From NCBI RefSeq assembly GCF_002278925.1, contig NZ_NCJH01000008.1, forward strand, positions 62,001 to 126,000: a stretch of 64,000 bases of DNA, given 5' to 3'. The notes under the pieces were generated by a model. That model did no database searches. It had not been told where the DNA came from and was given only the letters and a program-made list of their open reading frames with translations. Source of the DNA: Polaromonas sp. 39-63-25 (GTDB lineage Bacteria; Pseudomonadota; Gammaproteobacteria; Burkholderiales; Burkholderiaceae_C). The position numbers and the translations under genes were made by a program. Shown in pieces: positions 1-64,000 of the stretch. Positions within the stretch are counted from its first letter, which is position 1, and the number at the start of each line of letters is the position of its first letter.

Positions 1-321
1 AACCAGGGGTTTGGTCAGGTAGTCGTCCGCGCCGCTGGTCATGCCCGTGCGGACGTGGGCGCGTTCCTGCAGCGAGGTCAGCAGGATGACGGGTGTGGCC
101 TGGATGGCGGGGTCGTTGCGCAGCGCCTGCAGCATGGCAAAACCGTCCATCACGGGCATGTTGACATCGCTGACCACCAGGTCGGGTGCGTTGCCCCGCA
201 CCAGCGCCAGCCCGGCGGCGCCGTTGTCCGCCTCGGCAACCTCATAACCTTCAAAGCGCAAGGCAGCAGCGATCAGGGTTCGGATCGCCTCATCGTCATC
301 GATGACCACAATCAGGGCCAT
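1..321 (-). CDS. Response regulator receiver protein (3' end cut by window)
   Basis: A CheY-like receiver domain reads from ATG at 321 towards the window start and is open at base 1, so only the first 107 residues are present. The acidic pair VIDDDE lies near residues 6-11, the phospho-acceptor aspartate is in VVSDVNMPVMDG (about residue 53), the conserved threonine is in LLTS and the lysine in YLTKPL. Nearly the whole receiver domain is therefore visible, and what follows (nothing, or an output domain) is unknown. It lies 152 bases downstream of nrtD on the same strand but need not be cotranscribed. Its partner kinase is not in the window. Confidence 0.85.
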   Translation of the reverse strand, partial: MALIVVIDDDEAIRTLIAAALRFEGYEVAEADNGAAGLALVRGNAPDLVVSDVNMPVMDGFAMLQALRNDPAIQATPVILLTSLQERAHVRTGMTSGADDYLTKPLV

Positions 322-473
322 CTCTTTATTCCATGAAAACAAGCGTCATGGCTGCAAGCTTACCAGCGCTGCCGGCATACTGGCGAGATGCCCCACGTTC
401 GCCAGGCCGGCCTGCCCCCGTTCGATCTGCCGCGGTGTCAGTCACACAGGGTTGTGCGCCCTGCGCTTGCCGG

Positions 474-1283
474 TCACGCGGCTTTTTCGACGTGGCCCTG
501 GCGGGTGTAGAGGAAATCGATCACCGCCTTGCGGTAGTGCAGATACTCGGAGCTTTCGGCCAGCGCCACCCGGTCGCGCGGCCGCGGCAGCGCCACGCTC
601 AGCACTTCGCCGATGGTGGCCGAGGGGCCGTTGGTCATCATCACGATGCGGTCGGACAGCAGCACCGCCTCGTCCACGTCATGCGTCACCATCACCACCG
701 TGCTCTGGGTGTTGGCAACGATCTGCAGCAGCTCATCCTGCAGCTTGGCGCGGGTCAGTGCGTCGAGGGCGCCAAACGGTTCGTCCAGCAGCAACACCTT
801 GGGCTCCATGCACAGGGCGCGGGCAATGCCGACCCGCTGCTTCATGCCACCCGAGATTTCGCCAGGGCGCTTTTGCGCTGCAGCGGTGAGGCCCACCATG
901 GCCAGCGCCGCGTCGGTGCGGGCCTTGAGTTGCGCCTTGTTCTCTTTGGCTGCAAACACGCGCTCCACCGCAAGGTAGACATTTTCAAAGCAGGTGAGCC
1001 AGGGCAGCAGCGAGTGGTTCTGGAACACCACGGCGCGCTCGGGGCCCGGGCCGGAGATTTCGCGGTTGGCGCACAGCAGCGTACCTTGCGTTGGCGTGGT
1101 CAGGCCGGCGATCAGGTTGAGCAGCGTGGACTTGCCACAGCCCGAGTGGCCGATCAGTGCCACAAACTCGCCCTTGGCGACCGTGAGGTTGATGTTCTGC
1201 AGTGCGCAGAACGGGCCTTTTTTGGTCTTGAAGGTCTGCTCGACGCCCTGGATCTCGATGTATTTGGTGGTCAATGAACTCAT
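474..1283 (-). CDS. nrtD: Nitrate ABC transporter, ATP-binding protein
   Basis: This is the ATPase of an NrtABD/NasFED-type uptake system for nitrate, coupling cytoplasmic ATP hydrolysis to transport through NrtB. In the 269 residues I see Walker A GHSGCGKST (45-53), the signature ISGGMKQR (143-150, a family variant of LSGGQ), Walker B VLLLDEPFGALD (163-174) and the H-loop VTHDVDEA (H201). It is a single-domain ATPase, lacking the substrate-binding domain fused in cyanobacterial NrtC. It is the last gene of nrtA-nrtB-nrtD, 29 bases after nrtB. The nitrate assignment rests on the neighbouring NrtA-type binding protein and NasR; the sequence alone would also fit a taurine/sulfonate ATPase of the same family. 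Confidence 0.88.
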   Translation of the reverse strand: MSSLTTKYIEIQGVEQTFKTKKGPFCALQNINLTVAKGEFVALIGHSGCGKSTLLNLIAGLTTPTQGTLLCANREISGPGPERAVVFQNHSLLPWLTCFENVYLAVERVFAAKENKAQLKARTDAALAMVGLTAAAQKRPGEISGGMKQRVGIARALCMEPKVLLLDEPFGALDALTRAKLQDELLQIVANTQSTVVMVTHDVDEAVLLSDRIVMMTNGPSATIGEVLSVALPRPRDRVALAESSEYLHYRKAVIDFLYTRQGHVEKAA

Positions 1284-1312
1284 GGTGCGTTCCTGGTTGG
1301 CAGGCCGGAGGC

Positions 1313-2278
1313 CTAACTTTTCACTTCTTCAAACGTGAAGGCCGTGGCGATCTTGATCAGCACAAATTCCAGCACCAGCCCGACGATGCCGATCACGAAA
1401 ATCGCGATGATGATGTTCTTGACGTTGAGGTTGTTCCACTCGTCCCAGACCCAGAAGCCGATGCCGACGCCGCCAGTCAGCATTTCTGCCGCGACGATGA
1501 CCAGCCAGGCGGTGCCAACGGCCAGCCGCACACCGGTCAGCATGTACGGCAGCACGGCGGGGAACAGGATCCTGGTGACGATCTTCCATTCGCTGAGATT
1601 GAGCACGCGCGCCACGTTCATGTAGTCCTGCGGCACGCGCTGCACGCCGACAGCGGTGTTGATGATCATGGGCCATATCGAGCAGATGAAGATGGTCCAG
1701 ATGGCGGCCGGATCGGCGCCCTTGAACACCAGCAGGCCGATCGGCAGCCAGGCCAGCGGCGAGACCGGGCGCAGCAGGCTGATCAAGGGATTGAACATGC
1801 GGCTCAGGAAGGTGAAGCGGCCAATCATGAAACCCACCGGAATGCCTACCACGGCCGCCAGGCCGAAGCCCATGGCCACGCGCTTGAGCGAGGACAGCAC
1901 GTTCCAGCCCACGCCCTGGTCGTTCGGGCCCTTGCTGTAGAACGGGTCCCTGAAGATCTCGATGGCCTGGATAAAGGTGTCTTTCGGTGAGGGAATGCTC
2001 GCCCCGGTGCCCATGGACACCAGTTCCCAGACCAGCACCAGCAAACCCATGCCCAGCAGCGGCGGCAGGATGCCCTGCCAGAGAATGGAGGCGTCCCGCG
2101 GTGATTTTGCTGGTGCGGCGGCTGGCACGGTGATTTTCATGCTGTTTTGGGCTGTAGTGCCCGTGGTATGGGCGTCATCAGCTATCAAATATGTAGCTGA
2201 TGGTTCCCTGGATTTGTCGCCACTGCGGGCTGCCGGCGCGGCAGCTTCGAGTGGGCTGTGGAATACGGCACTGACCAT
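1313..2278 (-). CDS. nrtB: Nitrate ABC transporter permease with repeat-derived N-terminus
   Basis: Inner-membrane permease of the nitrate importer, 321 residues, with several hydrophobic segments from about residue 68 onward and a typical binding-protein-dependent permease core. The start at 2278 is preceded on the coding strand by AAGGA seven bases upstream, whereas the internal ATG at 2140 (MKITVP, where homologues would be expected to begin) has no visible Shine-Dalgarno. The extra 46 residues include a stretch encoded by a copy of the dispersed TATTTGATAGCTG repeat (2143-2192), so the N-terminal extension appears to be repeat-derived and cytoplasmic. If translation really starts at 2140 the protein has 275 residues. 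Confidence 0.85.
   Translation of the reverse strand: MVSAVFHSPLEAAAPAARSGDKSREPSATYLIADDAHTTGTTAQNSMKITVPAAAPAKSPRDASILWQGILPPLLGMGLLVLVWELVSMGTGASIPSPKDTFIQAIEIFRDPFYSKGPNDQGVGWNVLSSLKRVAMGFGLAAVVGIPVGFMIGRFTFLSRMFNPLISLLRPVSPLAWLPIGLLVFKGADPAAIWTIFICSIWPMIINTAVGVQRVPQDYMNVARVLNLSEWKIVTRILFPAVLPYMLTGVRLAVGTAWLVIVAAEMLTGGVGIGFWVWDEWNNLNVKNIIIAIFVIGIVGLVLEFVLIKIATAFTFEEVKS
2143..2192 (-). repeat. Dispersed repeat family A, copy 1 (inside nrtB)
   Basis: Read on the minus strand this begins ATATTTGATAGCTG, continues with a CGCCCATACCACGGGC-like block and ends GCCCAAAAC. It matches the copies at 43897 and 58207 in order and spacing. It lies in frame within the 5' part of nrtB and codes for part of the N-terminal extension. 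Confidence 0.75.
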
Positions 2279-2350
2279 GGCGATTTCCTTGATGCAGTTT
2301 GATCAGGCGCGCTGCCTCAGCAGCGTGCGGTGAATCTGAGGTGGGTGGTT

Positions 2351-2533
2351 TCGGCAGCGGAAAGCGTTCTCCGGGGCGTCGATCCCCACTGCGTGGGGCC
2401 CCTCGCCGCGCCGTTCACGCTGCGGCCTCCCGGGTTGTGAGGAGTAGCGAGGCTCAGAGGTGTCGGCAGCGGAAAGCGTTCTCCGGGGCGTCGATCCCCA
2501 CTGCGTGGGGCCCCTCGCCGCGCCGTTCACGCT
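2351..2533. repeat. 71-bp perfect direct repeat at nrtA 3' end
   Basis: Bases 2351-2421 and 2463-2533 are identical by eye, offset by 112 bases. The distal copy includes the last codon and stop of nrtA (stop at 2527-2529), so the gene end and its downstream hairpin (CCCCAC-TGC-GTGGGG) appear to have been tandemly duplicated. This explains most of the nrtA-nrtB gap (2279-2526). No other gene is visible there. Confidence 0.9.
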
Positions 2534-3780
2534 TTCACCTTGAAGGAATCCGCGTACTTTTTCGGGTCCTTGCCATCCCAGACCGTGCCGTCCATCAGCT
2601 TGTGGCTACGCATCAGGTCCTTGGGCACGCTGACCTTGGCGGCGGCGGCGGCGTCCTTGTAGATGTCGATCTGGTTGATCTGCCTGGCAATGCCCAGGTA
2701 GTCCGGGTGGTCCTTGATCAGGCCCCAGCGCTTGTGCTGCGTCAGGAACCACATGCCGTCGGACAGGTAAGGGAAGTTGACCGCACCGTCGTTGAAGAAC
2801 TTCATGTAGTTCGGGTCGTCCCAGGTCTTGCCCATGCCGTTCTGGTAACGGCCCAGGATGCGCTGGTTGATCGCGTCGACGCTGGTGTTGACGTAGCTTT
2901 TTTCAGCAATCGTCTCGGCCATCTTGTTCTTGTTGGACAGGCTGGCGTCTATCCATTTGCCGGCTTCGATGATGGCGGCGGTGACGGCACGCGCCGTGTT
3001 CGGGTATTTTCTGGCGAAGTCGGCTGTCGTGCCCAGCACCTTTTCAGGATGGTCTTTCCAGATGTCCTGGGTGGTCGTGGCGGTCACGCCGATGCCGTCG
3101 ATGATGGCGCGGTGGTTCCAGGGTTCGCCCACGCAGAAGCCGTCCATGTTGCCGATGCGCATGTTGGCCACCATCTGCGGTGGCGGCACGGTGATGACCT
3201 TGGCGTCCTTCATCGGGTTGATGCCGTTGGCTGCCAGCCAGTAATACAGCCACATCGCGTGGGTGCCGGTGGGAAAGGTCTGTGCGAAGGTGTATTCCCG
3301 CTTGTCGGAAGCCATCAGCTTCGCCAGGCCGGCGCCGTCCACGGCGCCCTTGTCGGCGATCTTCTTGGAGAGTGTGATGGCCTGGCCGTTGTGGTTCAGG
3401 TTCATCAGCACGGCCATGTCCTTTTTGGGGCCGGCCGTCCCCATGTGCACGCCGTAGATCAGTCCGTACAGCACATGGGCGAAGTCGAGTTCGCCGTTGA
3501 CCAGCTTGTCGCGCACGCCGGGCCAGCTGGCCTCCTTGCTGGGGATGATGGTCACGCCATGTTTCTTGTCAAAACCCATGACCGAGGCCATGACCACGCT
3601 GGCGCAGTCGGTCAGCGGAATGAAGCCTATCTTGACTTCCTTCTTCTCGGGCGCGTCGGATCCGGCCGCCCAGGCGCCGGGGTTGCCGATGCCGAAGGTG
3701 GCGGCGGCGCCCAGTGCACCGGCTTTGCGGATGAAGTCGCGGCGTGTCGGCTTGCCTGGAGCGGGGGAAGTTTGCGTCAT
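2527..3780 (-). CDS. nrtA: Nitrate ABC transporter substrate-binding protein
   Basis: Periplasmic nitrate-binding protein of the NrtA/CmpA/NasF family, 417 residues. The N-terminus carries a twin-arginine-type signal (TRRDFIRKAG, about residues 13-22, then an Ala-rich segment ending AWAAG), so it is probably exported folded by Tat. The start at 3780 is chosen because the coding strand has AAGGAG six bases upstream; an upstream in-frame start at 3801 lies before that site. The body contains motifs typical of the family, such as GFCVGEPWNHRA. It heads nrtA-nrtB-nrtD. The 341-base leader holds a sigma-54 promoter and an ANTAR-type antiterminator, so expression should need nitrogen limitation plus nitrate or nitrite. 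Confidence 0.9.
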   Translation of the reverse strand: MTQTSPAPGKPTRRDFIRKAGALGAAATFGIGNPGAWAAGSDAPEKKEVKIGFIPLTDCASVVMASVMGFDKKHGVTIIPSKEASWPGVRDKLVNGELDFAHVLYGLIYGVHMGTAGPKKDMAVLMNLNHNGQAITLSKKIADKGAVDGAGLAKLMASDKREYTFAQTFPTGTHAMWLYYWLAANGINPMKDAKVITVPPPQMVANMRIGNMDGFCVGEPWNHRAIIDGIGVTATTTQDIWKDHPEKVLGTTADFARKYPNTARAVTAAIIEAGKWIDASLSNKNKMAETIAEKSYVNTSVDAINQRILGRYQNGMGKTWDDPNYMKFFNDGAVNFPYLSDGMWFLTQHKRWGLIKDHPDYLGIARQINQIDIYKDAAAAAKVSVPKDLMRSHKLMDGTVWDGKDPKKYADSFKVKA

Positions 3781-3841
3781 GTGGAACTCCTTGAGTGACA
3801 AAACAGAAGACTGAAAAAGAAGCGCGAAAAATCAAAAGAGG

Positions 3842-3899
3842 AAAAACAAAACGGCGCCCATTTCTGGCCTGCGCAAGCAGGCTGGAAATGGACGCCGTT
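3842..3899 (-). terminator. Leader terminator of nrtA (attenuator)
   Basis: On the minus strand AACGGCG-T-CCATTTC folds onto GAAATGG-G-CGCCGTT with an inner GCCTG/CAGGC stem and a 6-base loop, followed by TTTTGTTTTT. This is a strong intrinsic terminator about 60 bases before the nrtA start. Its 5' arm (3890-3899) is shared with hairpin P2 of the antiterminator, so the two structures exclude each other. Confidence 0.88.
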
Positions 3900-3946
3900 G
3901 TCCGGTGAAGCCGTGGAAGACTTTTGAAACGGACCGTCGTTGGCCC
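3890..3946 (-). promoter_or_regulatory. Two-hairpin ANTAR (NasR-type) antiterminator RNA
   Basis: P1 (3946-3931) is GGGCC-AACGAC-GGTCC, a 5-bp stem with one G-U pair. P2 (3903-3890) is GGAC-AACGGC-GTCC. Both have six-base loops with A at position 1 and G at position 4, the rule known for RNA targets of ANTAR proteins, and both loops start AACG. P2 overlaps the 5' arm of the terminator at 3842-3899. The 27-base linker between P1 and P2 is longer than I would expect. The gene just upstream encodes a NIT-ANTAR protein, its likely ligand-responsive binder. Confidence 0.82.
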
Positions 3947-3962
3947 CTTCATGCCATCAACT

Positions 3963-3980
3963 AAGCAGTAACCGTGCCAG
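3963..3980 (-). promoter_or_regulatory. Sigma-54 promoter of nrtA
   Basis: The minus strand reads CTGGCACGGTTACTGCTT, matching the RpoN consensus with GG (3978-3977) and GC (3966-3965) separated by exactly 10 bases. Transcription should start near 3953, a few bases before hairpin P1. Confidence 0.88.
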
Positions 3981-4072
3981 ATGATTTCGATGTGGGGGGT
4001 GGGCTGGTGCTTGCCTCTGAAAAACGGCTTGGCGCGGCAGCGCCGGGAGCGCAGGACACGTTCAGCCGGGGT

Positions 4073-4087
4073 GCGCCATCCTGGTGC
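4073..4087 (-). promoter_or_regulatory. Candidate NtrC enhancer site
   Basis: The minus strand reads GCAC-N7-GCGC, one base from the NtrC dyad GCAC-N7-GTGC. It is centred about 125 bases upstream of the predicted start site, a usual distance for an enhancer. Only one such site is clear. Confidence 0.55.
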
Positions 4088-4121
4088 GAATGCCCTCAGG
4101 CGGCACAGGCCTTGTGCTGAA

Positions 4122-5414
4122 TCAGGGCGTTCCGGTGGCCAGGTAGTCCGCCATGGCCAGCACGGCTTCGGCCACGTCGGTCAGGCGGCGGTTCTGGTTC
4201 ATGGCGGTTTGCCTGAGCATCTTGTAGGCCTCTTCTTCACTGAGCTTGCGGTGCGCCATCAGCAGGCCCTTGGCGCGTTCAATGAGCTTTCGCTCGTTGA
4301 GGGAGGCGCGCGCCGTCTCCAGCTCGTCGCTCATGGCCTGCAGCCGGCTCGCCTGGTCCTGGACCAGCTCGAGGATGGAGCGGTCCAGGTGCGGGCCGTA
4401 AGCAGTGGCCGCGGGACCGGTCTGGCCCGTTCCTGCCGGCAGGCCGCCGCCCTGTGCCGTGAGCGCGGCGAGGATCATCTGGTGGTCGCGCAGTTCGGCG
4501 CGGGCCTGCACGATCTTCTGTTCGCACAGCAGCAGGAGTTCGGCCGCCAACTGGTCCTCGACGGTTTTCATGGCGTCGATGCGGTGGGTGCAGCAGTCGA
4601 ACCAGGTCTGGCTCAGGTTGGGGTCAAGGGCGCCGGCCGCCACCGAGCAGGCGATGCGGCGCAGGCGTTCGAGGTCTGCCAGCGTGGCGGTGCTCTGGCT
4701 GGTCTGCCAGAGTTCGCGCAGCGCCGGTGTCGAAAAATCGTTGAACACCTGCACGCAGCGTTCCTGCGACTGGATCAGGTGCAGCCACTGCTGCTGGCGC
4801 TGGCTGTCGGTCTGGCCCGAAGCGAAGGTGGCCGCGCCAAACGCGCGTTCCTGACCGGCAAACTCCTTGCCCTGCATGAAATTGAACATGGCCACCAGCA
4901 GGCGCGAGATCTCGGGGTTGGTGGCGCTATCGGCCGCTTCAAAGACCACGGCCAGCAGGCCGGCGATCAGCTTGACAAAGGCCGCGGTGGCCTCGGCCGC
5001 GGCCACGTTCTGCGTGCTGATGCGGGCCCGCAGGGCGGGCAGGGCGTCGAGCTCGTGCAGGACAAAGGCAATGCGGCTGAACAGCCGGGCGCCGTTGTTC
5101 AGGTGGCCGGCATCGGTGTCCAGGTGGTCGAAGCTGGCGCGCAACTCGTCCTCGACCTGCTGGCAATCGAGCACCTGGCGGGGCAACTGTGCGGCGAACC
5201 GGACGCCCTGCGAGCCCAGAAAAACATTGGAAATGCCGCGTTCCTTCTGCAGCGCGTGGACCAGCCGCCCGATCACGTTGACCAGCGCGCTGGTGCGGGT
5301 GAGTTGCTCGAGGTCGTTGATTTCGCAACGCCTGGCGGCAATCAGAAAGCTCAATCCGGATTTCATCGTTTCAGTCAAAGGAAGGAAGGTTCGCCATTGT
5401 CCAGCAACATTCAT
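4122..5414 (-). CDS. nasR: Nitrate/nitrite-sensing transcription antiterminator (NIT-ANTAR)
   Basis: Predicted cytoplasmic antiterminator of the NasR type, 430 residues. Residues from about 40 to 300 form an all-helical NIT sensor domain (begins near [17 protein letters not shown]) that binds nitrate or nitrite. The last 65 residues form an ANTAR RNA-binding domain ([20 protein letters not shown], then [19 protein letters not shown]). It should release the terminator in the nrtA leader when ligand is present. It sits directly upstream of and co-oriented with nrtABD and is divergent from tsaD (63 bases apart). The start at 5414 has only a weak site; MKSG at 5366 is an alternative. Confidence 0.9.
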
Positions 5415-5477
5415 GCCTCGGGCCGCTTCTGGTCCGGATCCGGGGCGAACGGCACACCGCGCTTTACACTGGGTGCC

Positions 5478-6515
5478 ATGCTTGTACTGGGAATTGAATC
5501 GAGTTGTGACGAAACCGGCGTGGCGCTTGTCGACGCCTCAGGCCAGGGCGTGCCGGCCTTGCTGGCGCACGCGCTGCACAGCCAGATCGACATGCACCAG
5601 GCCTATGGCGGCGTGGTGCCCGAACTGGCCAGCCGCGACCACATCCGGCGTGTGTTGCCGCTGATCAGCGAGGTGCTGGGCCAGGCGCAGCGTTCGCTGG
5701 CCGACGTCGACGTGGTGGCCTACACGCGCGGCCCGGGCCTGGCGGGCGCGCTGCTGGTGGGTGCGGGCGTGGCCTGCTCGCTGGCGGCGGCCTTGGGCAA
5801 GCCGGTGATGGGCGTGCATCACCTCGAGGGGCATTTGCTCTCGCCTTTTTTGAGCGCCGACCCCCCGCAGTTTTCTTTCGTGGCGCTGCTGGTGTCGGGT
5901 GGCCACACCCAGCTGATGCGGGTGGACCGGGTGGGCAGCTATGAGCTGCTGGGTGAAACCATTGACGATGCCGCCGGTGAGGCATTTGACAAATCGGCCA
6001 AGTTGCTGGGCCTGCCTTACCCCGGCGGGCCGCACCTGGCCAAACTGGCGCTGGGCGGCGACGCCCAGGCCTTCAAGTTGCCCCGGCCGCTGCTGCACAG
6101 CGGCGACCTCGATTTTTCATTTTCCGGCCTGAAAACCGCAGTATTGACGCAGGCCAAAAAACTCGGCGAGCCCATGGGCGAGCAGGCCCGGGCCGACCTG
6201 GCGGCCTCGACGCAGGCGGCCATTGTGGAGGTGCTGGTCAAAAAATCGGTGAAAGCGCTGGAGCAGACCGGCTTGAAGCGGCTGGTGGTGGCCGGTGGCG
6301 TGGGGGCCAATGCCTTGCTGCGCGAACAACTCAACGCGGCCTGCAGCAAAAAGGGGATTCGGGTGCATTACCCTGAGATGCATTTGTGCACCGATAACGG
6401 CGCCATGATCGCGCTGGCGGCCGGCATGCGGCTGCAGGCAGGCCTGGAAAGTCTGCAGCGCGGCTACACCTTTGACGTGAAGCCGCGCTGGGGTCTGGCG
6501 GAAATCACTGCCTGA
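5478..6515 (+). CDS. tsaD: tRNA N6-adenosine threonylcarbamoyltransferase
   Basis: TsaD (formerly Gcp/YgjD) transfers the threonylcarbamoyl group to A37 of ANN-decoding tRNAs, working with TsaB and TsaE. The 345-residue length is normal. The ASKHA fold starts at once with [13 protein letters not shown], the iron-binding motif HHLEGH is at about 114-119, and [12 protein letters not shown] and TDNGAMIA are near the C-terminus. The open frame runs far upstream, but the family start and the absence of homology before it place the start at 5478. It is monocistronic here, with hsp20 convergent downstream. Confidence 0.96.
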
Positions 6516-6529
6516 CCCGGTTTGCCGGC

Positions 6530-6642
6530 GGCGCAGGGGGCTAGACGCAGTGGGCGAACGTGGGGGCCGGGTTTTTCCGCCGGGCCGCCCCAAGGAAAAA
6601 CGCGCCCCCTCGGGGGGCAGAGAGCGACCGTGGGGGCCAGGT
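6530..6642. repeat. Dispersed repeat family B, copy 1
   Basis: The convergent tsaD/hsp20 gap holds GCCCCCTCGGGGGGCAG plus two near-identical segments, 6554-6572 and 6624-6642 (GCGAACGTGGGGGCCGGGT and GCGACCGTGGGGGCCAGGT). The same words occur at 31270-31328 and, in altered form, at 46568-46615. The GC palindrome could act as a bidirectional transcription stop. Confidence 0.7.
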
Positions 6643-6643
6643 C

Positions 6644-7045
6644 TTACTGAATCGTCAGCTGCGCCACGTTGCTGACCGGGACCTTTTTTCCCAGCGTCAA
6701 GGTCAACACGCCGTTTTCCAGTTTGGCGGTGCTTGCAGTGGCGTCGATTTCCACAGGAAAACGGTAAGCCGCCTTGACCTTGCGTGCGGCATCGGCTTTG
6801 CTGGCAATACGCACCACATCGCCTTCGATGCCGATGTCCAGCTGTTCCCTGGCCAGGCCTGGAACGTCCAGTTGCAGTGAATAGGCCTTGTCGCCGTCTT
6901 CCACCGACGCCGATTGGGCGGGGCGGCTGTCGGACAGGGAGCCCAGGGTGTCACTCAGGAATTTGTCAAGGGCGCCATTGCTGACCAGCGAGGAGGCGGG
7001 ACGCTGAAAGTTTCGTGCAGGACGGCCGGCAAGTGAATAAAACAT
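6644..7045 (-). CDS. Small heat shock protein, Hsp20/alpha-crystallin family
   Basis: ATP-independent holdase chaperone of 133 residues. The alpha-crystallin domain spans about residues 52-133, with the class signature LENGVLTLTL near the C-terminus. A GGAG site lies just upstream of ATG 7045. The C-terminal tail is short (VAQLTIQ); it has an I/L-x-I/L-like end that could mediate oligomer contacts. It is divergent from the substrate-binding protein at 7163. A 14-base palindrome in its leader (7067-7080) may bear on regulation. Confidence 0.9.
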   Translation of the reverse strand: MFYSLAGRPARNFQRPASSLVSNGALDKFLSDTLGSLSDSRPAQSASVEDGDKAYSLQLDVPGLAREQLDIGIEGDVVRIASKADAARKVKAAYRFPVEIDATASTAKLENGVLTLTLGKKVPVSNVAQLTIQ

Positions 7046-7066
7046 AAGGACTCCAGTTGGTTGGGC

Positions 7067-7080
7067 GGGAAAATTTTCCC
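7067..7080. promoter_or_regulatory. Perfect 14-bp palindrome upstream of hsp20
   Basis: GGGAAAATTTTCCC is a perfect palindrome 22 bases before the hsp20 start codon, in the divergent region with the gene at 7163. It could be an operator or a leader-RNA hairpin. No match to a heat-shock promoter is clear. Confidence 0.4.
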
Positions 7081-7162
7081 CTTACACTTCGCGGCTCCCA
7101 ATCGTGATCGCCGCATGCACAGCAGGTAAGCGTGCCCAGGCGTATTTCAAGGAAATTCCAGA

Positions 7163-8455
7163 ATGTATTTTTTCAGTTCCAGGGTCTTGAAACGTGCCGT
7201 ACTGGCCCTAGGCGCGAGCGTCTGCCTGTGGTCGGCCAGTGCCTCTGCACAGCAGCCCGTGGCGGCACCGTCTCCTGTGCGCGTCGCGCTGATCGAGAGT
7301 TTGTCCGGACCGTTTGCCAATACCGGCGAAGCCGTGTTCCGCAACCTGGTGTGGGCCGCGGAGCGCGTCAATGCGCGCGGCGGCCTCAAGCTGCCCGGCG
7401 GCAATCGCCCGCTGGTTTTCGAGCGCTACGACAGCAAGGGCCAGAACGAGGAAGCCCTGTCGGCCCTGCGCTCCGCCCTCGATGACGGGATCACGCTGGT
7501 GACCCAGGGCAACTCGTCGTCGACGGCCGCGGTGCTGATCGATGCGATCAACAAACACAATGAGCGCCAGCCGGCGCAGCGCGTGCTGTACCTGAATTAT
7601 TCCGCGGTGGATCCGGTGCTGACCAATGAAAAATGCAGCTACTGGCACTTCCGCTTCGATGCCCACGCCGACATGCGCATGGCCGCGCTGATGGACGTAC
7701 TCAAGGACGACAAGGCGGTCAAGAGCATTTACCTGATCGGGCAGGACTACAGCTTCGGCCAGGCCGTGCTGCGCGAAGCCCGCCGGCAACTGGGTGCCCA
7801 GCGCCCCGATGTGCAGATCGTCGGTGACGAGTTGCACCCGATGGGCCGCGTCAAGGACTTTCTTCCCTATGCCGCCAAGATCAAGGCCAGCGGTGCACAG
7901 GCCGTGCTTACCGGCAACTGGGGGAACGATCTGACCCTGCTGGTCAAGGCCGCGAGGGACGTGGGTTTTGAAGGCAGCTTCTACACGTTTTACGGCAATG
8001 CGCTGGGCGTCCCCGCCGCGCTCGGTGATGCCGGCGTCGGCAAGGTCATCGCCGTGGCCGACTGGTTTCCCAACGAGCCGGGTGCCCAGTCGGAGGCGTT
8101 TTACCAGTCCTTCCGACAACGTTTTCCGAAACCCCAGGACGACTATGTGCACATGCGCATGCAGCTGATGGTCGAGGCCCTGGCGCAGAGCATCGAAAAA
8201 GCCCGTACGGTGGAGTCAACCGCCGTCGCCGCGCAGCTGGAAAAGGCGACGGTGCTGTTTGCCGGCCACAAGGGCGTGATGCGCAGCGCCGACCACCAGT
8301 TCCAGCAGCCGCTGCTGGTGGCCGTGATGGACAAGCAGGGGACACCCGGCGTCAGGTTCGATGTGGAGGGCTCGGGTTATGGGTTTCGTGTGATCAAGAC
8401 CATCGCTGCAGCGCGCTCCGAACAGGCGCACAGCTGCAGGATGCAGCGGCCCTGA
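7163..8455 (+). CDS. Periplasmic binding protein, branched-chain amino acid/amide type
   Basis: A 430-residue exported solute-binding protein of the LivJ/type I fold. The signal peptide covers about residues 1-30 (KR, then a hydrophobic run ending SASA-QQ). The mature part begins VRVALIESLSGPFANTGEA, the usual family opening. SSSTAAVLIDAIN and YLIGQDYSFGQ belong to the two lobes. There are no permease or ATPase genes next to it, so it is an orphan component or a binding protein for a sensor. AAGGAAATTCC precedes the start. The ligand cannot be read from the sequence. Confidence 0.85.
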   Translation: MYFFSSRVLKRAVLALGASVCLWSASASAQQPVAAPSPVRVALIESLSGPFANTGEAVFRNLVWAAERVNARGGLKLPGGNRPLVFERYDSKGQNEEALSALRSALDDGITLVTQGNSSSTAAVLIDAINKHNERQPAQRVLYLNYSAVDPVLTNEKCSYWHFRFDAHADMRMAALMDVLKDDKAVKSIYLIGQDYSFGQAVLREARRQLGAQRPDVQIVGDELHPMGRVKDFLPYAAKIKASGAQAVLTGNWGNDLTLLVKAARDVGFEGSFYTFYGNALGVPAALGDAGVGKVIAVADWFPNEPGAQSEAFYQSFRQRFPKPQDDYVHMRMQLMVEALAQSIEKARTVESTAVAAQLEKATVLFAGHKGVMRSADHQFQQPLLVAVMDKQGTPGVRFDVEGSGYGFRVIKTIAAARSEQAHSCRMQRP

Positions 8456-8492
8456 ACCGCACGCCAACGCCCCCCTCCGCTGAAAGACACGC

Positions 8493-9683
8493 ATGAGACA
8501 AGCCGTTTTAGACCTCGAAGAGTCGATGATCCGCCAGGTGGCCAATGCCGGCATGGGGCGCAGCGATGTGCTCAAGTTCTGGTTTGGTGAAAGTGACGAG
8601 GTCACGCCCGCCTTCATCCGCGACGCCGCCATCACCTCGCTGCAGCAGGGCGAAACTTTTTATGCGCACAACCTGGGCCTGCCGGAGCTGCGCGAGGCGA
8701 TTGCGCGTTACGCCACCGGCTTGCGCTGCGCCGGCGCGGCAGCGATTGATGCGGACCGCATTGCCGTCACCTCCGGCGGCGTGAATGCCCTGATGCTGGC
8801 CATGCAGGCGCTGGTGGATGCCGGCGATGAGGTGGTGGCGGTCACGCCGGTCTGGCCCAACCTGACCGCGCAGCCGCTGATCATGGGCGCCAGGCTGCGC
8901 TGCGTGAGTCTGCGGCCGGTGGCCGGCCAGTGGCAACTCGATATGGATGAGTTGCTGGCGGCCGTCACGCCCCGGACCCGGCTGTTGATTGTCAACGCAC
9001 CGAACAACCCAACCGGCTGGACCCTGAGCCGCGCCGAGCAGGAAACCCTGCTCGCACACTGCCGCCGCACCGGTACCTGGATTCTCGCCGACGAGGTGTA
9101 CGAGCGGCTTTATTTCGAGCCCACGGAAAATGGCTGCGCGCCGAGTTTCCTGGATATCGCTGTCCCGGATGACCGGCTGGTGGTTGTGCACAGTTTTTCC
9201 AAGAGCTTTTTGATGACCGGCTGGCGCTTGGGCTGGCTGGTGATGCCGCCGGGCATGACGCCGCACATTGGCAAGCTGGTGGAGTTCAATACCTCGTGCG
9301 CCCCGGTATTCGTCCAGCGGGCCGCCCTGGTGGCGCTGGCAAGGACCGATGACGTCACGCCGCAGCTGGTGGCGCACCTGAAAACCTGCCGCGACACGCT
9401 GGTGCCGCTGCTGCAGGCCCTGCCGGGCGTGGAAGTGGCCCCGGCCCGGGGCGGCATGTATGCATTTTTCCGGCTGTCGGATCAGGAGCGCTTCGGTGAT
9501 TCGCTGGCCACTGCCAAACGCCTGGTGGTGGAGGCCGGCCTCGGGTTGGCCCCCGGCAATGCCTTCATGGTCAACCCGGCGCCCGAGGCCCAGGGCTGGC
9601 TGCGCTGGTGTTTTGCGAGCCGGGACGTCGCCAGGCTGGGGCAGGGCGTGGAGCGCCTGGCCCGCTGGCTGCCGGGCGCCTGA
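8493..9683 (+). CDS. PLP-dependent aminotransferase, class I/II
   Basis: Fold-type I aminotransferase of 396 residues. NAPNNPTGW (168-176), the [10 protein letters not shown] segment (199-208) and the PLP lysine in [16 protein letters not shown] (K237), with the phosphate-binding arginine after it, are all present. The substrate is unknown; aspartate/aromatic or alanine-type specificity are all possible. It starts 37 bases after the binding-protein gene and may be cotranscribed with it. The rpsO promoter begins within about 20 bases of its stop. Confidence 0.88.
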
Positions 9684-9708
9684 GCCGGCCCGGAGACTGG
9701 GCTATAAT
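9680..9708 (+). promoter_or_regulatory. Sigma-70 promoter of rpsO
   Basis: A perfect -10 TATAAT lies at 9703-9708. The -35 region (CTGAGC, 9680-9685, 17-base spacing) is poor. It overlaps the end of the preceding gene and leaves a leader of about 118 bases before rpsO, long enough for the S15 autoregulatory structure known in other bacteria. Confidence 0.7.
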
Positions 9709-9832
9709 CCAAGGCTCTGCCCAAAAGCGTGCTTTTTCATTCGTGAACCAGCACCTCGCAGAACACGGCGGCAACGGTCAACTCCCACGTCGGGAACACT
9801 GTACCGCTCGCAAGTTATTTCAAGGAAAACCC

Positions 9833-10099
9833 ATGATCGCGAAATCCATCAAGGCCGACATCGTTCAGGCCAACGCACGCGCCGCCGGCGACACCGGCAG
9901 CCCTGAAGTTCAAGTGGCCCTGCTGACTGGCCGCATCAATGAACTGATGCCCCATTTCAAGACCCACGCCAAGGATCACCACGGTCGCCGTGGTCTGCTG
10001 CGCATGGTGAGCCGCCGCCGCAAGCTGCTGGACTACCTGAAGTCCAAGGATGCGGCCCGTTATGTGGCGTTGATCGCCAAGCTTGGCCTGCGCAAATAA
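9833..10099 (+). CDS. rpsO: 30S ribosomal protein S15
   Basis: An 88-residue S15, binding 16S rRNA in the central domain of the small subunit. Family residues include [14 protein letters not shown] and the [22 protein letters not shown] stretch that contacts rRNA. AAGGAAAACCC precedes ATG 9833. It is followed by its own intrinsic terminator and then pnp, the conserved rpsO-pnp order. Confidence 0.97.
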
Positions 10100-10119
10100 G
10101 CGCTAAAACGGTTGCAAGG

Positions 10120-10153
10120 CGCCTGAGTTAGTTCACTAGCTCAGGCGTTTTTT
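10120..10153 (+). terminator. Intrinsic terminator after rpsO
   Basis: CGCCTGAG (10120-10127) pairs perfectly with CTCAGGCG (10140-10147), followed by six T (10148-10153). Confidence 0.93.
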
Positions 10154-10188
10154 ACTTCGGAGCAAGGCAAAACGATCACGCGCTGTGT

Positions 10189-10233
10189 CATTCCACAAGG
10201 CAAGTCCTGGTATCCCAGGCGTTTTGTGGAATG
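10189..10233 (+). promoter_or_regulatory. Long stem-loop in the pnp leader
   Basis: CATTCCACAA (10189-10198) pairs perfectly with TTGTGGAATG (10224-10233), with an inner CCTGG/CCAGG stem. It lies about 73 bases before the pnp start. In E. coli a comparable leader stem is cut by RNase III as the first step of PNPase autoregulation; that role here is inferred from position and shape. Confidence 0.65.
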
Positions 10234-10305
10234 GCATCGTGTTCTGCCAGCCACCCCTCCGGGCTCCTGCACTGCCTCAAGTGCTTGAAACTAGTGGAGA
10301 TAACC

Positions 10306-12423
10306 ATGAGCATTTTCAACAAAGTCACCAAATCCTTCCAGTGGGGCCAGCACAAGGTCACGATGGAAACCGGCGAAGTCGCCCGCCAGTCCGGCGGCGC
10401 AGTGATGGTCGATATGGACGGCACCGTGGTGCTGGCCACCGTGGTCGCCAAGGCTGACGCCAAGCCCGGCCAGGACTTCTTTCCCCTGACCGTCGACTAC
10501 CTCGAAAAAACCTACGCCGCCGGCCGCATTCCCGGCAGCTTTTTCAAGCGTGAAGGCCGTCCCAGCGAGTTCGAAACGCTGACCTCGCGCCTGATCGACC
10601 GCCCGATCCGTCCGCTGTTTCCTGAAGGCTTCTTCAACGAAGTGCAGGTTGTGATCCATGTGCTGTCACTGAATCCTGAAGTCGAAGGCGACATTCCTGC
10701 GCTGATCGGCGCAAGTGCTGCGCTGGCGATCTCCGGCATTCCGTTCAACGGCCCGATTGGCGCCGCCCGCGTGGCCTACATCGACGGCCAGTATGTGCTG
10801 AACCCCGGCAAGACCCAGCTGAAAGATTCGAAGATGGACTTGGTCGTGGCGGGCACCGAAGCCGCCGTGCTGATGGTCGAGTCCGAGGCCCAGCAGCTGT
10901 CCGAAGAAATCATGCTCGGCGCCGTGGTGTTCGGCCATGAGCAGGGCAACATCGCCATCAACGCGATTCACGAGCTCGTTCGTGATGCCGGCAAGCCGGT
11001 CTGGGACTGGCGCGCGCCTCCCAAGGACGAGGTGCTGATCGCCAAGGTGGTCTCGCTGGCCGAAGAGAAGCTGGTGGCGGCCTACCAGATCCGCAACAAG
11101 CAGGCCCGCACCCACGCCACGCGTGAAGTGACCACCTGGACCAAGATGGGCCTGAAGGCCGAAGGCGTCGAATTCGACAGCGTGGCTGTGGACGGCATGC
11201 TGTTCGACATCGAAGCCAAAATCGTGCGCAGCCAGATCCTGGCCGGCGATCCGCGTATCGACGGCCGCGACACGCGCACCGTGCGCCCCATCGAAATCCG
11301 CAACAGCGTGCTGCCCCGTACCCACGGTTCGGCCCTGTTCACGCGTGGCGAGACCCAGGCGCTGGTGATCACCACGCTGGGCACCGAGCGCGATGCACAG
11401 CGCATTGACGCCTTGTCGGGCGACTATGAAGACCGCTTCATGCTGCACTACAACATGCCTCCGTTTGCCACCGGCGAAACCGGTCGTGTCGGCTCGCCAA
11501 AACGCCGCGAAATCGGCCACGGCCGCCTCGCCAAGCGTGCGCTGATCGCCGTGCTGCCGACCAAGGAAGAATTCCCCTACACCATGCGTGTCGTCAGCGA
11601 GATCACCGAGTCCAACGGCTCCTCGTCGATGGCATCCGTCTGCGGCGGCTGCCTGTCGCTGATGGACGCCGGCGTGCCGATGAAGGCCCACGTGGCCGGC
11701 ATCGCCATGGGTCTGATCAAGGAAGACAACCGCTTCGCCGTGCTGACCGACATCCTGGGTGACGAAGATCATCTGGGTGACATGGACTTCAAGGTGGCCG
11801 GTACCACCGCCGGCATCACTGCGCTGCAGATGGACATCAAGATCCAGGGCATCACGAAAGAAATCATGCAGGTTGCGCTGGCGCAGGCCAAGGAAGCCCG
11901 CATGCACATCCTCGGCAAGATGCAGGAAGCCATGGGCGAAGCCAAGGCCGAGGTCTCTGACTTCGCACCGCGCCTGTATGTCATGAAGATCAACCCCGAG
12001 AAGATCCGTGACGTGATCGGCAAGGGCGGCGCCGTGATTCGCGCGCTGACCGAAGAGACCGGCACGCAGATCAACATCGAGGAAGACGGCACCATCACGA
12101 TCGCGTCGAACGACAGCGCCAAGGCCGATGAAGCCAAACGCCGCATCGCCGAGATCACCGCCGAAGTCGAAATCGGCAAGGTCTACGAAGGCGCGATCAC
12201 CAAGATCCTGGACTTCGGTGCCCTCGTCAACCTGCTGCCCGGCAAGGACGGCCTGCTGCACATCAGCCAGATCGCCCACGAACGTGTCGAGCGCGTGACC
12301 GACTACCTGAGCGAAGGCCAGATCGTCAAGGTCAAGGTTCTGGAAACCGACGAAAAAGGCCGCGTCAAGCTGTCCATGAAGGCACTGCTCGACCGTCCGG
12401 CCCAAGGCCAGGACCAGGGCTGA
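10306..12423 (+). CDS. pnp: Polyribonucleotide nucleotidyltransferase (PNPase)
   Basis: PNPase is a phosphorolytic 3'-5' exoribonuclease and degradosome component, 705 residues. Two RNase PH domains fill the first 550 residues, followed by a KH domain ([20 protein letters not shown], about 563-582) and an S1 domain (about 620-690, with [20 protein letters not shown]). The start at 10306 follows GTGGAGATAACC; the frame is open further upstream but the family begins at MSIFNKV. The stem-loop in the leader suggests autoregulation. Confidence 0.97.
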
Positions 12424-12424
12424 A

Positions 12425-12476
12425 CTGCTATCTGATTGATAGCTGCTCGCGCCCGTCTGACGGGCGCTTCGGCCAA
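12425..12476 (+). repeat. Dispersed repeat family A, copy 2
   Basis: GCTATCTGATTGATAGCTGC followed by GCGCCCGTCTGACGGGCGC fills the 55-base pnp-qor gap. The second palindrome could terminate or process the pnp message, though no T-run follows. Confidence 0.75.
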
Positions 12477-12478
12477 CA

Positions 12479-13495
12479 ATGAGCATGTACCTGATGAAAG
12501 CAGTCGAAATCACTTCCTTCGGACCGCCCGACGTCCTGCGTCTGGGCGAGCGGCCTGCGCCGGTTGCCGGCGAAGGCGAGTTGCTGATCCGCGTCAGTGC
12601 CAGCGGGGTGAACCGCCCCGATGTCCTGCAGCGCACCGGCAACTACCCGGTGCCGCCCGGAGCGTCGGATATTCCGGGGCTGGAAGTGGCTGGCGTGGTG
12701 GTTGGCGGCGACGCCGAGGCCATGGCGCAGGCCGGCCTGAAGGTGGGCGACCGTGTCTGCGCGCTGGTGGCGGGCGGCGGTTATGCCGAGCTGTGTGTGG
12801 CGCCGGTGGGCCAGTGTCTGCCGGTGCCGGCGGGCCTCAGTGATATCGAGGCAGCCTCGCTGCCCGAAACATTCTTTACCGTCTGGAGCAATGTCTTTGA
12901 CCGGGTGCGCCTGCAAAAGGGCGAAACCCTGTTGGTCCAGGGCGGCTCCAGCGGAATCGGAGTCACGGCCATCCAGATGGCCAAGGCGCTGGGCGCCACG
13001 GTGCTGGTCACGGCTGGCAGTGACGACAAATGCGCCGCCTGCCTGGCCCTCGGTGCCGACCATGCGATCAACTACAAGACCAGCGACTTTGCCGAAGAGG
13101 TCAAGAAGCTCACGGCAGGTCAGGGCGTCAATGTCATTCTCGACATGGTTGCCGGCAGCTACGTGGCGCGTGAGGTCGAGTGCCTCGCCGAAGACGGCCG
13201 TCTGGTGATCATTGCCGTGCAGGGCGGCCTCAAGGCCGAGTTCAATGCCGGCCTGGTGCTGCGAAAGCGCCTGACCGTCACCGGTTCGACCCTGCGGCCA
13301 CGGTCCATCGAGTTCAAGGCTGCGATTGCCGCGGCCCTGCGGGACAAGGTCTGGCCGCTGATTGTCAGCGGTGCGATCAAGCCCGTGATCCACAGCACGT
13401 TTGCTGCGGCGGAGGCCGCGCAGGCCCATGCGCTGATGGAGTCGAACCAGCACATCGGCAAAATCGTCTTGACCTGGCAGGTACCCAGCCCATGA
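12479..13495 (+). CDS. NAD(P)H:quinone oxidoreductase, zinc-independent MDR family
   Basis: Medium-chain reductase of the quinone oxidoreductase/PIG3 type, 338 residues. The N-terminal GroES-like domain has [20 protein letters not shown]; the Rossmann nucleotide-binding motif is [18 protein letters not shown] (about 154-171), of the AxxGxxG class typical of NADPH-binding quinone reductases. The catalytic-zinc cysteines and histidine of alcohol dehydrogenases are absent. It overlaps tpiA by four bases (ATGA). A second possible start is the Met at residue 6. Confidence 0.88.
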
Positions 13496-14250
13496 AAAAA
13501 CTCATCGCAGGAAACTGGAAAATGAACGGCAGCCTGGCTGCCAACGAAGCCTTGCTGCAGGCTCTGGCGGCCGGTTTTCCGGGGCAGCCGGCGTGTGCGG
13601 TGGCGGTGTGTGTTCCTGCGCCGTATCTGGCGCAGTTCCAGGCGCTGGCCAAGGCCTTGCCGGCGCTGGCTGCCATTGATCTGGGGGCGCAGGACGTTTC
13701 GGCCAAGGCCTCCGGGGCCTACACCGGTGAAGTCAGCGCGTCCATGCTGAAGGACTTCGGCTGCCGTTACGCCATCGTCGGCCACTCGGAGCGCCGCCAG
13801 TACCACTTTGAGACCGATGCGCTGGTGGCCGAAAAGGCACAGCAGGCGCTGGCCATGGGTATCACGCCGATTGTCTGTGTCGGCGAGACCTTGGCAGAAC
13901 GCGAAGCAGGGCAGACGGAAAGCGTCGTCAAACGCCAGCTGGCAGCCGTGATTCATGCCAATGGCCACTGCATCAGTGAAATCGTCGTGGCCTACGAACC
14001 GGTCTGGGCGATCGGCACCGGCAAGACGGCGACACCCGAGCAGGCGCAAGCGGTGCACGCGGTGCTCAGGGCCCAGCTCAAGGCGGCGACGGACCAGTCC
14101 GCGCGCGTGAAAATTCTGTATGGCGGAAGCATGAATGCGGCCAACGCCGCAACGCTGCTGAGCCAGCCTGACATCGACGGCGGCCTGATCGGCGGCGCGT
14201 CGCTCAAGGCCCCCGATTTTTTGACGATTATTGCTGCAGCTGCCGTCTGA
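13492..14250 (+). CDS. tpiA: Triosephosphate isomerase
   Basis: Interconverts dihydroxyacetone phosphate and glyceraldehyde 3-phosphate in glycolysis/gluconeogenesis; cytosolic TIM barrel of 252 residues. Seen are the N-terminal NWKMNG with the catalytic lysine, the catalytic histidine in GHSERR, the catalytic glutamate in [14 protein letters not shown] with the flexible loop, and the phosphate-binding GGS and GGASL near the end. The ATGA overlap with the upstream reductase implies translational coupling. Confidence 0.97.
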
Positions 14251-14283
14251 CGGGCGAAGCACGCTATTCAATTAGGAGTAAAC

Positions 14284-14694
14284 ATGAACGTTTTGTTAAC
14301 CATTGTTCTGGCGGTCCAGATGATCACCGCGCTGGGCATGATCGGCCTGATCCTCGTGCAGCATGGCAAGGGTGCCGACATGGGGGCGGCTTTTGGCAGC
14401 GGCGGCTCCGGCAGCCTGTTTGGCGCCAGCGGCAGTGCCAACTTCCTGTCGCGCACGACAGCGGTTTTGGCCGGCGTGTTTTTTGTCTGCACACTGGCCC
14501 TGGCTTATTTCGGTAACGCGCGTCCACAGACCGGCACCAGCGTGCTGGAAGGCGCAGCCATCACCGCGCCAGCGCCGGTTGCTCCCGGTGCCGGCCAGAT
14601 CCCCGGCACGGCAAGCCCCGCACCTGCAGCGGGTGCGGTTGCCGTACCGCCTGCACCGGCAGCTTCTGGCGCAGGTCAGATCCCGACGAAATAG
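14284..14694 (+). CDS. secG: Protein translocase subunit SecG
   Basis: SecYEG channel subunit, 136 residues. There are two membrane segments (about 3-22 and 57-76) and the conserved cytoplasmic loop with VQHGKGADMGAAFGSG and GSGSLFGASG. The C-terminal tail of about 55 residues is Ala/Pro-rich and carries a duplicated GAGQIP motif (near 105 and 129), longer than the E. coli tail. AGGAG precedes the start. It is placed between tpiA and the tRNA-Leu/nuo block as in other Burkholderiales. Confidence 0.95.
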   Translation: MNVLLTIVLAVQMITALGMIGLILVQHGKGADMGAAFGSGGSGSLFGASGSANFLSRTTAVLAGVFFVCTLALAYFGNARPQTGTSVLEGAAITAPAPVAPGAGQIPGTASPAPAAGAVAVPPAPAASGAGQIPTK

Positions 14695-14704
14695 CGCCAT
14701 AAAG

Positions 14705-14730
14705 GTGCCGTTCTGCTCAGGGAACGGCAC
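14705..14730 (+). other. Perfect 9-bp hairpin between secG and tRNA-Leu
   Basis: GTGCCGTTC (14705-14713) pairs with GAACGGCAC (14722-14730). No T-run follows, so this is more likely a processing or stability structure at the secG mRNA end than a strong terminator. Confidence 0.55.
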
Positions 14731-14808
14731 AAATTCAGGGTAAACTCTGAGACTGCCCGGAAAGCCAAAACCGCAAGGTTCCTCATGCAATCCGGACAGC
14801 TAAAAACC

Positions 14809-14893
14809 GCGGACGTGGTGAAATTGGTAGACACGCTATCTTGAGGGGGTAGTGGCGAAAGCTGTGCGAGTTCGAGTCTCGCCGTCCGCACCA
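14809..14893 (+). tRNA. tRNA-Leu (anticodon GAG)
   Basis: The acceptor arms GCGGACG/CGTCCGC close the molecule, the D-arm is GTGAAATTGGTAGACAC, the anticodon stem CTATC/GGTAG holds the loop TTGAGGG with anticodon GAG, there is a long class II variable arm, and the T-arm GCGAGTTCGAGTCTCGC is intact. Discriminator A and an encoded CCA complete it. It lies 96 bases before nuoA. Confidence 0.97.
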
Positions 14894-14989
14894 CCTACAG
14901 GCACTGGCCAGTACTGCGCAGGCAGGGCCCAAGGCCTTGAACAGCAAACTGGCACCCAGCACAAGCGGCTTGCAGAAGTTGAATCGACG

Positions 14990-15349
14990 ATGAACCTCGA
15001 CCAATACCTCCCCGTCCTGTTGTTTATCCTGGTGGGCGTGGCTGTCGGCGTGGTGCCCCAGGTGCTGGGTCGTCTGCTTGGTCCGAACAAGCCGGACAGC
15101 GAAAAAAATTCCCCTTATGAGTGCGGCTTCGAGGCGTTTGAAGATGCCCGCATGAAGTTCGATGTGCGTTATTACCTCGTCGCCATCCTGTTCATTCTTT
15201 TCGACCTCGAAATCGCCTTCCTGTTTCCGTGGGCCGTGGCGCTCAAGGAGATCGGTCCGGTGGGTTTCTGGTCCATGATGATTTTCCTCGGCATTCTGGT
15301 CGTTGGTTTTGCCTACGAGTGGAAAAAAGGCGCCCTGGACTGGGAATAG
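14990..15349 (+). CDS. nuoA: NADH-quinone oxidoreductase subunit A
   Basis: Membrane subunit of complex I, 119 residues, three membrane segments. The conserved loop [23 protein letters not shown] is present, including the cysteine near the quinone tunnel. It heads the 14-gene nuo operon 96 bases downstream of tRNA-Leu. The start at 14990 (MNLDQYLPV) fits the family. Confidence 0.97.
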
Positions 15350-15398
15350 CTCACCAAGACTCAGCGGCTGCACGCGCAGCCGCCACAAAGGGACGGGT

Positions 15399-15881
15399 AT
15401 GTCACTAGAAGGTGTTTTCAACGAAGGCTTCATGACCACCAGTTACGACTCGGTGGTCAACTGGGCCAAGACCGGGTCGCTCTGGCCCATGACCTTCGGC
15501 CTGGCCTGCTGCGCCGTCGAGATGATGCATTCGGCCGCTGCGCGTTACGACATCGGCCGTTTCGGTGCCGAGGTGTTTCGTGCCAGTCCGCGCCAGAGTG
15601 ACCTCATGATTGTGGCCGGCACCTTGTGCAACAAGATGGGTCCGGCCTTGCGCAAGGTGTACGACCAGATGGCCGAGCCGCGCTGGGTGATTTCCATGGG
15701 TTCCTGCGCCAATGGCGGTGGGTATTACCACTACAGCTACTCGGTCGTTCGCGGGTGTGATCGCATCGTGCCGGTGGATGTGTATGTGCCGGGTTGCCCG
15801 CCCACGGCCGAAGCCCTGATCTACGGCATTATCCAGTTGCAGCAGAAAATCCGCCGCACCAACACCATTGCGAGGGCTTGA
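15399..15881 (+). CDS. nuoB: NADH-quinone oxidoreductase subunit B
   Basis: Peripheral-arm subunit carrying Fe-S cluster N2, the last electron donor to quinone; 160 residues. The cluster ligands are visible: the adjacent cysteines in [10 protein letters not shown], the cysteine in GSCANGGG and the one in VPGCPP. The stop overlaps the nuoC start by one base (TGATG). Confidence 0.97.
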
Positions 15882-16492
15882 TGGGTCCTTTGCATCCTGC
15901 TACTGCTGAACAGCTCTCCGGCATCATTGCCGCTGCCTTGGGCGACAAAGCCAAGCGCACCACGGTGGCGCTCGGTGAGGTGACCGTTGTTGTCGATGTG
16001 TCCGATTACAAGGCGGCTGCCCTGATCCTGCGCGACACCCGCGGCTGCCAATTCGAACAGCTGATGGACCTTTGCGGTGTCGATTATTCCGAGTACGCCG
16101 AGGGCCGCTACGATGGTCGCCGCTTTTGCGTGGTGTCCCATTTGCTTTCTGTCAGTCTGAACCAGCGTGTTCGCCTGAAGGTCTTCTGCGCCGACGATGA
16201 TTTCCCTGTGGTGGCATCCGTCAGCGATGTCTGGAACTCGGCCAACTGGTTCGAGCGCGAGGCCTTTGACCTGTTCGGCATCGTTTTCGAGGGGCACAAC
16301 GATCTGCGCCGCATCCTGACCGACTACGGCTTTATCGGCCATCCTTTCCGCAAGGATTTTCCGACCACAGGCCATGTCGAGATGCGCTACGACCCCGAGC
16401 AGAAGCGCGTGATTTACCAGCCAGTGACGATTGAACCCCGCGAAATCACGCCGCGCGTGATCCGTGAAGACAACTACGGAGGGGTGCAGTAG
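15881..16492 (+). CDS. nuoC: NADH-quinone oxidoreductase subunit C
   Basis: Peripheral-arm scaffold subunit (30 kDa subunit homologue), 203 residues. The signature stretch runs from [19 protein letters not shown] to GHPFRKDFP. It is separate from nuoD, unlike the nuoCD fusion of enterobacteria. Confidence 0.96.
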
Positions 16493-16530
16493 CTATTTGT
16501 TCTTGCGGGCCTGGCCCGCAATCCAGGGTG
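16490..16530 (+). repeat. Possible degenerate family A repeat between nuoC and nuoD
   Basis: TAGCTATTTGTTCTTGCGGGC-CTG-GCCCGCAA partly matches family A and contains a 6-bp stem. It fills part of the 100-base nuoC-nuoD gap. Confidence 0.4.
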
Positions 16531-16592
16531 GCGTTGTTCGCCCGCATGGATACCGGATGAGTCCGGCATGACAAGTCAAACGCAGAATCGAT

Positions 16593-17846
16593 ATGGCTGA
16601 AATCAAAAACTACACGCTCAACTTCGGGCCGCAGCATCCCGCTGCCCATGGCGTCTTGCGTCTTGTTCTGGAACTGGACGGCGAAGTGGTGCAGCGTGCC
16701 GACCCGCACATCGGCTTGCTGCATCGCGCCACCGAGAAGCTTGCCGAGAGCAAGACTTACATCCAGTCGCTGCCCTACATGGACCGGCTCGACTACGTGT
16801 CCATGATGTGCAACGAGCATGCCTACTGCCTGGCCATCGAAAAGCTGCTGGGTGTGGATGTGCCCATCCGCGCGCAGTACATCCGTGTCATGTTCTCGGA
16901 AATCACGCGCCTGCTGAATCACCTGATGTGGCTGGGCTCGCACGGCAATGACTGTGGCAGCTCGACCATCCTGATCTACACCTTTCGCGAGCGTGAAGAC
17001 CTGTTTGATATTTACGAGGCGGTGTCCGGTGCGCGCATGCACGCGGCATATTTCCGTCCCGGCGGCGTTTACCGCGACCTGCCGGACACCATGCCGCAGT
17101 ACAAGGTCAGCAAGATCCGGAATGCCAAGGCCATAGAGGCGATGAACGAGAACCGCCAGGGTTCACTGCTCGATTTCATCGGGGACTTCACCCGCCGTTT
17201 CCCGGCTTATGTGGACGAGTATGAAACGTTGCTGACGGACAACCGCATCTGGAAGCAGCGCACGGTGGGTGTCGGTGTGGTTTCGCCGGAACGCGCACTC
17301 GCCATGGGCATGACCGGTCCGATGTTGCGCGGCTCCGGCATGGCGTGGGACCTGCGCAAGCAGCAGCCCTACGAGGTTTACGACCGCATGGATTTCGACA
17401 TTCCCGTGGGCAAGACCGGCGACTGCTACGACCGCTATCTGGTGCGGGTCGAGGAGATGCGCCAGTCCAACCGCATCATCGAGCAGTGCGTGGCCTGGCT
17501 GCGCGCCAATCCGGGGCCCGTGATCACCAGCAACCACAAGGTGGCTGCTCCCGGGCGCGAGTCCATGAAGTCCAACATGGAGGAGCTGATCCATCATTTC
17601 AAGCTCTTCACGGAAGGCCTCCATGTACCCGAAGGTGAAGCCTATGCCGCGGTCGAACACCCGAAGGGCGAGTTCGGCATTTATATCGTGAGCGACGGCG
17701 CCAACAAGCCTTATCGCCTGAAGATCCGCCCGCCGGGTTTTGCGCACCTTGCTGCGCTGGACGAAATGGCGCGTGGCCACATGCTGGCCGATGCCGTGGC
17801 GATCATCGGAACCATGGACATTGTTTTTGGAGAGATTGATCGATGA
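16593..17846 (+). CDS. nuoD: NADH-quinone oxidoreductase subunit D
   Basis: 49-kDa-type subunit forming the quinone-binding pocket with NuoB, 417 residues. Family motifs include [14 protein letters not shown] near the N-terminus with the quinone-pocket histidine, [10 protein letters not shown], and [16 protein letters not shown] towards the C-terminus. The last four bases overlap nuoE (ATGA). Confidence 0.97.
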
Positions 17847-18331
17847 TCTCTGAAGTTACCAAAGCGCGCTTCGCGAAAGAAGTCGCAAAATATCCCGCGG
17901 ACCAGAAGCAGTCGGCCGTCATGGCCTGCCTGGCGATCGTCCAGGAAGAGCAGGGCTACGTCAGCGCCGAGAGCGAAAAACTCGTGGCAGAGTACCTCGG
18001 CATGGCACCGATTGCCGTGCATGAGGTCACGACCTTCTACAACATGTACAACCAGCAGCCGGTGGGCAAGTACAAGATCAATGTCTGCACCAACCTGCCG
18101 TGCCAGCTGCGCGATGGCACCAGGGCGCTGGCCTACCTCGAGCACAAGCTGGGCGTGACCATGGGCGGCACGACGGAAGACGGCCTGTTCACCCTGCAGC
18201 AGTCCGAGTGCCTGGGCGCCTGCGCCGACTCGCCGGTCATGCTGGTCAACGACCTGCACATGTGCAGCTTCATGAGCAACGACAAACTCGACCAGCTGAT
18301 CGATGGCCTGAAATCGGGCGAGGCTAAATAA
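17843..18331 (+). CDS. nuoE: NADH-quinone oxidoreductase subunit E
   Basis: 24-kDa-type thioredoxin-fold subunit with the 2Fe-2S cluster N1a, 162 residues. The four cysteine ligands are in CTNLPC (two) and in [10 protein letters not shown] (two). It is part of the NADH dehydrogenase module with NuoF and NuoG, and lies two bases before nuoF. Confidence 0.96.
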
Positions 18332-18333
18332 CC

Positions 18334-19686
18334 ATGTCTGCTTCCAGCATCCTCTCCCAGTTTGAAGCCACCGGCGTCCAGACCTCCTTCCACGGCCGCC
18401 ATATCGACCCGCAGATCATGGCGGGCCTCGATGGCGCCAACTGGCGCCTGAAAGACTACGAAGCGCGCGGCGGTTACCAGGCCCTGCGCAAGATCCTGGG
18501 CAAGGACGGCGGCGAAGGCCTGACACAAGACCAGGTGATCGCCGAGGTCAAGGGCAGCGGCTTGCGCGGACGTGGCGGCGCGGGTTTCCCGACCGGCCTG
18601 AAGTGGAGTTTCATGCCGCGCCAGTTTCCGGGCCAGAAATACCTGGTCTGCAACTCGGATGAAGGCGAGCCGGGCACGGCCAAAGACCGCGACATCATGC
18701 AGTACAACCCGCACATCGTCATCGAAGGCATGGCGATTGCCGCCTACGCGATGGGCATCAGCGTCGGTTACAACTACATCCACGGCGAAATTTTCACCAC
18801 TTACAAGCGGTTTGAAGAGGCGCTGGAAGAAGCGCGCGCCGCCGGCTTGCTGGGCGACAACATCCTGGGCAGCAGCTACAGCTTCCAGCTGCATGCGGCC
18901 CACGGTTTCGGCGCCTACATCTGCGGCGAGGAAACCGCTTTGCTCGAATCGCTGGAAGGCAAAAAAGGCCAGCCGCGTTTCAAGCCGCCGTTTCCCGCGA
19001 GTTTTGGCCTGTACGGCAAGCCGACAACGATCAACAACACGGAAACCTTCGCGGCCGTGCCGTGGATCATCCGCAATGGCGGCCAGGCCTACCTGGACTG
19101 CGGCAAGCCCAACAACGGCGGCACCAAGATCTTTACCATCAGCGGCGACGTCGAGCGTCCGGGCAACTATGAAATCCCGATGGGCACGCCTTTTGCCAAA
19201 CTGCTCGAGCTCGCGGGTGGCATGCGCGGCGGGCGCAAGCTCAAGGCCGTGATTCCCGGCGGTTCGTCCATGCCGGTGCTGCCGGCCGACATCATGATGG
19301 CCACCGACATGGACTACGACTCGATCGCCAAGGCCGGCTCCATGCTGGGCTCCGGCGCGGTGATCGTGATGGACGAGACCCGTTGCATGGTCAAGAGTCT
19401 GCTGCGCCTGTCCTACTTCTACATGCACGAGAGCTGCGGCCAGTGCACACCCTGCCGTGAGGGCACGGGCTGGCTCTGGCGCATGGTGGACCGCATTGAA
19501 CACGGCCATGGCCGTGAGAGCGACCTGGACTTGCTCAACTCGATCTCCGACAACATCCAGGGCCGCACCATCTGCGCGCTTGGCGACGCAGCGGCCATGC
19601 CGGTGCGCGCCATGATCAAGCACTTCCGCGCCGAATTCGAGCACCACATCACCCACAAGACCTGTCTGGTCCCGGTTTACGCATAA
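18334..19686 (+). CDS. nuoF: NADH-quinone oxidoreductase subunit F
   Basis: 51-kDa-type subunit that binds NADH, FMN and 4Fe-4S cluster N3; 450 residues. [13 protein letters not shown] is the nucleotide site, [13 protein letters not shown] and [17 protein letters not shown] the FMN region, and [14 protein letters not shown] with a later cysteine in GRTICALGD the cluster ligands. Confidence 0.97.
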
Positions 19687-19711
19687 CAGCGCTCCAATAA
19701 AGCAGATTCAC

Positions 19712-21853
19712 ATGGTTGAAATCCAACTCGACGGTCAGAAAGTGGAAGTGCCCGAAGGCAGCACGGTGATGCATGCCGCCGAAAAAGCCGGCACCTACAT
19801 TCCGCACTTCTGCTATCACAAGAAGCTCAGCATCGCGGCCAACTGCCGCATGTGCCTGGTGGACGTGGAGAAGGCGCCCAAGCCGATGCCGGCCTGCGCG
19901 ACGCCCGTGACGCAGGGCATGATCGTGCACACCAAGAGTGACAAAGCCATCAAGGCCCAGAAGGGCGTGATGGAGTTCCTGCTGATCAACCACCCGCTGG
20001 ACTGCCCGATCTGCGACCAGGGCGGCGAGTGCCAGCTGCAGGACCTGGCGGTTGGCTACGGCGGCAGCGGTTCGCGCTACGAAGAAGAAAAGCGCGTGGT
20101 GTTCCACAAGAACGTGGGCCCGCTGATCTCCATGGAGGAGATGAGCCGCTGCATTCACTGTACGCGCTGCGTGCGTTTCGGCCAGGAAGTTGCCGGTGTG
20201 ATGGAGCTCGGCATGTCCAACCGCGGCGAACATGCCGAGATCGAGACTTTTGTCGGCATGTCGGTGGACTCCGAGCTGTCAGGCAACATGATCGACATCT
20301 GCCCGGTCGGCGCGCTGACCAGCAAGCCTTTCCGCTACAGCGCCCGCACCTGGGAGCTCTCGCGCCGCAAGTCGGTCAGCCCGCACGACTCGACCGGTGC
20401 CAACCTGATTGTCCAGGTCAAGTCCAACAAGGTCATGCGCGTCGTGCCGCTCGAAAACGAAGACGTGAACGAATGCTGGATTGCCGACCGCGACCGCTTC
20501 TCTTATGAAGCGCTGAACAGCGACGAGCGCCTGACCACCCCCATGCTCAAGCAGGGCGGGCAGTGGAAAGCTGTGGACTGGCAGACGGCGCTCGAATATG
20601 TTGCCAACGGCCTGAAGCAGATCAAGGCTGACCATGGCGCCCAAAGCATGGGCCTGCTTGCCAGTCCGCACAGCACATTGGAAGAGCTGTACCTCGCCGC
20701 ATCGCTGATGCGCGGCCTGGGCAGTGACAATATTGATTACCGTCTGCGCAACGCAGAATTTGCGCCCGCGCCATCCGTGCGCTGGCTGGGCACCTCGGTT
20801 GCATCGTTGTCGCAGTTGCAGCGCGCACTGGTCATCGGCTCCAATCTGCGCAAGGACCACCCGCTGTTTGCACAACGAATTCGGCAGTCTGTCCGCAAGG
20901 GCTGTGCGCTGAGTGCTATTACTTCCGTAGCAGAACTGGCGTCTGCCGACGCCTGGGCCATGCCCGTGGCTCATAACGTGCTGGCCGAGCCGGGTGCCTG
21001 GGCGCAGGCGCTGGCCGACGTGGCCGCTGCGATTGCCGCAGACAAGAACGTACCGGCGCCGGCTGCCGGCCAGGTCACGGATGCCGCCAGGGCCATCGCC
21101 AAATCCCTGCAGGGTGGCGAGCGCAAGGCCATCCTGCTGGGTAACGCCGCTGCACACCATGCGCATGCGGAGAGCCTGCTGGCCCTGGCCAACTGGATCG
21201 GCACCCAAACCGGAGCCAGTGTGGGTTACCTGACAGAAGCGGCCAACACCGTGGGCGCACAGCTGGCGGGTGTCATGCCGTCCGCTCGGGGTCTGAACGC
21301 CGGGCAGATGCTGACAGGCGGCCTGAAGGCGGTGCTGCTGCTCAACAACGAACCCGAGTTCGATTCTGCGGCAGGTGCGTCAGCCGGGACTTCACTCATT
21401 GCAGCGCAAATGGTGGTCACCCTGAGCCCGTTCAAGGCCAACATGGCGTTCAGCGACGTCCTGCTGCCGATTGCACCGTTCTCGGAAACTCCGGGTACTT
21501 TTGTCAACGCCGAAGGCCGGGTGCAGGGGTTTCATGCGGTGACCAAGCCGCTCGGCGAAACGCGGCCGGCCTGGAAGGTCCTGCGTGTGCTGGCCAACCT
21601 GCTCGAGTTGCCGGGCTTTGATTTCGAATCCGCACAGGATGTGCTCAAGCAGGTGCCCGCTGCCGCGGCAGCGCAGGTGCCCGCAGAGTACCTGGGCAAC
21701 AGCACCCAGGCCGGCATTGACCTGTCGGCCGCGGGCCCATCCCCGGTGGTCGCCAGCATTTACCAGCTCGACGGCATGGTCCGGCGTGCGACATCGCTGC
21801 AACTGACCGCCGATGCGCGGCAGGCGCTGGCAGGTGAGGGAGCAGCAGCATGA
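19712..21853 (+). CDS. nuoG: NADH-quinone oxidoreductase subunit G
   Basis: 75-kDa-type subunit, 713 residues. The N-terminal ferredoxin domain has [14 protein letters not shown] and PMPACATPV for 2Fe-2S cluster N1b; [14 protein letters not shown] and [16 protein letters not shown] carry the next Fe-S clusters, and the remainder is the molybdopterin-oxidoreductase-like domain that has lost its cofactor. The C-terminal part is more variable and Ala-rich. It overlaps nuoH by four bases. Confidence 0.96.
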
Positions 21854-22929
21854 TTGACGGCATTTTCAACTTCGGCCAAGGCTTGATGGGAGGCATCTGG
21901 CCGGGCACGGTCTGGCCTGTCCTGTGGATCCTGATCAAGATCGTCTGCGTCTTGCTGCCCCTGATGGGCGCGGTGGCTTACCTGACCCTGTGGGAGCGCA
22001 AGTTGCTGGGTTTCATGCAGGTGCGGCTTGGCCCGAATCGCGTGGGTCCGTTTGGTCTGTTGCAGCCCATCGCCGATGCCGTGAAGCTGCTGACCAAGGA
22101 AATCATCAGCCCGACGGCTGCCAGCAAGGGCCTGTTCGTACTCGGGCCGATCATGGCCATCATGCCCGCGCTGGCGGCCTGGGTCGTGATTCCGTTTGGC
22201 CCCGATGTGGCGCTTGCCAACGTGAACGCCGGGCTGTTGCTCGTCATGGCGATCACTTCGATCGAGGTGTATGGCGTGATCATTGCCGGTTGGGCCTCCA
22301 ACTCGAAATACGCTTTCCTGGGGGCGTTGCGCGCTTCGGCCCAGATGGTCAGTTATGAGATCGCCATGGGTTTTTGCCTGGTGGTAGTGCTGATGGTATC
22401 GGGCAGCATGAACCTGACGGACATCGTCGTGGGTCAGGCCAGAGGCATGGCAGCCGACAAGGGGTTGACTTTCCTGTCCTGGAACTGGCTGCCGCTGCTG
22501 CCCATCTTCATGGTCTATCTGATTTCCGGCGTGGCCGAAACCAATCGCCACCCGTTTGATGTGGTGGAAGGCGAGGCTGAGATTGTGGCCGGTCACATGG
22601 TCGAGTACTCGGGTATGGGCTTTGCCATCTTCTTCCTGGCCGAGTACGCCAGCATGTGGCTGGTGGCGATCCTGGCGGCGTTGATGTTCCTCGGCGGCTG
22701 GTTGTCGCCGGTGGACAGCGCCTTGTTCAACTGGATTCCCGGCTGGATCTGGCTGGGTCTGAAGACTTTCCTGGTTGTGTCCATGTTCATCTGGATCCGC
22801 GCCACTTTCCCGCGCTTCCGGTATGACCAGATCATGCGGCTGGGCTGGAAGATTTTTATCCCGGTCACCCTGGTGTGGCTGGTCGTCGTGGGTGTGTGGA
22901 TGCAGACGCCCTGGAATATCTGGAACTAA
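21850..22929 (+). CDS. nuoH: NADH-quinone oxidoreductase subunit H
   Basis: Membrane subunit at the junction of the two arms, 359 residues with about eight to nine membrane segments. The quinone-entry motifs [19 protein letters not shown] and [19 protein letters not shown] with their acidic residues are conserved. Confidence 0.97.
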
Positions 22930-22942
22930 GCGGAAAATCATC

Positions 22943-23452
22943 ATGGCCAGCGCAACCGCTTCAACGTTTTCGTTCAGGGATTTTTTAAGAAGCTTCATGC
23001 TCGTGGAGCTGCTCAAGGGCATGGCCCTGACCGGTCGCTATGCCTTCCGGCGCAAGATCACCGTGCAGTTCCCCGAAGAAAAAACGCCACTTTCGCCACG
23101 CTTTCGCGGCCTGCACGCCTTGCGCCGTTATGACAACGGCGAGGAACGTTGCATTGCCTGCAAGCTCTGCGAGGCCGTGTGCCCTGCGATGGCGATCACG
23201 ATCGAATCGGATGTTCGCGAAGACGGCAGCCGCCGCACCTCGCGTTACGACATCGACCTGACCAAATGCATTTTCTGCGGCTTCTGCGAGGAAAGCTGTC
23301 CGGTGGACTCCATTGTCGAAACGCACATTCTCGAGTACCACGGTGAGAAGCGGGGCGACCTCTACTTCACCAAGGACATGCTGCTGGCTGTCGGTGACCG
23401 TTACGAAAAAGAAATCGCCGCCAACCGCGCTGCGGATGCCAAGTACCGCTGA
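22943..23452 (+). CDS. nuoI: NADH-quinone oxidoreductase subunit I
   Basis: Two 4Fe-4S ferredoxin-type subunit (clusters N6a and N6b), 169 residues. The motifs [12 protein letters not shown] and [12 protein letters not shown] each supply ligands. An N-terminal amphipathic region anchors it to the membrane arm. The start at 22943 is 13 bases after nuoH; the longer upstream frame overlaps nuoH and is rejected. Confidence 0.97.
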
Positions 23453-23493
23453 AACCGCCGCAAAGTCGTTGGCTCAAGAAAGATTCGCAGAAC

Positions 23494-24159
23494 ATGGACG
23501 TTAAAACCGGTCTCTTTTATCTCTTCGCCCTGGTGCTGCTGTTTGCGGCGTTCCGGGTGATCACTGCGCGCAACCCCGTGCATGCCGTGCTGTACCTGAT
23601 GCTCGCCTTCTCGCAGGCTGCAGCGGTGTGGCTGCTTCTCAAGGCCGAATTTCTCGCCATTACCCTGGTGCTCGTGTATCTGGGGGCCGTGATGGTGCTT
23701 TTCCTCTTTGTGGTGATGATGCTTGACATCAACATGGACGCCGTGCGCAAGGGGTTCTGGAAGCATTTTCCGATGGCCGCCATGGTGGGTGTGCTGATCG
23801 CGCTTGAAATGGCCGCTGTGCTGATGGGGGGCTTCCGGCTGACTGAGGAGCCCAAGAGCGCATCGATGGCCAATACAGCTGTCCAGGCGATCCAGTTTTC
23901 CAACACCAAGGCGTTGGGCAAACTGCTTTACACCGAGTATCTGTACCCTCTTCAAATTGCCGCGACTATTTTGCTGGTGGCGATGATTGCCGCCATTGCG
24001 CTGACCTTGCGGCAGCGCAAGGACAGCAAGCACATCAATCCGGCCCTCCAGATCCGTGTGAAGGCCCGGGACCGTGTCACGCTCGTGAAAGTGTCGGCCA
24101 CGCAGGCCGCACCCGAGGTGGCGGCCGCACAGACCCCCACCGAGGAGAAGAACGCATGA
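23494..24159 (+). CDS. nuoJ: NADH-quinone oxidoreductase subunit J
   Basis: Membrane subunit of the proton-pumping arm, 221 residues, five membrane segments; [17 protein letters not shown] is the conserved third segment with its pi-bulge region. The C-terminal 45 residues are polar and Ala-rich. It overlaps nuoK by four bases. Confidence 0.95.
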
Positions 24160-24464
24160 CATTGACGCTGGGACACTTTCTCTCGCTGGGGGCCATACTG
24201 TTTGCCCTGTCCGTGATTGGCATCTTCCTGAACCGCAAGAACCTGATCGTGTTGTTGATGGCTATCGAGTTGATGCTGCTGGCCGTCAATACGAACTTCG
24301 TTGCCTTTTCGTATTACCTGGGCGACATGCATGGTCAGGTTTTCGTGTTTTTCATCCTGACTGTCGCGGCTGCCGAATCGGCTATCGGCCTGGCTATTCT
24401 GGTACTGCTGTTCCGCAACAAGTCCAGCATCAATGTGGACGAACTCAACACGCTCAAGGGATGA
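24156..24464 (+). CDS. nuoK: NADH-quinone oxidoreductase subunit K
   Basis: Three-segment membrane subunit homologous to MrpC, 102 residues. The membrane glutamates are in [11 protein letters not shown] and in [14 protein letters not shown]. It is followed not by nuoL directly but by a 219-base hairpin-rich insert. Confidence 0.97.
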
Positions 24465-24538
24465 AGATGACGCTCCCCCCCGAAGCGGCCTTTGCTTGCC
24501 CCGCACCGCTGCCAGAGGCAGCGGCTCTTCGTGGCCGT

Positions 24539-24668
24539 CCAAGCTTGCGCAGGCAGGTTTGGAGCCGCGGCTCTCAGCCCCTCAAAGGGGCGCCGCTGAC
24601 GGACCGGCAAAGCCGGTTCCGTGGCGGCCTTGGCATGGCTCCCTTGTTTGCCTGCGCAACTGGCTTGG
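24539..24668. repeat. MITE-like palindromic insert between nuoK and nuoL
   Basis: Ends form an inverted repeat: CCAAGC-TTGCGCAGGCA (24539-24555) against TGCCTGCGCAA-CTG-GCTTGG (24649-24668). Inside are GAGCCGCGGCTC (24562-24573), GCCCC-TCAAA-GGGGC (24577-24591) and ACCGGC-AAA-GCCGGT (24603-24617). Just outside is CCGCTGCC-AGA-GGCAGCGG (24506-24524). It has no coding capacity. The nuoL start codon lies 16 bases after it, so the insert reaches into the ribosome-binding region. Confidence 0.6.
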
Positions 24669-24683
24669 CGGAAAAAATCTGAT

Positions 24684-26729
24684 ATGGCATCCACCCTCAA
24701 CGCTTCAACCCTGCTTGCTGTTCCCCTGGCGCCCCTTGCGGGCGCCTTGCTGGCCGGCATTTTTGGCACCACGTTCGGTGGCAACTGGATAGGCCGCCGC
24801 CTGTCGCACACGCTGACCATCGTCGGTGTGCTGGTGGCCTTCATCATCTCGGCCATGACACTCAGGAGTGTCGCGATCGACGGTGCGCGTTTCAATGAAA
24901 CGCTTTACACCTGGATGGTCGTTGGCGGCCTGAAGATGGAAATCGGTTTCCTCGTGGACGGCCTGACCGCCATGATGATGTGTGTCGTGACCTTTGTCTC
25001 ACTGATGGTGCACATCTACACCATCGGCTACATGGAAGAAGACGAAGGCTACAACCGCTTTTTCGCCTACATCTCGCTGTTCACCTTCTCCATGCTGATG
25101 CTGGTGATGAGCAACAACATGCTGCAGCTGTTCTTCGGCTGGGAGGCCGTGGGCCTGGTGTCCTACCTCCTGATCGGCTTCTGGTTCAACAAGCCGACCG
25201 CCATCTTCGCCAACATGAAGGCTTTCCTGGTCAACCGGGTCGGCGATTTCGGTTTCATCCTCGGCATCGGCCTGCTGGCGGCCTATGCCGGCACGCTCAA
25301 TTACACCGAAGTGTTCGCCAAGTCGGGCGACATCGCCAAGCTCGGATTCCCTGGCACCGACTGGATGCTGATCACCGTGATCTGCATCTGCCTGTTCATC
25401 GGCGCCATGGGCAAGTCGGCCCAGTTTCCGCTGCATGTCTGGTTGCCAGACTCCATGGAAGGCCCGACACCCATTTCTGCGCTCATCCACGCCGCCACCA
25501 TGGTCACGGCCGGCATTTTCATGGTGGCCCGCATGTCGCCGCTGTTCGAACTGAGCGATACAGCGCTCAGCTTCATCATGGTGATAGGCGCCATCACGGC
25601 CCTGTTCATGGGTTTCCTGGGCATCATCCAGAACGACATCAAACGCGTCGTGGCTTATTCCACCCTGTCGCAGCTCGGCTACATGACAGTGGCGCTGGGC
25701 GCCTCGGCCTACTCGGTCGCTGTCTTCCACCTGATGACTCATGCCTTCTTCAAGGCCCTGCTGTTCCTGGCGGCGGGTTCCGTCATCATGGGTGTGCACC
25801 ACAACCAGGACATTCGCTGGATGGGCGGGCTGCGCAAGTACATGCCCATCACCTGGATCACCGCACTGCTCGGCTCGCTGGCGCTGATCGGCACGCCGCT
25901 GTTTGCCGGTTTCTATTCGAAGGACAGCATCATCGAAGCGGTGCATTTCAGCAACCTGCCGGGCGCCGGCTTTGCATACTTCGCGGTGCTCGCCGGTGTG
26001 TTCGTGACGGCCTTTTATTCCTTCCGCATGTATTTCCTGGTGTTCCACGGCAAGGAGCGTTTTGACCAGAACCCCGATGCACACCACGACGACCACCATG
26101 GCCATGATGCGCACCATGCCGCCCATGTGCCGCACGAGTCGCCCTGGGTGGTCACCGCGCCGCTGGTCCTGCTGGCCATTCCCTCGGTGGTGATCGGCTT
26201 CATGAGCATTGACGCCATGCTGTTCGGCGACTTCCTGAAAGACGCCATCATCGTCAACGTGGCCAAACACCCGGCCATGGCCGAACTGGCGAAAATGTTC
26301 CACGGCCCGGCGCAGATGGCCCTGCATGGCCTCATGACGGCTCCGTTCTGGCTGGCACTTGCCGGCGTGGCTTCGGCTTATTACATGTACATGATCAACC
26401 CGGCCCTGCCGGCGGCCATCAAGCGCCGCGTCGAGCCCCTGTACACGCTGCTCGAGAACAAGTACTACATGGACTGGTTCAATGAGAACGTTCTCGCACG
26501 CGGTGCGCGCGGCCTGGGCGTCGGCCTGTGGAAGGGCGGCGACGAGAAGCTGATCGACGGCGCGCTGGTCAACGGCTCCTGGAAGCTGGTCGGCTGGGTG
26601 GCGGGCGTCGTGCGCAAGGCGCAGACTGGCTACATCTACCACTATGCGCTGGCCATGATCGTCGGCATCTTCATCCTGGTCAGCTATTTCTCGACCTGGC
26701 CGATGATCAAAGAACTGCTCAATAAATGA
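24684..26729 (+). CDS. nuoL: NADH-quinone oxidoreductase subunit L
   Basis: Largest antiporter-like subunit of the membrane arm, 681 residues, with the long lateral helix at the C-terminal end. Conserved motifs include FFGWEAVGLVSYLLIGFW with the membrane glutamate, GKSAQFPLHVWLPDSMEGPT with the key lysine, and LIHAATMVTAGIFMVAR. A His-rich cytoplasmic stretch (DAHHDDHHGHDAHHAAH) lies near residue 470. The start at 24684 has only a weak, distant purine run upstream. Confidence 0.96.
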   Translation: MASTLNASTLLAVPLAPLAGALLAGIFGTTFGGNWIGRRLSHTLTIVGVLVAFIISAMTLRSVAIDGARFNETLYTWMVVGGLKMEIGFLVDGLTAMMMCVVTFVSLMVHIYTIGYMEEDEGYNRFFAYISLFTFSMLMLVMSNNMLQLFFGWEAVGLVSYLLIGFWFNKPTAIFANMKAFLVNRVGDFGFILGIGLLAAYAGTLNYTEVFAKSGDIAKLGFPGTDWMLITVICICLFIGAMGKSAQFPLHVWLPDSMEGPTPISALIHAATMVTAGIFMVARMSPLFELSDTALSFIMVIGAITALFMGFLGIIQNDIKRVVAYSTLSQLGYMTVALGASAYSVAVFHLMTHAFFKALLFLAAGSVIMGVHHNQDIRWMGGLRKYMPITWITALLGSLALIGTPLFAGFYSKDSIIEAVHFSNLPGAGFAYFAVLAGVFVTAFYSFRMYFLVFHGKERFDQNPDAHHDDHHGHDAHHAAHVPHESPWVVTAPLVLLAIPSVVIGFMSIDAMLFGDFLKDAIIVNVAKHPAMAELAKMFHGPAQMALHGLMTAPFWLALAGVASAYYMYMINPALPAAIKRRVEPLYTLLENKYYMDWFNENVLARGARGLGVGLWKGGDEKLIDGALVNGSWKLVGWVAGVVRKAQTGYIYHYALAMIVGIFILVSYFSTWPMIKELLNK

Positions 26730-26748
26730 GCCAACAGGAATAACAAAA

Positions 26749-28224
26749 ATGGGATTGTTGAGCCTTGCCATCTGGACGCCGATCTTTTTCGGCGTCATCC
26801 TGCTGGCCCTCGGACGTGACGATCAGGCGCGCAGCGTGCGCTGGATCGCGCTGATCGGTGCCATCGTCAGCTTCCTTGTGACCCTTCCCCTTTACGGCGG
26901 TTTTGAAATCGGCACCTCGGCCCTGCAGTTTGTAGAGAAGGCCTCGTGGATAGCGCGTTTCAATGTCAATTACCACCTCGGCGTGGATGGCATCTCGCTG
27001 TGGTTTGTACTGTTGACGGCCTTCATCAACGTGGTGGTCATCATCGCGAGCTGGGAGTCAATCACCAGCCGCGTCAACCAGTACATGGCCGCCTTCCTGA
27101 TCCTCAGCGGCCTGATGATAGGCGTGTTCGCGGCGCTCGACGGCATGCTGTTTTATGTGTTCTTCGAAGCCACGCTGATCCCGATGTACCTGATCATCGG
27201 CGTCTGGGGCGGGCCGAGGAAGATCTACGCGGCCTTCAAGTTCTTCCTGTACACGCTGCTCGGCTCCTTGCTGATGCTGATCGCGCTGATCTTCCTGTAC
27301 GTCAAGTCGGGCGGCAGTTTTGACCTCGCCGTCTGGTACAAGTTGCCACTGGGTGCCACCGCGCAGACGCTGCTGTTCTTTGCCTTCCTGGCGGCGTTTG
27401 CCGTGAAGGTGCCGATGTGGCCGGTCCACACCTGGCTGCCCGACGTGCACGTGGAGGCGCCCACCGGCGGCTCGGCCGTGCTGGCGGCCATCATGCTCAA
27501 GCTCGGCGCCTACGGTTTCCTGCGGTTTTCGCTGCCGATTGCGCCCGACGCCGCACGTGAATGGGCTGGACTCATGATTGCCCTGTCGTTGATCGCCGTG
27601 ATCTACGTCGGCCTGGTGGCCATGGTCCAGCGGGACATGAAGAAGCTGGTGGCGTATTCGTCGGTGGCACACATGGGTTTTGTCACCTTGGGCTTTTTCA
27701 TCTTCAACGACATCGGTGTGTCCGGCGGCATTGTGCAGATGATTGCGCACGGCTTTGTTTCCGCCGCCATGTTCCTGTGTATTGGCGTGTTGTACGACCG
27801 GGTGCATTCGCGCGAGATCGCCAGTTACGGTGGTGTGGTCAACACCATGCCCAAGTTCACGGCCTTTGCGCTGCTGTTTGCCATGGCCAACTGCGGCCTG
27901 CCCGCCACCGCCGGATTTGTCGGCGAGTGGATGGTCATCCTGGGCGCAGTCAAATTCAACTTCTGGATTGGCGCGGCGGCCGCGTCGGCACTGATTTTCG
28001 GCGCAGCCTATACCCTGTGGATGTTCAAGCGTGTTTACCTCGGACCGGTCGCCAACGACGATGTCAAGGGCCTGGCCGACATCAACAGCCGTGAATTCCT
28101 GATGCTGGCCCTGCTGGCCATTGCCGTGTTGTTCATGGGTATCTATCCCAAGCCTTTCACCGATGTGATGGACAGCTCGGTCATCGACCTGCTCAAACAC
28201 GTCGCGGCTTCCAAACTGCAATAA
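26749..28224 (+). CDS. nuoM: NADH-quinone oxidoreductase subunit M
   Basis: Antiporter-like membrane subunit, 491 residues and about 14 segments. [18 protein letters not shown] contains the conserved glutamate, and [20 protein letters not shown] the conserved lysine-side motif and broken helix. It starts 19 bases after nuoL. Confidence 0.97.
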
Positions 28225-28246
28225 GCAACCATTTCAAAGAATTCAG

Positions 28247-29749
28247 ATGATTGACAAACTCAGTTGGCTATCGGTCTACCCGGAAATCGTGCTTCTGGTC
28301 ATGGCCTGCGTGATCGCCCTGGTCGACCTCGGCGTGAAAAGCCCGCAGCGCACCCTGACCTACGTGCTGACCCTGCTGACGCTGGCTGCCGTGGCGGCAC
28401 TGGAGGCTGTGTACGCCGTCAAGGGCAACACGTTCTACGGCTTCGGCAACATGGTCGTGAGCGACCCCATGGGCAACTGGCTCAAGTGTTTCGCCTCGAT
28501 CGCGATGATGGTCACCCTGGTGTATGGCCGTGGGTATGCGGCAGACCGCGACATGCTGCGCGGCGGCGAGCTGTTCACGCTGGGCCTGTTCGCGCTGCTC
28601 GGCATCTTCGTGATGATCTCCGGCAACAACTTCCTGGTGCTCTACATGGGCCTGGAGCTGATGACGCTGTCCAGCTACGCCCTGGTGGCGCTGCGCCGTG
28701 ACAACGCAACGGCTACCGAAGCCGCGATGAAATACTTTGTGCTCAGTGCCATGGCCTCGGGCTTCCTGCTTTACGGCCTGTCCATGATGTACGGCGCCAC
28801 CGGCTCTCTGGACATCAACGAGGTGTACAGGGCCATTGCCAGCCGCCAGGTGAACCACCAGGTGCTGGTGTTCGGTCTGGTGTTCATTGTGGCCGGCCTG
28901 GCCTTCAAGCTGGGCGCCGTGCCGTTTCACATGTGGCTGCCCGACGTTTACCAGGGTGCGCCCACGGCCATCACGCTGCTGATCGGTGCGGCGCCGCAGT
29001 TTGCCGCCTTTGCCATCTGCATCCGCTTGCTGGTGCAGGGCCTGCTGCCGCTGGCTATCGACTGGCAGCAGATGCTGGCGCTGATGGCCATCGGTTCGCT
29101 GCTGGTGGGCAATCTGGCGGCGGTGGCGCAGACCAATCTGAAGCGCATGCTGGCGTTCTCCACCATTTCGCAAATGGGCTTCCTGCTGCTGGCGCTGCTG
29201 GCTGCTGTGGTTCCCGGCAGGCCCCTCAATGCCGAGTACGCCTATGGCGCGGCCATGTTTTACGCCATCACCTATGTGCTGACCACACTCGCGGTGTTCG
29301 GCATCATCCTGCTGCTGGCACGTGCCGGCCACGAGTCCGAGGAAATCACCGACCTGGCCGGCCTGAATCAGCGTAGCCCGCTGTTTGCCGGCGTCATGGC
29401 CATCAGCATGTTCTCGCTGGCTGGTGTGCCGCCTGTGGTTGGTTTCTACGCCAAGCTCGGCGTGCTGCAGGCCCTGGTGTCCTCGCAACAGACCAGCTAC
29501 ATCGTGCTGGCGGTTTTTGCGGTGTTGATGTCGCTGATCGGTGCTTTCTATTACCTGCGGGTCGTCAAGGTGATGTATTTTGATGCCCCCAACGTCGGCA
29601 TGCCCACGGCCATCGTGGCCCCGGCCGATGCCCGCGTGGTGCTGTCCATCAACGGCGCGCTGCTGCTGCTGCTGGGTGTCATGCCCGGCGGCCTGATGAC
29701 GCTATGCCAGCAGGCGATTGCCAGCGTCGTGAAGTCCCTCGGCGCATGA
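28247..29749 (+). CDS. nuoN: NADH-quinone oxidoreductase subunit N
   Basis: Third antiporter-like membrane subunit, 500 residues and about 14 segments. Visible motifs are [37 protein letters not shown] and the [17 protein letters not shown] segment. It closes the nuo genes and overlaps the DUF2818 gene by four bases (ATGA). Confidence 0.97.
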
Positions 29750-30045
29750 ACCAGACTGTCTCGATATGGTTGGTGGTGGCGCTGGCCCTGCTGGCGGCCA
29801 ACCTGCCTTTCATCAGCAACCGCGTACTGCTGGTTTACCGGTTGCAGAACCCCAAAAATCTGGCGGTGCGTCTTGCCGAGATGGTGTTCTGGTATTTCGT
29901 GGCAGGCGGTATCGCGCTGCTGCTGGAGCAGCGCGCCGGCCAGATCGCGCCGCAGGGCTGGGAGTTCTACGCGATCACGGCCACGCTGTTCATCACCTTC
30001 GCCTTTCCGGGCTTTGTGTTTCGTTACCTGTTTAAACATCGTTGA
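29746..30045 (+). CDS. DUF2818 small membrane protein
   Basis: A 99-residue membrane protein with about three hydrophobic segments (residues 5-25, 43-60 and 72-93) separated by [10 protein letters not shown]-like and EQRAGQIAP loops. DUF2818 proteins are commonly placed directly after nuoN in betaproteobacteria. The four-base overlap with nuoN suggests translational coupling, so an accessory or assembly role for complex I is plausible but unproven. Confidence 0.85.
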
Positions 30046-30072
30046 GCGGCGGCGCCCGCCCGGTCTTCCGAC

Positions 30073-30693
30073 ATGCCTGAGCATCCCGCAGCGCCCCTTG
30101 GTACGGCCGACAGCCATCTGATCGAGCACAAGGTCGGCAGCCAGGAGCTGTTGCACGGCCATTTCCTCCACGCTTTCCGCGACACGGTCCGCCTGCCGGA
30201 CGGACGGGAAGCCTCGCGTGAGTATGTGCGCCATCCGGGTGCGGTCATGATCATTGCCCAGCTCGGCGACGGCCGCCTGGTGCTGGAGCGGCAATACCGC
30301 TATCCGGTGCAGGCCGTGATGCTGGAGTTTCCCGCCGGCAAGCTTGATGCCGGTGAGGAGCCGCTGGCCTGTGCCCAGCGCGAGTTGCTCGAGGAAACCG
30401 GTTACAGCGCGGCTTCCTGGGCCCGCGCCGGTGTCATGCACCCGGTGATTTCCTACTCGACCGAATTCATCGACATCTGGTTTGCCAGGGACCTGACCCC
30501 CGGAGGGCGCAAGCTCGACGCGGGCGAATTTCTCGACGTGTTCACGGCCACGCCGGCCGAACTGCTGCAGTGGTGCCGCGATGGACGTGTCACCGACGGC
30601 AAGACACTGACGGGCGCGCTGTGGCTGCAGAACGTCCTGTCGGGCGCATGGACGCTGGACTGGCAGACCGGCACTTCCCGCACCGCGGGCTGA
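30073..30693 (+). CDS. NUDIX hydrolase, ADP-ribose pyrophosphatase type
   Basis: A 206-residue cytosolic NUDIX hydrolase. The Nudix box is complete (GKLDAGEEP, then RELLEETGY, about residues 94-118) with the metal-binding glutamates. The REYVRHPGAVMIIAQL segment before it is typical of ADP-ribose/NDP-sugar pyrophosphatases. It follows the nuo genes at short spacing and may degrade ADP-ribose; substrate choice is by family only. Confidence 0.87.
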   Translation: MPEHPAAPLGTADSHLIEHKVGSQELLHGHFLHAFRDTVRLPDGREASREYVRHPGAVMIIAQLGDGRLVLERQYRYPVQAVMLEFPAGKLDAGEEPLACAQRELLEETGYSAASWARAGVMHPVISYSTEFIDIWFARDLTPGGRKLDAGEFLDVFTATPAELLQWCRDGRVTDGKTLTGALWLQNVLSGAWTLDWQTGTSRTAG

Positions 30694-30703
30694 TAATCAG
30701 CCC

Positions 30704-31204
30704 ATGAAAGTCCTCAACCTCCAGTGTTCGCACCAGCACGCCTTTGAAGGCTGGTTTGCGTCGGAAGATGATTTTCAGGGCCAGCTTGCGCGCGGCCTGG
30801 TGACCTGCCCGCTGTGCGCCGACCCGGCCGTGCGGAAAATGCCCAGCGCCCCCCGGCTCAATCTGGGCGCCGCGAGCGGGGCGCCGGCAGTGGCTTCACC
30901 CTCGCGTGAACTGTCCGTGCCCGCGGCTGCACCGGCCGGCAACCCGGTGCATGAGGTGATGGCTGGCGCCGGTAGCCCGGCCGTGCAGGCCGAGTTCCTG
31001 AAGGCCTTGCGCCACGTGATGGCCAACACCGAGGATGTGGGGGAACGGTTCGCCGACGAGGCACGCGCCATGCATTACGGCGACGCCGAACAGCGCAGCA
31101 TCCGCGGCCAGGCCAGCCGGGCGGAAGCGGTCGAGTTGCTGGAAGAGGGCATCGACGTGATGCCGCTGCCGCTGGCCGAGGCCGTCAAGGAAACGCTTCA
31201 GTAA
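30704..31204 (+). CDS. DUF1178 family protein
   Basis: A 166-residue cytosolic protein of unknown function. The N-terminus has CSHQHAFEGWFAS and then CPLCADPAVRKMPSAPRL, four potential metal ligands as in zinc-ribbon proteins. The C-terminal half is conserved in the family (EDVGERFADEARAMHYGDAE and RGQASRAEAVELLEEGI). It lies 11 bases after the NUDIX gene, probably the last gene of the transcript. Confidence 0.85.
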   Translation: MKVLNLQCSHQHAFEGWFASEDDFQGQLARGLVTCPLCADPAVRKMPSAPRLNLGAASGAPAVASPSRELSVPAAAPAGNPVHEVMAGAGSPAVQAEFLKALRHVMANTEDVGERFADEARAMHYGDAEQRSIRGQASRAEAVELLEEGIDVMPLPLAEAVKETLQ

Positions 31205-31235
31205 GCAGCCACGAGCTCCCGGTCGCAATCAAGCA

Positions 31236-31328
31236 AGGGCCGCGGGACTGGCTTTGCCAGACCGCAGGCGCAGCGGCCCCCCTCGGGGGGGGCAGGGAGC
31301 TACACGTAGTGAGCGACCGTGGGGGTCA
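31236..31328. repeat. Dispersed repeat family B, copy 2
   Basis: The convergent DUF1178/gdhA gap contains TGGCTTTGCCA, then GCCCCCCTCGGGGGGGGCAGGGAGC, ACACGTAGTGAGCGACCGTGGGGGT. Its last part repeats the words seen at 6624-6642. The GC palindrome between convergent genes could stop transcription from both sides. Confidence 0.7.
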
Positions 31329-31334
31329 CATGCT

Positions 31335-32657
31335 TCAGGGGTACAAACCGCGCAGCTCTCGTGTATGCAGAATACGTTTGCAGGCCACGATAAACGTTGC
31401 AGTGCGCAGGCTGACCTTGTGGTCCTGCGCCACCTGCCAGACGCCGGCAAAGGCTTCCTTCATGATGCGCACCAGGCGCGCGTTGATTTCGGCTTCGTCC
31501 CAGAAGAAGCTGGAGAAATCCTGCACCCACTCGAAGTAACTGACGGTCACGCCGCCGGCGTTGGCAATCACGTCGGGCAGTACCAGCACATTGCGTTCCT
31601 GCAGGATGTCGTCGGCTTCGGGGGTGGTTGGCCCGTTGGCGCCTTCGATGATCATGCGTGCCTTGATGCGCCCGGCGTTGTCCCTGGTGATCTGCTGTTC
31701 CAATGCGGCCGGGATCAGGATCTCGCAATCCACGTCCCAGAACTTGTCGTCGGCGATGACTTCGGCCTGCGCAAAACCGGCCACGCTGCCGGTCTCCGCC
31801 ACGTGTCTGAGCAGCGAGGGCACATCGAGCCCGGCTTCACGGTAAATCGTGCCGCCATGGTCCTGCACGGCCACGACGCGTGCACCGGCTTCGGCAAACA
31901 GCTTGCCGGCCACGCCGCCCACATTGCCAAAACCCTGCACCGCCACGCGGGCGGTCGCAATGTCCAGGTCGATGTGTCTGGCCGCTTCGGCGCCGACGGT
32001 GAACACGCCGCGGCCGGTGGCTTCGCGCCGGCCCAGTGAGCCGCCCAGGTCCACCGGCTTGCCGGTGACCACCCCGGTGGAGGTCGAGCCGGTGTTCATC
32101 GAGTAGGTGTCCATCATCCACGCCATGATCTGCTCGTTGGTGTTGACGTCGGGCGCCGGGATGTCCTTGTTCGGGCCGATGATGATGCCGATCTCGCTCG
32201 TGTAGCGGCGCGTCATGCGCTCGAGCTCGCCGCGCGAGAGTTTCTTCGGGTCCACGCGGATGCCGCCCTTGGCGCCGCCGTAGGGCACGTTGACCGCGGC
32301 ATTCTTGATCGACATCCAGGCCGACAGCGCCATCACTTCCGACAGCGTCACGTCCTGGTGAAAACGCACGCCGCCCTTGCCCGGACCACGCGAGACGTTG
32401 TGTTGCACGCGGTAACCTTCAAAGTGCGCCACCGTGCCGTCGTCCATGTGGATGGGCACGTCGACGATCAGGATGCGCTTGGGCCGCTTGAGCGTTTCGG
32501 CCCAGCGCGCCAGACTGCCCAAGTGCGGAATCACGCGGTCGACCTGCTGCAGGTAGTTGCCCCAGGGGCCGAGCTTGTCGGCCTGCAGGTAGGAGGGCAG
32601 GGGGTGCAAAAGCGTGGGGGCGCCGACTGTGGCGGCGGGGCTGGAAGCTTGCGACAT
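31335..32657 (-). CDS. gdhA: Glutamate dehydrogenase (Glu/Leu/Phe/Val dehydrogenase family)
   Basis: Catalyses the reversible oxidative deamination of glutamate to 2-oxoglutarate and ammonia; 440 residues. [11 protein letters not shown] and [14 protein letters not shown] carry the substrate and catalytic lysines, [14 protein letters not shown] the catalytic aspartate, and VQGFGNVGG the nucleotide-binding Rossmann motif. The start at 32657 follows AGGAG with six-base spacing; the in-frame start at 32681 is upstream of that site. Coenzyme preference is not assigned. It stands alone on the minus strand. Confidence 0.94.
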
Positions 32658-32830
32658 CAAAAACTCCTGGTGGAAGATCAATGCGCAGAGCTTAGGCTCG
32701 CCGTGTCCGCCTGTCCAAGGCCGGGTTTATGGGTTGTTATGCATGAAACGCATAATCACGGTCTTGAATCGGAACGTCCTGGTCGCTCAGCAAGGTCCGC
32801 CTGCGCCGTGCCCCAAGGAAGCGCATGCTT

Positions 32831-34615
32831 TCAGGCGTTGAACTGCAGCGCGGCCAGCCGCGCATAAATCCCGCCGCGGCTCACCAGTTCGGCGTGGGTG
32901 CCTTGCTCCACCAGCCGGCCGTGGTCCAGCACCAGGATGCGGTCGGCCTTCTGCACGGTGGCCAGGCGGTGCGCCACCACCAGCGTGGTGCGGCCCTGCA
33001 TGGCCGACTCCAGCGCCGCCTGCACCATGCGTTCGCTTTCGGCGTCGAGGGCGCTGGTGGCCTCGTCCAGCAGCAGCAGCGGCGGGTTCTTGAGCATGGC
33101 GCGGGCAATCGCGATGCGCTGGCGCTGCCCGCCCGACAGGCGCACGCCGCGTTCGCCGAGAAAGGTGTCATAAGCCTCCGGCAGCGCCATGATGAACTCA
33201 TGCGCAAAGGCCGCCTGCGCCGCCGTCCGGACCTCGTCGTCACTCGCGCCGGGCTTGCCGTACCGGATGTTCTCCAGCGCACTGGTCGAGAAAATCACCG
33301 CGTCCTGCGGCACGATGCCGATGCGTTGGCGCAGGTCGTGCAGCGCCAGGTCGCGGGTCGCCACGCCGTCAAGCTCGATGCGGCCCGTGGCCGGGTCGTA
33401 AAAACGCAGCAGCAACTGGAACACCGTGCTTTTGCCGGCGCCGCTGGGCCCCACGATGGCCACGGTTTCGCCGGACGCCACGCTCAGGGAGAAGTCGCTC
33501 AGCGCCGCCTGCGCCGGGCGCGACGGGTAGTGGAAGGTCACCGCTTCGAATTTGATAGCGCTTCCCGCCCGTACCACGGGAGCTGGCACCGGATTGGGCG
33601 GTGATGTTACGGGGGAGCGGGTTTCCAGCAGTTCCATCAAGCGTTCGGTGGCGCCGGCGGCGCGCAGCAGGTCGCCATACACCTCGCCCAGCACCGCGGT
33701 GGCGCTGGCCAGGATGATCACGTACACCACCGTCTGGCCCAGGTGGCCGGCGGTGATGTCACCGCGCATCACCGCCTGCGTGCCCTGGTACAGGCCCCAC
33801 AGCAGCGCCGCCGAGGTGGCGATGATGATGAAGGCCACCAGAACCGAGCGCGCCCGGGTGCGGCGGATGGCGGTGTTGAAGGCATTGGTGGTCGATTCGT
33901 CGAAACGTGCGGCCTCGCGCGCCTCGGCGGTGTAGCTTTGCACCACCGGGATGGCATTGAGCACCTCGGCCGCAATCGCGCTGGAGTCGGCCACCCGGTC
34001 CTGGCTGGCGCGCGAGAGCTTGCGCACGCGCCGGCCGAACCATGCCGAGGGCACGACGATCAGCACCAGCCCGCCCAGCACCTGCACCATCAGGTAGGGG
34101 TTGGTCACCACCAGCATGCCCAGCGCACCGATACCCATCACGGCGTTGCGCAGGCCCATGCTGAGCGACGAGCCCACCACGGTCTGCACCAGCGTCGTGT
34201 CGCCGGTCAGGCGCGAGAGCACCTCGCCGGTCTGGGTGGTTTCAAAAAACTCCGGGCTTTGCCGCACCACGTGCGAATACACCGCGTTGCGCAGGTCGGC
34301 CGTCACGCGCTCGCCGAGCCAGCTGACCATGTAAAAGCGGCCGGCTGAAAACAGGCCCAGCGCTGCCGCCACCGCAAACAGCTCGAAGAAGTGGGTGCGC
34401 AGCGCCATCAGCTGCGCCCCCTTGTCGCCCGCTCCCAGCCCGCCGTCGATCAGGCCGCGCAGCGCCAGCGGAAACACCAGCGTGGCTACCGCCGCCATCA
34501 CCAGAAAGAAGATGGCCAGTCCGATGCGGCCGCGGTACGGACGCAGGAAGGGCACGAGGCCCGAGAGGGAGCGCGGCGATCCCTTGGGCGCGTCGGAGGG
34601 AGAGGAAGTGGCCAT
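32831..34615 (-). CDS. ABC exporter, fused membrane and ATPase domains
   Basis: MsbA/type IV exporter half-transporter, 594 residues, acting as a homodimer. The six-helix membrane domain spans about 28-320; the ATPase has Walker A GPSGAGKST (about 385-393), the signature LSGGQRQR, Walker B LLLLDEATSALD and the H-loop AHRLAT. The substrate (lipid, drug or peptide) is unknown. The linker between the domains (PNPVPAPVVRAGSAIKFE) is encoded by a copy of the dispersed repeat at 33549-33590. Confidence 0.92.
   Translation of the reverse strand: MATSSPSDAPKGSPRSLSGLVPFLRPYRGRIGLAIFFLVMAAVATLVFPLALRGLIDGGLGAGDKGAQLMALRTHFFELFAVAAALGLFSAGRFYMVSWLGERVTADLRNAVYSHVVRQSPEFFETTQTGEVLSRLTGDTTLVQTVVGSSLSMGLRNAVMGIGALGMLVVTNPYLMVQVLGGLVLIVVPSAWFGRRVRKLSRASQDRVADSSAIAAEVLNAIPVVQSYTAEAREAARFDESTTNAFNTAIRRTRARSVLVAFIIIATSAALLWGLYQGTQAVMRGDITAGHLGQTVVYVIILASATAVLGEVYGDLLRAAGATERLMELLETRSPVTSPPNPVPAPVVRAGSAIKFEAVTFHYPSRPAQAALSDFSLSVASGETVAIVGPSGAGKSTVFQLLLRFYDPATGRIELDGVATRDLALHDLRQRIGIVPQDAVIFSTSALENIRYGKPGASDDEVRTAAQAAFAHEFIMALPEAYDTFLGERGVRLSGGQRQRIAIARAMLKNPPLLLLDEATSALDAESERMVQAALESAMQGRTTLVVAHRLATVQKADRILVLDHGRLVEQGTHAELVSRGGIYARLAALQFNA
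33549..33590 (+). repeat. Dispersed repeat family A, copy 4 (inside ABC exporter)
   Basis: TTTGATAGC-GCTTCCCGCCCGTACCACGGGAGCTGG matches the copy in nrtB (TTTGATAGCTG..CGCCCATACCACGGGC) over most of its length. It is read in the opposite sense by the exporter gene and lies exactly in the variable linker between the membrane and ATPase domains. Confidence 0.65.
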
Positions 34616-34810
34616 GAGGGGAGTTTAGTCGGCACGGCCGGGCGGGCTCGGGCGAGAAAGCCGGATGGCCTTTTGGCGGCTTGTCATAGATCAAGCACGC
34701 TGCCGGGGGGCAGCCCACAATCAACACTGCAGTGATCACCGCGCGTTGCGCTCGGGTTGTCAGGCTGCAGGGGGCGGCACCGTGCCGCGCAACACATAAA
34801 GGATAAACAC

Positions 34811-35560
34811 ATGCTGAAAAACAAGGTAGCCTTGGTCACCGGCGCGTCGTCAGGTATTGGCCGCGCCATTGCGCTGGTCTGGGCGCGCGAGGGCGCCCGG
34901 GTGGTGGTGTCTGACATCAACGAACAGGCCGGTGAGGAAACGGCCTCGCTGGTACGGGCCCTGGGCGGCGACGCCATGTTTGTGGCGGCCGACGTAGGCA
35001 AACCGCAGGACGGCGAGGCGCTGGTGGCGCGCACCCTGGCGCTGCACGGCCGGCTCGACATCGCCTGCAACAACGCCGGCATAGGCGGCCCGCAAGCCCC
35101 CACGGCTGATTACCCGCTGGACGGCTGGGCGCAGGTCATCAACATCAACCTGTCGGGTGTGTTTTATGGCATGAAGTACCAGATTGCCGCCATGCTCAAA
35201 AGCGGCGGTGGCTCCATCATCAACGTCGCCTCCATCCTCGGCAACGTCGGTTTTGCCGGCGCCCCGGCCTATACCGCCGCCAAACACGGCGTGGTCGGGC
35301 TGACGAAAGCGGCCGCGCTCGAATACAGCGCACACGGCGTGCGTGTCAACGCCGTCGGACCGGGCTTCATCCACACCCCCATGATCAGCGGCCTCGAAGA
35401 AGACCCCGCCATCAACGCCATGCTGGTCGGTGCCCATCCAATAGGTCGTCTCGGCCGCGCCGAAGAAGTGGCCGAGCTGGTGGTCTGGCTGTCCTCGGAC
35501 AAGGCTTCTTTTGTGACCGGGTCCTATTACCCGGTGGACGGTGGTTACCTGGCGCGTTGA
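34811..35560 (+). CDS. Short-chain dehydrogenase/reductase
   Basis: Classical SDR of 249 residues. TGASSGIGRA (about 10-19) binds the dinucleotide, ACNNAGIGG follows, the catalytic serine is in NVASILGN and the tyrosine-lysine pair in AYTAAKHG. An aspartate after the second strand (VVSDINE) favours NAD over NADP. ATG 34811 follows AAAGGATAAACAC. Substrate unknown. It is convergent with the hydrolase at 35601, with an ACCGGAA/TTCCGGT stem in the 40-base gap. Confidence 0.92.
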   Translation: MLKNKVALVTGASSGIGRAIALVWAREGARVVVSDINEQAGEETASLVRALGGDAMFVAADVGKPQDGEALVARTLALHGRLDIACNNAGIGGPQAPTADYPLDGWAQVININLSGVFYGMKYQIAAMLKSGGGSIINVASILGNVGFAGAPAYTAAKHGVVGLTKAAALEYSAHGVRVNAVGPGFIHTPMISGLEEDPAINAMLVGAHPIGRLGRAEEVAELVVWLSSDKASFVTGSYYPVDGGYLAR

Positions 35561-35600
35561 GCGGCCAGCCAGTGATCCGGACCGGAAACCTTCCGGTGGA

Positions 35601-36674
35601 TTACCTGTAGATCGACGGGCCCGCAGCCACGGATTCCGTGCCTGCATTCATGAGTTTCCCGTCATCTCCGGAGGGAAGTGATTCAGCCTTCACAGGGCGG
35701 GTGGCTTGCCACCCGTCATTCTTGGTGTGCTTGATGAAAAATGACACCATGCGCTCCCGGCTGTCTTCTGCGGCGACTTTGTTGAGGCCCACGAGATTGC
35801 CCAGATAGCGCTGAGGCACGATATCGAGATCAAACGAGTGAGCCGCCTCGGGGTAAATCTTGATGTCCAGCTCCGCCCCGGCTGAACGAACACCCTGGCA
35901 TTCCTGGGTCGGTGTCCAGCTGTCCTGCCCGCCACCAAATACCAGCAAGGGTGACGCCAGATTCACCCTGCGATTGCCGAATGAGCCACACCACGGGTAA
36001 TAGGCCACCACGGCGCGATAACCACCTTCCCCGGCGGTTTTTCCATGTGGCGCATCACCCTTGGCGACATTGATGGCGACACTCCCGCCATTGCTCTGTC
36101 CCATCAGAAAGATGCTGCTGGTATTCACAAACGTCCGGGTTTTCAGGTAGTTCAATGCGTCGTAGGCATCGTGGGTACGGTAGTCAAGCGCATCGACCTG
36201 CTGGGGGACACTTTCGCAAACCTTGCCGCCACCGTTGTTCCGGGGACCAAAGCTGTCGAGGGCAAGAACGACAAATCCCTTGCCAACCAGATAGTCCGCA
36301 TAGCCATTCATGGTGTAGCGCACCGCCGGTTGCCAGCCGCCGCAGCCATGCATGAGAACCACGGCCGGGAAGGGGCCATTTCCGGGGGGCTTCGATATGT
36401 CGGCCCTCAGGGTCACATGCGCCGACGTGTAGGCACGACTGGCCTGGAAATGCACTTTGTCGCCGGCATGAGCGGCGGCTACAAACATCGACGGCAAACA
36501 CCACAAAGCAATGTAAGCCGACCGCCTGCGGTCGGTCCGCCTCTCGACGAATGGCCTCCCCGGAGCCGACGCAGGGCTCCCGGATTTCCTTCGTTGACTT
36601 TTCCGTCTCTCGAAAACAGGCGCCACCTGGACGCCCGCCATGGACCATCCGGTTTTGTACAAAGGCTGATTCAT
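35601..36674 (-). CDS. Dienelactone-hydrolase-like alpha/beta hydrolase
   Basis: Predicted secreted or membrane-anchored alpha/beta hydrolase of 357 residues. After a basic Arg-rich region (ERRKSQRRKS and ERRTDRRRS, residues 22-54) comes a hydrophobic segment and AAAHAGDK, resembling a signal or anchor unusually far into the protein. The hydrolase core has the oxyanion motif LMHGCGGWQ, the nucleophile in GQSNGGS, then a likely acid (GGGQDSW) and histidine (AAHSFDL). The start at 36674 is the first ATG with a GAGGG stretch upstream; a GTG at 36767 would extend it. It is divergent from the PqqD-like cluster. Confidence 0.8.
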   Translation of the reverse strand: MNQPLYKTGWSMAGVQVAPVFERRKSQRRKSGSPASAPGRPFVERRTDRRRSAYIALWCLPSMFVAAAHAGDKVHFQASRAYTSAHVTLRADISKPPGNGPFPAVVLMHGCGGWQPAVRYTMNGYADYLVGKGFVVLALDSFGPRNNGGGKVCESVPQQVDALDYRTHDAYDALNYLKTRTFVNTSSIFLMGQSNGGSVAINVAKGDAPHGKTAGEGGYRAVVAYYPWCGSFGNRRVNLASPLLVFGGGQDSWTPTQECQGVRSAGAELDIKIYPEAAHSFDLDIVPQRYLGNLVGLNKVAAEDSRERMVSFFIKHTKNDGWQATRPVKAESLPSGDDGKLMNAGTESVAAGPSIYR

Positions 36675-37038
36675 CGTCCCGATTCCCTCGAGGTCATGTG
36701 ATGGCTGAATGCTTGGCGGGGCGCTGTCCTTGCCATCCCGCCAATATCTTGATTCTCTCCCTTTCACTGCCAGCCTTCAAGCTGTGGCTGATTTGACCGA
36801 ATGCAAGCCGTCGTCGAGGCTGCTTGCCTGCACCCGGTGGCCCGGATGACGCAGGCCGGCCCTGGCCCTGCAGTCAGCTTCCACCGGCGGACCTGCATGA
36901 CCTACATCAACACCCTCCACACGTCAGACGTTTAACCTTCTTCCTACAGTTTGTTACTTCTAGTAGCAGTTCGCGGTATCTGCAGCTGTCCCTCGGCATT
37001 TACGGATAACACAAACGAAATAAGGGGCGAGACACAAC
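36675..37038. other. Divergent intergenic region before the PqqD-like cluster
   Basis: This 364-base stretch separates the hydrolase from the PqqD-like gene. I see one short open frame (36801-36935, listed separately) and a TA-rich zone around 36940-37015 that probably holds the cluster promoter, but no confident -35/-10 pair. No repeat of either dispersed family is present. Confidence 0.5.
36801..36935 (+). CDS. Possible 44-residue peptide (uncertain)
   Basis: An open frame from ATG 36801 to TAA 36933-36935 codes for 44 residues beginning MQAVVEAACLHPVARMTQ and ending INTLHTSDV, with two cysteines and three histidines. It lies 103 bases before the PqqD-like gene, where a substrate peptide gene could sit. 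There is no convincing Shine-Dalgarno, and such a frame can arise by chance in this GC-rich DNA. Confidence 0.2.
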   Translation: MQAVVEAACLHPVARMTQAGPGPAVSFHRRTCMTYINTLHTSDV

Positions 37039-37341
37039 ATGCCTGAGAAAAAGAAGGAAGCAGCCAGGACGGGCGCATCGCGACGGGCTGGCACTTTGCG
37101 TTTTTACGATGGTTCGTTCGTTCTGAACACAAGCTCCGGCATGTTTTATCGACTGAGCCCGGCAGCAGACTACCTGCTTCGTGCGCTTGAAGCCGGGGCG
37201 AAAACAGGTCAATTTGCGGATCTGATCGCAACCCGTTATGGGGTCGATCACGTAACTGCGGTTCGCGATACCGAACTCTTGTTGAACCAGTTCACAGCGC
37301 TGGGGCTTCTCGACAACTTCCAGACGAAGCGAGCCCCATGA
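37039..37341 (+). CDS. PqqD-like peptide-binding (RRE-type) protein
   Basis: A 100-residue protein whose residues 18-92 match the PqqD/RiPP-recognition winged-helix pattern: GSFVLNTSSGMFYRLSPAAD, then LLRALEAGA, FADLIATRYGVD, and AVRDTELLLNQFTALGLL. Free-standing PqqD-type proteins bind a substrate peptide and present it to modifying enzymes. A Lys/Arg-rich N-terminus precedes the domain. No PqqA, radical-SAM PqqE or other pqq genes are nearby, so PQQ synthesis is unlikely. It overlaps the ATP-grasp gene by four bases, indicating coupled expression. Confidence 0.82.
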   Translation: MPEKKKEAARTGASRRAGTLRFYDGSFVLNTSSGMFYRLSPAADYLLRALEAGAKTGQFADLIATRYGVDHVTAVRDTELLLNQFTALGLLDNFQTKRAP

Positions 37342-38426
37342 AAAGACAGATGAAAGCCGTCGCGGTCACCGGCCTGCACCGCGGCGAAAACCCCCAGCCT
37401 GGTCCGGCAGTCATCGCCAGCTTGCGCCGGCGCTTCCCGGACCTGCGCATTATTGGTTTGTCCTATGACCCCATGGAGAGCAGCCTGTATGGGCAAGGGG
37501 CCGATCATCCGGATGCGGCCTACCTGATTCCATTTCCGGGTGCCGGAGCGACTGCGCTTCTGGAGCGCCTGGACATGATTCGCGAGAAGGAGGATCTTGG
37601 ATTTGTCATCCCCTGTCTCGATTCAGAGCTGGAAAATTACATGGCCATTCATCCCCAGCTGCTGGAACGGGGAATTGGCTGCATTCTTCCCACGCCGAAT
37701 TCGTTCAAGGCGCGGGGAAAAGCGGATCTGTACGATTTTTGCCGGCGCATCGGTGTGCCCGTGCCCGTGACGAAACTGGCGAACAACCCGGCTGCCGTTG
37801 AAAGATGCGCTCAGGAGATCGGCTATCCGGTCTACGTCAAGGGCAGGCTCTATAACGCGAATCTCGCCAGGTCGCGGGCAGACCTGGCGCAGGCCTACGA
37901 CGAAATTGTCAAGGTGTGGGGCTGGCCGCTGATGGTTCAGGAACTGCTCTCCGGCGAGGAGTACGACGTTGCCGGCGTCGGTGATGGCAAGGGACGCATT
38001 GTAAAAAGCTGCACCATCCGGAAGCTGCTCCGGACATCGCACGGCAAGGGATTCGCCGGGATTGTGGTGGAGGACCCCGAGATTGATCATCTTTCGCAAC
38101 GCATCATCCATGAGCTGCGCTGGGATGGCCCGTTCGAGCTGGAGTTTCTCAAAGCCCCCGGCAAGCCCCACGCACTGATGGAAATCAATCCGCGTTTCCC
38201 GGCGTGGATTGATTTCCCGTCTCAAATAGGTTGCAACCTTCCAGCATTGCTTCTTGACCGGCTCCTTGACCAGGAACCGCAGCCGCTGAGAACCTGCGCC
38301 GCCGGCCAGATGTTTGTTCGCCACTGCGTCGATCTCGTGGGCGAGTTTTCCAGTTTTGCCGACATGGCCAGTAGCGGCGAGCGCATTTTCAAACCCCGTT
38401 CAGCCCCCATAGAGAGCACTTCATGA
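37338..38426 (+). CDS. ATP-grasp ligase of unknown specificity
   Basis: A 362-residue ATP-grasp enzyme of the carbamoyl-phosphate-synthase/PylC-like class, forming an amide or ester bond via an acyl-phosphate. The N-terminal 110 residues are a pre-ATP-grasp Rossmann-like domain. The grasp core has GYPVYVKGRLYNANLARS with the ATP lysine, MVQELLSGEEYDVAG, and the metal-binding FELEFLKAPG and LMEINPRFPAW with acidic and Asn ligands. It overlaps both neighbours by four bases. The acceptor could be the PqqD-bound peptide or the product of the downstream PLP enzyme. Confidence 0.85.
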   Translation: MKRQMKAVAVTGLHRGENPQPGPAVIASLRRRFPDLRIIGLSYDPMESSLYGQGADHPDAAYLIPFPGAGATALLERLDMIREKEDLGFVIPCLDSELENYMAIHPQLLERGIGCILPTPNSFKARGKADLYDFCRRIGVPVPVTKLANNPAAVERCAQEIGYPVYVKGRLYNANLARSRADLAQAYDEIVKVWGWPLMVQELLSGEEYDVAGVGDGKGRIVKSCTIRKLLRTSHGKGFAGIVVEDPEIDHLSQRIIHELRWDGPFELEFLKAPGKPHALMEINPRFPAWIDFPSQIGCNLPALLLDRLLDQEPQPLRTCAAGQMFVRHCVDLVGEFSSFADMASSGERIFKPRSAPIESTS

Positions 38427-39856
38427 ACCGCGACTATTTACCGCCAAGCATTGGCCCCGAACTCGGACGCCAGGCCCTTGATGCAGCTGCCGACCGCAAC
38501 CTGTACGCACGCGGTACGCGCGCACCGACCTTGTTCGAGATAGACGGCATTCCTGTGGCGTCGCTCGTTGAACAATTCGGATCACCACTGTTTGTTTTCT
38601 CCGAGCATGGTTTGCGCGAGAAAGCTCGACGCATGCGCGAGGCCTTCAGAAGCCGTTATGAGGACACAAACTTTGCATGGTCGTACAAGACCAATTACCT
38701 CAACGCGGTTTGCCAGGTATTTCATCAGGAAGGCTGGACGGCTGAAGTTGTTTCAGACTTCGAATATGAGAAGGCCCGCAAACTGGGCATCCCGGGCAAG
38801 GACATTATTTTCAATGGTCCCTACAAGTCGCGGAGCATTCTTGAGCTTGCAATCAGCGAAGGTGCACTGATCCAGATCGACAACTGGGATGAGCTCGGGG
38901 TCATCGAAGAACTCACCCGGCATCTCAGGAAGCCGCTCGACATCGGCATACGCGTCTGGCTTGATGCGGGCATCAGGCCGGTCTGGTCGAAGTTCGGTTT
39001 TGCCATCGAAAACGGCGAGGCCGGACGTGCTGCAGAGAGGATCCTGAAAAACCCCCATCTGAGGCTGCATACCTTTCATACGCATATCGGAACCTACATT
39101 CTGGATCCCAACGCATACCGTGTTGCGGCCACGAAACTTGTCGCCTTGCGCGAGCAGATTTTTGTCGAGCACCAGCACCTGGTCCCCTGTCTCAATCTGG
39201 GCGGTGGCTTTCCATCCCAAAGTCTGCTGCATGGCATGGAAGGTCCGGCCGAGCGGGTGATTCCCCCCATTGAAGCGTACGCCGATGCGATCACCGAGGT
39301 CCTGAATCGTTTGCCGGCGAAAAAACGGCCCCAACTGCGCTTTGAGAGCGGGCGTCATCTTGTCGACAACGCCGGCTATCTGTTGAGCTCGGTGGTCGCC
39401 ATCAAGGGGGTTCGGGACCCGTTGGCCGTCAGCTCGGACCTGACCGGACGCGATTACAAGGAGCAGACGCTCCTGGGCGAAGACGCACTGGCAAGTTATG
39501 TTCTTGATGCGGGGATCAACCTTCTCTACACGGCAGCCTGGTACCAGATCGACGCACTCCCGTCCCGATCAATCAACGCGCCACTTTCCACGGCGCGGCT
39601 TTATGGCCCGCTTTGCATGGCGATCGACGTCGTTCGCTACCGCATCGATCTTCCCCCTCTCAACGTTGGCGAGGTGGTCACGCTGTATCCGGTCGGTGCC
39701 TATAACCTGGCCCAGTCCATGCAGTTCATTTCCTACAGACCCGCCGTGGTCATGATTGGGGCGAACGGGAAGCCGGAGATCATTCGTACGCGTGAGGTGC
39801 TCGACGATGTCCAGCGACCGGAGCGGCTGCCTGCCCATCTGGACAAGAAGCCTTGA
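38423..39856 (+). CDS. Diaminopimelate/ornithine decarboxylase-like PLP enzyme (fold III)
   Basis: A 477-residue alanine-racemase-fold decarboxylase. The PLP lysine is in SYKTNYLNAV, the histidine region in HTHIGTYI, the phosphate-binding loop in LGGGFPSQ, ESGRHLVDNAGYLL supplies family residues, and the dimer-partner cysteine is in YGPLCMAIDV. LysA itself has a CESxD-type motif here; this protein has CMAID, so its substrate probably differs from meso-diaminopimelate. A roughly 50-residue N-terminal extension precedes the barrel. It overlaps the genes on both sides by four bases. Confidence 0.85.
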   Translation: MNRDYLPPSIGPELGRQALDAAADRNLYARGTRAPTLFEIDGIPVASLVEQFGSPLFVFSEHGLREKARRMREAFRSRYEDTNFAWSYKTNYLNAVCQVFHQEGWTAEVVSDFEYEKARKLGIPGKDIIFNGPYKSRSILELAISEGALIQIDNWDELGVIEELTRHLRKPLDIGIRVWLDAGIRPVWSKFGFAIENGEAGRAAERILKNPHLRLHTFHTHIGTYILDPNAYRVAATKLVALREQIFVEHQHLVPCLNLGGGFPSQSLLHGMEGPAERVIPPIEAYADAITEVLNRLPAKKRPQLRFESGRHLVDNAGYLLSSVVAIKGVRDPLAVSSDLTGRDYKEQTLLGEDALASYVLDAGINLLYTAAWYQIDALPSRSINAPLSTARLYGPLCMAIDVVRYRIDLPPLNVGEVVTLYPVGAYNLAQSMQFISYRPAVVMIGANGKPEIIRTREVLDDVQRPERLPAHLDKKP

Positions 39857-42075
39857 TGCTCACAGAAGCCCGCTCCACACATGAGCCTGCACCGGCGGCG
39901 GTCGGGGTACACCCTCGCCGCACGCCAGGCCCCGTGCGCAGAAAACTGGACGCGTGGCTTTCTCCTGCAGGGCTTGCGCTGGGGGGGGTGTTGTTCATTC
40001 CCCATCCCCTGCTTGGTGTTTTTTTGTGGCTGGCCCTCGCGCTCAACCCTCCCTATGTCGTGTTCGCCCTTTTGGGGCTGGTCATTGGTGCTTCGATCAA
40101 GCGCCTGCTCCGCATCAGTGATGGACCGATCCTGGGCGGCGGGCTGAAGGCCAATGCCTTGCTGGCCGCTGTCGTGACGGGGTGGATGACCAGCGGGCTG
40201 GGGCTGGCCTGGACCCCCCGGCTGGCGATGGCGGGCGCAGCAGCCATCGCGGCAACCCTCGTGTCGGCCACATTGATGCGCGCTTTCTCCAGAAGCATTT
40301 TCCCGCCGCTGCTCTGGGGGTATTGCCTCGTGGCGGTCATGCTGTTCAGTGTCTGCCCGCAGTGCACGGTGATTTCGGCGAACGCCATGCAACCCTGGCC
40401 TGCGCCCGTTGACGCCCTGGGCTGGGTGGAGAGCTTTCTGCGGTCGATGGGGTCGCTGATGTACCTGCCTGACGCCAGGGTCGGTCTGCTGGTTTGCGTG
40501 GGCGTGTTGTGCTGGTCCCGGACGATGTTCCTCAACGGCATCGTTGGCTGGATAAGTGGCGTATGCGTGGCGCTCGCTTTCCAGGAGATGTATCTGGTTT
40601 ATTACTGGCTGCCCGTGTCGTACAACTATTTCATCGCGGGCATGGCGCTGGGCGCAGTGATCTTCCTGCCGGGCAGGTTGACCCTGCTGGTGGCGGCCGT
40701 TGGCGGGTGCGCTGCTTCATTCTTTGCGCTGGTGCTGCAGTACACGACAAACTGGTCGGCGATTGCCTACCTGCCGATTTCTTCGGGTGTGGCGATCTGG
40801 GTCGGTATAGGTGCATTCACCCGGGATCGGTCCATCGGACTGAGAAATCTCATGTCGGAGATCACGCCCGAGGAGAAGTGGTGGCGGGTGGCGTATTGGT
40901 ACAAGCGGTTCGGGCCGTATTACCCCCTCTTTGCCGTACCAGTGGAGGGTGACCTGAAAATTTCGCAGGGCTTCGATGGCAAGCTCAGCCACATGGGTGT
41001 GTTTTGCCATGCGCTGGATTTCCAGCGCCCCGTGGCCTCCGGATCCATCTGGGGAGCCCGTGTCATCTCGCCGGTTTCAGGCATCGTCGAGCGCATCAAA
41101 AACTCGGTCCCGGACAACGCGCTGGGCGTGTGCAATTACGCCGAGAGATGGGGCAACCACGTTGTCATCCGCCTTGATCGCGGTGGCTGTGCTCTGCTGG
41201 CTCATTTGCAGCAAGGAACGGTGTCAGTCGTACCGGGCACGCGCGTGGAAACCGGAAGTTATATCGGGCTGGTCGGCAACTCCGGGCGCTCGCCGGTTCC
41301 GCATCTGCACCTGCAACACCAGGACGCGCCTGAGCCCGGTTCGCCAACAACGCCATTCCGGCTGGCCAATTTCCTGTCCGGTAACCAGACCGAAAGCGCT
41401 TCGTGGTCATGGAACGCCGCGGCTGTCCCGGGGGAGGGCGATGTCGTGATGGCGGCACCATCGAACAGGGTGGTCTATCAGGCACTGGCGGGCATGGTTC
41501 CGGGATCCGCGGTTTGGGTTGTGGAAGCCCGCGGGCATATTCCACGGGGATTTCGACAGCATTCTTCGGCCGGGACCTTGCGGGTTGACACTCATCTGGA
41601 CGAACTGGGACAGCATGTTTTCAGGGCGGGGGAAAACGGCAGTCTGGTCTCCAGGCTCGATCCCGACGCCTGGCGCCTCGTTGAGCTCAGGCAGGTGACG
41701 TCGCCCTTTCTCAAGTTGCTCGCGCTTGCTGTGCCATCCATCCCGTATGCGGCCAGGCCTGGCATGGCCTGGAGCGATTTTCCGCCCATGATGCCGCCTG
41801 GTGGGCTGTTCGGCCCGCTGGTGCTGGCGCTGGCTCCCTACTTCAAACGCCAGTTTCTGAAAGTGTCCTGCGGATGCATGCCGACGCCTGCGGAAGCCGG
41901 CCATTCATTCCAGATCGACAGCCATGTGCAGACGCGCTCGCCGTCCTTGCCGCTCACGGTGTCCTGTGACTTTGCCATGCTGCGTGGCCCCGTCAGGGTG
42001 CAGGCCGATTTCCAGGGCGGGACGCTGGTTTACACCTTGCTGTCGTACGAGCCGCGCGACCTGGCGAAGGAGTGA
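39853..42075 (+). CDS. Urea-transporter-like membrane protein fused to M23 peptidase domain
   Basis: A 740-residue fusion. Residues about 35-330 carry around ten hydrophobic segments in the duplicated pattern of the urea transporter (UT-B) family. From about 365 comes a periplasmic or cytoplasmic M23/LytM-like domain: ISQGFDGKLSHMGVFCHALDF with His and Asp ligands, SPVSGIVERI, and VPHLHLQHQD with the HxH pair. A further 240 residues of beta-rich sequence follow. The fusion could couple a channel for a small solute to cleavage or binding of a peptide. It overlaps the decarboxylase gene by four bases. Confidence 0.8.
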   Translation: MMLTEARSTHEPAPAAVGVHPRRTPGPVRRKLDAWLSPAGLALGGVLFIPHPLLGVFLWLALALNPPYVVFALLGLVIGASIKRLLRISDGPILGGGLKANALLAAVVTGWMTSGLGLAWTPRLAMAGAAAIAATLVSATLMRAFSRSIFPPLLWGYCLVAVMLFSVCPQCTVISANAMQPWPAPVDALGWVESFLRSMGSLMYLPDARVGLLVCVGVLCWSRTMFLNGIVGWISGVCVALAFQEMYLVYYWLPVSYNYFIAGMALGAVIFLPGRLTLLVAAVGGCAASFFALVLQYTTNWSAIAYLPISSGVAIWVGIGAFTRDRSIGLRNLMSEITPEEKWWRVAYWYKRFGPYYPLFAVPVEGDLKISQGFDGKLSHMGVFCHALDFQRPVASGSIWGARVISPVSGIVERIKNSVPDNALGVCNYAERWGNHVVIRLDRGGCALLAHLQQGTVSVVPGTRVETGSYIGLVGNSGRSPVPHLHLQHQDAPEPGSPTTPFRLANFLSGNQTESASWSWNAAAVPGEGDVVMAAPSNRVVYQALAGMVPGSAVWVVEARGHIPRGFRQHSSAGTLRVDTHLDELGQHVFRAGENGSLVSRLDPDAWRLVELRQVTSPFLKLLALAVPSIPYAARPGMAWSDFPPMMPPGGLFGPLVLALAPYFKRQFLKVSCGCMPTPAEAGHSFQIDSHVQTRSPSLPLTVSCDFAMLRGPVRVQADFQGGTLVYTLLSYEPRDLAKE

Positions 42076-42171
42076 TGCCATGGCCCAAGCCTGACCTGCC
42101 CCGCAGTCTTTGTTCTGACTGCGCTTGCTGGCCACCTGTTTTTTTTGTTTGCCGTCTATCTTTTAAGGAGT

Positions 42172-43794
42172 ATGAAAATGCTGAAATTTGAAAAAAATCG
42201 TCTGTTGCCTCTGGCCGCACTGGCTTTGCCCCTGCTGCTGGCTGGATGCGCGGGTAACGTCCTGCGGGTTGCGCCCCACGCTGAACTCAAGGTCGTCGAT
42301 CCCGTCTGGACGACGGCGTACATCACGCGCAATCACGGGTACCTGGTTTATGACACCTTGTTTGCGATGGATGAAAACTTCGAGCCGAAACCGCAGATGG
42401 TCGACACGTGGACGATGTCTGCGGACAAGAAGGTCTGGACATTCAGGCTGCGTGACGGTCTGAAATGGCATGACGGAAAAGACGTCACTGCTGCCGATTG
42501 TGTTGCATCGCTTCAGCGTTGGAGCAAGCGCGACGGCGTGGGCCAGCAGATGTTCAGTGATGTCGAGAGCCTGACAGCCCTGGATGCCAGGACGATCAGC
42601 CTGAAGTTGCGTGTTCCCAATGGGAACGTGCTTGAGACGCTGGCCAAAATGTCGTCCAACGTGCCGTTCATGATGCCCGAGCGGGTTGCCCAGGCCGATC
42701 CTTCCCAGCCCATTCAGGATACCACCGGCTCGGGTCCCTTCATCTTCAAAAAGGAAGACTGGGTGCCGGGCAAAAAGGCGGTCTACATCAAGAACCGCAA
42801 TTATGTGGCGCGCGTCGAGCCGCTGTCGATGGCCGCTGGCGGCAAGGTCCCCCAGGCAGACATGATTGAGTGGCGCTATTTCCCGGACCAGGCCTCAATG
42901 GCCCAGGCGTTGATCGACGGAACAGTCGACTATGTTGAATCTCCGTCGAACAAACTTGTTCCCACGCTCGAAGGCAAAAAGGATGTGGTTGTTGCGTCCA
43001 CCGATCCGCTCGGGAATATCGGAATGGCCCGGTTCAATACGCTGTTGCCACCGTTTGACAATGTGGAGGTGCGGCGTGCTGCGGCGATGGCGATGCAGCA
43101 GGAAGACTACATGAGCGCAGCACTTGGGGATCCGAAATACTGGCGCACCTGTTACTCGGTGTTTCCCTGCGGCACGGCCTATTCCAACAACGCTGCCAGC
43201 GACGTCATGAAATCAACCAGCCTTGACGCCGCCCGGAAAGCGCTGCAGGCGGCGAAGTATGACGGTACGCCGGTCGTTATCCTCAATCCGGTGGACAGCC
43301 CCGTCATATCGGCTTTTACCAAGGTGACCGCCGAGAAATTGCGCCTGATTGGCATGAAGGTTGACGTTCAGGACATGGATTGGGCAACACTGACTCAGCG
43401 ACGTGCCAATCGCGGCTCGGCCAAGGACGGTGGCTGGAGCATGTTTCACACCTGGTGGCTGGCCGGTGATGTCATGGACCCTGGTTTTATCGCCTTCTCC
43501 GGGGACCGTGAAAACGGCTGGTTCGGCTGGCCGCAGGACGCGGAACTCGAGAAATATCGCCTGGCCTTCAAACAGGCCGCCACTCTGGATGAAAAGAAGG
43601 TGCTTGCTGCCAAAGTACAGCAGCGGCTCATCGAGATCGGCGCCTTTGGCATCCTCGGGCAGTTCTTCGAGCCGGTTGCCTTCAGCAGCCATGTCACCGG
43701 TATCACATCGCCTATCCAGTTCTACTGGAACATGTCGGTCGAGCTGCCTTGGTGGAAGCGCATGCTGCGCCAGGTCGGCAAAAGCTGGATGTAA
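42172..43794 (+). CDS. Oligopeptide-type extracellular solute-binding lipoprotein (SBP family 5)
   Basis: A 540-residue ABC-type binding protein of the DppA/OppA family. The lipobox LLLAGC gives a lipid-anchored mature protein from about residue 25. Family landmarks are LVYDTLFAMDENFEPKPQM, WTFRLRDGLKWHDGKDVTA and YFPDQASMAQALIDGTVDY. The start at 42172 follows TTTTAAGGAG. It is 96 bases after the transporter/peptidase gene and probably in the same unit. No permease or ATPase genes accompany it, so it may serve as a peptide-capture component for a shared importer or for the upstream system. Confidence 0.88.
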   Translation: MKMLKFEKNRLLPLAALALPLLLAGCAGNVLRVAPHAELKVVDPVWTTAYITRNHGYLVYDTLFAMDENFEPKPQMVDTWTMSADKKVWTFRLRDGLKWHDGKDVTAADCVASLQRWSKRDGVGQQMFSDVESLTALDARTISLKLRVPNGNVLETLAKMSSNVPFMMPERVAQADPSQPIQDTTGSGPFIFKKEDWVPGKKAVYIKNRNYVARVEPLSMAAGGKVPQADMIEWRYFPDQASMAQALIDGTVDYVESPSNKLVPTLEGKKDVVVASTDPLGNIGMARFNTLLPPFDNVEVRRAAAMAMQQEDYMSAALGDPKYWRTCYSVFPCGTAYSNNAASDVMKSTSLDAARKALQAAKYDGTPVVILNPVDSPVISAFTKVTAEKLRLIGMKVDVQDMDWATLTQRRANRGSAKDGGWSMFHTWWLAGDVMDPGFIAFSGDRENGWFGWPQDAELEKYRLAFKQAATLDEKKVLAAKVQQRLIEIGAFGILGQFFEPVAFSSHVTGITSPIQFYWNMSVELPWWKRMLRQVGKSWM

Positions 43795-43896
43795 GCGTCA
43801 TGGGGGTCCATTGGCACCGAGGTGTCGATGGGCCTCCTGGCAGGCCTTGGCGGACCCGGCCGGTGCCGCGATGGCTCACCTGAATATGTGGACTTG

Positions 43897-43984
43897 AGCA
43901 GCTATTTATTTGATAGCTGCTTGCGCTTGTTGGTCAAGGGCTGAAGGCCTGAAAGGCTTGCAAACCCGGCGTGATGCCGGGTTT
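43897..43984 (+). repeat. Dispersed repeat family A, copy 5, with adjoining hairpin
   Basis: AGCTATTTATTTGATAGCTGCTTGCGC, then CAAGGGCTGAAGGCCTGAAAG, is the fullest form of the repeat. It is followed by AAACCCGGC-GTGAT-GCCGGGTTT (43962-43984), a strong 9-bp hairpin. It lies between the convergent SBP and yihY genes and may terminate both. Confidence 0.8.
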
Positions 43985-44010
43985 GCCCTGCACAAGGCAG
44001 GCGGGGCCGG

Positions 44011-44856
44011 CTATGCGCGCGACAGCCGCCGCGCCGGCTGCGCCCCGCCCCGCGGCAGGTTGGCGCTGACCAGCGCTGCGGCCAGCGTGACGAGCCACGA
44101 GTAATACACCCACACCAGGAAAGCCAGCAAAGGCGCGAAGGCGCCGTAGATCGTGCGGTACGTGGGCACGTTGGCGAGGTAAATCGCGAAGCCGTGTTTG
44201 CCCAGCTCAAACGCGATGCCGGCGAGCAGGCCGCCCGCGATCGCATCGCGCCACCGAACAATGGTGTGCGGCACGAAGCGGAACAGACAGGCGAAGCCGG
44301 CGACGCTCAGGACCACGGGCCCGAGGTTCAGGGCATGCGGCAGCCAGGCGGGGCGCGTTCCCACCAGTCCGCTGGAGGCAGCCAGAAGATAGGACGCGGC
44401 CCACAGGCTCGCACCGATGATCACCGGGCCGGTGAGCAGCATGGCCACGTACAGGGCCAGCCGTCGCAGCACGGTGCGCGGCTTCTTCACCCGCCAGATC
44501 CGGTTGAGCGTGTTCTCCACGCTCAGTAGCAGCGTAAGGGCCGACACCAGCAGGACTGCGAAGCCCACCTGCGTGAGGCCGCTGGCGTTGCCCGCGAATT
44601 GCGCCAGGTGTTTCAGCACCGTCCTGGCGATGTCGGCCGGCAGCAGGCCGCGCAGCAGGTGCTCGCGAATCGCTTCCCCGGCCGCGCGCAGGGCCGGGAT
44701 GCGCGCGAACAGGGCAAAACTCACCGCCAGCAGCGGCACCATGGACACCGCCATCGTGAAGGTCAGGCCGCCCGCCGCCTGGGCGAGGCGTTCCTCCCGG
44801 CCGCGCCGGAGGATGCGGGTGATCAGGTTGCCCTGGTTTCGGCTTGCAGTGGTCAT
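44011..44856 (-). CDS. YihY/BrkB family inner-membrane protein (UPF0761)
   Basis: A 281-residue protein with about six membrane segments. GGLTFTMAVSMVPLLAVSFALF, the RVKKPRTVLRR loop, RWRDAIAGGLLAGIAFELGK and YGAFAPLLAFLVWVYYSW are family features. The function is not established; it was once called RNase BN by mistake and resembles BrkB. The start at 44856 fits the family; the frame continues open upstream without homology. It ends in a basic tail. Confidence 0.9.
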   Translation of the reverse strand: MTTASRNQGNLITRILRRGREERLAQAAGGLTFTMAVSMVPLLAVSFALFARIPALRAAGEAIREHLLRGLLPADIARTVLKHLAQFAGNASGLTQVGFAVLLVSALTLLLSVENTLNRIWRVKKPRTVLRRLALYVAMLLTGPVIIGASLWAASYLLAASSGLVGTRPAWLPHALNLGPVVLSVAGFACLFRFVPHTIVRWRDAIAGGLLAGIAFELGKHGFAIYLANVPTYRTIYGAFAPLLAFLVWVYYSWLVTLAAALVSANLPRGGAQPARRLSRA

Positions 44857-45035
44857 GGCAGCAATATAGCCACGTCCTTGCAGTTTCTGGCCCGGCGTTG
44901 GGGAAATGTGGAAGCTTGCTTGCTCAAACGCGGCATCCGCGCGACAAAGCCCGCCCGGCGATGACACTGCCCGGCGCGGTGGGCAGCCCGATCCTGATGC
45001 GATCCTGATGCGGCAGGTGGTACGCTGGCTGGAGC

Positions 45036-46535
45036 ATGAACACCCCGGGAACATCGCAAAACGGCAGCCCTTCAGCCCGCAACTGGCTCGTTGTGGTGTT
45101 GCTGCTGGCGGCAGCCACAGCGGTCGGGCTGGTGCTGGACAGTTACGTGACGCTGACCAGCCTGGCCATGGTGTATGTGCTGGCGGTGGTGATTGCGGCC
45201 TACCGGCTGGGCTGGATCGAATCGACGGTGTGCGCGGTGGGGGCGGTCACGGCGCTGAATTTCTTTTTTGTTCCGCCGCGCTGGACCTTCGAGGTTGACC
45301 ACCGGGAGAACCTGATTGCGCTGGCCACCATGCTGGTGCTTGCCCTGGTCATCAGCCGGCTGGCCACGGGTCTGCGCCGCGAGACAGGGCTCGCCCGCCT
45401 CAACGAGCGGCGCGCGCGCCAGTTGCAGGCCCTGGCCACGGCGCTTGCCAGTGCCAACTCCCGGGAAGAAGTGCTGACGGTGGGCCGGACGACCCTGAAC
45501 GCCGCCTTTGCCGGCCCCTGTTTTCTGGTGCTCACAACTGCCGGCAACGAGCTGGAACACGCCGACGGGCTGGATGCTTCCGTGCGCGATGGCATGCGGC
45601 AATGCATGGCCGATGCGGCGCTGCTGGGGCCGGGCACCGGGCGCTGGCCGGGGCTGAATGCCTGGTACCTGCCTCTGGGCGAAAAAGGCCGTGTGACAGG
45701 GGCCGCCTGTGTGCAGCCGGCCCTGGCCAGGGACGAAGACGGCCGCCAGCATGCGCAGGCGCTGTGTTCGCTGCTGGCGCAGGCGGTGTGGCGCCTGCGC
45801 CTGACCGCGTCCATGCTGGCCGCGCAAGGCGAGGCGCAGCAGCAGCAATTGCAGAGCACATTTCTGGCGGCGATATCGCACGACTTGCGCACGCCGCTGG
45901 CCGCGATTGTGGGTGCCGCCTCCTCATTGCAGACGCAGCGCGACAAGCTCAGCCCGGCCGAGCAGGACCGCCTGCTGGGCAGCATTGCCGGCGAGGCCGC
46001 CTACCTGTCCGCGGTGACCGAGAACACCCTGCAACTCGTGCGCCTGAGCAGTTCGGCGCAGGAACTCCGGCGCGACTGGGAGTCCATGGAGGAAATTGTC
46101 GGCGCGGTGCTGGCGCGGGTGCGCCAGCGCGACCCGGGCCGCCGCATCCGGTCCCGGGTGCCCGAAGGGCTGCCGCTGGTCAAGGCCGATCCGGTGCTGC
46201 TTGCGCAGCTGCTCGGCAACCTGCTCGACAACGCCCTCAAGTACAGCGAGGGTGCGATTGACCTGACGGTGGGCGTCGAGGGCGGGGAACTCGTGGTCTC
46301 GGTCAAGGACCGCGGTGATGGCATTCCCGATGCCGCGCAGGCCAGCATTTTTGAACCCTATGTCCGGGGCGACCAGGTGGGCCCGCGTGGCGCCGGGCTG
46401 GGCCTCGCGGTGTGCCGCGCGATTGCCCAGGCGCATGGGGGGCGCCTGACGCTCAGGCGCCGCCAGGGCGGTGGCAGCTGCTTCTCCCTGGCCCTGCCGA
46501 TCGAGGTGCAGCCGTCGCGGGGAGAAGGGCCATGA
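45036..46535 (+). CDS. KdpD-like sensor kinase lacking the N-terminal KdpD/USP domains
   Basis: A 499-residue membrane histidine kinase. Residues 17-110 form the four-helix DUF4118 membrane block of KdpD, about 125-250 a GAF-like region, then the H-box SHDLRTPLAAI (H282), N-box LLDNALKYSEGA, G1 DRGDGIP and G2 GAGLGLAV. The roughly 400-residue cytoplasmic N-terminal sensor of E. coli KdpD is absent. It lies 83 bases before the KdpE-like regulator and upstream of kup, so potassium or turgor control of Kup is a reasonable inference. The only upstream purine stretch is GGAG directly before the ATG. Confidence 0.88.
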   Translation: MNTPGTSQNGSPSARNWLVVVLLLAAATAVGLVLDSYVTLTSLAMVYVLAVVIAAYRLGWIESTVCAVGAVTALNFFFVPPRWTFEVDHRENLIALATMLVLALVISRLATGLRRETGLARLNERRARQLQALATALASANSREEVLTVGRTTLNAAFAGPCFLVLTTAGNELEHADGLDASVRDGMRQCMADAALLGPGTGRWPGLNAWYLPLGEKGRVTGAACVQPALARDEDGRQHAQALCSLLAQAVWRLRLTASMLAAQGEAQQQQLQSTFLAAISHDLRTPLAAIVGAASSLQTQRDKLSPAEQDRLLGSIAGEAAYLSAVTENTLQLVRLSSSAQELRRDWESMEEIVGAVLARVRQRDPGRRIRSRVPEGLPLVKADPVLLAQLLGNLLDNALKYSEGAIDLTVGVEGGELVVSVKDRGDGIPDAAQASIFEPYVRGDQVGPRGAGLGLAVCRAIAQAHGGRLTLRRRQGGGSCFSLALPIEVQPSRGEGP

Positions 46536-46567
46536 GCGCAGCGCAGAACCGCTTCAAGCCAGCGAAC

Positions 46568-46615
46568 ACCCCCTCGGGGGGCAGCGAGGACACGCCGTGC
46601 CGAGCGCGGGGGCTG
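46568..46615. repeat. Dispersed repeat family B, copy 3 (diverged)
   Basis: CCCCCTCGGGGGGCAGCGAGGA, then CACGCCGTGCCGAGCGCGGGGGC, fills the gap between the kinase and its regulator and ends three bases before the regulator start codon. The GC hairpin sits where the ribosome-binding site should be. Confidence 0.6.
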
Positions 46616-46617
46616 CC

Positions 46618-47304
46618 ATGACGCTTCGTGTGCTGGTGGTCGAGGACCACCGTGAAATACGCGCGCTGATGCAATCGTCGTTGTCGGTGGAGGGCTTCGA
46701 GGTGCAGACCGCCGTGTCACTGAGCGAAGCAGGGGCCATGCTGCGCCACCACCCGCCCGACGTGATCGTGCTGGACCTGGGCCTTCCCGACGGCGACGGG
46801 GTCGAGCTGGTGCGTGAGGTGCGCAGGCACAAGGCCATTCCCATCATCGTGGTGTCGGCGCGCCACCAGGAGGCGCAGAAGATCCTGTTGCTCGATGCCG
46901 GCGCCGATGACTACCTGACCAAGCCCTTCAGCGTCGGCGAACTGCTGGCGCGCATCCGGGTGGCGCTGCGGCATCGCGGCACGGCGCTGGCCGCCGCGGT
47001 GACCGAACATGTGCTGGACGACCTGCACATCGACCTGCAGTCGCATGTGGTGCTGCGCGACGGCCAGCCCGTGCACCTGACGCCGACCGAATACAAGTTG
47101 CTGGCGCGGCTGGTGCGCAGCGCCGGCCGGGTGGTCACCCACCGGCAGTTGCTGGCCGATGTCTGGGGGCCCGAGTTCACCGAGCACACGCACTATCTGC
47201 GGCTCTACATGGGTCAGCTTCGGGCCAAGATAGAGCGTGACTCGGCCGAGCCGCGCCATCTGCTGACTGAAACCGGGGTGGGTTACCGCCTGGCGACCGC
47301 TTGA
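46618..47304 (+). CDS. KdpE-like response regulator (OmpR/PhoB class)
   Basis: A 228-residue two-domain regulator. The receiver has VEDH, the phospho-acceptor in VLDLGLPDGD (D53) and TKPFS; the C-terminal winged helix (about 130-225) has LTPTEYKLLARLVRSAGRVV and the HTHYLRLYMGQLRAKIERD recognition region characteristic of KdpE. It is encoded between the KdpD-like kinase and kup, with no kdpFABC genes visible, so kup is the likely target. No Shine-Dalgarno is visible because the family B repeat abuts the start. Confidence 0.9.
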   Translation: MTLRVLVVEDHREIRALMQSSLSVEGFEVQTAVSLSEAGAMLRHHPPDVIVLDLGLPDGDGVELVREVRRHKAIPIIVVSARHQEAQKILLLDAGADDYLTKPFSVGELLARIRVALRHRGTALAAAVTEHVLDDLHIDLQSHVVLRDGQPVHLTPTEYKLLARLVRSAGRVVTHRQLLADVWGPEFTEHTHYLRLYMGQLRAKIERDSAEPRHLLTETGVGYRLATA

Positions 47305-47371
47305 CCTGCTGCGCACTTATGCGTTCCTGATGCCCCGGCGGCGACAGTGAAGCCTTGTTCACTGTTGATGG

Positions 47372-49255
47372 ATGGTTATGACCAAGACTTCCGGCCGCGA
47401 AAGCATGGCGGCGCTCACCCTGGGCGCCATGGGTGTGGTGTACGGCGACATCGGCACCAGCCCGCTGTACACCATGAAGGAAATTTTCAGCCCCGCCACC
47501 GGCATAACGCTGGACGCGGCACATCTCATCGGCGCCACGTCGGTGATCTTCTGGGGCCTGATGCTGGTCGTCACGCTCAAATACGTGCTGCTGATCCTGC
47601 GCGCCGACAACCGCGGCGAGGGCGGCATCATGGCCTTGACGGCACTGGCGGCCAAGGCCGCCGGCAAGACGCCGCGGCGGCGCGTGATCCTGCTGCTGGC
47701 CGGTGTGTTGGGGGCGGCCCTGTTTTACGGCGACAGCGTGATCACGCCGGCAATTTCCGTGCTCAGCGCGGTCGAGGGGCTGGAGGTGGTGACGCCGGTG
47801 CTCAAGCCCTATGTGCTGCCCGTTTCCATCGCGGTGCTCATCAGCCTGTTTGCCATGCAGCGTTACGGCACGGGCACGGTGGGCAAGCTGTTCGGGCCCA
47901 TCATCGTGGTGTGGTTTGGTGTGCTGGCCTTCACCGGCCTGTTGCAGATCATCGAGCAACCCGCCATTCTGGCCGCGCTCAACCCCCTGCAGGCGTTCTC
48001 CTTCCTGCGGTTGCAGGGCTGGCACATGTTTGTGGCGTTTGGCGCCATCGTGCTGGCCTTCACCGGCGCCGAGGCGCTGTACGCCGACATGGGGCACTTC
48101 GGCAAGCGGCCTATCCAGTTCGCGTGGATGGGCCTGGTGCTGCCGGCCCTGACCATCAACTACATGGGGCAGGGCGCGCTGCTGATGCGCGACCCGTCCG
48201 CGCTGGAGAACCCGTTTTATCACCTGTTCCCGCAAAGCTGGCTGATCCCCGCCGTGGTGCTGGCCACCCTGGCCACGGTGATCGCCTCCCAGGCGGTGAT
48301 CTCCGGCGCCTATTCCATGACCAAACAGGCCATGCAGCTGGGGCTGTTGCCGCGCATGCAGGTGCAGCACACCTCGGCCAAAGAGGCGGGCCAGATCTAC
48401 ATGCCCGAGGTCAACTGGCTGCTGCTGGTGGCGGTGCTGCTGGCCGTCGTCGGCTTCGGCAGTTCGTCGGCGCTGGCCTCGGCCTATGGCATCGCGGTGA
48501 CGGTAACCATGCTGGTCACCACCGTGCTGACGTTTTTTGTGGTGCGCCATGCCTGGGGCTACCCGCTGCCGGTGGCGCTTGCGGCCACCGGCGTGTTTCT
48601 GGCGCTCGACCTGCTGCTGGTGATTTCCTGCTCGCTCAAGTTCTGGCAGGGCGGCTGGTTCCCGCTGGTGCTGGGTGCGGCCATCTTCGTTGTCATGGCG
48701 ACCTGGCGGCGTGGCCGGGAGCTGCTGATCGAAAGCATGCGCCGCGACGACCCCGAACTGCTGCCTTTCATCACGGCCCTGGCCGCAGACAGGGAGCGCC
48801 GCATCCCGCGCACCGCCGTTTATGCCGTGGCCAACCCCGACACGGTGCCGCAGGCGCTGATGCACAACCTCAAGCACAACCAGGTGCTGCACGAGCGCAA
48901 CCTGATCCTCACCGTGGTGTTCCACGATGTGCCGTGGATCCCGTTCGAGGAGCGCGTCCAGGTCACGCCGCTGGTGCCGGGCTTCTGGCGGGTGCAGGTG
49001 AATTACGGTTTCATCAACACACCGGATATCCCCAAGGCGCTGGCGCTTTGTCAGGCCCAGGGTTTGCCCATCAACCTGTTCGAAACGTCCTACTTCCTGA
49101 GCCGCGAAATTGTGGTGCCGACCCGGGGCGCCGGCATGGCGCACTGGCGTGAAGCCCTGTTTGCCATCATGTCCCGCAACGCAGGCAGCGTGGCCACCTT
49201 TTTCCGCCTGCCCAACAACTGCGTGATTGAACTGGGGACGCGGGTGCAGATCTGA
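47372..49255 (+). CDS. kup: Potassium uptake protein Kup
   Basis: Low-specificity K+/H+ symporter of the KUP/HAK/KT family, 627 residues, 12 membrane segments in the first 430 residues and a cytoplasmic C-terminal domain. Family motifs include [20 protein letters not shown] with the K+-site aspartate and tyrosine, [20 protein letters not shown], and [15 protein letters not shown]-like [16 protein letters not shown]. An alternative start is MTKT at 47378. It lies 67 bases after the regulator gene. Confidence 0.95.
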
Positions 49256-49424
49256 GCCCGGGTCGGAACGGGGGCAACTCGCTGTTTGCGTGTGCGAACA
49301 AGATCCAGGCACGGCCTGTGGTGCCGTTTCTCAGGAGCTTGTTCACCCGCGGTGAAGGAAAAGAGCGGTTTTGACATCGCCCAACTGTCTTCAGGACTGC
49401 CCGGTGAACATCCCCGGGAATGCC

Positions 49425-50510
49425 TCAATGGCGCCCAGCGGACGAGTTCACCACGCACCGCTCACGAAACTCGGAAGGTGTCATGCCGTGGCGCTCTCGG
49501 AAGGCCCGGTTGAAAGGCCCGATGGATCCAAACCCGGCTTCCAGCGCCAGCGTCAAAATGGGCCGGCGATGGAGCGCCGGGTCCGACATACGCGCCGTGA
49601 CCTCTCGCAACCGGTGGTCATTGACGAAGGCGGCAAAGTGGCGGTGTCCGAGACGCGCCAGGATCAGCCGCCGCAACACGTATTCCGGCACCTCCAGGGC
49701 AGAGGCCAGACGCCTGACCGAAAGTTCCGGGTCGCGGTAAAGATGCTGATCACGCATCAGGACGGCCAGCCGGTCAACCAGCGCCGCATCACCGTCCACC
49801 CTGGCGCCGGGCAAGGACGCGGGCTCGCTTGCCTTGCCGGGTAGCGCGGCCGGTTCGAAAAGCGCTTCCTGGGCCTGCGGCCTCACGCCCAGCAGGAACA
49901 CCGCGCTGGCCAGCAGCGCCAGGACGATCAGCGTGATGTTGAGCAGATCCAGCCAGGGGGGCGGGGCCGAGCGCTGGAGGTAGATCTCCACCATCACGAC
50001 GACCAGGCTGTAGCACCCCAGCGCGCCCATCACAATCCAGCGCAGGCGACGGCGCGCATCGATCAGATCACCCTCGTGGCTGCGCCAGGCCCTGACACCG
50101 GCCGAACCCAGAAAACCAATTGCCATCACCTTGCTCAGGCCACCCAGCACCACCCTCCAGTGCGGCGGGACAGGCAGGTAGTCCACCCCGGCCAGCAGGC
50201 CGCCAACAATCATGGCCGTGGCAGCAGCCCAAGCCACCCTGGGGACGTGCCGGTCGTCCTCCAGCACCACCGAGGCCAGCCGCCAAAACGCGAAAGGAAA
50301 CGCCAGGGCTGCCAGCACCAGGGGCAGGGCGCCGGGCTCGGCGCCGCACAGCCGGGCGGGAGAGGCGCAGACCAGATAAGCGGTCACGCAAGACAGCATC
50401 AGCAGCAAGTCGGCGCGCAGGCGCCAGCCGCCACGCGCAGCAGTCACCAGGAGCAGCAGGATCGCCATGGCGATGCCTGCACCGCGCAGCAAAGGTTCGA
50501 TCAGGTTCAT
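49425..50510 (-). CDS. Membrane-bound AraC-family transcriptional regulator
   Basis: A protein of about 361 residues with roughly seven hydrophobic segments in the first 200 residues and an AraC-type DNA-binding domain in the last 100. The HTH features are YVLRRLILARLGHRHFAAFV, VTARMSDPALH, ILTLALEAGFGSIGPFNRAF and RERHGMTPSEFRER. Such 7TM-AraC proteins are proposed membrane-borne one-component sensors. The start is uncertain: 50510, 50525 and 50594 are all ATG and none has a clear ribosome site; 50510 lies just before the first membrane segment. It is divergent from the sterol-desaturase gene, its likely target. Confidence 0.85.
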   Translation of the reverse strand: MNLIEPLLRGAGIAMAILLLLVTAARGGWRLRADLLLMLSCVTAYLVCASPARLCGAEPGALPLVLAALAFPFAFWRLASVVLEDDRHVPRVAWAAATAMIVGGLLAGVDYLPVPPHWRVVLGGLSKVMAIGFLGSAGVRAWRSHEGDLIDARRRLRWIVMGALGCYSLVVVMVEIYLQRSAPPPWLDLLNITLIVLALLASAVFLLGVRPQAQEALFEPAALPGKASEPASLPGARVDGDAALVDRLAVLMRDQHLYRDPELSVRRLASALEVPEYVLRRLILARLGHRHFAAFVNDHRLREVTARMSDPALHRRPILTLALEAGFGSIGPFNRAFRERHGMTPSEFRERCVVNSSAGRH

Positions 50511-50667
50511 GGCAGTGCCGAGCATGTCACAAGGGCGGCGTCCGATCTCGCCAAAACCTTCAATGTCTGGCCTTTTCGATAAAACGGCAAGCATTCGCCG
50601 GAATCGGGCAGACGCCTGACCGCAATTTTTCTAAATTTGGCGTCACTTCAACGTCAAGGAGATCTTC

Positions 50668-51573
50668 ATGACCTGTTTCCAGGATTATTGGGCCGCGGTC
50701 GTCGCGGCCTGGCCAGGCATCTGGCTGGCTGACCTGTTGCGCTATCTGGTCGTCGCGGGCGGTCTGGTTGTCGCCCTGGCATGCGCACCCGCCGCCTGGC
50801 GGGAACGCCGAACGGTTCGTATCCGCCAGGTCGCCGGTGGACAGCCATTGCGCGAGTTCGGCCATTCCATGCTGACTGTGCTTGTCTTTTCCCTGGTGGG
50901 TGCCAGTGTTTTGCTGGGGTACCACGCGGGGGTGATGAAAATCTATCTTGTTCCCCGGGAATTCGGCTGGCCCTGGCTGTTGGCCAGTTTCTTTGTCATG
51001 GTCATCCTGCACGACGCGTGGTTCTACTGGACCCACCGGCTCATGCATCATCGCCGCCTGTTCCGCTGGGTGCATCGCACGCACCACCAATCGCTTGCGC
51101 CTACACCCTGGGCGGCGTATTCGTTCGCGCCTGCTGAAGCCTTCGTGCAGGCCATTTTTCTGCCCCTTTTCCTGCTGCTTGTCCCGGCACACCAGTTCGT
51201 GGTCTTTCTGTGGATGGCGCACATGATCGTGCGCAACGTGGCGGGCCATGCCGGCATCGAACTGGTGCCAAGGGCCTGGCTCGCAGGCTGGTGGGGGCGC
51301 TGGCTGACCACCACGCTGCACCATGAATTGCATCATGCCCATGGGCATGCGAACTATGGCCTATATTTTGTCTGGTGGGACCGCTGGTGCGGCACCGAGC
51401 ATCCCGGCTACCAGGACAGGCTCTGGGCGCTGGCCGGCCGGCTTTACCAGGCACGTGCCGCGCGTCGTGGCTGCGAATCCAAAGCCCTCGCATCGAAGGA
51501 GGATCAAACCCCCCGCATCGCCATCTCACCGCACACTTTGACATTTTCCCTGCGGGCACGCCAACTGCCATGA
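50668..51573 (+). CDS. Sterol desaturase/fatty acid hydroxylase family membrane protein
   Basis: A 301-residue di-iron membrane oxygenase. The eight-histidine pattern is intact: HDAWFYWTHRLMHH, HRTHHQ and HHELHHAH, interspersed with four or five membrane segments. Substrates in the family include sterols, fatty acids, carotenoids and ether lipids; this one is not assigned. AAGGAGATCTTC precedes the start. It overlaps the methyltransferase gene by four bases and is divergent from the AraC regulator. About 40 C-terminal residues after the domain are unusual. Confidence 0.9.
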   Translation: MTCFQDYWAAVVAAWPGIWLADLLRYLVVAGGLVVALACAPAAWRERRTVRIRQVAGGQPLREFGHSMLTVLVFSLVGASVLLGYHAGVMKIYLVPREFGWPWLLASFFVMVILHDAWFYWTHRLMHHRRLFRWVHRTHHQSLAPTPWAAYSFAPAEAFVQAIFLPLFLLLVPAHQFVVFLWMAHMIVRNVAGHAGIELVPRAWLAGWWGRWLTTTLHHELHHAHGHANYGLYFVWWDRWCGTEHPGYQDRLWALAGRLYQARAARRGCESKALASKEDQTPRIAISPHTLTFSLRARQLP

Positions 51574-52031
51574 ACACGCTCGAACTCAAAATTCCCCCAC
51601 CGGTGCTGGCATTGGGCCTTGCGCTTCTCATGTGGCTCACGTCCCTGCTTTTCGAGCCATGGCCCGTGCCGTACGGATTTCGACTGGGCGCGGCGCTGGC
51701 TCTTGTTGCCATCGGCCAGAGCATCAGTATCTGCGGCATCCTTCTGTTCCGGCGAGCGGGAACCACCATCCATCCGTTCAAGCCAGACGCGACATCGTCG
51801 TTGGTCACCAACGGTGTCTATCGCTTCACGCGCAATCCCATGTACATCGGCCTGTTGCTCACGCTCTTTGGGTGGGTCGCCTTCCTGGCGAGCCCGCCGG
51901 CCTTGCTCTACCTGGCTGTGTTCGTGCTGTACATGAACCGTTTCCAGATCGGACCCGAGGAGCGCGCGCTTTCATCGCTCTTCGGCACCGACTATGCCGC
52001 CTACCAGACACGGGTGCGCCGATGGCTCTGA
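51570..52031 (+). CDS. Isoprenylcysteine carboxyl methyltransferase-like membrane methyltransferase
   Basis: A 153-residue membrane protein of the ICMT/PEMT class, with four hydrophobic segments. The SAM-binding motif is GVYRFTRNPMYIGLLL (about 88-103) followed by EERALSSLFGTDYAAYQTRVRRW. It may methylate a lipid made by the upstream hydroxylase; in bacteria such proteins rarely act on isoprenylcysteine. The start codon overlaps the previous stop (ATGA). Confidence 0.87.
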   Translation: MNTLELKIPPPVLALGLALLMWLTSLLFEPWPVPYGFRLGAALALVAIGQSISICGILLFRRAGTTIHPFKPDATSSLVTNGVYRFTRNPMYIGLLLTLFGWVAFLASPPALLYLAVFVLYMNRFQIGPEERALSSLFGTDYAAYQTRVRRWL

Positions 52032-52062
52032 GGCTTTCCTCCCGCGAGTCAGCCGTCGGAGG

Positions 52063-52091
52063 TTGACAAACAATCTAACAAACGTTAGATT
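52063..52091 (+). promoter_or_regulatory. Promoter/operator of the sulfur operon (leaderless)
   Basis: A perfect -35 TTGACA (52063-52068) and -10 TAGATT (52086-52091) are spaced 17 bases apart. A perfect inverted repeat, AATCTAAC (52072-52079) against GTTAGATT (52084-52091), covers the spacer and the -10. The start codon at 52098 lies seven bases after the -10, so the transcript should begin at or within a base or two of the ATG. Confidence 0.85.
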
Positions 52092-52097
52092 GATGGC

Positions 52098-52757
52098 ATG
52101 AGACACATCAAGGACCATCTTTACGAGCAAGTCGCCCGCATCGGCAAGGCCGTCGCCAGCCCCAAGCGCCTGGAGCTGATCGAGTTGCTTTGCCAGGGTG
52201 AGAAGACCGTCGAAGTGCTCGCGGCGCAGGCTGAAATCAGCGTCAAGCTTGCGAGCGCCCACCTGAAACAGTTGCGCATGGCGCGACTCGTCGATACGCG
52301 CAAGGAAGGCAAGTACGTCCTGTACCGCCTGGCCAGCACCAGCGTGGCTGACCTCTGGGTGAACTTGCGCGCCGAAGCCGAGGAGCGGCTGGTCGAGTTG
52401 CAGGTCGCGTTGGCCTCGATCGTCGAGCACGGCGATGAACTCGAGGGCATCGACCGGGCGGCCATCATGAAAAAGGCCAAGTCCGGTGAGGTCCTGGTGC
52501 TGGACGTGCGGCCGGAAGAGGAATTCGCCAGCGCCCATTTGCCGCACGCGCGCTCACTGCCGGTGGACGAGCTCAGGAAGCGGCTGAAAGAGCTCCCCAA
52601 GGATGTTCCCGTTGTCGCCTATTGCCGCGGCCCGTTTTGCCTGATGGCCAGAGACGCCGTCGAGTTGCTGCGCAAGCAGGGCTACCGCGCTTTTCACCTG
52701 ACCGACGGCGTGGCCGAATGGCGCGCCCGTGGCCTGCCCATCGAACAGACAAGCTGA
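52098..52757 (+). CDS. ArsR-family repressor fused to rhodanese domain
   Basis: A 219-residue fusion. Residues 1-95 form an ArsR-type winged helix (SPKRLELIELLCQGEKTVEV, VKLASAHLKQLRMARLVDTR); residues about 115-215 form a rhodanese domain with active-site loop YCRGPFC holding the sulfur-carrying cysteine. It probably represses its own operon through the palindrome at 52072-52091 and is released when the rhodanese or the HTH cysteine (C32) is persulfidated. There is no Shine-Dalgarno, consistent with leaderless translation. The first gene of a five-gene sulfur operon. Confidence 0.9.
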   Translation: MRHIKDHLYEQVARIGKAVASPKRLELIELLCQGEKTVEVLAAQAEISVKLASAHLKQLRMARLVDTRKEGKYVLYRLASTSVADLWVNLRAEAEERLVELQVALASIVEHGDELEGIDRAAIMKKAKSGEVLVLDVRPEEEFASAHLPHARSLPVDELRKRLKELPKDVPVVAYCRGPFCLMARDAVELLRKQGYRAFHLTDGVAEWRARGLPIEQTS

Positions 52758-52766
52758 AGCACCGGC

Positions 52767-53117
52767 ATGAACACACTGCTCATCCTGAACGACGCGCCCT
52801 ACGGCAGTGAGCGCACGTACAACGGGGCGCGCCTGGCCGGCGCACTGGCCAGGCAGCCGGGCAACGAGGTCCGGGTTTTTCTGATTGGTGACGCCGCGTC
52901 TGCCGCGCATCGCCTCCAGAAAGTGCCTACCGGCTTTTACAACCTCGAAGTGATGCTCGGCTCGGTGGTGAGCCACGCCGGCCTGATCGGCGTCTGCGGC
53001 ACCTGCATGGACGCGCGCGGCATCAGCGTCGAGGACCTCCTCCCCGGCTCGCACCGCAGCACCCTGGACGAGCTCACCCAATGGACGGCCTGGGCCGACA
53101 AGGTCCTGGTGTTCTGA
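52767..53117 (+). CDS. DsrE/DsrF-like sulfur-relay protein
   Basis: A 116-residue cytosolic protein with the DsrE-like alpha/beta fold: TLLILNDAPYGSERTYNGAR, VRVFLIGDAA, and the cysteine pair in GVCGTCMDARG where sulfur would be carried. DsrE-type proteins accept and pass on persulfide sulfur in multimeric complexes. It lies nine bases after the ArsR-rhodanese gene and 14 before the MBL gene. Confidence 0.87.
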   Translation: MNTLLILNDAPYGSERTYNGARLAGALARQPGNEVRVFLIGDAASAAHRLQKVPTGFYNLEVMLGSVVSHAGLIGVCGTCMDARGISVEDLLPGSHRSTLDELTQWTAWADKVLVF

Positions 53118-53131
53118 TTCAGGAGACAAAC

Positions 53132-53887
53132 ATGTTCTTCCAACAACGACCGGCGGAAAATGCCACCCTGTCCTATTTTTTTGGCTGCGCGGGCCTGGCG
53201 AAAGCCGTGGCCGTTGACGTGGTCGCCGGCGACGAGGACTGGTTCATGGCCGAGGCCGAGAAGGCCGGCGTCAGGATCGCCCACGTCATCGACACCCATG
53301 TGCATGCCGACCACTACTCGGGTGGCCCCGAGCTGGCCAGGCGGGCCGGCGCGCCGTATTACCTGCACGAGAGCAACCAGGGACGGGTCTTGTTCGAATT
53401 CGCGCCCCTCACGGACGGCCAGCGTCTTGAGGCTGGCAACGTGGTGGTGGATGTGCTGCATACGCCCGGGCACACGCCAGACAGCATCTGCCTGCTGGTG
53501 CGCGACCTGCGCCGGGGCGACGAGCCCTGGTTCGTCATCACCGGCGACACCCTGTTTGTCGGCGCCGTCGGGCGCCCCGACCTGGCGGGCCGCGAGCGGG
53601 AAATGGCGGGCCAGCTGCACGATACCCTGCATGCCAAGCTGCTGACCCTGCCCGCCGACCTCGAAATCTATCCCGGCCACCAGGCCGGCAGCGCCTGCGG
53701 CGCCGGCCTGTCCGGCAAACCCGCATCGACGCTGGGTTTCGAGAAACGTTTCAACCCCATGCTCGCCATGTCGCGCGAGGACTTCGTCGATGCGCTGACG
53801 GCAGACATTCCACCGCAGCCGCAGGACATGGCCCGCATCGTCGCTGTCAACCTGCGTGGAACAGCACCGGAGCCGGCGCACGCCTGA
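53132..53887 (+). CDS. MBL-fold hydrolase, persulfide dioxygenase (ETHE1/Blh) type
   Basis: A 251-residue metallo-beta-lactamase-fold protein. THVHADHYSG is the metal-binding HxHxDH motif; HTPGHTPDS, TGDTLFVGAVGRPDL and YPGHQAGS supply the remaining ligands and family residues. The GRPDL segment favours persulfide dioxygenase over glyoxalase II. It would oxidise glutathione persulfide to sulfite and glutathione. AGGAGACAAAC precedes ATG 53132. Confidence 0.87.
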   Translation: MFFQQRPAENATLSYFFGCAGLAKAVAVDVVAGDEDWFMAEAEKAGVRIAHVIDTHVHADHYSGGPELARRAGAPYYLHESNQGRVLFEFAPLTDGQRLEAGNVVVDVLHTPGHTPDSICLLVRDLRRGDEPWFVITGDTLFVGAVGRPDLAGREREMAGQLHDTLHAKLLTLPADLEIYPGHQAGSACGAGLSGKPASTLGFEKRFNPMLAMSREDFVDALTADIPPQPQDMARIVAVNLRGTAPEPAHA

Positions 53888-53892
53888 GCTGA

Positions 53893-55179
53893 ATGAACAT
53901 GGAATTCGGCATTCGCGCCAATCTCGGCCAGGTGCTGCAGCAACTGCTGCAGGTGCTGCTTGTCGGCATGACCATCGGGATGATGCGCAACGTGGTTCCG
54001 GCGCTGGCCGAAACCGAGTTTGGTGTGCCGCGCGGCTCTTTCATGCTGCTGGCGGCCTTTGTCGTCGCCTTCGGTTTCGTCAAGGGCGCCATGAACTTCG
54101 CCGCCGGTCGCCTGGCTGAACGCCTGGGCCGCCGGCGTGTGCTGTTGCTGGGCTGGCTGGTGGCGCTGCCGATTCCGCTGATCGTCTACTTCGCCACGTC
54201 GTGGAGCTGGATTGTGCTGGCGACCATCCTGCTGGGTGTCAACCAGGGCCTGACCTGGTCGATGACACAGACGGCCAAGCTCGACATCACGCGTGCCGAC
54301 CAGCGCGGACTGGTCATCGGACTCAACGAGTTTGCCGGTTATGTGGGCGTCGCCATCGCCGGTGTGGTGACGGGTTATGCCGCCTCGCTGCTGGGCCCGC
54401 GCGAAGGTTTGTTGTGGTTTGGTGCTGCCGTCATCGGCCTGGCCACGCTGCTGGCCTGGCTGGGCGTGGCGGAGACGCTGCCCTGGGCCCATGCCGAGGT
54501 CAAGCGCCACGCTGCGGCCTCTTCGGCGCAAGTGCTGCGGCCGCGCTACCCGACGGGCGTCAGCGAGCAGCCGACCACGCGGGAAATGTTTGCCCTCATG
54601 AGTTGGGGTGACCGCCGCATGGCCGCGCTGTGCCAGGCGGGCATGGTCGAAAAGTTTGTTGATGCCCTGGTCTGGGCGTTCTGGCCGGTGTATCTGCACC
54701 AGCAGGGTGTCAGCCTGCCCGGCATCGGCTGGATCGTGGGTGTCTACGGCTTCACCTGGGGCGGGGCGCAGTTCTTCACCGGCAAGTTGTCCGACCGCGT
54801 CGGCCGGCACCGCCTGAATGTCTGGGGCATGTGGCTGTGCGGCGCCGGCGTCGCGTTGTTGCCGCTGGGCCAGGGTTCTGCGTGGTGGAGCGCCTCGGCC
54901 GCCATGGCCGGTCTGGGCATGGCCATGCTGTACCCCAACCTCAGCGCGGCGGTGGCCGACATCGCCCACCCCAACTGGCGCGCATCGGCCATTGGCATCT
55001 ATCGCTTCTGGCGTGACCTCGGTTACGGCATAGGCGCGCTGGGCCTGGGTGCGGCCGCAGCCCTGGGCGGGCGCATCGAGACCGCCTTCTGGTTCGTCGC
55101 CGTGGCGATGTTGCTGTCGGGTGCTGTGCTCCAACACTGGGGTGAAGAAACCCACCCCCGGCTCAGTCCCGCGCACTGA
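53893..55179 (+). CDS. MFS transporter of the sulfur operon
   Basis: A 428-residue major facilitator with 12 membrane segments. The loop motif GRLAERLGRRRVLLLGW lies between helices 2 and 3, and GKLSDRVGRHRLNVWGMW is the matching loop in the second half. It starts six bases after the MBL gene. Placed among persulfide-handling genes it may export sulfite or another sulfur anion, or import a thiol; the sequence does not decide. Confidence 0.87.
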   Translation: MNMEFGIRANLGQVLQQLLQVLLVGMTIGMMRNVVPALAETEFGVPRGSFMLLAAFVVAFGFVKGAMNFAAGRLAERLGRRRVLLLGWLVALPIPLIVYFATSWSWIVLATILLGVNQGLTWSMTQTAKLDITRADQRGLVIGLNEFAGYVGVAIAGVVTGYAASLLGPREGLLWFGAAVIGLATLLAWLGVAETLPWAHAEVKRHAAASSAQVLRPRYPTGVSEQPTTREMFALMSWGDRRMAALCQAGMVEKFVDALVWAFWPVYLHQQGVSLPGIGWIVGVYGFTWGGAQFFTGKLSDRVGRHRLNVWGMWLCGAGVALLPLGQGSAWWSASAAMAGLGMAMLYPNLSAAVADIAHPNWRASAIGIYRFWRDLGYGIGALGLGAAAALGGRIETAFWFVAVAMLLSGAVLQHWGEETHPRLSPAH

Positions 55180-55222
55180 CGCATTGATTCCCCCAAGCTT
55201 TTGCAAAACCCGGAGACCATCC

Positions 55223-55705
55223 ATGACACTGAAGTTCCTCGCCCTCTGTTCGCGCCGCCTGGCCGCATCCGCCGCCTTGGCCGCGTTGGCAGCGCTGCCG
55301 GTCGTTGCGCATGCCCAGCTCGACAAGGCCACCACCGAAGCGCTGGAGACCTACTTCGAATTTTCCGACTACAACAGCGGCACCATCGCTGCCGAACAGA
55401 TTCCGGCCGAGGACTACAAGAGGTTCTACGTTCTCGACGTGCGCGACGCGGGGCAATTCGCGAAAGAGCACATTCCGGGCGCAAGCAACATCGAATGGCG
55501 CAAGGTGTTTGCCGAGCGCGGCAAGCTGCCGAAGGACAGGACCATCCTGGCCTACTGCAATACCGGTTCGTTTTCAGGTCAGGTGGCGATGGCGCTGAGG
55601 ATGGCCGGCTACGACAACGTGCGCATCCTGCATGGCGGTTATGGGGAATGGAAAGCCCGCGGCGGGTTGGAGGCCCATGCCCGCGCCAGCAAAGAGCGCA
55701 AGTGA
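55223..55705 (+). CDS. Exported single-domain rhodanese
   Basis: A 160-residue sulfurtransferase with a signal peptide (residues 1-33: basic start, Ala/Leu-rich core, AHAQL), so it acts in the periplasm. The rhodanese fold has VLDVRDAGQFAKEHIPGA and the active-site loop AYCNTGSFS with the catalytic cysteine, then ILHGGYGEWKARGG. It is the last gene of the sulfur operon, 43 bases after the MFS gene. Confidence 0.9.
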   Translation: MTLKFLALCSRRLAASAALAALAALPVVAHAQLDKATTEALETYFEFSDYNSGTIAAEQIPAEDYKRFYVLDVRDAGQFAKEHIPGASNIEWRKVFAERGKLPKDRTILAYCNTGSFSGQVAMALRMAGYDNVRILHGGYGEWKARGGLEAHARASKERK

Positions 55706-55812
55706 ATCAGCACCTCTGTAGCGCTGCCAGCCCATTCCTGCGCCCCTGAAGCCGCAACGCCGCCGCCCGCTCCGGCAGTTCCAGCTGCTCGCCCCTCAAA
55801 GGGCGTATTGCC

Positions 55813-55868
55813 TTGCTATGTATTTAATAGCTGCTTGCGCAGGTACAGCAAGGGCTCGAGGCATAAAA
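55813..55868 (+). repeat. Dispersed repeat family A, copy 6
   Basis: GCTATGTATTTAATAGCTGCTTGCGC, then AGCAAGGGCTCGAGGCATAAAA, follows the sulfur operon in the 283-base gap before eutB. The same gap also has CCGTGCG-TTCTGC-CGCACGG (55923-55942) and a possible -10 TACGAT (55958-55963) for eutB. No gene is seen. Confidence 0.78.
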
Positions 55869-55988
55869 CATGCATGAACTTCACCCGGGCGTGTTTTTCC
55901 GGCGTTGCGCGCCGGCGAAGCCCCGTGCGTTCTGCCGCACGGCAAGGCCGCTTCCCCTACGATAGAGGCTTAACCTGGGCCCACAGCG

Positions 55989-57377
55989 ATGTACCGTATG
56001 CCGGTTGGTCAAGAGAACCATGTCTTCAGCGACCTCGCCACCTTGATGGCGTGTGCCTCGCCGCTGCGCAGCGGCGACGTGCTGGCCGGGCTGGCCGCCA
56101 CCTCGGCCGAGCAGCGGGTGGCAGCGCAGTTTGCGCTGGCCGACGTGCCGCTGAAAGACTTTCTCAGCCACGCCCTCGTGCCGTATGAGGCCGACGAGGT
56201 CACCCGGCTCATCATCGACACGCATGACAGCGCCGCCTTTGCGCCCGTGGCGCAGCTCACGGTGGGCGGCCTGCGCGACTGGCTGCTGAGTGACACTGCC
56301 GACACCGCCGTCTTGAGCGCCCTGGCGCCCGGCCTGACGCCCGAGATGGTGGCCGCCGTCAGCAAACTCATGCGCCTGCAGGATCTGATGATCGTCGCCG
56401 CCAAATGCAGCGTGGTCACGCGTTTTCGCAACACCGTCGGCCTGCCCGGGCGCTTCTCGGTGCGGCTGCAGCCGAACCACCCGACCGATGACTTGCGCGG
56501 CATTGCCGCCAGCATTCTCGACGGCCTCCTGCTGGGCGCGGGCGACGCGATGATAGGCATCAACCCCGCCACCGACAGCCCAGACAGCGCGCACGCGCTG
56601 CTGTGCCTGCTCGACGAAGTGCGCAGCAAACTCGCCATTCCCACGCAAAGCTGCGTGCTCGCGCATGTCACCACCACGCTGGACCTGATCGCCCGCGGCA
56701 CGCCGGTGGACCTGGTGTTCCAGTCCATCGCCGGCAGCGAAGGCGCGAATCGCAGCTTCGGCATCAATCTCGCGCTGCTGCAGGAGGCGCACGACGCGGC
56801 GCAGTCGCTGGCGCGCGGCACGGTCGGCAGCAATGTCATGTATTTCGAGACAGGGCAGGGCAGCGCGCTGTCGGCCGGGCAGCACCACGGCGTGGACCAG
56901 CAGACCATGGAGGCGCGCGCCTACGCCGTGGCGCGGCACTTCAAGCCTTTTCTCGTCAACACGGTGGTCGGCTTCATCGGCCCCGAGTATCTGTACGACG
57001 GCAAACAGATCACGCGCGCCGCGCTCGAAGACCAGTTCTGCGGCAAGCTGCTCGGCCTGCCCATGGGCTGCGACGTCTGTTACACGAACCACGCGGAGGC
57101 CGACCAGGACGACATGGACGCGCTGCTGGCCCTGCTGGTGGCCTCGGGTGTCAACTTTGTCATGGGTGTGCCCGGCGCCGACGACATCATGCTGGGTTAC
57201 CAGAGCACTTCTTTCCACGACGCGCTGGCCATGCGCGATTTGCTGGGCAAGCGGTGCGCGCCCGAGTTCGAGTTGTGGCTGGCCGCGCAGGGCCTGGTGG
57301 ACGGCCAGGGCCGCGTGCGGCCGGGCGCCGTGCCGCTGCCTTTCCGGCAACTGCTGGGCAACAGCGCCAAGCCATGA
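55989..57377 (+). CDS. eutB: Ethanolamine ammonia-lyase large subunit
   Basis: Adenosylcobalamin-dependent lyase that converts ethanolamine to acetaldehyde and ammonia; 462 residues, the TIM-barrel catalytic subunit. Conserved segments include LRSGDVLAGLAATSAEQRVA, QPNHPTDDLRGIAA, MYFETGQGSALSAGQHHG, FIVNTVVG-like FLVNTVVGFIGPEYLY, and MGCDVCYTNHAEADQDD. An in-frame stop 18 bases upstream fixes the start at 55989. eutC overlaps its end by four bases. No eutA reactivase, permease or microcompartment genes are present. Confidence 0.95.
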   Translation: MYRMPVGQENHVFSDLATLMACASPLRSGDVLAGLAATSAEQRVAAQFALADVPLKDFLSHALVPYEADEVTRLIIDTHDSAAFAPVAQLTVGGLRDWLLSDTADTAVLSALAPGLTPEMVAAVSKLMRLQDLMIVAAKCSVVTRFRNTVGLPGRFSVRLQPNHPTDDLRGIAASILDGLLLGAGDAMIGINPATDSPDSAHALLCLLDEVRSKLAIPTQSCVLAHVTTTLDLIARGTPVDLVFQSIAGSEGANRSFGINLALLQEAHDAAQSLARGTVGSNVMYFETGQGSALSAGQHHGVDQQTMEARAYAVARHFKPFLVNTVVGFIGPEYLYDGKQITRAALEDQFCGKLLGLPMGCDVCYTNHAEADQDDMDALLALLVASGVNFVMGVPGADDIMLGYQSTSFHDALAMRDLLGKRCAPEFELWLAAQGLVDGQGRVRPGAVPLPFRQLLGNSAKP

Positions 57378-58174
57378 ACGACAAGAAGCAACCCCAGCCC
57401 CCGGCACCTCTCGATACGCCGTCCGGCACGGCCGAGTTGTGGGCGGCGCTGCGGCCGCTGACGGCCGCACGCATCGGCCTGCCGCGCACCGGCGCCTCGC
57501 TGGCCACACCCGCACTGCTGGACTTCCGCCTGGCCCACGCTCGGGCGCGTGATGCGGTAGGCGCCGCGCTGGATACCGGTCCCTTGTTGGCCGGCCTGTC
57601 GCTGCTGGGTCAGCCCGCGCTGGTCTGCCGCAGCGCCGCACCCGACAGGCGCAGCTACCTGATGCGGCCTGACCTCGGGCGCCAGCTCGATGCCGATTCG
57701 CTGGCGCTGCTGCAAGCCAGCGGCTTGCGCGGCGGCTTGGTCGTGGTGCTGGCCGACGGCCTGTCCGCCCAGGCCACGCAGTGCCATGCCCTGCCGGTGC
57801 TTGAAGCGCTGCTGCCGCTGCTGCAAACGCAGGGCTGGGTGCTGGCACCAGTGGTGCTGCTGCACCACGGCCGTGTTGCGGCGGGCGATGCCGTGGCGCG
57901 CGCCCTGCAGGCCGAGGCGGTGCTGGTGCTGATCGGTGAAAGGCCGGGCCTGTCGTCGCCCGACAGCCTGGGCGCCTACATCACCTGGGCGCCCGGCGCA
58001 GCCACCAGCGACGCCGACCGCAACTGCGTCTCCAACATCCGGACCCAGGGCCTGACCCCGCAGGCCGCAGCGGCCAAGATCGCCTGGCTGCTGAACCAGA
58101 TGCGTGTTCAACAACGCTCGGGTGTCGCGCTGAAGGACCAGATGGGCCAGCCAGTGCACGTGCCGGCGGGGTAG
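57374..58174 (+). CDS. eutC: Ethanolamine ammonia-lyase small subunit
   Basis: Cobalamin-binding small subunit of ethanolamine ammonia-lyase, 266 residues. Family segments include ARIGLPRTGASL, LDFRLAHARARDAV, the SYLMRPDLGRQLD stretch, GERPGLSSPDSLGAYITW and DRNCVSNIRTQGL. The first 25 residues are Pro/Gln-rich. It overlaps eutB by four bases. Confidence 0.95.
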   Translation: MNDKKQPQPPAPLDTPSGTAELWAALRPLTAARIGLPRTGASLATPALLDFRLAHARARDAVGAALDTGPLLAGLSLLGQPALVCRSAAPDRRSYLMRPDLGRQLDADSLALLQASGLRGGLVVVLADGLSAQATQCHALPVLEALLPLLQTQGWVLAPVVLLHHGRVAAGDAVARALQAEAVLVLIGERPGLSSPDSLGAYITWAPGAATSDADRNCVSNIRTQGLTPQAAAAKIAWLLNQMRVQQRSGVALKDQMGQPVHVPAG

Positions 58175-58206
58175 GGATGGCAGAGTTTCCATCCAGCGCG
58201 TACGGA

Positions 58207-58264
58207 GATGCTATTTATTTGATAGCTGGTTGCGCCCGCCATCAAAGGGCTGAAGGCCTAAAAC
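58207..58264 (+). repeat. Dispersed repeat family A, copy 7
   Basis: GCTATTTATTTGATAGCTGGTTGCGCCCGCC, then AAAGGGCTGAAGGCCTAAAAC, follows eutC by about 33 bases and matches the copy at 43897 closely. Confidence 0.82.
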
Positions 58265-58354
58265 GTTCCATATCGCATTCGGAACTTGTCATGGCGACTT
58301 TCTATTTATCGGGAATGTTCGATGTCCGATAGCTTGCGTGCGCCACGCATCACG

Positions 58355-58380
58355 CCAGGCGCTCGCCGCCTGGAATTTTT
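58355..58380 (+). terminator. Intrinsic terminator downstream of eutBC
   Basis: CCAGGCG (58355-58361) pairs with CGCCTGG (58367-58373), followed by AATTTTT. It lies 180 bases after eutC and before the convergent lipoprotein gene. Confidence 0.75.
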
Positions 58381-58417
58381 GATCGTCAACACGGAAACAC
58401 AGGCGCCCGCCGCTGGG

Positions 58418-59116
58418 TTATTGGGCGACCGTCGGCTTAGTCCGCGGCCTGCAGCCATCGGCCACCCCCGTTTCTGTCGCCGCCGACGCCTCTTTCTCTT
58501 TATCTGTTAGCCAGCGCACTCGCACCCAGATCTGACCGCTGTTGTTCTCGTAGAAAAAAGTAGGGTGCGAGGCAGGTCCTTTTGCATCATTGGGGTAGAG
58601 CGACAGGGCGCCGTCCTCCTTCGCCACGAAAATAACGCTGTCGCACTCTTCGCACTCTTTCTTGATGGCCGCTCCGATATCGACGCTTTGGTATTCCCGT
58701 CTGTCCAGGCCAGGACCCCGCTCGACGACCGCCGCAATCAGGCTGAACCACAAGCCCCCCTCATGTCGCTTGTAGCTCTCAAAAAGATTCATGAGTCGGT
58801 TCCCGGGGTCACCGTAAGGCGGTTTATTGACGATGCCCTTGTCGAACCAGACTTGATGCGGGGGAACGGTCAGCCTGTAGGCTGCCTGTTTCTTCACAGT
58901 TACGCCTGTGTCGGACCACCACTGGTCGGCGCGTACAAGCGCGAGGCACTCATCGCCCGGGGCGGCAAGGGCGCCCGCCGACAAGCAGCCCGGCACCCCG
59001 GCCTCGACGGGCTTGGGTGAGTCATAGGACGTCGGTTCATACCGAACCGCAGCACAGCCGGTCAGGGTCGCGGTAACTACCAGGACCGCGGGGAGCAAGA
59101 TATTGCGAACTTTCAT
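58418..59116 (-). CDS. Putative lipoprotein of unknown function
   Basis: A 232-residue predicted lipoprotein: MKVRNILLPAVLVVTATLTGC is the signal with lipobox LTGC. The mature part contains CLSAGALAAPGDECLALVRA and a KKECEECDS cluster, four cysteines that could form disulfides, and WFDKGIVNKPPYGDPGNRLM. I do not recognise the family. It begins two bases after the stop of the DUF2235 gene, so the two are cotranscribed. That layout resembles phospholipase effector/immunity lipoprotein pairs, but no type VI genes are in the window. Confidence 0.7.
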   Translation of the reverse strand: MKVRNILLPAVLVVTATLTGCAAVRYEPTSYDSPKPVEAGVPGCLSAGALAAPGDECLALVRADQWWSDTGVTVKKQAAYRLTVPPHQVWFDKGIVNKPPYGDPGNRLMNLFESYKRHEGGLWFSLIAAVVERGPGLDRREYQSVDIGAAIKKECEECDSVIFVAKEDGALSLYPNDAKGPASHPTFFYENNSGQIWVRVRWLTDKEKEASAATETGVADGCRPRTKPTVAQ

Positions 59117-59118
59117 GG

Positions 59119-60552
59119 CTATTTCCCCTGGCAATCTGGATCTTCACGTACGTCCACGATGGCCGCGGTGCCTGTCGGGCATTGATCTCCCGTTTCGACA
59201 GATTGTGTGAGTCGGCCGTGCGCGTCCAGGCTGTTGAGTTGCGGCTTCGCCATCTTCAGGCATGCGCGGCCAGGCTTTCGCAACTGCAACTGACTGTTTT
59301 CATGCGATCTCACGGGAACAAATTTCCGCCTTTCAAACACCGATGGGTGCACGCACAGCCGGTTCACCAGGCTGGCGTCGCTGCGCACGTACGCCACCAG
59401 GTCGCGGTTGATCGAATGATAGATGGCCGAGAAAGCCCCGGCCTCGGGGTTGTGACTTGTGCCAAAGCGATCCTCCGGCACTTTGGTTCCTGTTGGCACC
59501 AGATCCACGTTGGCCTTGCGCATTTCCTCAAGCATCCAGTTCAAGCTCACCCCGCTCATGCGTGCGTCTGCGTACCCACCACCCACGTCAGAATGGGCAC
59601 CCGCAAACCACACCTCGCGAAGTCGACCAGGCCGCACGTTGCCGCGCTCGTCGAGAATGGGAGGGCGCTCGGCGGGTGAACATCCGGCCACAAGGTGCCG
59701 GCGCGTCAGGAGCTGCGGGGTAAAAATCCATTCGCGATTGTCATCAATTGACATGGCGTGAAACGCATAGTGAACATTGCACAGCTTGTCGCCGTACCGC
59801 GAATTCGCGTTATCGACGTCCGCGAGGTGCTGCTGAATCTGGGCTTTATGGCTGATCCGGCTCAGCCAGTTGGGTGCGCCAAGTGCTTCCACGGTGTCCC
59901 AAAGTCCAAGCACTTGCACTTCCACAGCCGGCGCCGGACCCAACTTGCGTGTCCGAGGATCCACTTTCCCCAACTTTCGTGTCTGAAGATCTTCTTGCAC
60001 ACGTTGACGCCGCAATGGCTCGTACTGGGCAGGGTAGTCGCTCTCGACCTTGACCAGCTCGTAGACCTCTTCCGCCACGTCCACGTGGGTCCGGTTGTTG
60101 GGTTTGTCGGGCAAGCCAGCGTGGTACAGCAGCGAGTTCAGTACCCGCGCGGCATACGCCCCGCGGCTGAAGCCAAACAGGTACACCTTGTCTCCCGGGC
60201 GGTGGTGCTTTAAAAGAAAACCATAGGCGATGCGAACCCGCTCACCGAGCCCGTAGCCAGTGGCCATGCCCGCAATGTCGGCGCGTGTCCCAACGCCTTC
60301 GATGTACAAGGTAGTGAGGTCCGCGCGCCCTTGCAAGCTCACCAGTGAGTGCAGTCGTTTGATATTTGTATCCGACGCTTCATCGTTGTGCGTGCCGTCG
60401 AAGAAGATCGCAATATGCTGGGGCTTATCGTCTTTTGGTATACCCACTGCCTGCTTGTGCGTGATGGTGCTGCAGCCAACAATTGCGAATGCAAGGAGGC
60501 CTGACCCAAGAAGACGGAGGCTGGAGCTGATTGCCACGACCAGGATTTGCAT
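59119..60552 (-). CDS. DUF2235 (Tle1-like phospholipase fold) lipoprotein
   Basis: A 477-residue protein with an N-terminal lipoprotein signal (hydrophobic core, lipobox IVGC near residue 27). The DUF2235 alpha/beta-hydrolase domain follows: IAIFFDGTHNDEAS near 48, the nucleophile elbow YLFGFSRGAYAARVL (GFSRG), GLWDTVEALG, and HSDVGGGYAD with the acid/histidine region. Tle1 effectors of type VI secretion share this fold but normally lack a lipoprotein signal. A short duplicated motif TRKLG-..-TRKLG lies near residue 200. It is followed two bases later by a second lipoprotein gene. Confidence 0.82.
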   Translation of the reverse strand: MQILVVAISSSLRLLGSGLLAFAIVGCSTITHKQAVGIPKDDKPQHIAIFFDGTHNDEASDTNIKRLHSLVSLQGRADLTTLYIEGVGTRADIAGMATGYGLGERVRIAYGFLLKHHRPGDKVYLFGFSRGAYAARVLNSLLYHAGLPDKPNNRTHVDVAEEVYELVKVESDYPAQYEPLRRQRVQEDLQTRKLGKVDPRTRKLGPAPAVEVQVLGLWDTVEALGAPNWLSRISHKAQIQQHLADVDNANSRYGDKLCNVHYAFHAMSIDDNREWIFTPQLLTRRHLVAGCSPAERPPILDERGNVRPGRLREVWFAGAHSDVGGGYADARMSGVSLNWMLEEMRKANVDLVPTGTKVPEDRFGTSHNPEAGAFSAIYHSINRDLVAYVRSDASLVNRLCVHPSVFERRKFVPVRSHENSQLQLRKPGRACLKMAKPQLNSLDAHGRLTQSVETGDQCPTGTAAIVDVREDPDCQGK

Positions 60553-60644
60553 GGAGGTCCCCAGAAAAAGTATTCCTGGTCAATTTTCGCCGGACTCGCT
60601 TGTTGCCGCATCCTCCATTTGTGGGATGGTGCTTTGGGACGGGT

Positions 60645-60695
60645 GGCGCCGGCATGGCGCATTGGCGTGAGGCCCTGTTTGACCTCATGTCACGC
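60645..60695 (+). pseudogene. kup-like 3' fragment
   Basis: These 51 bases match kup bases 49127-49177 at 46 positions by eye and, translated, give [18 protein letters not shown] against [18 protein letters not shown] in Kup. The similarity fades on both sides. No start, stop or longer frame supports a gene. It lies between the DUF2235 gene and the globin gene in an otherwise empty 234-base gap and is best read as a remnant of a second kup copy. Confidence 0.7.
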
Positions 60696-60786
60696 CGCGG
60701 CGCGCTGAGCGGCTTGACCCGCATCAGGCGCGCCCGCTTGCAATGGCGCTTAGGGAAGCGCCGAACAAGTCCCCTGCGGCGCGCGA

Positions 60787-61179
60787 TCAGCCGGGCTCGG
60801 GCGGCCTGCTGCGTTGAATTTCTTGCCAATAGCCAGCTATTGGCTGCGAAATCCGCCTTGCCAGACCGTGCGCCAGCGTCCAGAGCAGGGCGCTGCCGAC
60901 AGTGATGTAATGCTCGTCGCGCACGCCGTACTTGACGTGCCGCGCGCCCAGCTGGCGCACCACGGGAATCATGGACTCCAGATTCGTGAGACCGTTGACG
61001 GCCGCGTTCAGCATGGACATCAACATGCGGCCCTGGTCCACCAGATCACCCTTGAACATCGGACGAAGCGAGGGGTTCAGGACAAAAAGGCGTTTGTAGA
61101 AAAGGTCGGCGGCGGTTGGGGCAATCGGGCGCACCAGGTCGAAAGTCGATTGCACCAGTTGGATCTGCTCTGAGTTCAT
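60787..61179 (-). CDS. Single-domain bacterial globin with abnormal C-terminus
   Basis: A 130-residue haem protein of the Vitreoscilla-haemoglobin/flavohaemoglobin globin type: LVRPIAPTAADLFYKRLFVLNP (helices A-B), the proximal histidine in GARHVKYGVRDEHY, and VGSALLWTLAHGL. It probably binds oxygen or nitric oxide. After about residue 110 the sequence turns into SQPIAGYWQEIQRSRPPEPG, unlike helix H, and the protein is shorter than its relatives, so the 3' end may be truncated or frameshifted. The start at 61179 follows GAGGAAACCCC. Confidence 0.8.
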   Translation of the reverse strand: MNSEQIQLVQSTFDLVRPIAPTAADLFYKRLFVLNPSLRPMFKGDLVDQGRMLMSMLNAAVNGLTNLESMIPVVRQLGARHVKYGVRDEHYITVGSALLWTLAHGLARRISQPIAGYWQEIQRSRPPEPG

Positions 61180-61356
61180 GGGGTTTCCTCGTGAAGTTTT
61201 ATGGGATGGACCCGCCTTGTCACCCAAGATCTGTGCCAGATCATTTCTTCAATGAAATCAAGGAGTTACCGAGAAGTTGCAGGAGTCAGTTGTCGGCATC
61301 CACAGACAACATTTCCGGCTAGGTAAAAAAAGGCCAGCAAAATCAGGGGTTCCGCT

Positions 61357-61376
61357 TGTCGGTGAAAACCGACAAC
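61357..61376. other. Perfect 8-bp hairpin between globin and regulator genes
   Basis: TTGTCGGT-GAAA-ACCGACAA lies about 30 bases downstream of the regulator gene on its strand, followed further on by GGCCTTTTTTT. It may be part of its terminator, or an operator for the globin gene. No other structure is clear in the 226-base gap. Confidence 0.45.
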
Positions 61377-61405
61377 GCAACACCAGAGCGTGGCCGGTGC
61401 CCGGT

Positions 61406-62752
<1,347 letters not shown>

Positions 62753-62970
62753 GGTTGCCCGTCCGGTTCAGCACTTGCCGCTGCAGGTGGCGGTGGCGCG
62801 GCTGTGGTCCGGAGAATTCTATAAGCAAAAACACCGGCGCCAGGCCAAAGCGGCAGCCACCGGCCAGCCCGCTTTTGATTGACCGATCTCATGGGCATCG
62901 CAGAGAATGCGCGCAGCACAGCCCGCTTCCGGGGCCTGCCGCGCAGACTCAACACTCTTCAACTGACCGC

Positions 62971-64000
62971 CATGAACACAGACCCTGAACCGCCTGAAGT
63001 GTTGACTGCGCCGCCTTTCGCCTCGAACACCCCCGGTGTGGAGGCCGACCCGGTCAAAGTGATCCGCGCGCTCGAAGCCCGGCAGCGGCACATGGTGAGC
63101 TTGCTGGCATCAGCCCGCGACGCGGTGCTGGAAATGAACGCGCAGGGGCTGATCACCAGCTGGAATGCCAGCGCCGAGCGCATGTTGGGCTGGACCGCCT
63201 CTGAAGCGCTGGGCCAGAACATGTGCCGGCTGATTGTGCCGCCCCAGCACCGGCAGGCGCATGAAGCCGGGCTGGCCCGCTACCTGCAGAGCGGCCAAAG
63301 CCAGCCCGTGAACCGCCTGCTGGAAATTGAGGCCTTGCACAAAAGTGGTGCGCTGGTCGCCATCGAGCTGTCCATCTTCAGCGTGGTGGTCGATGAAGAA
63401 ATCAATTTCGGCGCCTTCATCCGCGACATCTCCGGCCGCCGCTCGGCCGAGCAGGCCTTGCGCCTGTCGCAGGAGAGGTACCGCGCGGTGATCGAACATG
63501 TCAGCGAGGGCATGATCGTCATCAAGGACCAGCGTGTTGCGTTTGCCAACCCGCGTGCCGCAGAACTGGCCGGCATGTCGCTGGAAGAGATGCAGCAGAT
63601 CGGCTTCCTGCACCGTGTGCACCCCGATGACCACGCGCTGGTGCTGGACCGGCAGAACCGGCGCCTGGCGGGTGAAGCGGTGCCCAGCCGTTATGAGCTT
63701 CGCCTGCTGATGCCCGACGGTGAAGTCCGCTGGATAGGCATCAGCGTGACCGTGGTTCCCTGGGACGGCGAGCAGGCCACACTGACTTTCTTCTCGGACA
63801 TCAGCAGCCGGCGAGCCCTGGAAGAAAAGTTGCGTGACACCTTGCAGGAGCGCGAGACCGTTCTTGAAAATTCCCTGGTGGGCATTGCCTTCCTGACACC
63901 GGAAGGTGCGTTTCGCTGGTCCAACCGCGCGCTGGCCAAAATGTTCGGCCTGGCGCCCGAAGCCGGCGGGCCGACCGACTGGCGCGCGCTGTTTGCCTCA
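62971..64000 (+). CDS. Multi-PAS sensor protein (3' end cut by window)
   Basis: Open from ATG 62971 to the window end, giving 343 residues. Three PAS domains are visible: VLEMNAQGLITSWNASAERM (about 51-70), AVIEHVSEGMIVIKDQRVAF (about 171-190) with a PAC stretch ending in FFSDISSRRA, and ENSLVGIAFLTPEGAFRWSN (about 297-316). No membrane segments or signal are visible, so it is likely cytosolic. The output domain (kinase or GGDEF/EAL) lies outside the window. It is divergent from the GlrR-like regulator with a 218-base gap. Confidence 0.85.

Follow-up and report, generated by a model that had tools for sequence, protein, structure and literature searches.

A conserved gene core with a leader-like tag on its PLP decarboxylase: possible RiPP-style recognition of an enzyme

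Gene content and limits of the island

In the window (the entire 64,000-nucleotide stretch of Polaromonas sp. 39-63-25 DNA that was analysed), an inserted six-gene island encodes an alpha/beta-hydrolase, a PqqD-like protein, an ATP-grasp ligase, a PLP decarboxylase, a fusion of a urea transporter (UT) domain to an M23 metallopeptidase domain (UT-M23), and an SBP lipoprotein (Table 1). All five genes described in an earlier note on this DNA, from PqqD to SBP, were recovered by profile matches to the families claimed for them. The cluster bounds proposed there (36675-43794) proved too narrow, because the alpha/beta-hydrolase gene, divergent to the core, has relatives in the four nearest loci (L030, L031, L032, and L037) and falls within a segment for which the relative G004 has an empty site. 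The encoded protein, which has a basic N-tail followed by a hydrophobic stretch, is an accessory component of the window's clade.

Table 1. Features of the island and its genes (positions of the window)
Feature	Position	Strand	Evidence or remark
Inserted island, six-gene unit of 8.3 kb	35561..43900	.	blastn vs relative G004
Alpha/beta-hydrolase (dienelactone-hydrolase family)	35601..36674	-	PF01738, 1.1e-16
PqqD-like free-standing RRE	37039..37341	+	PF05402, 32.4 bits (cut-off 23.4)
ATP-grasp ligase, CPSase-like / ATPgrasp_Ter group	37338..38426	+	PF15632, 40.6 bits (cut-off 29.1)
Fold-III PLP decarboxylase with leader-like tag	38423..39856	+	PF02784, 1.4e-26
RRE recognition-like motif YxxPxI (Y-L-P-P-S-I, residues 5-10)	38435..38452	+	
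Second tag block (D-R-N-L-Y-A-R-G, residues 24-31)	38492..38515	+	Most family members have GxxNKFG here
UT-fold membrane domain, M23 metallopeptidase domain, and C-terminal beta-rich region	39856..42075	+	PF03253, 1.5e-21; PF01551, 4.1e-11
SBP family 5 lipoprotein (SBP_bac_5)	42172..43794 (start 42172 or 42178)	+	1.5e-66

G004 has 15 bp at the position of the island. By blastn, the left flank (window 33001-35560) aligns with G004:C66 385-2943 at 93.8% identity, and the right flank (43901-44964) aligns with G004:C66 2959-4022 at 92.0%. The G+C content of the island is 59.5%, compared with 63.8% and 66.0% for its flanks. A search for flanking repeats or att sites yielded only weak, chance-like repeats, and the only structured RNA in the window at Rfam gathering scores is a tRNA at 14809-14890. 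A defence island was rejected, with PADLOC models matching none of the six proteins at E 0.01.

Tight coupling of the genes, as previously asserted, was supported. The first two of the reported four-base overlaps were confirmed, whereas the third is a single base with the UT-M23 ATG at 39856 and reaches four bases only with a TTG at 39853. Similarly, the 96-base gap before the SBP gene holds for the first of its two candidate starts, but the second is better spaced from GGAG.

Conservation of the four-gene core

PqqD is followed by the ATP-grasp ligase, the fold-III decarboxylase, and UT-M23 in 91 loci, which represent at least 18 named phyla; the loci were collected by similarity to the decarboxylase, with the best 80 of 580 kept. 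Rather than being scattered or independently lost, the outcome named earlier as counting against a cluster, the genes keep a constant order across many phyla. Among loci with enough flanking sequence, the ATP-grasp gene adjoins the decarboxylase gene in 87 of 87, UT-M23 lies directly downstream in 79 of 86, and PqqD is adjacent in 75 of 80 by a strict distance (79 of 80 when four that overshoot by <40 bases are added). Separate searches with the decarboxylase and the ATP-grasp ligase returned an identical 13 of the 369 genomes of the class; the chance of this is 10^-23.5 for random sets, a figure that ignores kinship, and an order-level repeat of the test covered two genomes only. The adjacency counts and the identical genome sets argue for an association beyond chance, and the PqqD-like RRE, ATP-grasp ligase, PLP decarboxylase, and UT-M23 constitute a conserved four-gene core. 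Co-occurrence of all five genes in one order, the check suggested in the earlier note, holds for this core but not for the SBP gene, which is an accessory of the proteobacterial clade, because its matches (tblastn, E 1e-8) were confined to L030, L031, and L032 among 80 genome-contig loci. In many lineages, the partners are instead a TPR protein and an outer-membrane barrel.

UT-M23 occurs apart from the decarboxylase/ATP-grasp pair in four genomes; in two of these, fragments of the decarboxylase lie where a contig ends, in one the contig begins at UT-M23, and in G350 the pair is lacking. Plasmids gave 13 decarboxylase matches (25.7-29.1% identity), 20 records with ATP-grasp matches (all <60% identity), and no match in a UT-M23 search. 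Phage records contained seven matches, with 25.8-26.7% identity among the matches listed (five). A copy on a viral contig retains PqqD and ATP-grasp and lacks both UT-M23 and the YxxP motif of the decarboxylase described below.

Sequence features of the core proteins

The PqqD-like protein scores above the cut-off of PF05402, and the solved structures that best match the profile of its family are the lasso RREs TbiB1 (5v1u, 3.8e-14) and TfuB1 (6jx3, 3.4e-12); an RRE domain is thus a feature shared with lasso-type RiPP pathways. The HPr-rel-A PqqD family (TIGR04353) scored 19.3 bits against a curated cut-off of 35. The island protein is the only PF05402 match in the genome, which agrees with the absence of a PQQ pathway here, as argued previously; the six island genes include no PqqA, B, C, or E, and likewise no lasso cyclase or leader peptidase. 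In the ATP-grasp ligase, residues K128, K168, K229, K237, E269, E282, N284, and R286 are invariant in 37 rows, and E208 is kept in at least 90% of them; these are presumably the catalytic residues.

The decarboxylase model is of high confidence (mean pLDDT 89.7, with at least 90 in 369 of 477 residues), and the PLP-decarboxylase residues K89, H221, E308, R311, C398, and Y427 are kept in 60 of 60 sequences. Its closest solved relative is FigC/FslC (333 bits vs 250 for diaminopimelate decarboxylase), while BtrK is a family match at 167-169 bits. The family shares its fold and catalytic residues with LysA, but the diaminopimelate-binding Arg and Glu of LysA are absent: M399 (60 of 60) stands in place of a Glu found in 30 of 30 LysA sequences, and T370 (57 of 60) in place of an Arg found in 30 of 30. 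By count along the profile alignment, these residues equate to M355 and T327 of FigC, as named in PMC7857480, so that the FigC-type arrangement is present, with a Met and no acidic residue beside the catalytic Cys and a Thr in the specificity helix. The deep-pocket R387 of FigC, a proposed citrate binder, is replaced by Gln at the aligned position in 59 of 60 sequences, and the FslC/FigC N-citrylornithine decarboxylase model scored 193.5 bits of the 500 needed. A role as a LysA stand-in was rejected: the genome has its own LysA (515.5 bits), the specificity residues are altered, and the island enzyme reaches 188 of the 297.9 bits required by the LysA model. The earlier proposal of a PLP enzyme making or consuming an amine is accordingly revised. 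Because FigC-like Met and Thr replace the Glu and Arg of LysA, the enzyme probably decarboxylates a conjugated amino acid once the ligase has acted and does not supply a free amine.

The point that goes beyond the earlier note is a leader-like RRE tag on this enzyme. Its N-terminus carries the tag YxxPxI...GxxNKFG (with YxxPx[I/L] variants), which is predicted to be disordered (pLDDT 45-57 in the decarboxylase model). In PMC13381572 and PMC12710340, [Y/W]xxPx[L/V/I/F/A] is the recognition motif of lasso/PqqD-type RREs; the tag resembles the peptides bound by these RREs, and its binding to PqqD is predicted on this basis. The form [YW]xxPx[ILMVF] occurs in 90 of 91 cellular decarboxylases, with Phe in the remaining one, and in none of 30 LysA controls; the background is 27 hits among 1282 other mechanically called ORFs and a rate of 3.8% in shuffled sequences. 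In a six-frame search of 94 loci, the short form of the motif was found 66 times in decarboxylases and 40 times elsewhere, and the full pattern 59 times in decarboxylases and nowhere else. A separate precursor peptide with the full tag was therefore rejected for these loci, one with another motif or at another genome site being compatible with the result. The ligand of PqqD had been proposed to be a murein peptide or a separate ribosomal peptide; given the confinement of the full tag, the peptide gripped by PqqD appears more likely to be the decarboxylase's own N-terminus. One locus (L066) has the tag, and PqqD was not found there. PqqD residues also differ between loci with Y-type and W-type tags, but this co-variation was dropped as evidence because the tag types follow clades and the differences are confounded by descent.

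The UT domain of UT-M23 aligns over its whole length with urea transporters (dvUT 3k3f, E about 1e-52); the UT fold was matched by sequence profile, and the helix layout of the model (pLDDT 89.9) agrees. It differs from these transporters in its fusion to the M23 and beta-rich regions. The zinc ligands and base of the predicted peptidase (H380, D389, H451, H484, and H486) are present in 63 of 63 sequences. Each half of a UT has a filter motif whose last residues are PF, and most of the 63 rows keep it; it is partly kept in L032 and lost in L030, L031, and the window, where GY and SS replace the filter ends. The orientation of UT proteins in solved structures was used for placing the M23 domain. 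Since UT homology runs through a PExN-like motif past the last helix and, more weakly, since the flanks on both sides are charged (the loop charges are not clear-cut), the M23 domain is suggested to lie on the cytoplasmic side. This placement and the loss of the filter make it doubtful that the protein moves and trims a product across the membrane, as had been envisaged.

Candidate function and alternatives

No pathway, function, or product for this gene set was found in open-licence literature, consistent with the earlier statement that none was described. The earlier interpretation as a whole is partly supported. With a probability of roughly 0.5, the core is a widespread, undescribed biosynthetic operon in which RiPP-style recognition is placed on an enzyme and not on a precursor peptide. 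PqqD would bind the decarboxylase tag in trans, thereby holding the decarboxylase and the ATP-grasp ligase together. The ligase would activate a carboxylate and form an amide bond to an amino-acid side chain, after which the decarboxylase would strip the alpha-carboxylate, in the way that FigC decarboxylates N-citrylornithine, to give an amide-linked amine. This product, or a conjugate of it, may be acted on by UT-M23 at the inner membrane and handled outside by envelope partners, which would be the SBP and alpha/beta-hydrolase in the window's clade and, in many lineages, the TPR protein with the outer-membrane barrel. The viral-contig copy that has PqqD but no YxxP, the tagged L066 locus, the Gln at the position of FigC R387, and the 40 occurrences of the short motif outside decarboxylases count against this reading. 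Lasso/PqqD-type systems (TbiB1, TfuB1, PqqD, and LPP) share the RRE kinship and the recognition motif, but here the motif belongs to an enzyme about 440-500 residues long.

An ordinary two-step metabolite route, with the tag and PqqD aiding only folding or assembly, is an unlikely alternative. In rhizoferrin synthesis (FigA/FigC, or FslA/FslC), an ATP-dependent amide conjugate of an amino acid is likewise formed and then decarboxylated, and in butirosin synthesis the ATP-grasp enzyme BtrJ is paired with the fold-III decarboxylase BtrK. The kinship to FigC and BtrK, the conserved ATP-grasp and PLP residues, and a weak similarity of the SBP to the metallophore-binding model CntA (49 bits, where 800 are required) fit such a route. 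However, rhizoferrin relies on an NIS synthetase and butirosin on an acyl carrier protein, neither of which is among the six island genes; an ATP-grasp ligase takes the place of the former and an RRE that of the latter, with the tag and UT-M23 as further additions. The near-invariant RRE motif would also be left unexplained, and no Fur-like box was found in five clade upstream regions (at best, 9 to 12 of 19 positions matched), an observation by which a Fur-regulated siderophore cluster was rejected.

It is less likely still that the tag is a RiPP-like substrate or self-carrier, i.e., that PqqD presents GxxNKFG, the ligase attaches an amino acid to the NKFG Lys, and the decarboxylase processes its own tethered arm. 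The two-block tag does resemble a leader plus core, BtrK acts on carrier-bound Glu, and an NK-type second block was detected by regular expression in 71 of 91 decarboxylases, but the Lys is missing from the other 20, including those of the window and its nearest loci (L030-L037). An envelope or murein system, in which peptidoglycan would be cleaved by the M23 domain and murein or a surface polymer modified with an amine produced by the enzymes, is improbable: the intact peptidase residues and the envelope partners favour it, but the apparent cytoplasmic location of M23 speaks against it.

A four-gene core that ranges from Aquificota to Verrucomicrobiota, and for which no function or product was found described, marks a wide gap in the understanding of bacterial metabolism. 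Should the tag dock to PqqD, RREs would also steer ordinary enzymes, genome mining for an RRE plus a short peptide would miss such systems, and enzyme-borne YxxP tags would offer a searchable signal. Were the decarboxylase instead to bear its own substrate arm, a new class of carrier-dependent biosynthesis would exist in at least 18 phyla. Because the core is small, its product should be accessible via expression in E. coli.

Gene order and distribution of the cluster

The five genes assigned by the earlier note to an uncharacterized cluster have the positions and families it described: a PqqD-like peptide recognition domain (RRE), an ATP-grasp ligase, a fold-III PLP decarboxylase, a urea-transporter-like membrane domain fused to an M23 metallopeptidase domain (UT-M23), and a family 5 peptide-binding lipoprotein (SBP). 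Four-base overlaps, proposed for all three internal junctions, occur at PqqD/ATP-grasp and ATP-grasp/decarboxylase (both ATGA), whereas the decarboxylase/UT-M23 overlap is one base from the ATG at 39856 and four from a TTG at 39853; likewise, the 96-base gap before the SBP gene applies to one of its starts, with 102 bases for the other. The cluster PqqD is the only PF05402 match in the window's genome, and a separate diaminopimelate (DAP) decarboxylase, LysA, is encoded outside the cluster (L110, 515.5 bits).

Scanning the decarboxylase alignment against 84,980 species genomes yielded at least 580 related stretches, the best 80 of which were combined with 13 stretches from class genomes and the window into a set of 94 loci, biased by this retrieval towards relatives of the window's decarboxylase. 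Family HMMs matched decarboxylase in 94 loci, ATP-grasp in 93, PqqD in 86, UT-M23 in 88, a TPR protein in 62 and a barrel protein in 38. Removal of three duplicates left 91 loci with 90 different decarboxylases (95% rule), L079 and L080 being identical in sequence. Among loci with enough flank, ATP-grasp adjoins the decarboxylase in 87/87, PqqD lies immediately upstream under a strict distance rule in 75/80, and UT-M23 lies immediately downstream in 79/86, a count that includes partial copies at contig ends (L029 has a 306-residue match only). Four of the five PqqD exceptions miss by <40 bases, and L066 alone lacks the gene; the seven UT-M23 exceptions comprise an upstream position within the cluster (L045, L047), the opposite strand (L049), and four of the 86 loci in which it was not found (L052, L065, L075, L094). 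Of the 48 long-flank loci, 36 have the TPR protein and 21 the barrel.

The same-order co-occurrence that the earlier note proposed to look for was borne out, with adjacency kept across 18 named phyla, represented by 76 of the 80 scan loci, many of which are metagenome bins whose individual phylum labels may be wrong. In searches of 369 class genomes, independent of decarboxylase-based retrieval and scored for the top few candidates per genome, exactly the same 13 genomes were matched whether the query was the ATP-grasp profile (E 1e-40) or the decarboxylase (E 1e-50). Two-domain UT-M23 occurs in 16 of the 369, namely 12 of these 13 plus G279 and G429 (decarboxylase fragments at the contig end), G333 (contig begins at UT-M23), and G350, where the decarboxylase was not found in the stretch examined. 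No paper on this gene set was found among the openly licensed literature searched, in agreement with the earlier statement that no such pathway was known. Each known pathway considered fails a defining feature, and the component families are all known. It is a real cross-phylum operon, apparently undescribed, with an RRE-type tag borne by an enzyme.

The identical decarboxylases of L079 and L080 come from bins labelled Mariprofundaceae and Sulfurimonas, so that one label probably reflects a binning error or recent transfer. Genome G321 carries two copies of the whole cluster (L017, L022), each beside a gene pair of BLAST-linked family F6, whose members, also found in the window, are probably generic two-component genes. 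In L017, L018, L022, L023, and L089, PqqD sits at the C-terminal end of a protein of 255-273 residues, the first ~190 of which matched no Pfam family in the two scanned (L017, L018). Genome G465 has a second PqqD and ATP-grasp pair at a contig end, possibly a diverged sister pathway.

Coordinates of the island, other window genes, and related features in other loci
Feature	Location	Strand	Remark
Island	window 35561-43900		8,340 bp, six genes
Alpha/beta-hydrolase	window 35601-36674	-	island gene
PqqD, ATP-grasp, decarboxylase, UT-M23, SBP	window 36675-43794		island genes
Family F6 genes	window 45036-47304
EutB	window 55989-57377	+	ethanolamine ammonia-lyase large subunit
Tle1-like phospholipase	window 59119-60552	-	T6SS effector domain, PF09994
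Large ORF	window 61277-62824		no Pfam match
Long PqqD protein	L017:10640-11410
Long PqqD protein	L018:6787-7608
Second PqqD and ATP-grasp pair	L146:7917-9401		G465
PqqD, ATP-grasp, decarboxylase	L163:3444-5922		contig filed as viral

The island and its empty site

The cluster unit is an inserted island. In an ATP-grasp search (E 1e-20) of 101 genomes (the window's own and 100 relatives), the window's own was the sole match. In G004, the one relative compared by alignment, 15 bp stand in place of the island, and the upstream short-chain dehydrogenase (97% identity) and downstream BrkB-family gene (92%) adjoin each other; remaining BrkB matches have at most 44% identity. G+C content is 59.5% in the island vs 63.8% and 66.0% in its flanks. 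The hydrolase recurs in L030, L031, L032, and L037 (a stretch that stops within the decarboxylase) and the SBP in L030, L031, and L032, both in variable orientation; both are accordingly parts of the system as found in this clade. The window decarboxylase pairs with that of L030 (a Rhodoferax bin) inside a supported Pseudomonadota/Verrucomicrobiota group of a 60-sequence decarboxylase tree.

The decarboxylase tag and its candidate partner

All 91 decarboxylases carry the N-terminal motif [YWF]xxPx[ILMVF] (first position Tyr in 70, Trp in 20, and Phe in one; Pro invariant in all 91), placed 40-48 residues before a conserved GSP in 90 of them; in L053, with KSP instead, the motif was scored within the first 90 residues. 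The two-block tag has the consensus Y-E-K-P-x-I-x-K-x-x-x-G-x-M-N-K-F-G, and reads YLPPSI and DRNLYARG in the window. Within the first 70 residues, the motif occurs in 88/94 decarboxylases vs 27/1282 other mechanical ORFs (>=150 residues), 2/93 ATP-grasps, 0/86 PqqDs, 5/88 UT-M23s, and 3.8% of shuffled N-termini. None of 30 true LysA proteins, 29 from class genomes and one from the window's genome, has it ahead of the GTP/GSP-like site or within residues 1-70. In six-frame translations of the 94 loci, decarboxylases account for all 59 occurrences of the full two-block pattern, whereas the shorter motif is present 66 times in decarboxylases and 40 times outside them. In the predicted structure, residues 1-30 have mean pLDDT values of 57, 45, and 49 per ten residues, while 369/477 residues reach >=90; a second weak stretch lies near 331-350.

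The best solved relatives of the PqqD profile are TbiB1 (3.8e-14) and TfuB1 (3.4e-12), which we take to be lasso RREs. Discrete lasso RREs recognize [Y/W]xxPx[L/V/I/F/A], with YxxP essential to complex formation in one system, according to PMC13381572, and PMC12710340 gives W/Y/LxxP/L/I as common to FusE, McjB, PqqD, and StsC RREs. From these sequence matches, PqqD probably docks the decarboxylase tag, although L066, with a tag and no PqqD found, counts against docking. Also counting against the tag model is a 65.7-kb contig filed as viral (IMGVR_UViG_3300047160_011268), whose cluster lacks UT-M23 and whose decarboxylase tag lacks YxxP.

Predicted chemistry and envelope partners

Conserved Lys, Glu, Asn, and Arg positions of the ATP-grasp presumably have catalytic roles. 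In the decarboxylase, K89, H221, E308, R311, C398, and Y427 are kept in 60/60 sequences; Met stands beside the catalytic Cys in 60/60 vs Glu in 30/30 LysA, and Thr replaces the LysA Arg in 57/60. The nearest solved relative is FigC (333 bits), ahead of DAP decarboxylase (250) and BtrK (~168). FigC, whose pocket fits N-citrylornithine, shares the Met and Thr, and groups with SbnH, AcsE, MccE, BtrK, and DAP decarboxylase rather than ornithine decarboxylase in the tree of PMC7857480; the substrates listed for FigC, SbnH, AcsE, MccE, and BtrK in PMC8503589 amount to conjugated amino acids. In contrast to FigC, which has a deep-pocket Arg, 59/60 cluster decarboxylases have Gln, suggesting that the acyl partner would not simply be citrate. 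The FigC-like residues, the relatives' conjugated substrates, and the conserved ATP-grasp positions make ligase first, decarboxylase second the best-supported predicted chemistry; ligation followed by decarboxylation of the conjugate is slightly favored. The probability of the model as a whole, in which docking and this chemistry are not independent, is put at about 0.5.

The UT domain aligns over its full length with solved urea channels, and in the UT-M23 model a helical part precedes the M23 domain, with a beta-rich region besides; all 63 of 63 sequences keep the M23 ligands and base. The stretches preceding the first helix and following the last carry net positive charge, the middle loop is negative, and other loops are mixed. 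Together with UT homology and the membrane orientation that we assume for solved UT proteins, this suggests that both UT ends face the cytoplasm and hence that M23 is inside. The filter motif is lost in the window, L030, and L031, making a urea channel unlikely there; L032 keeps part of it. Neighboring genes in other lineages encode the TPR protein, whose N-terminus is signal-like, and the ~300-residue barrel, in which the C-terminal residue is F or W in 32/38.
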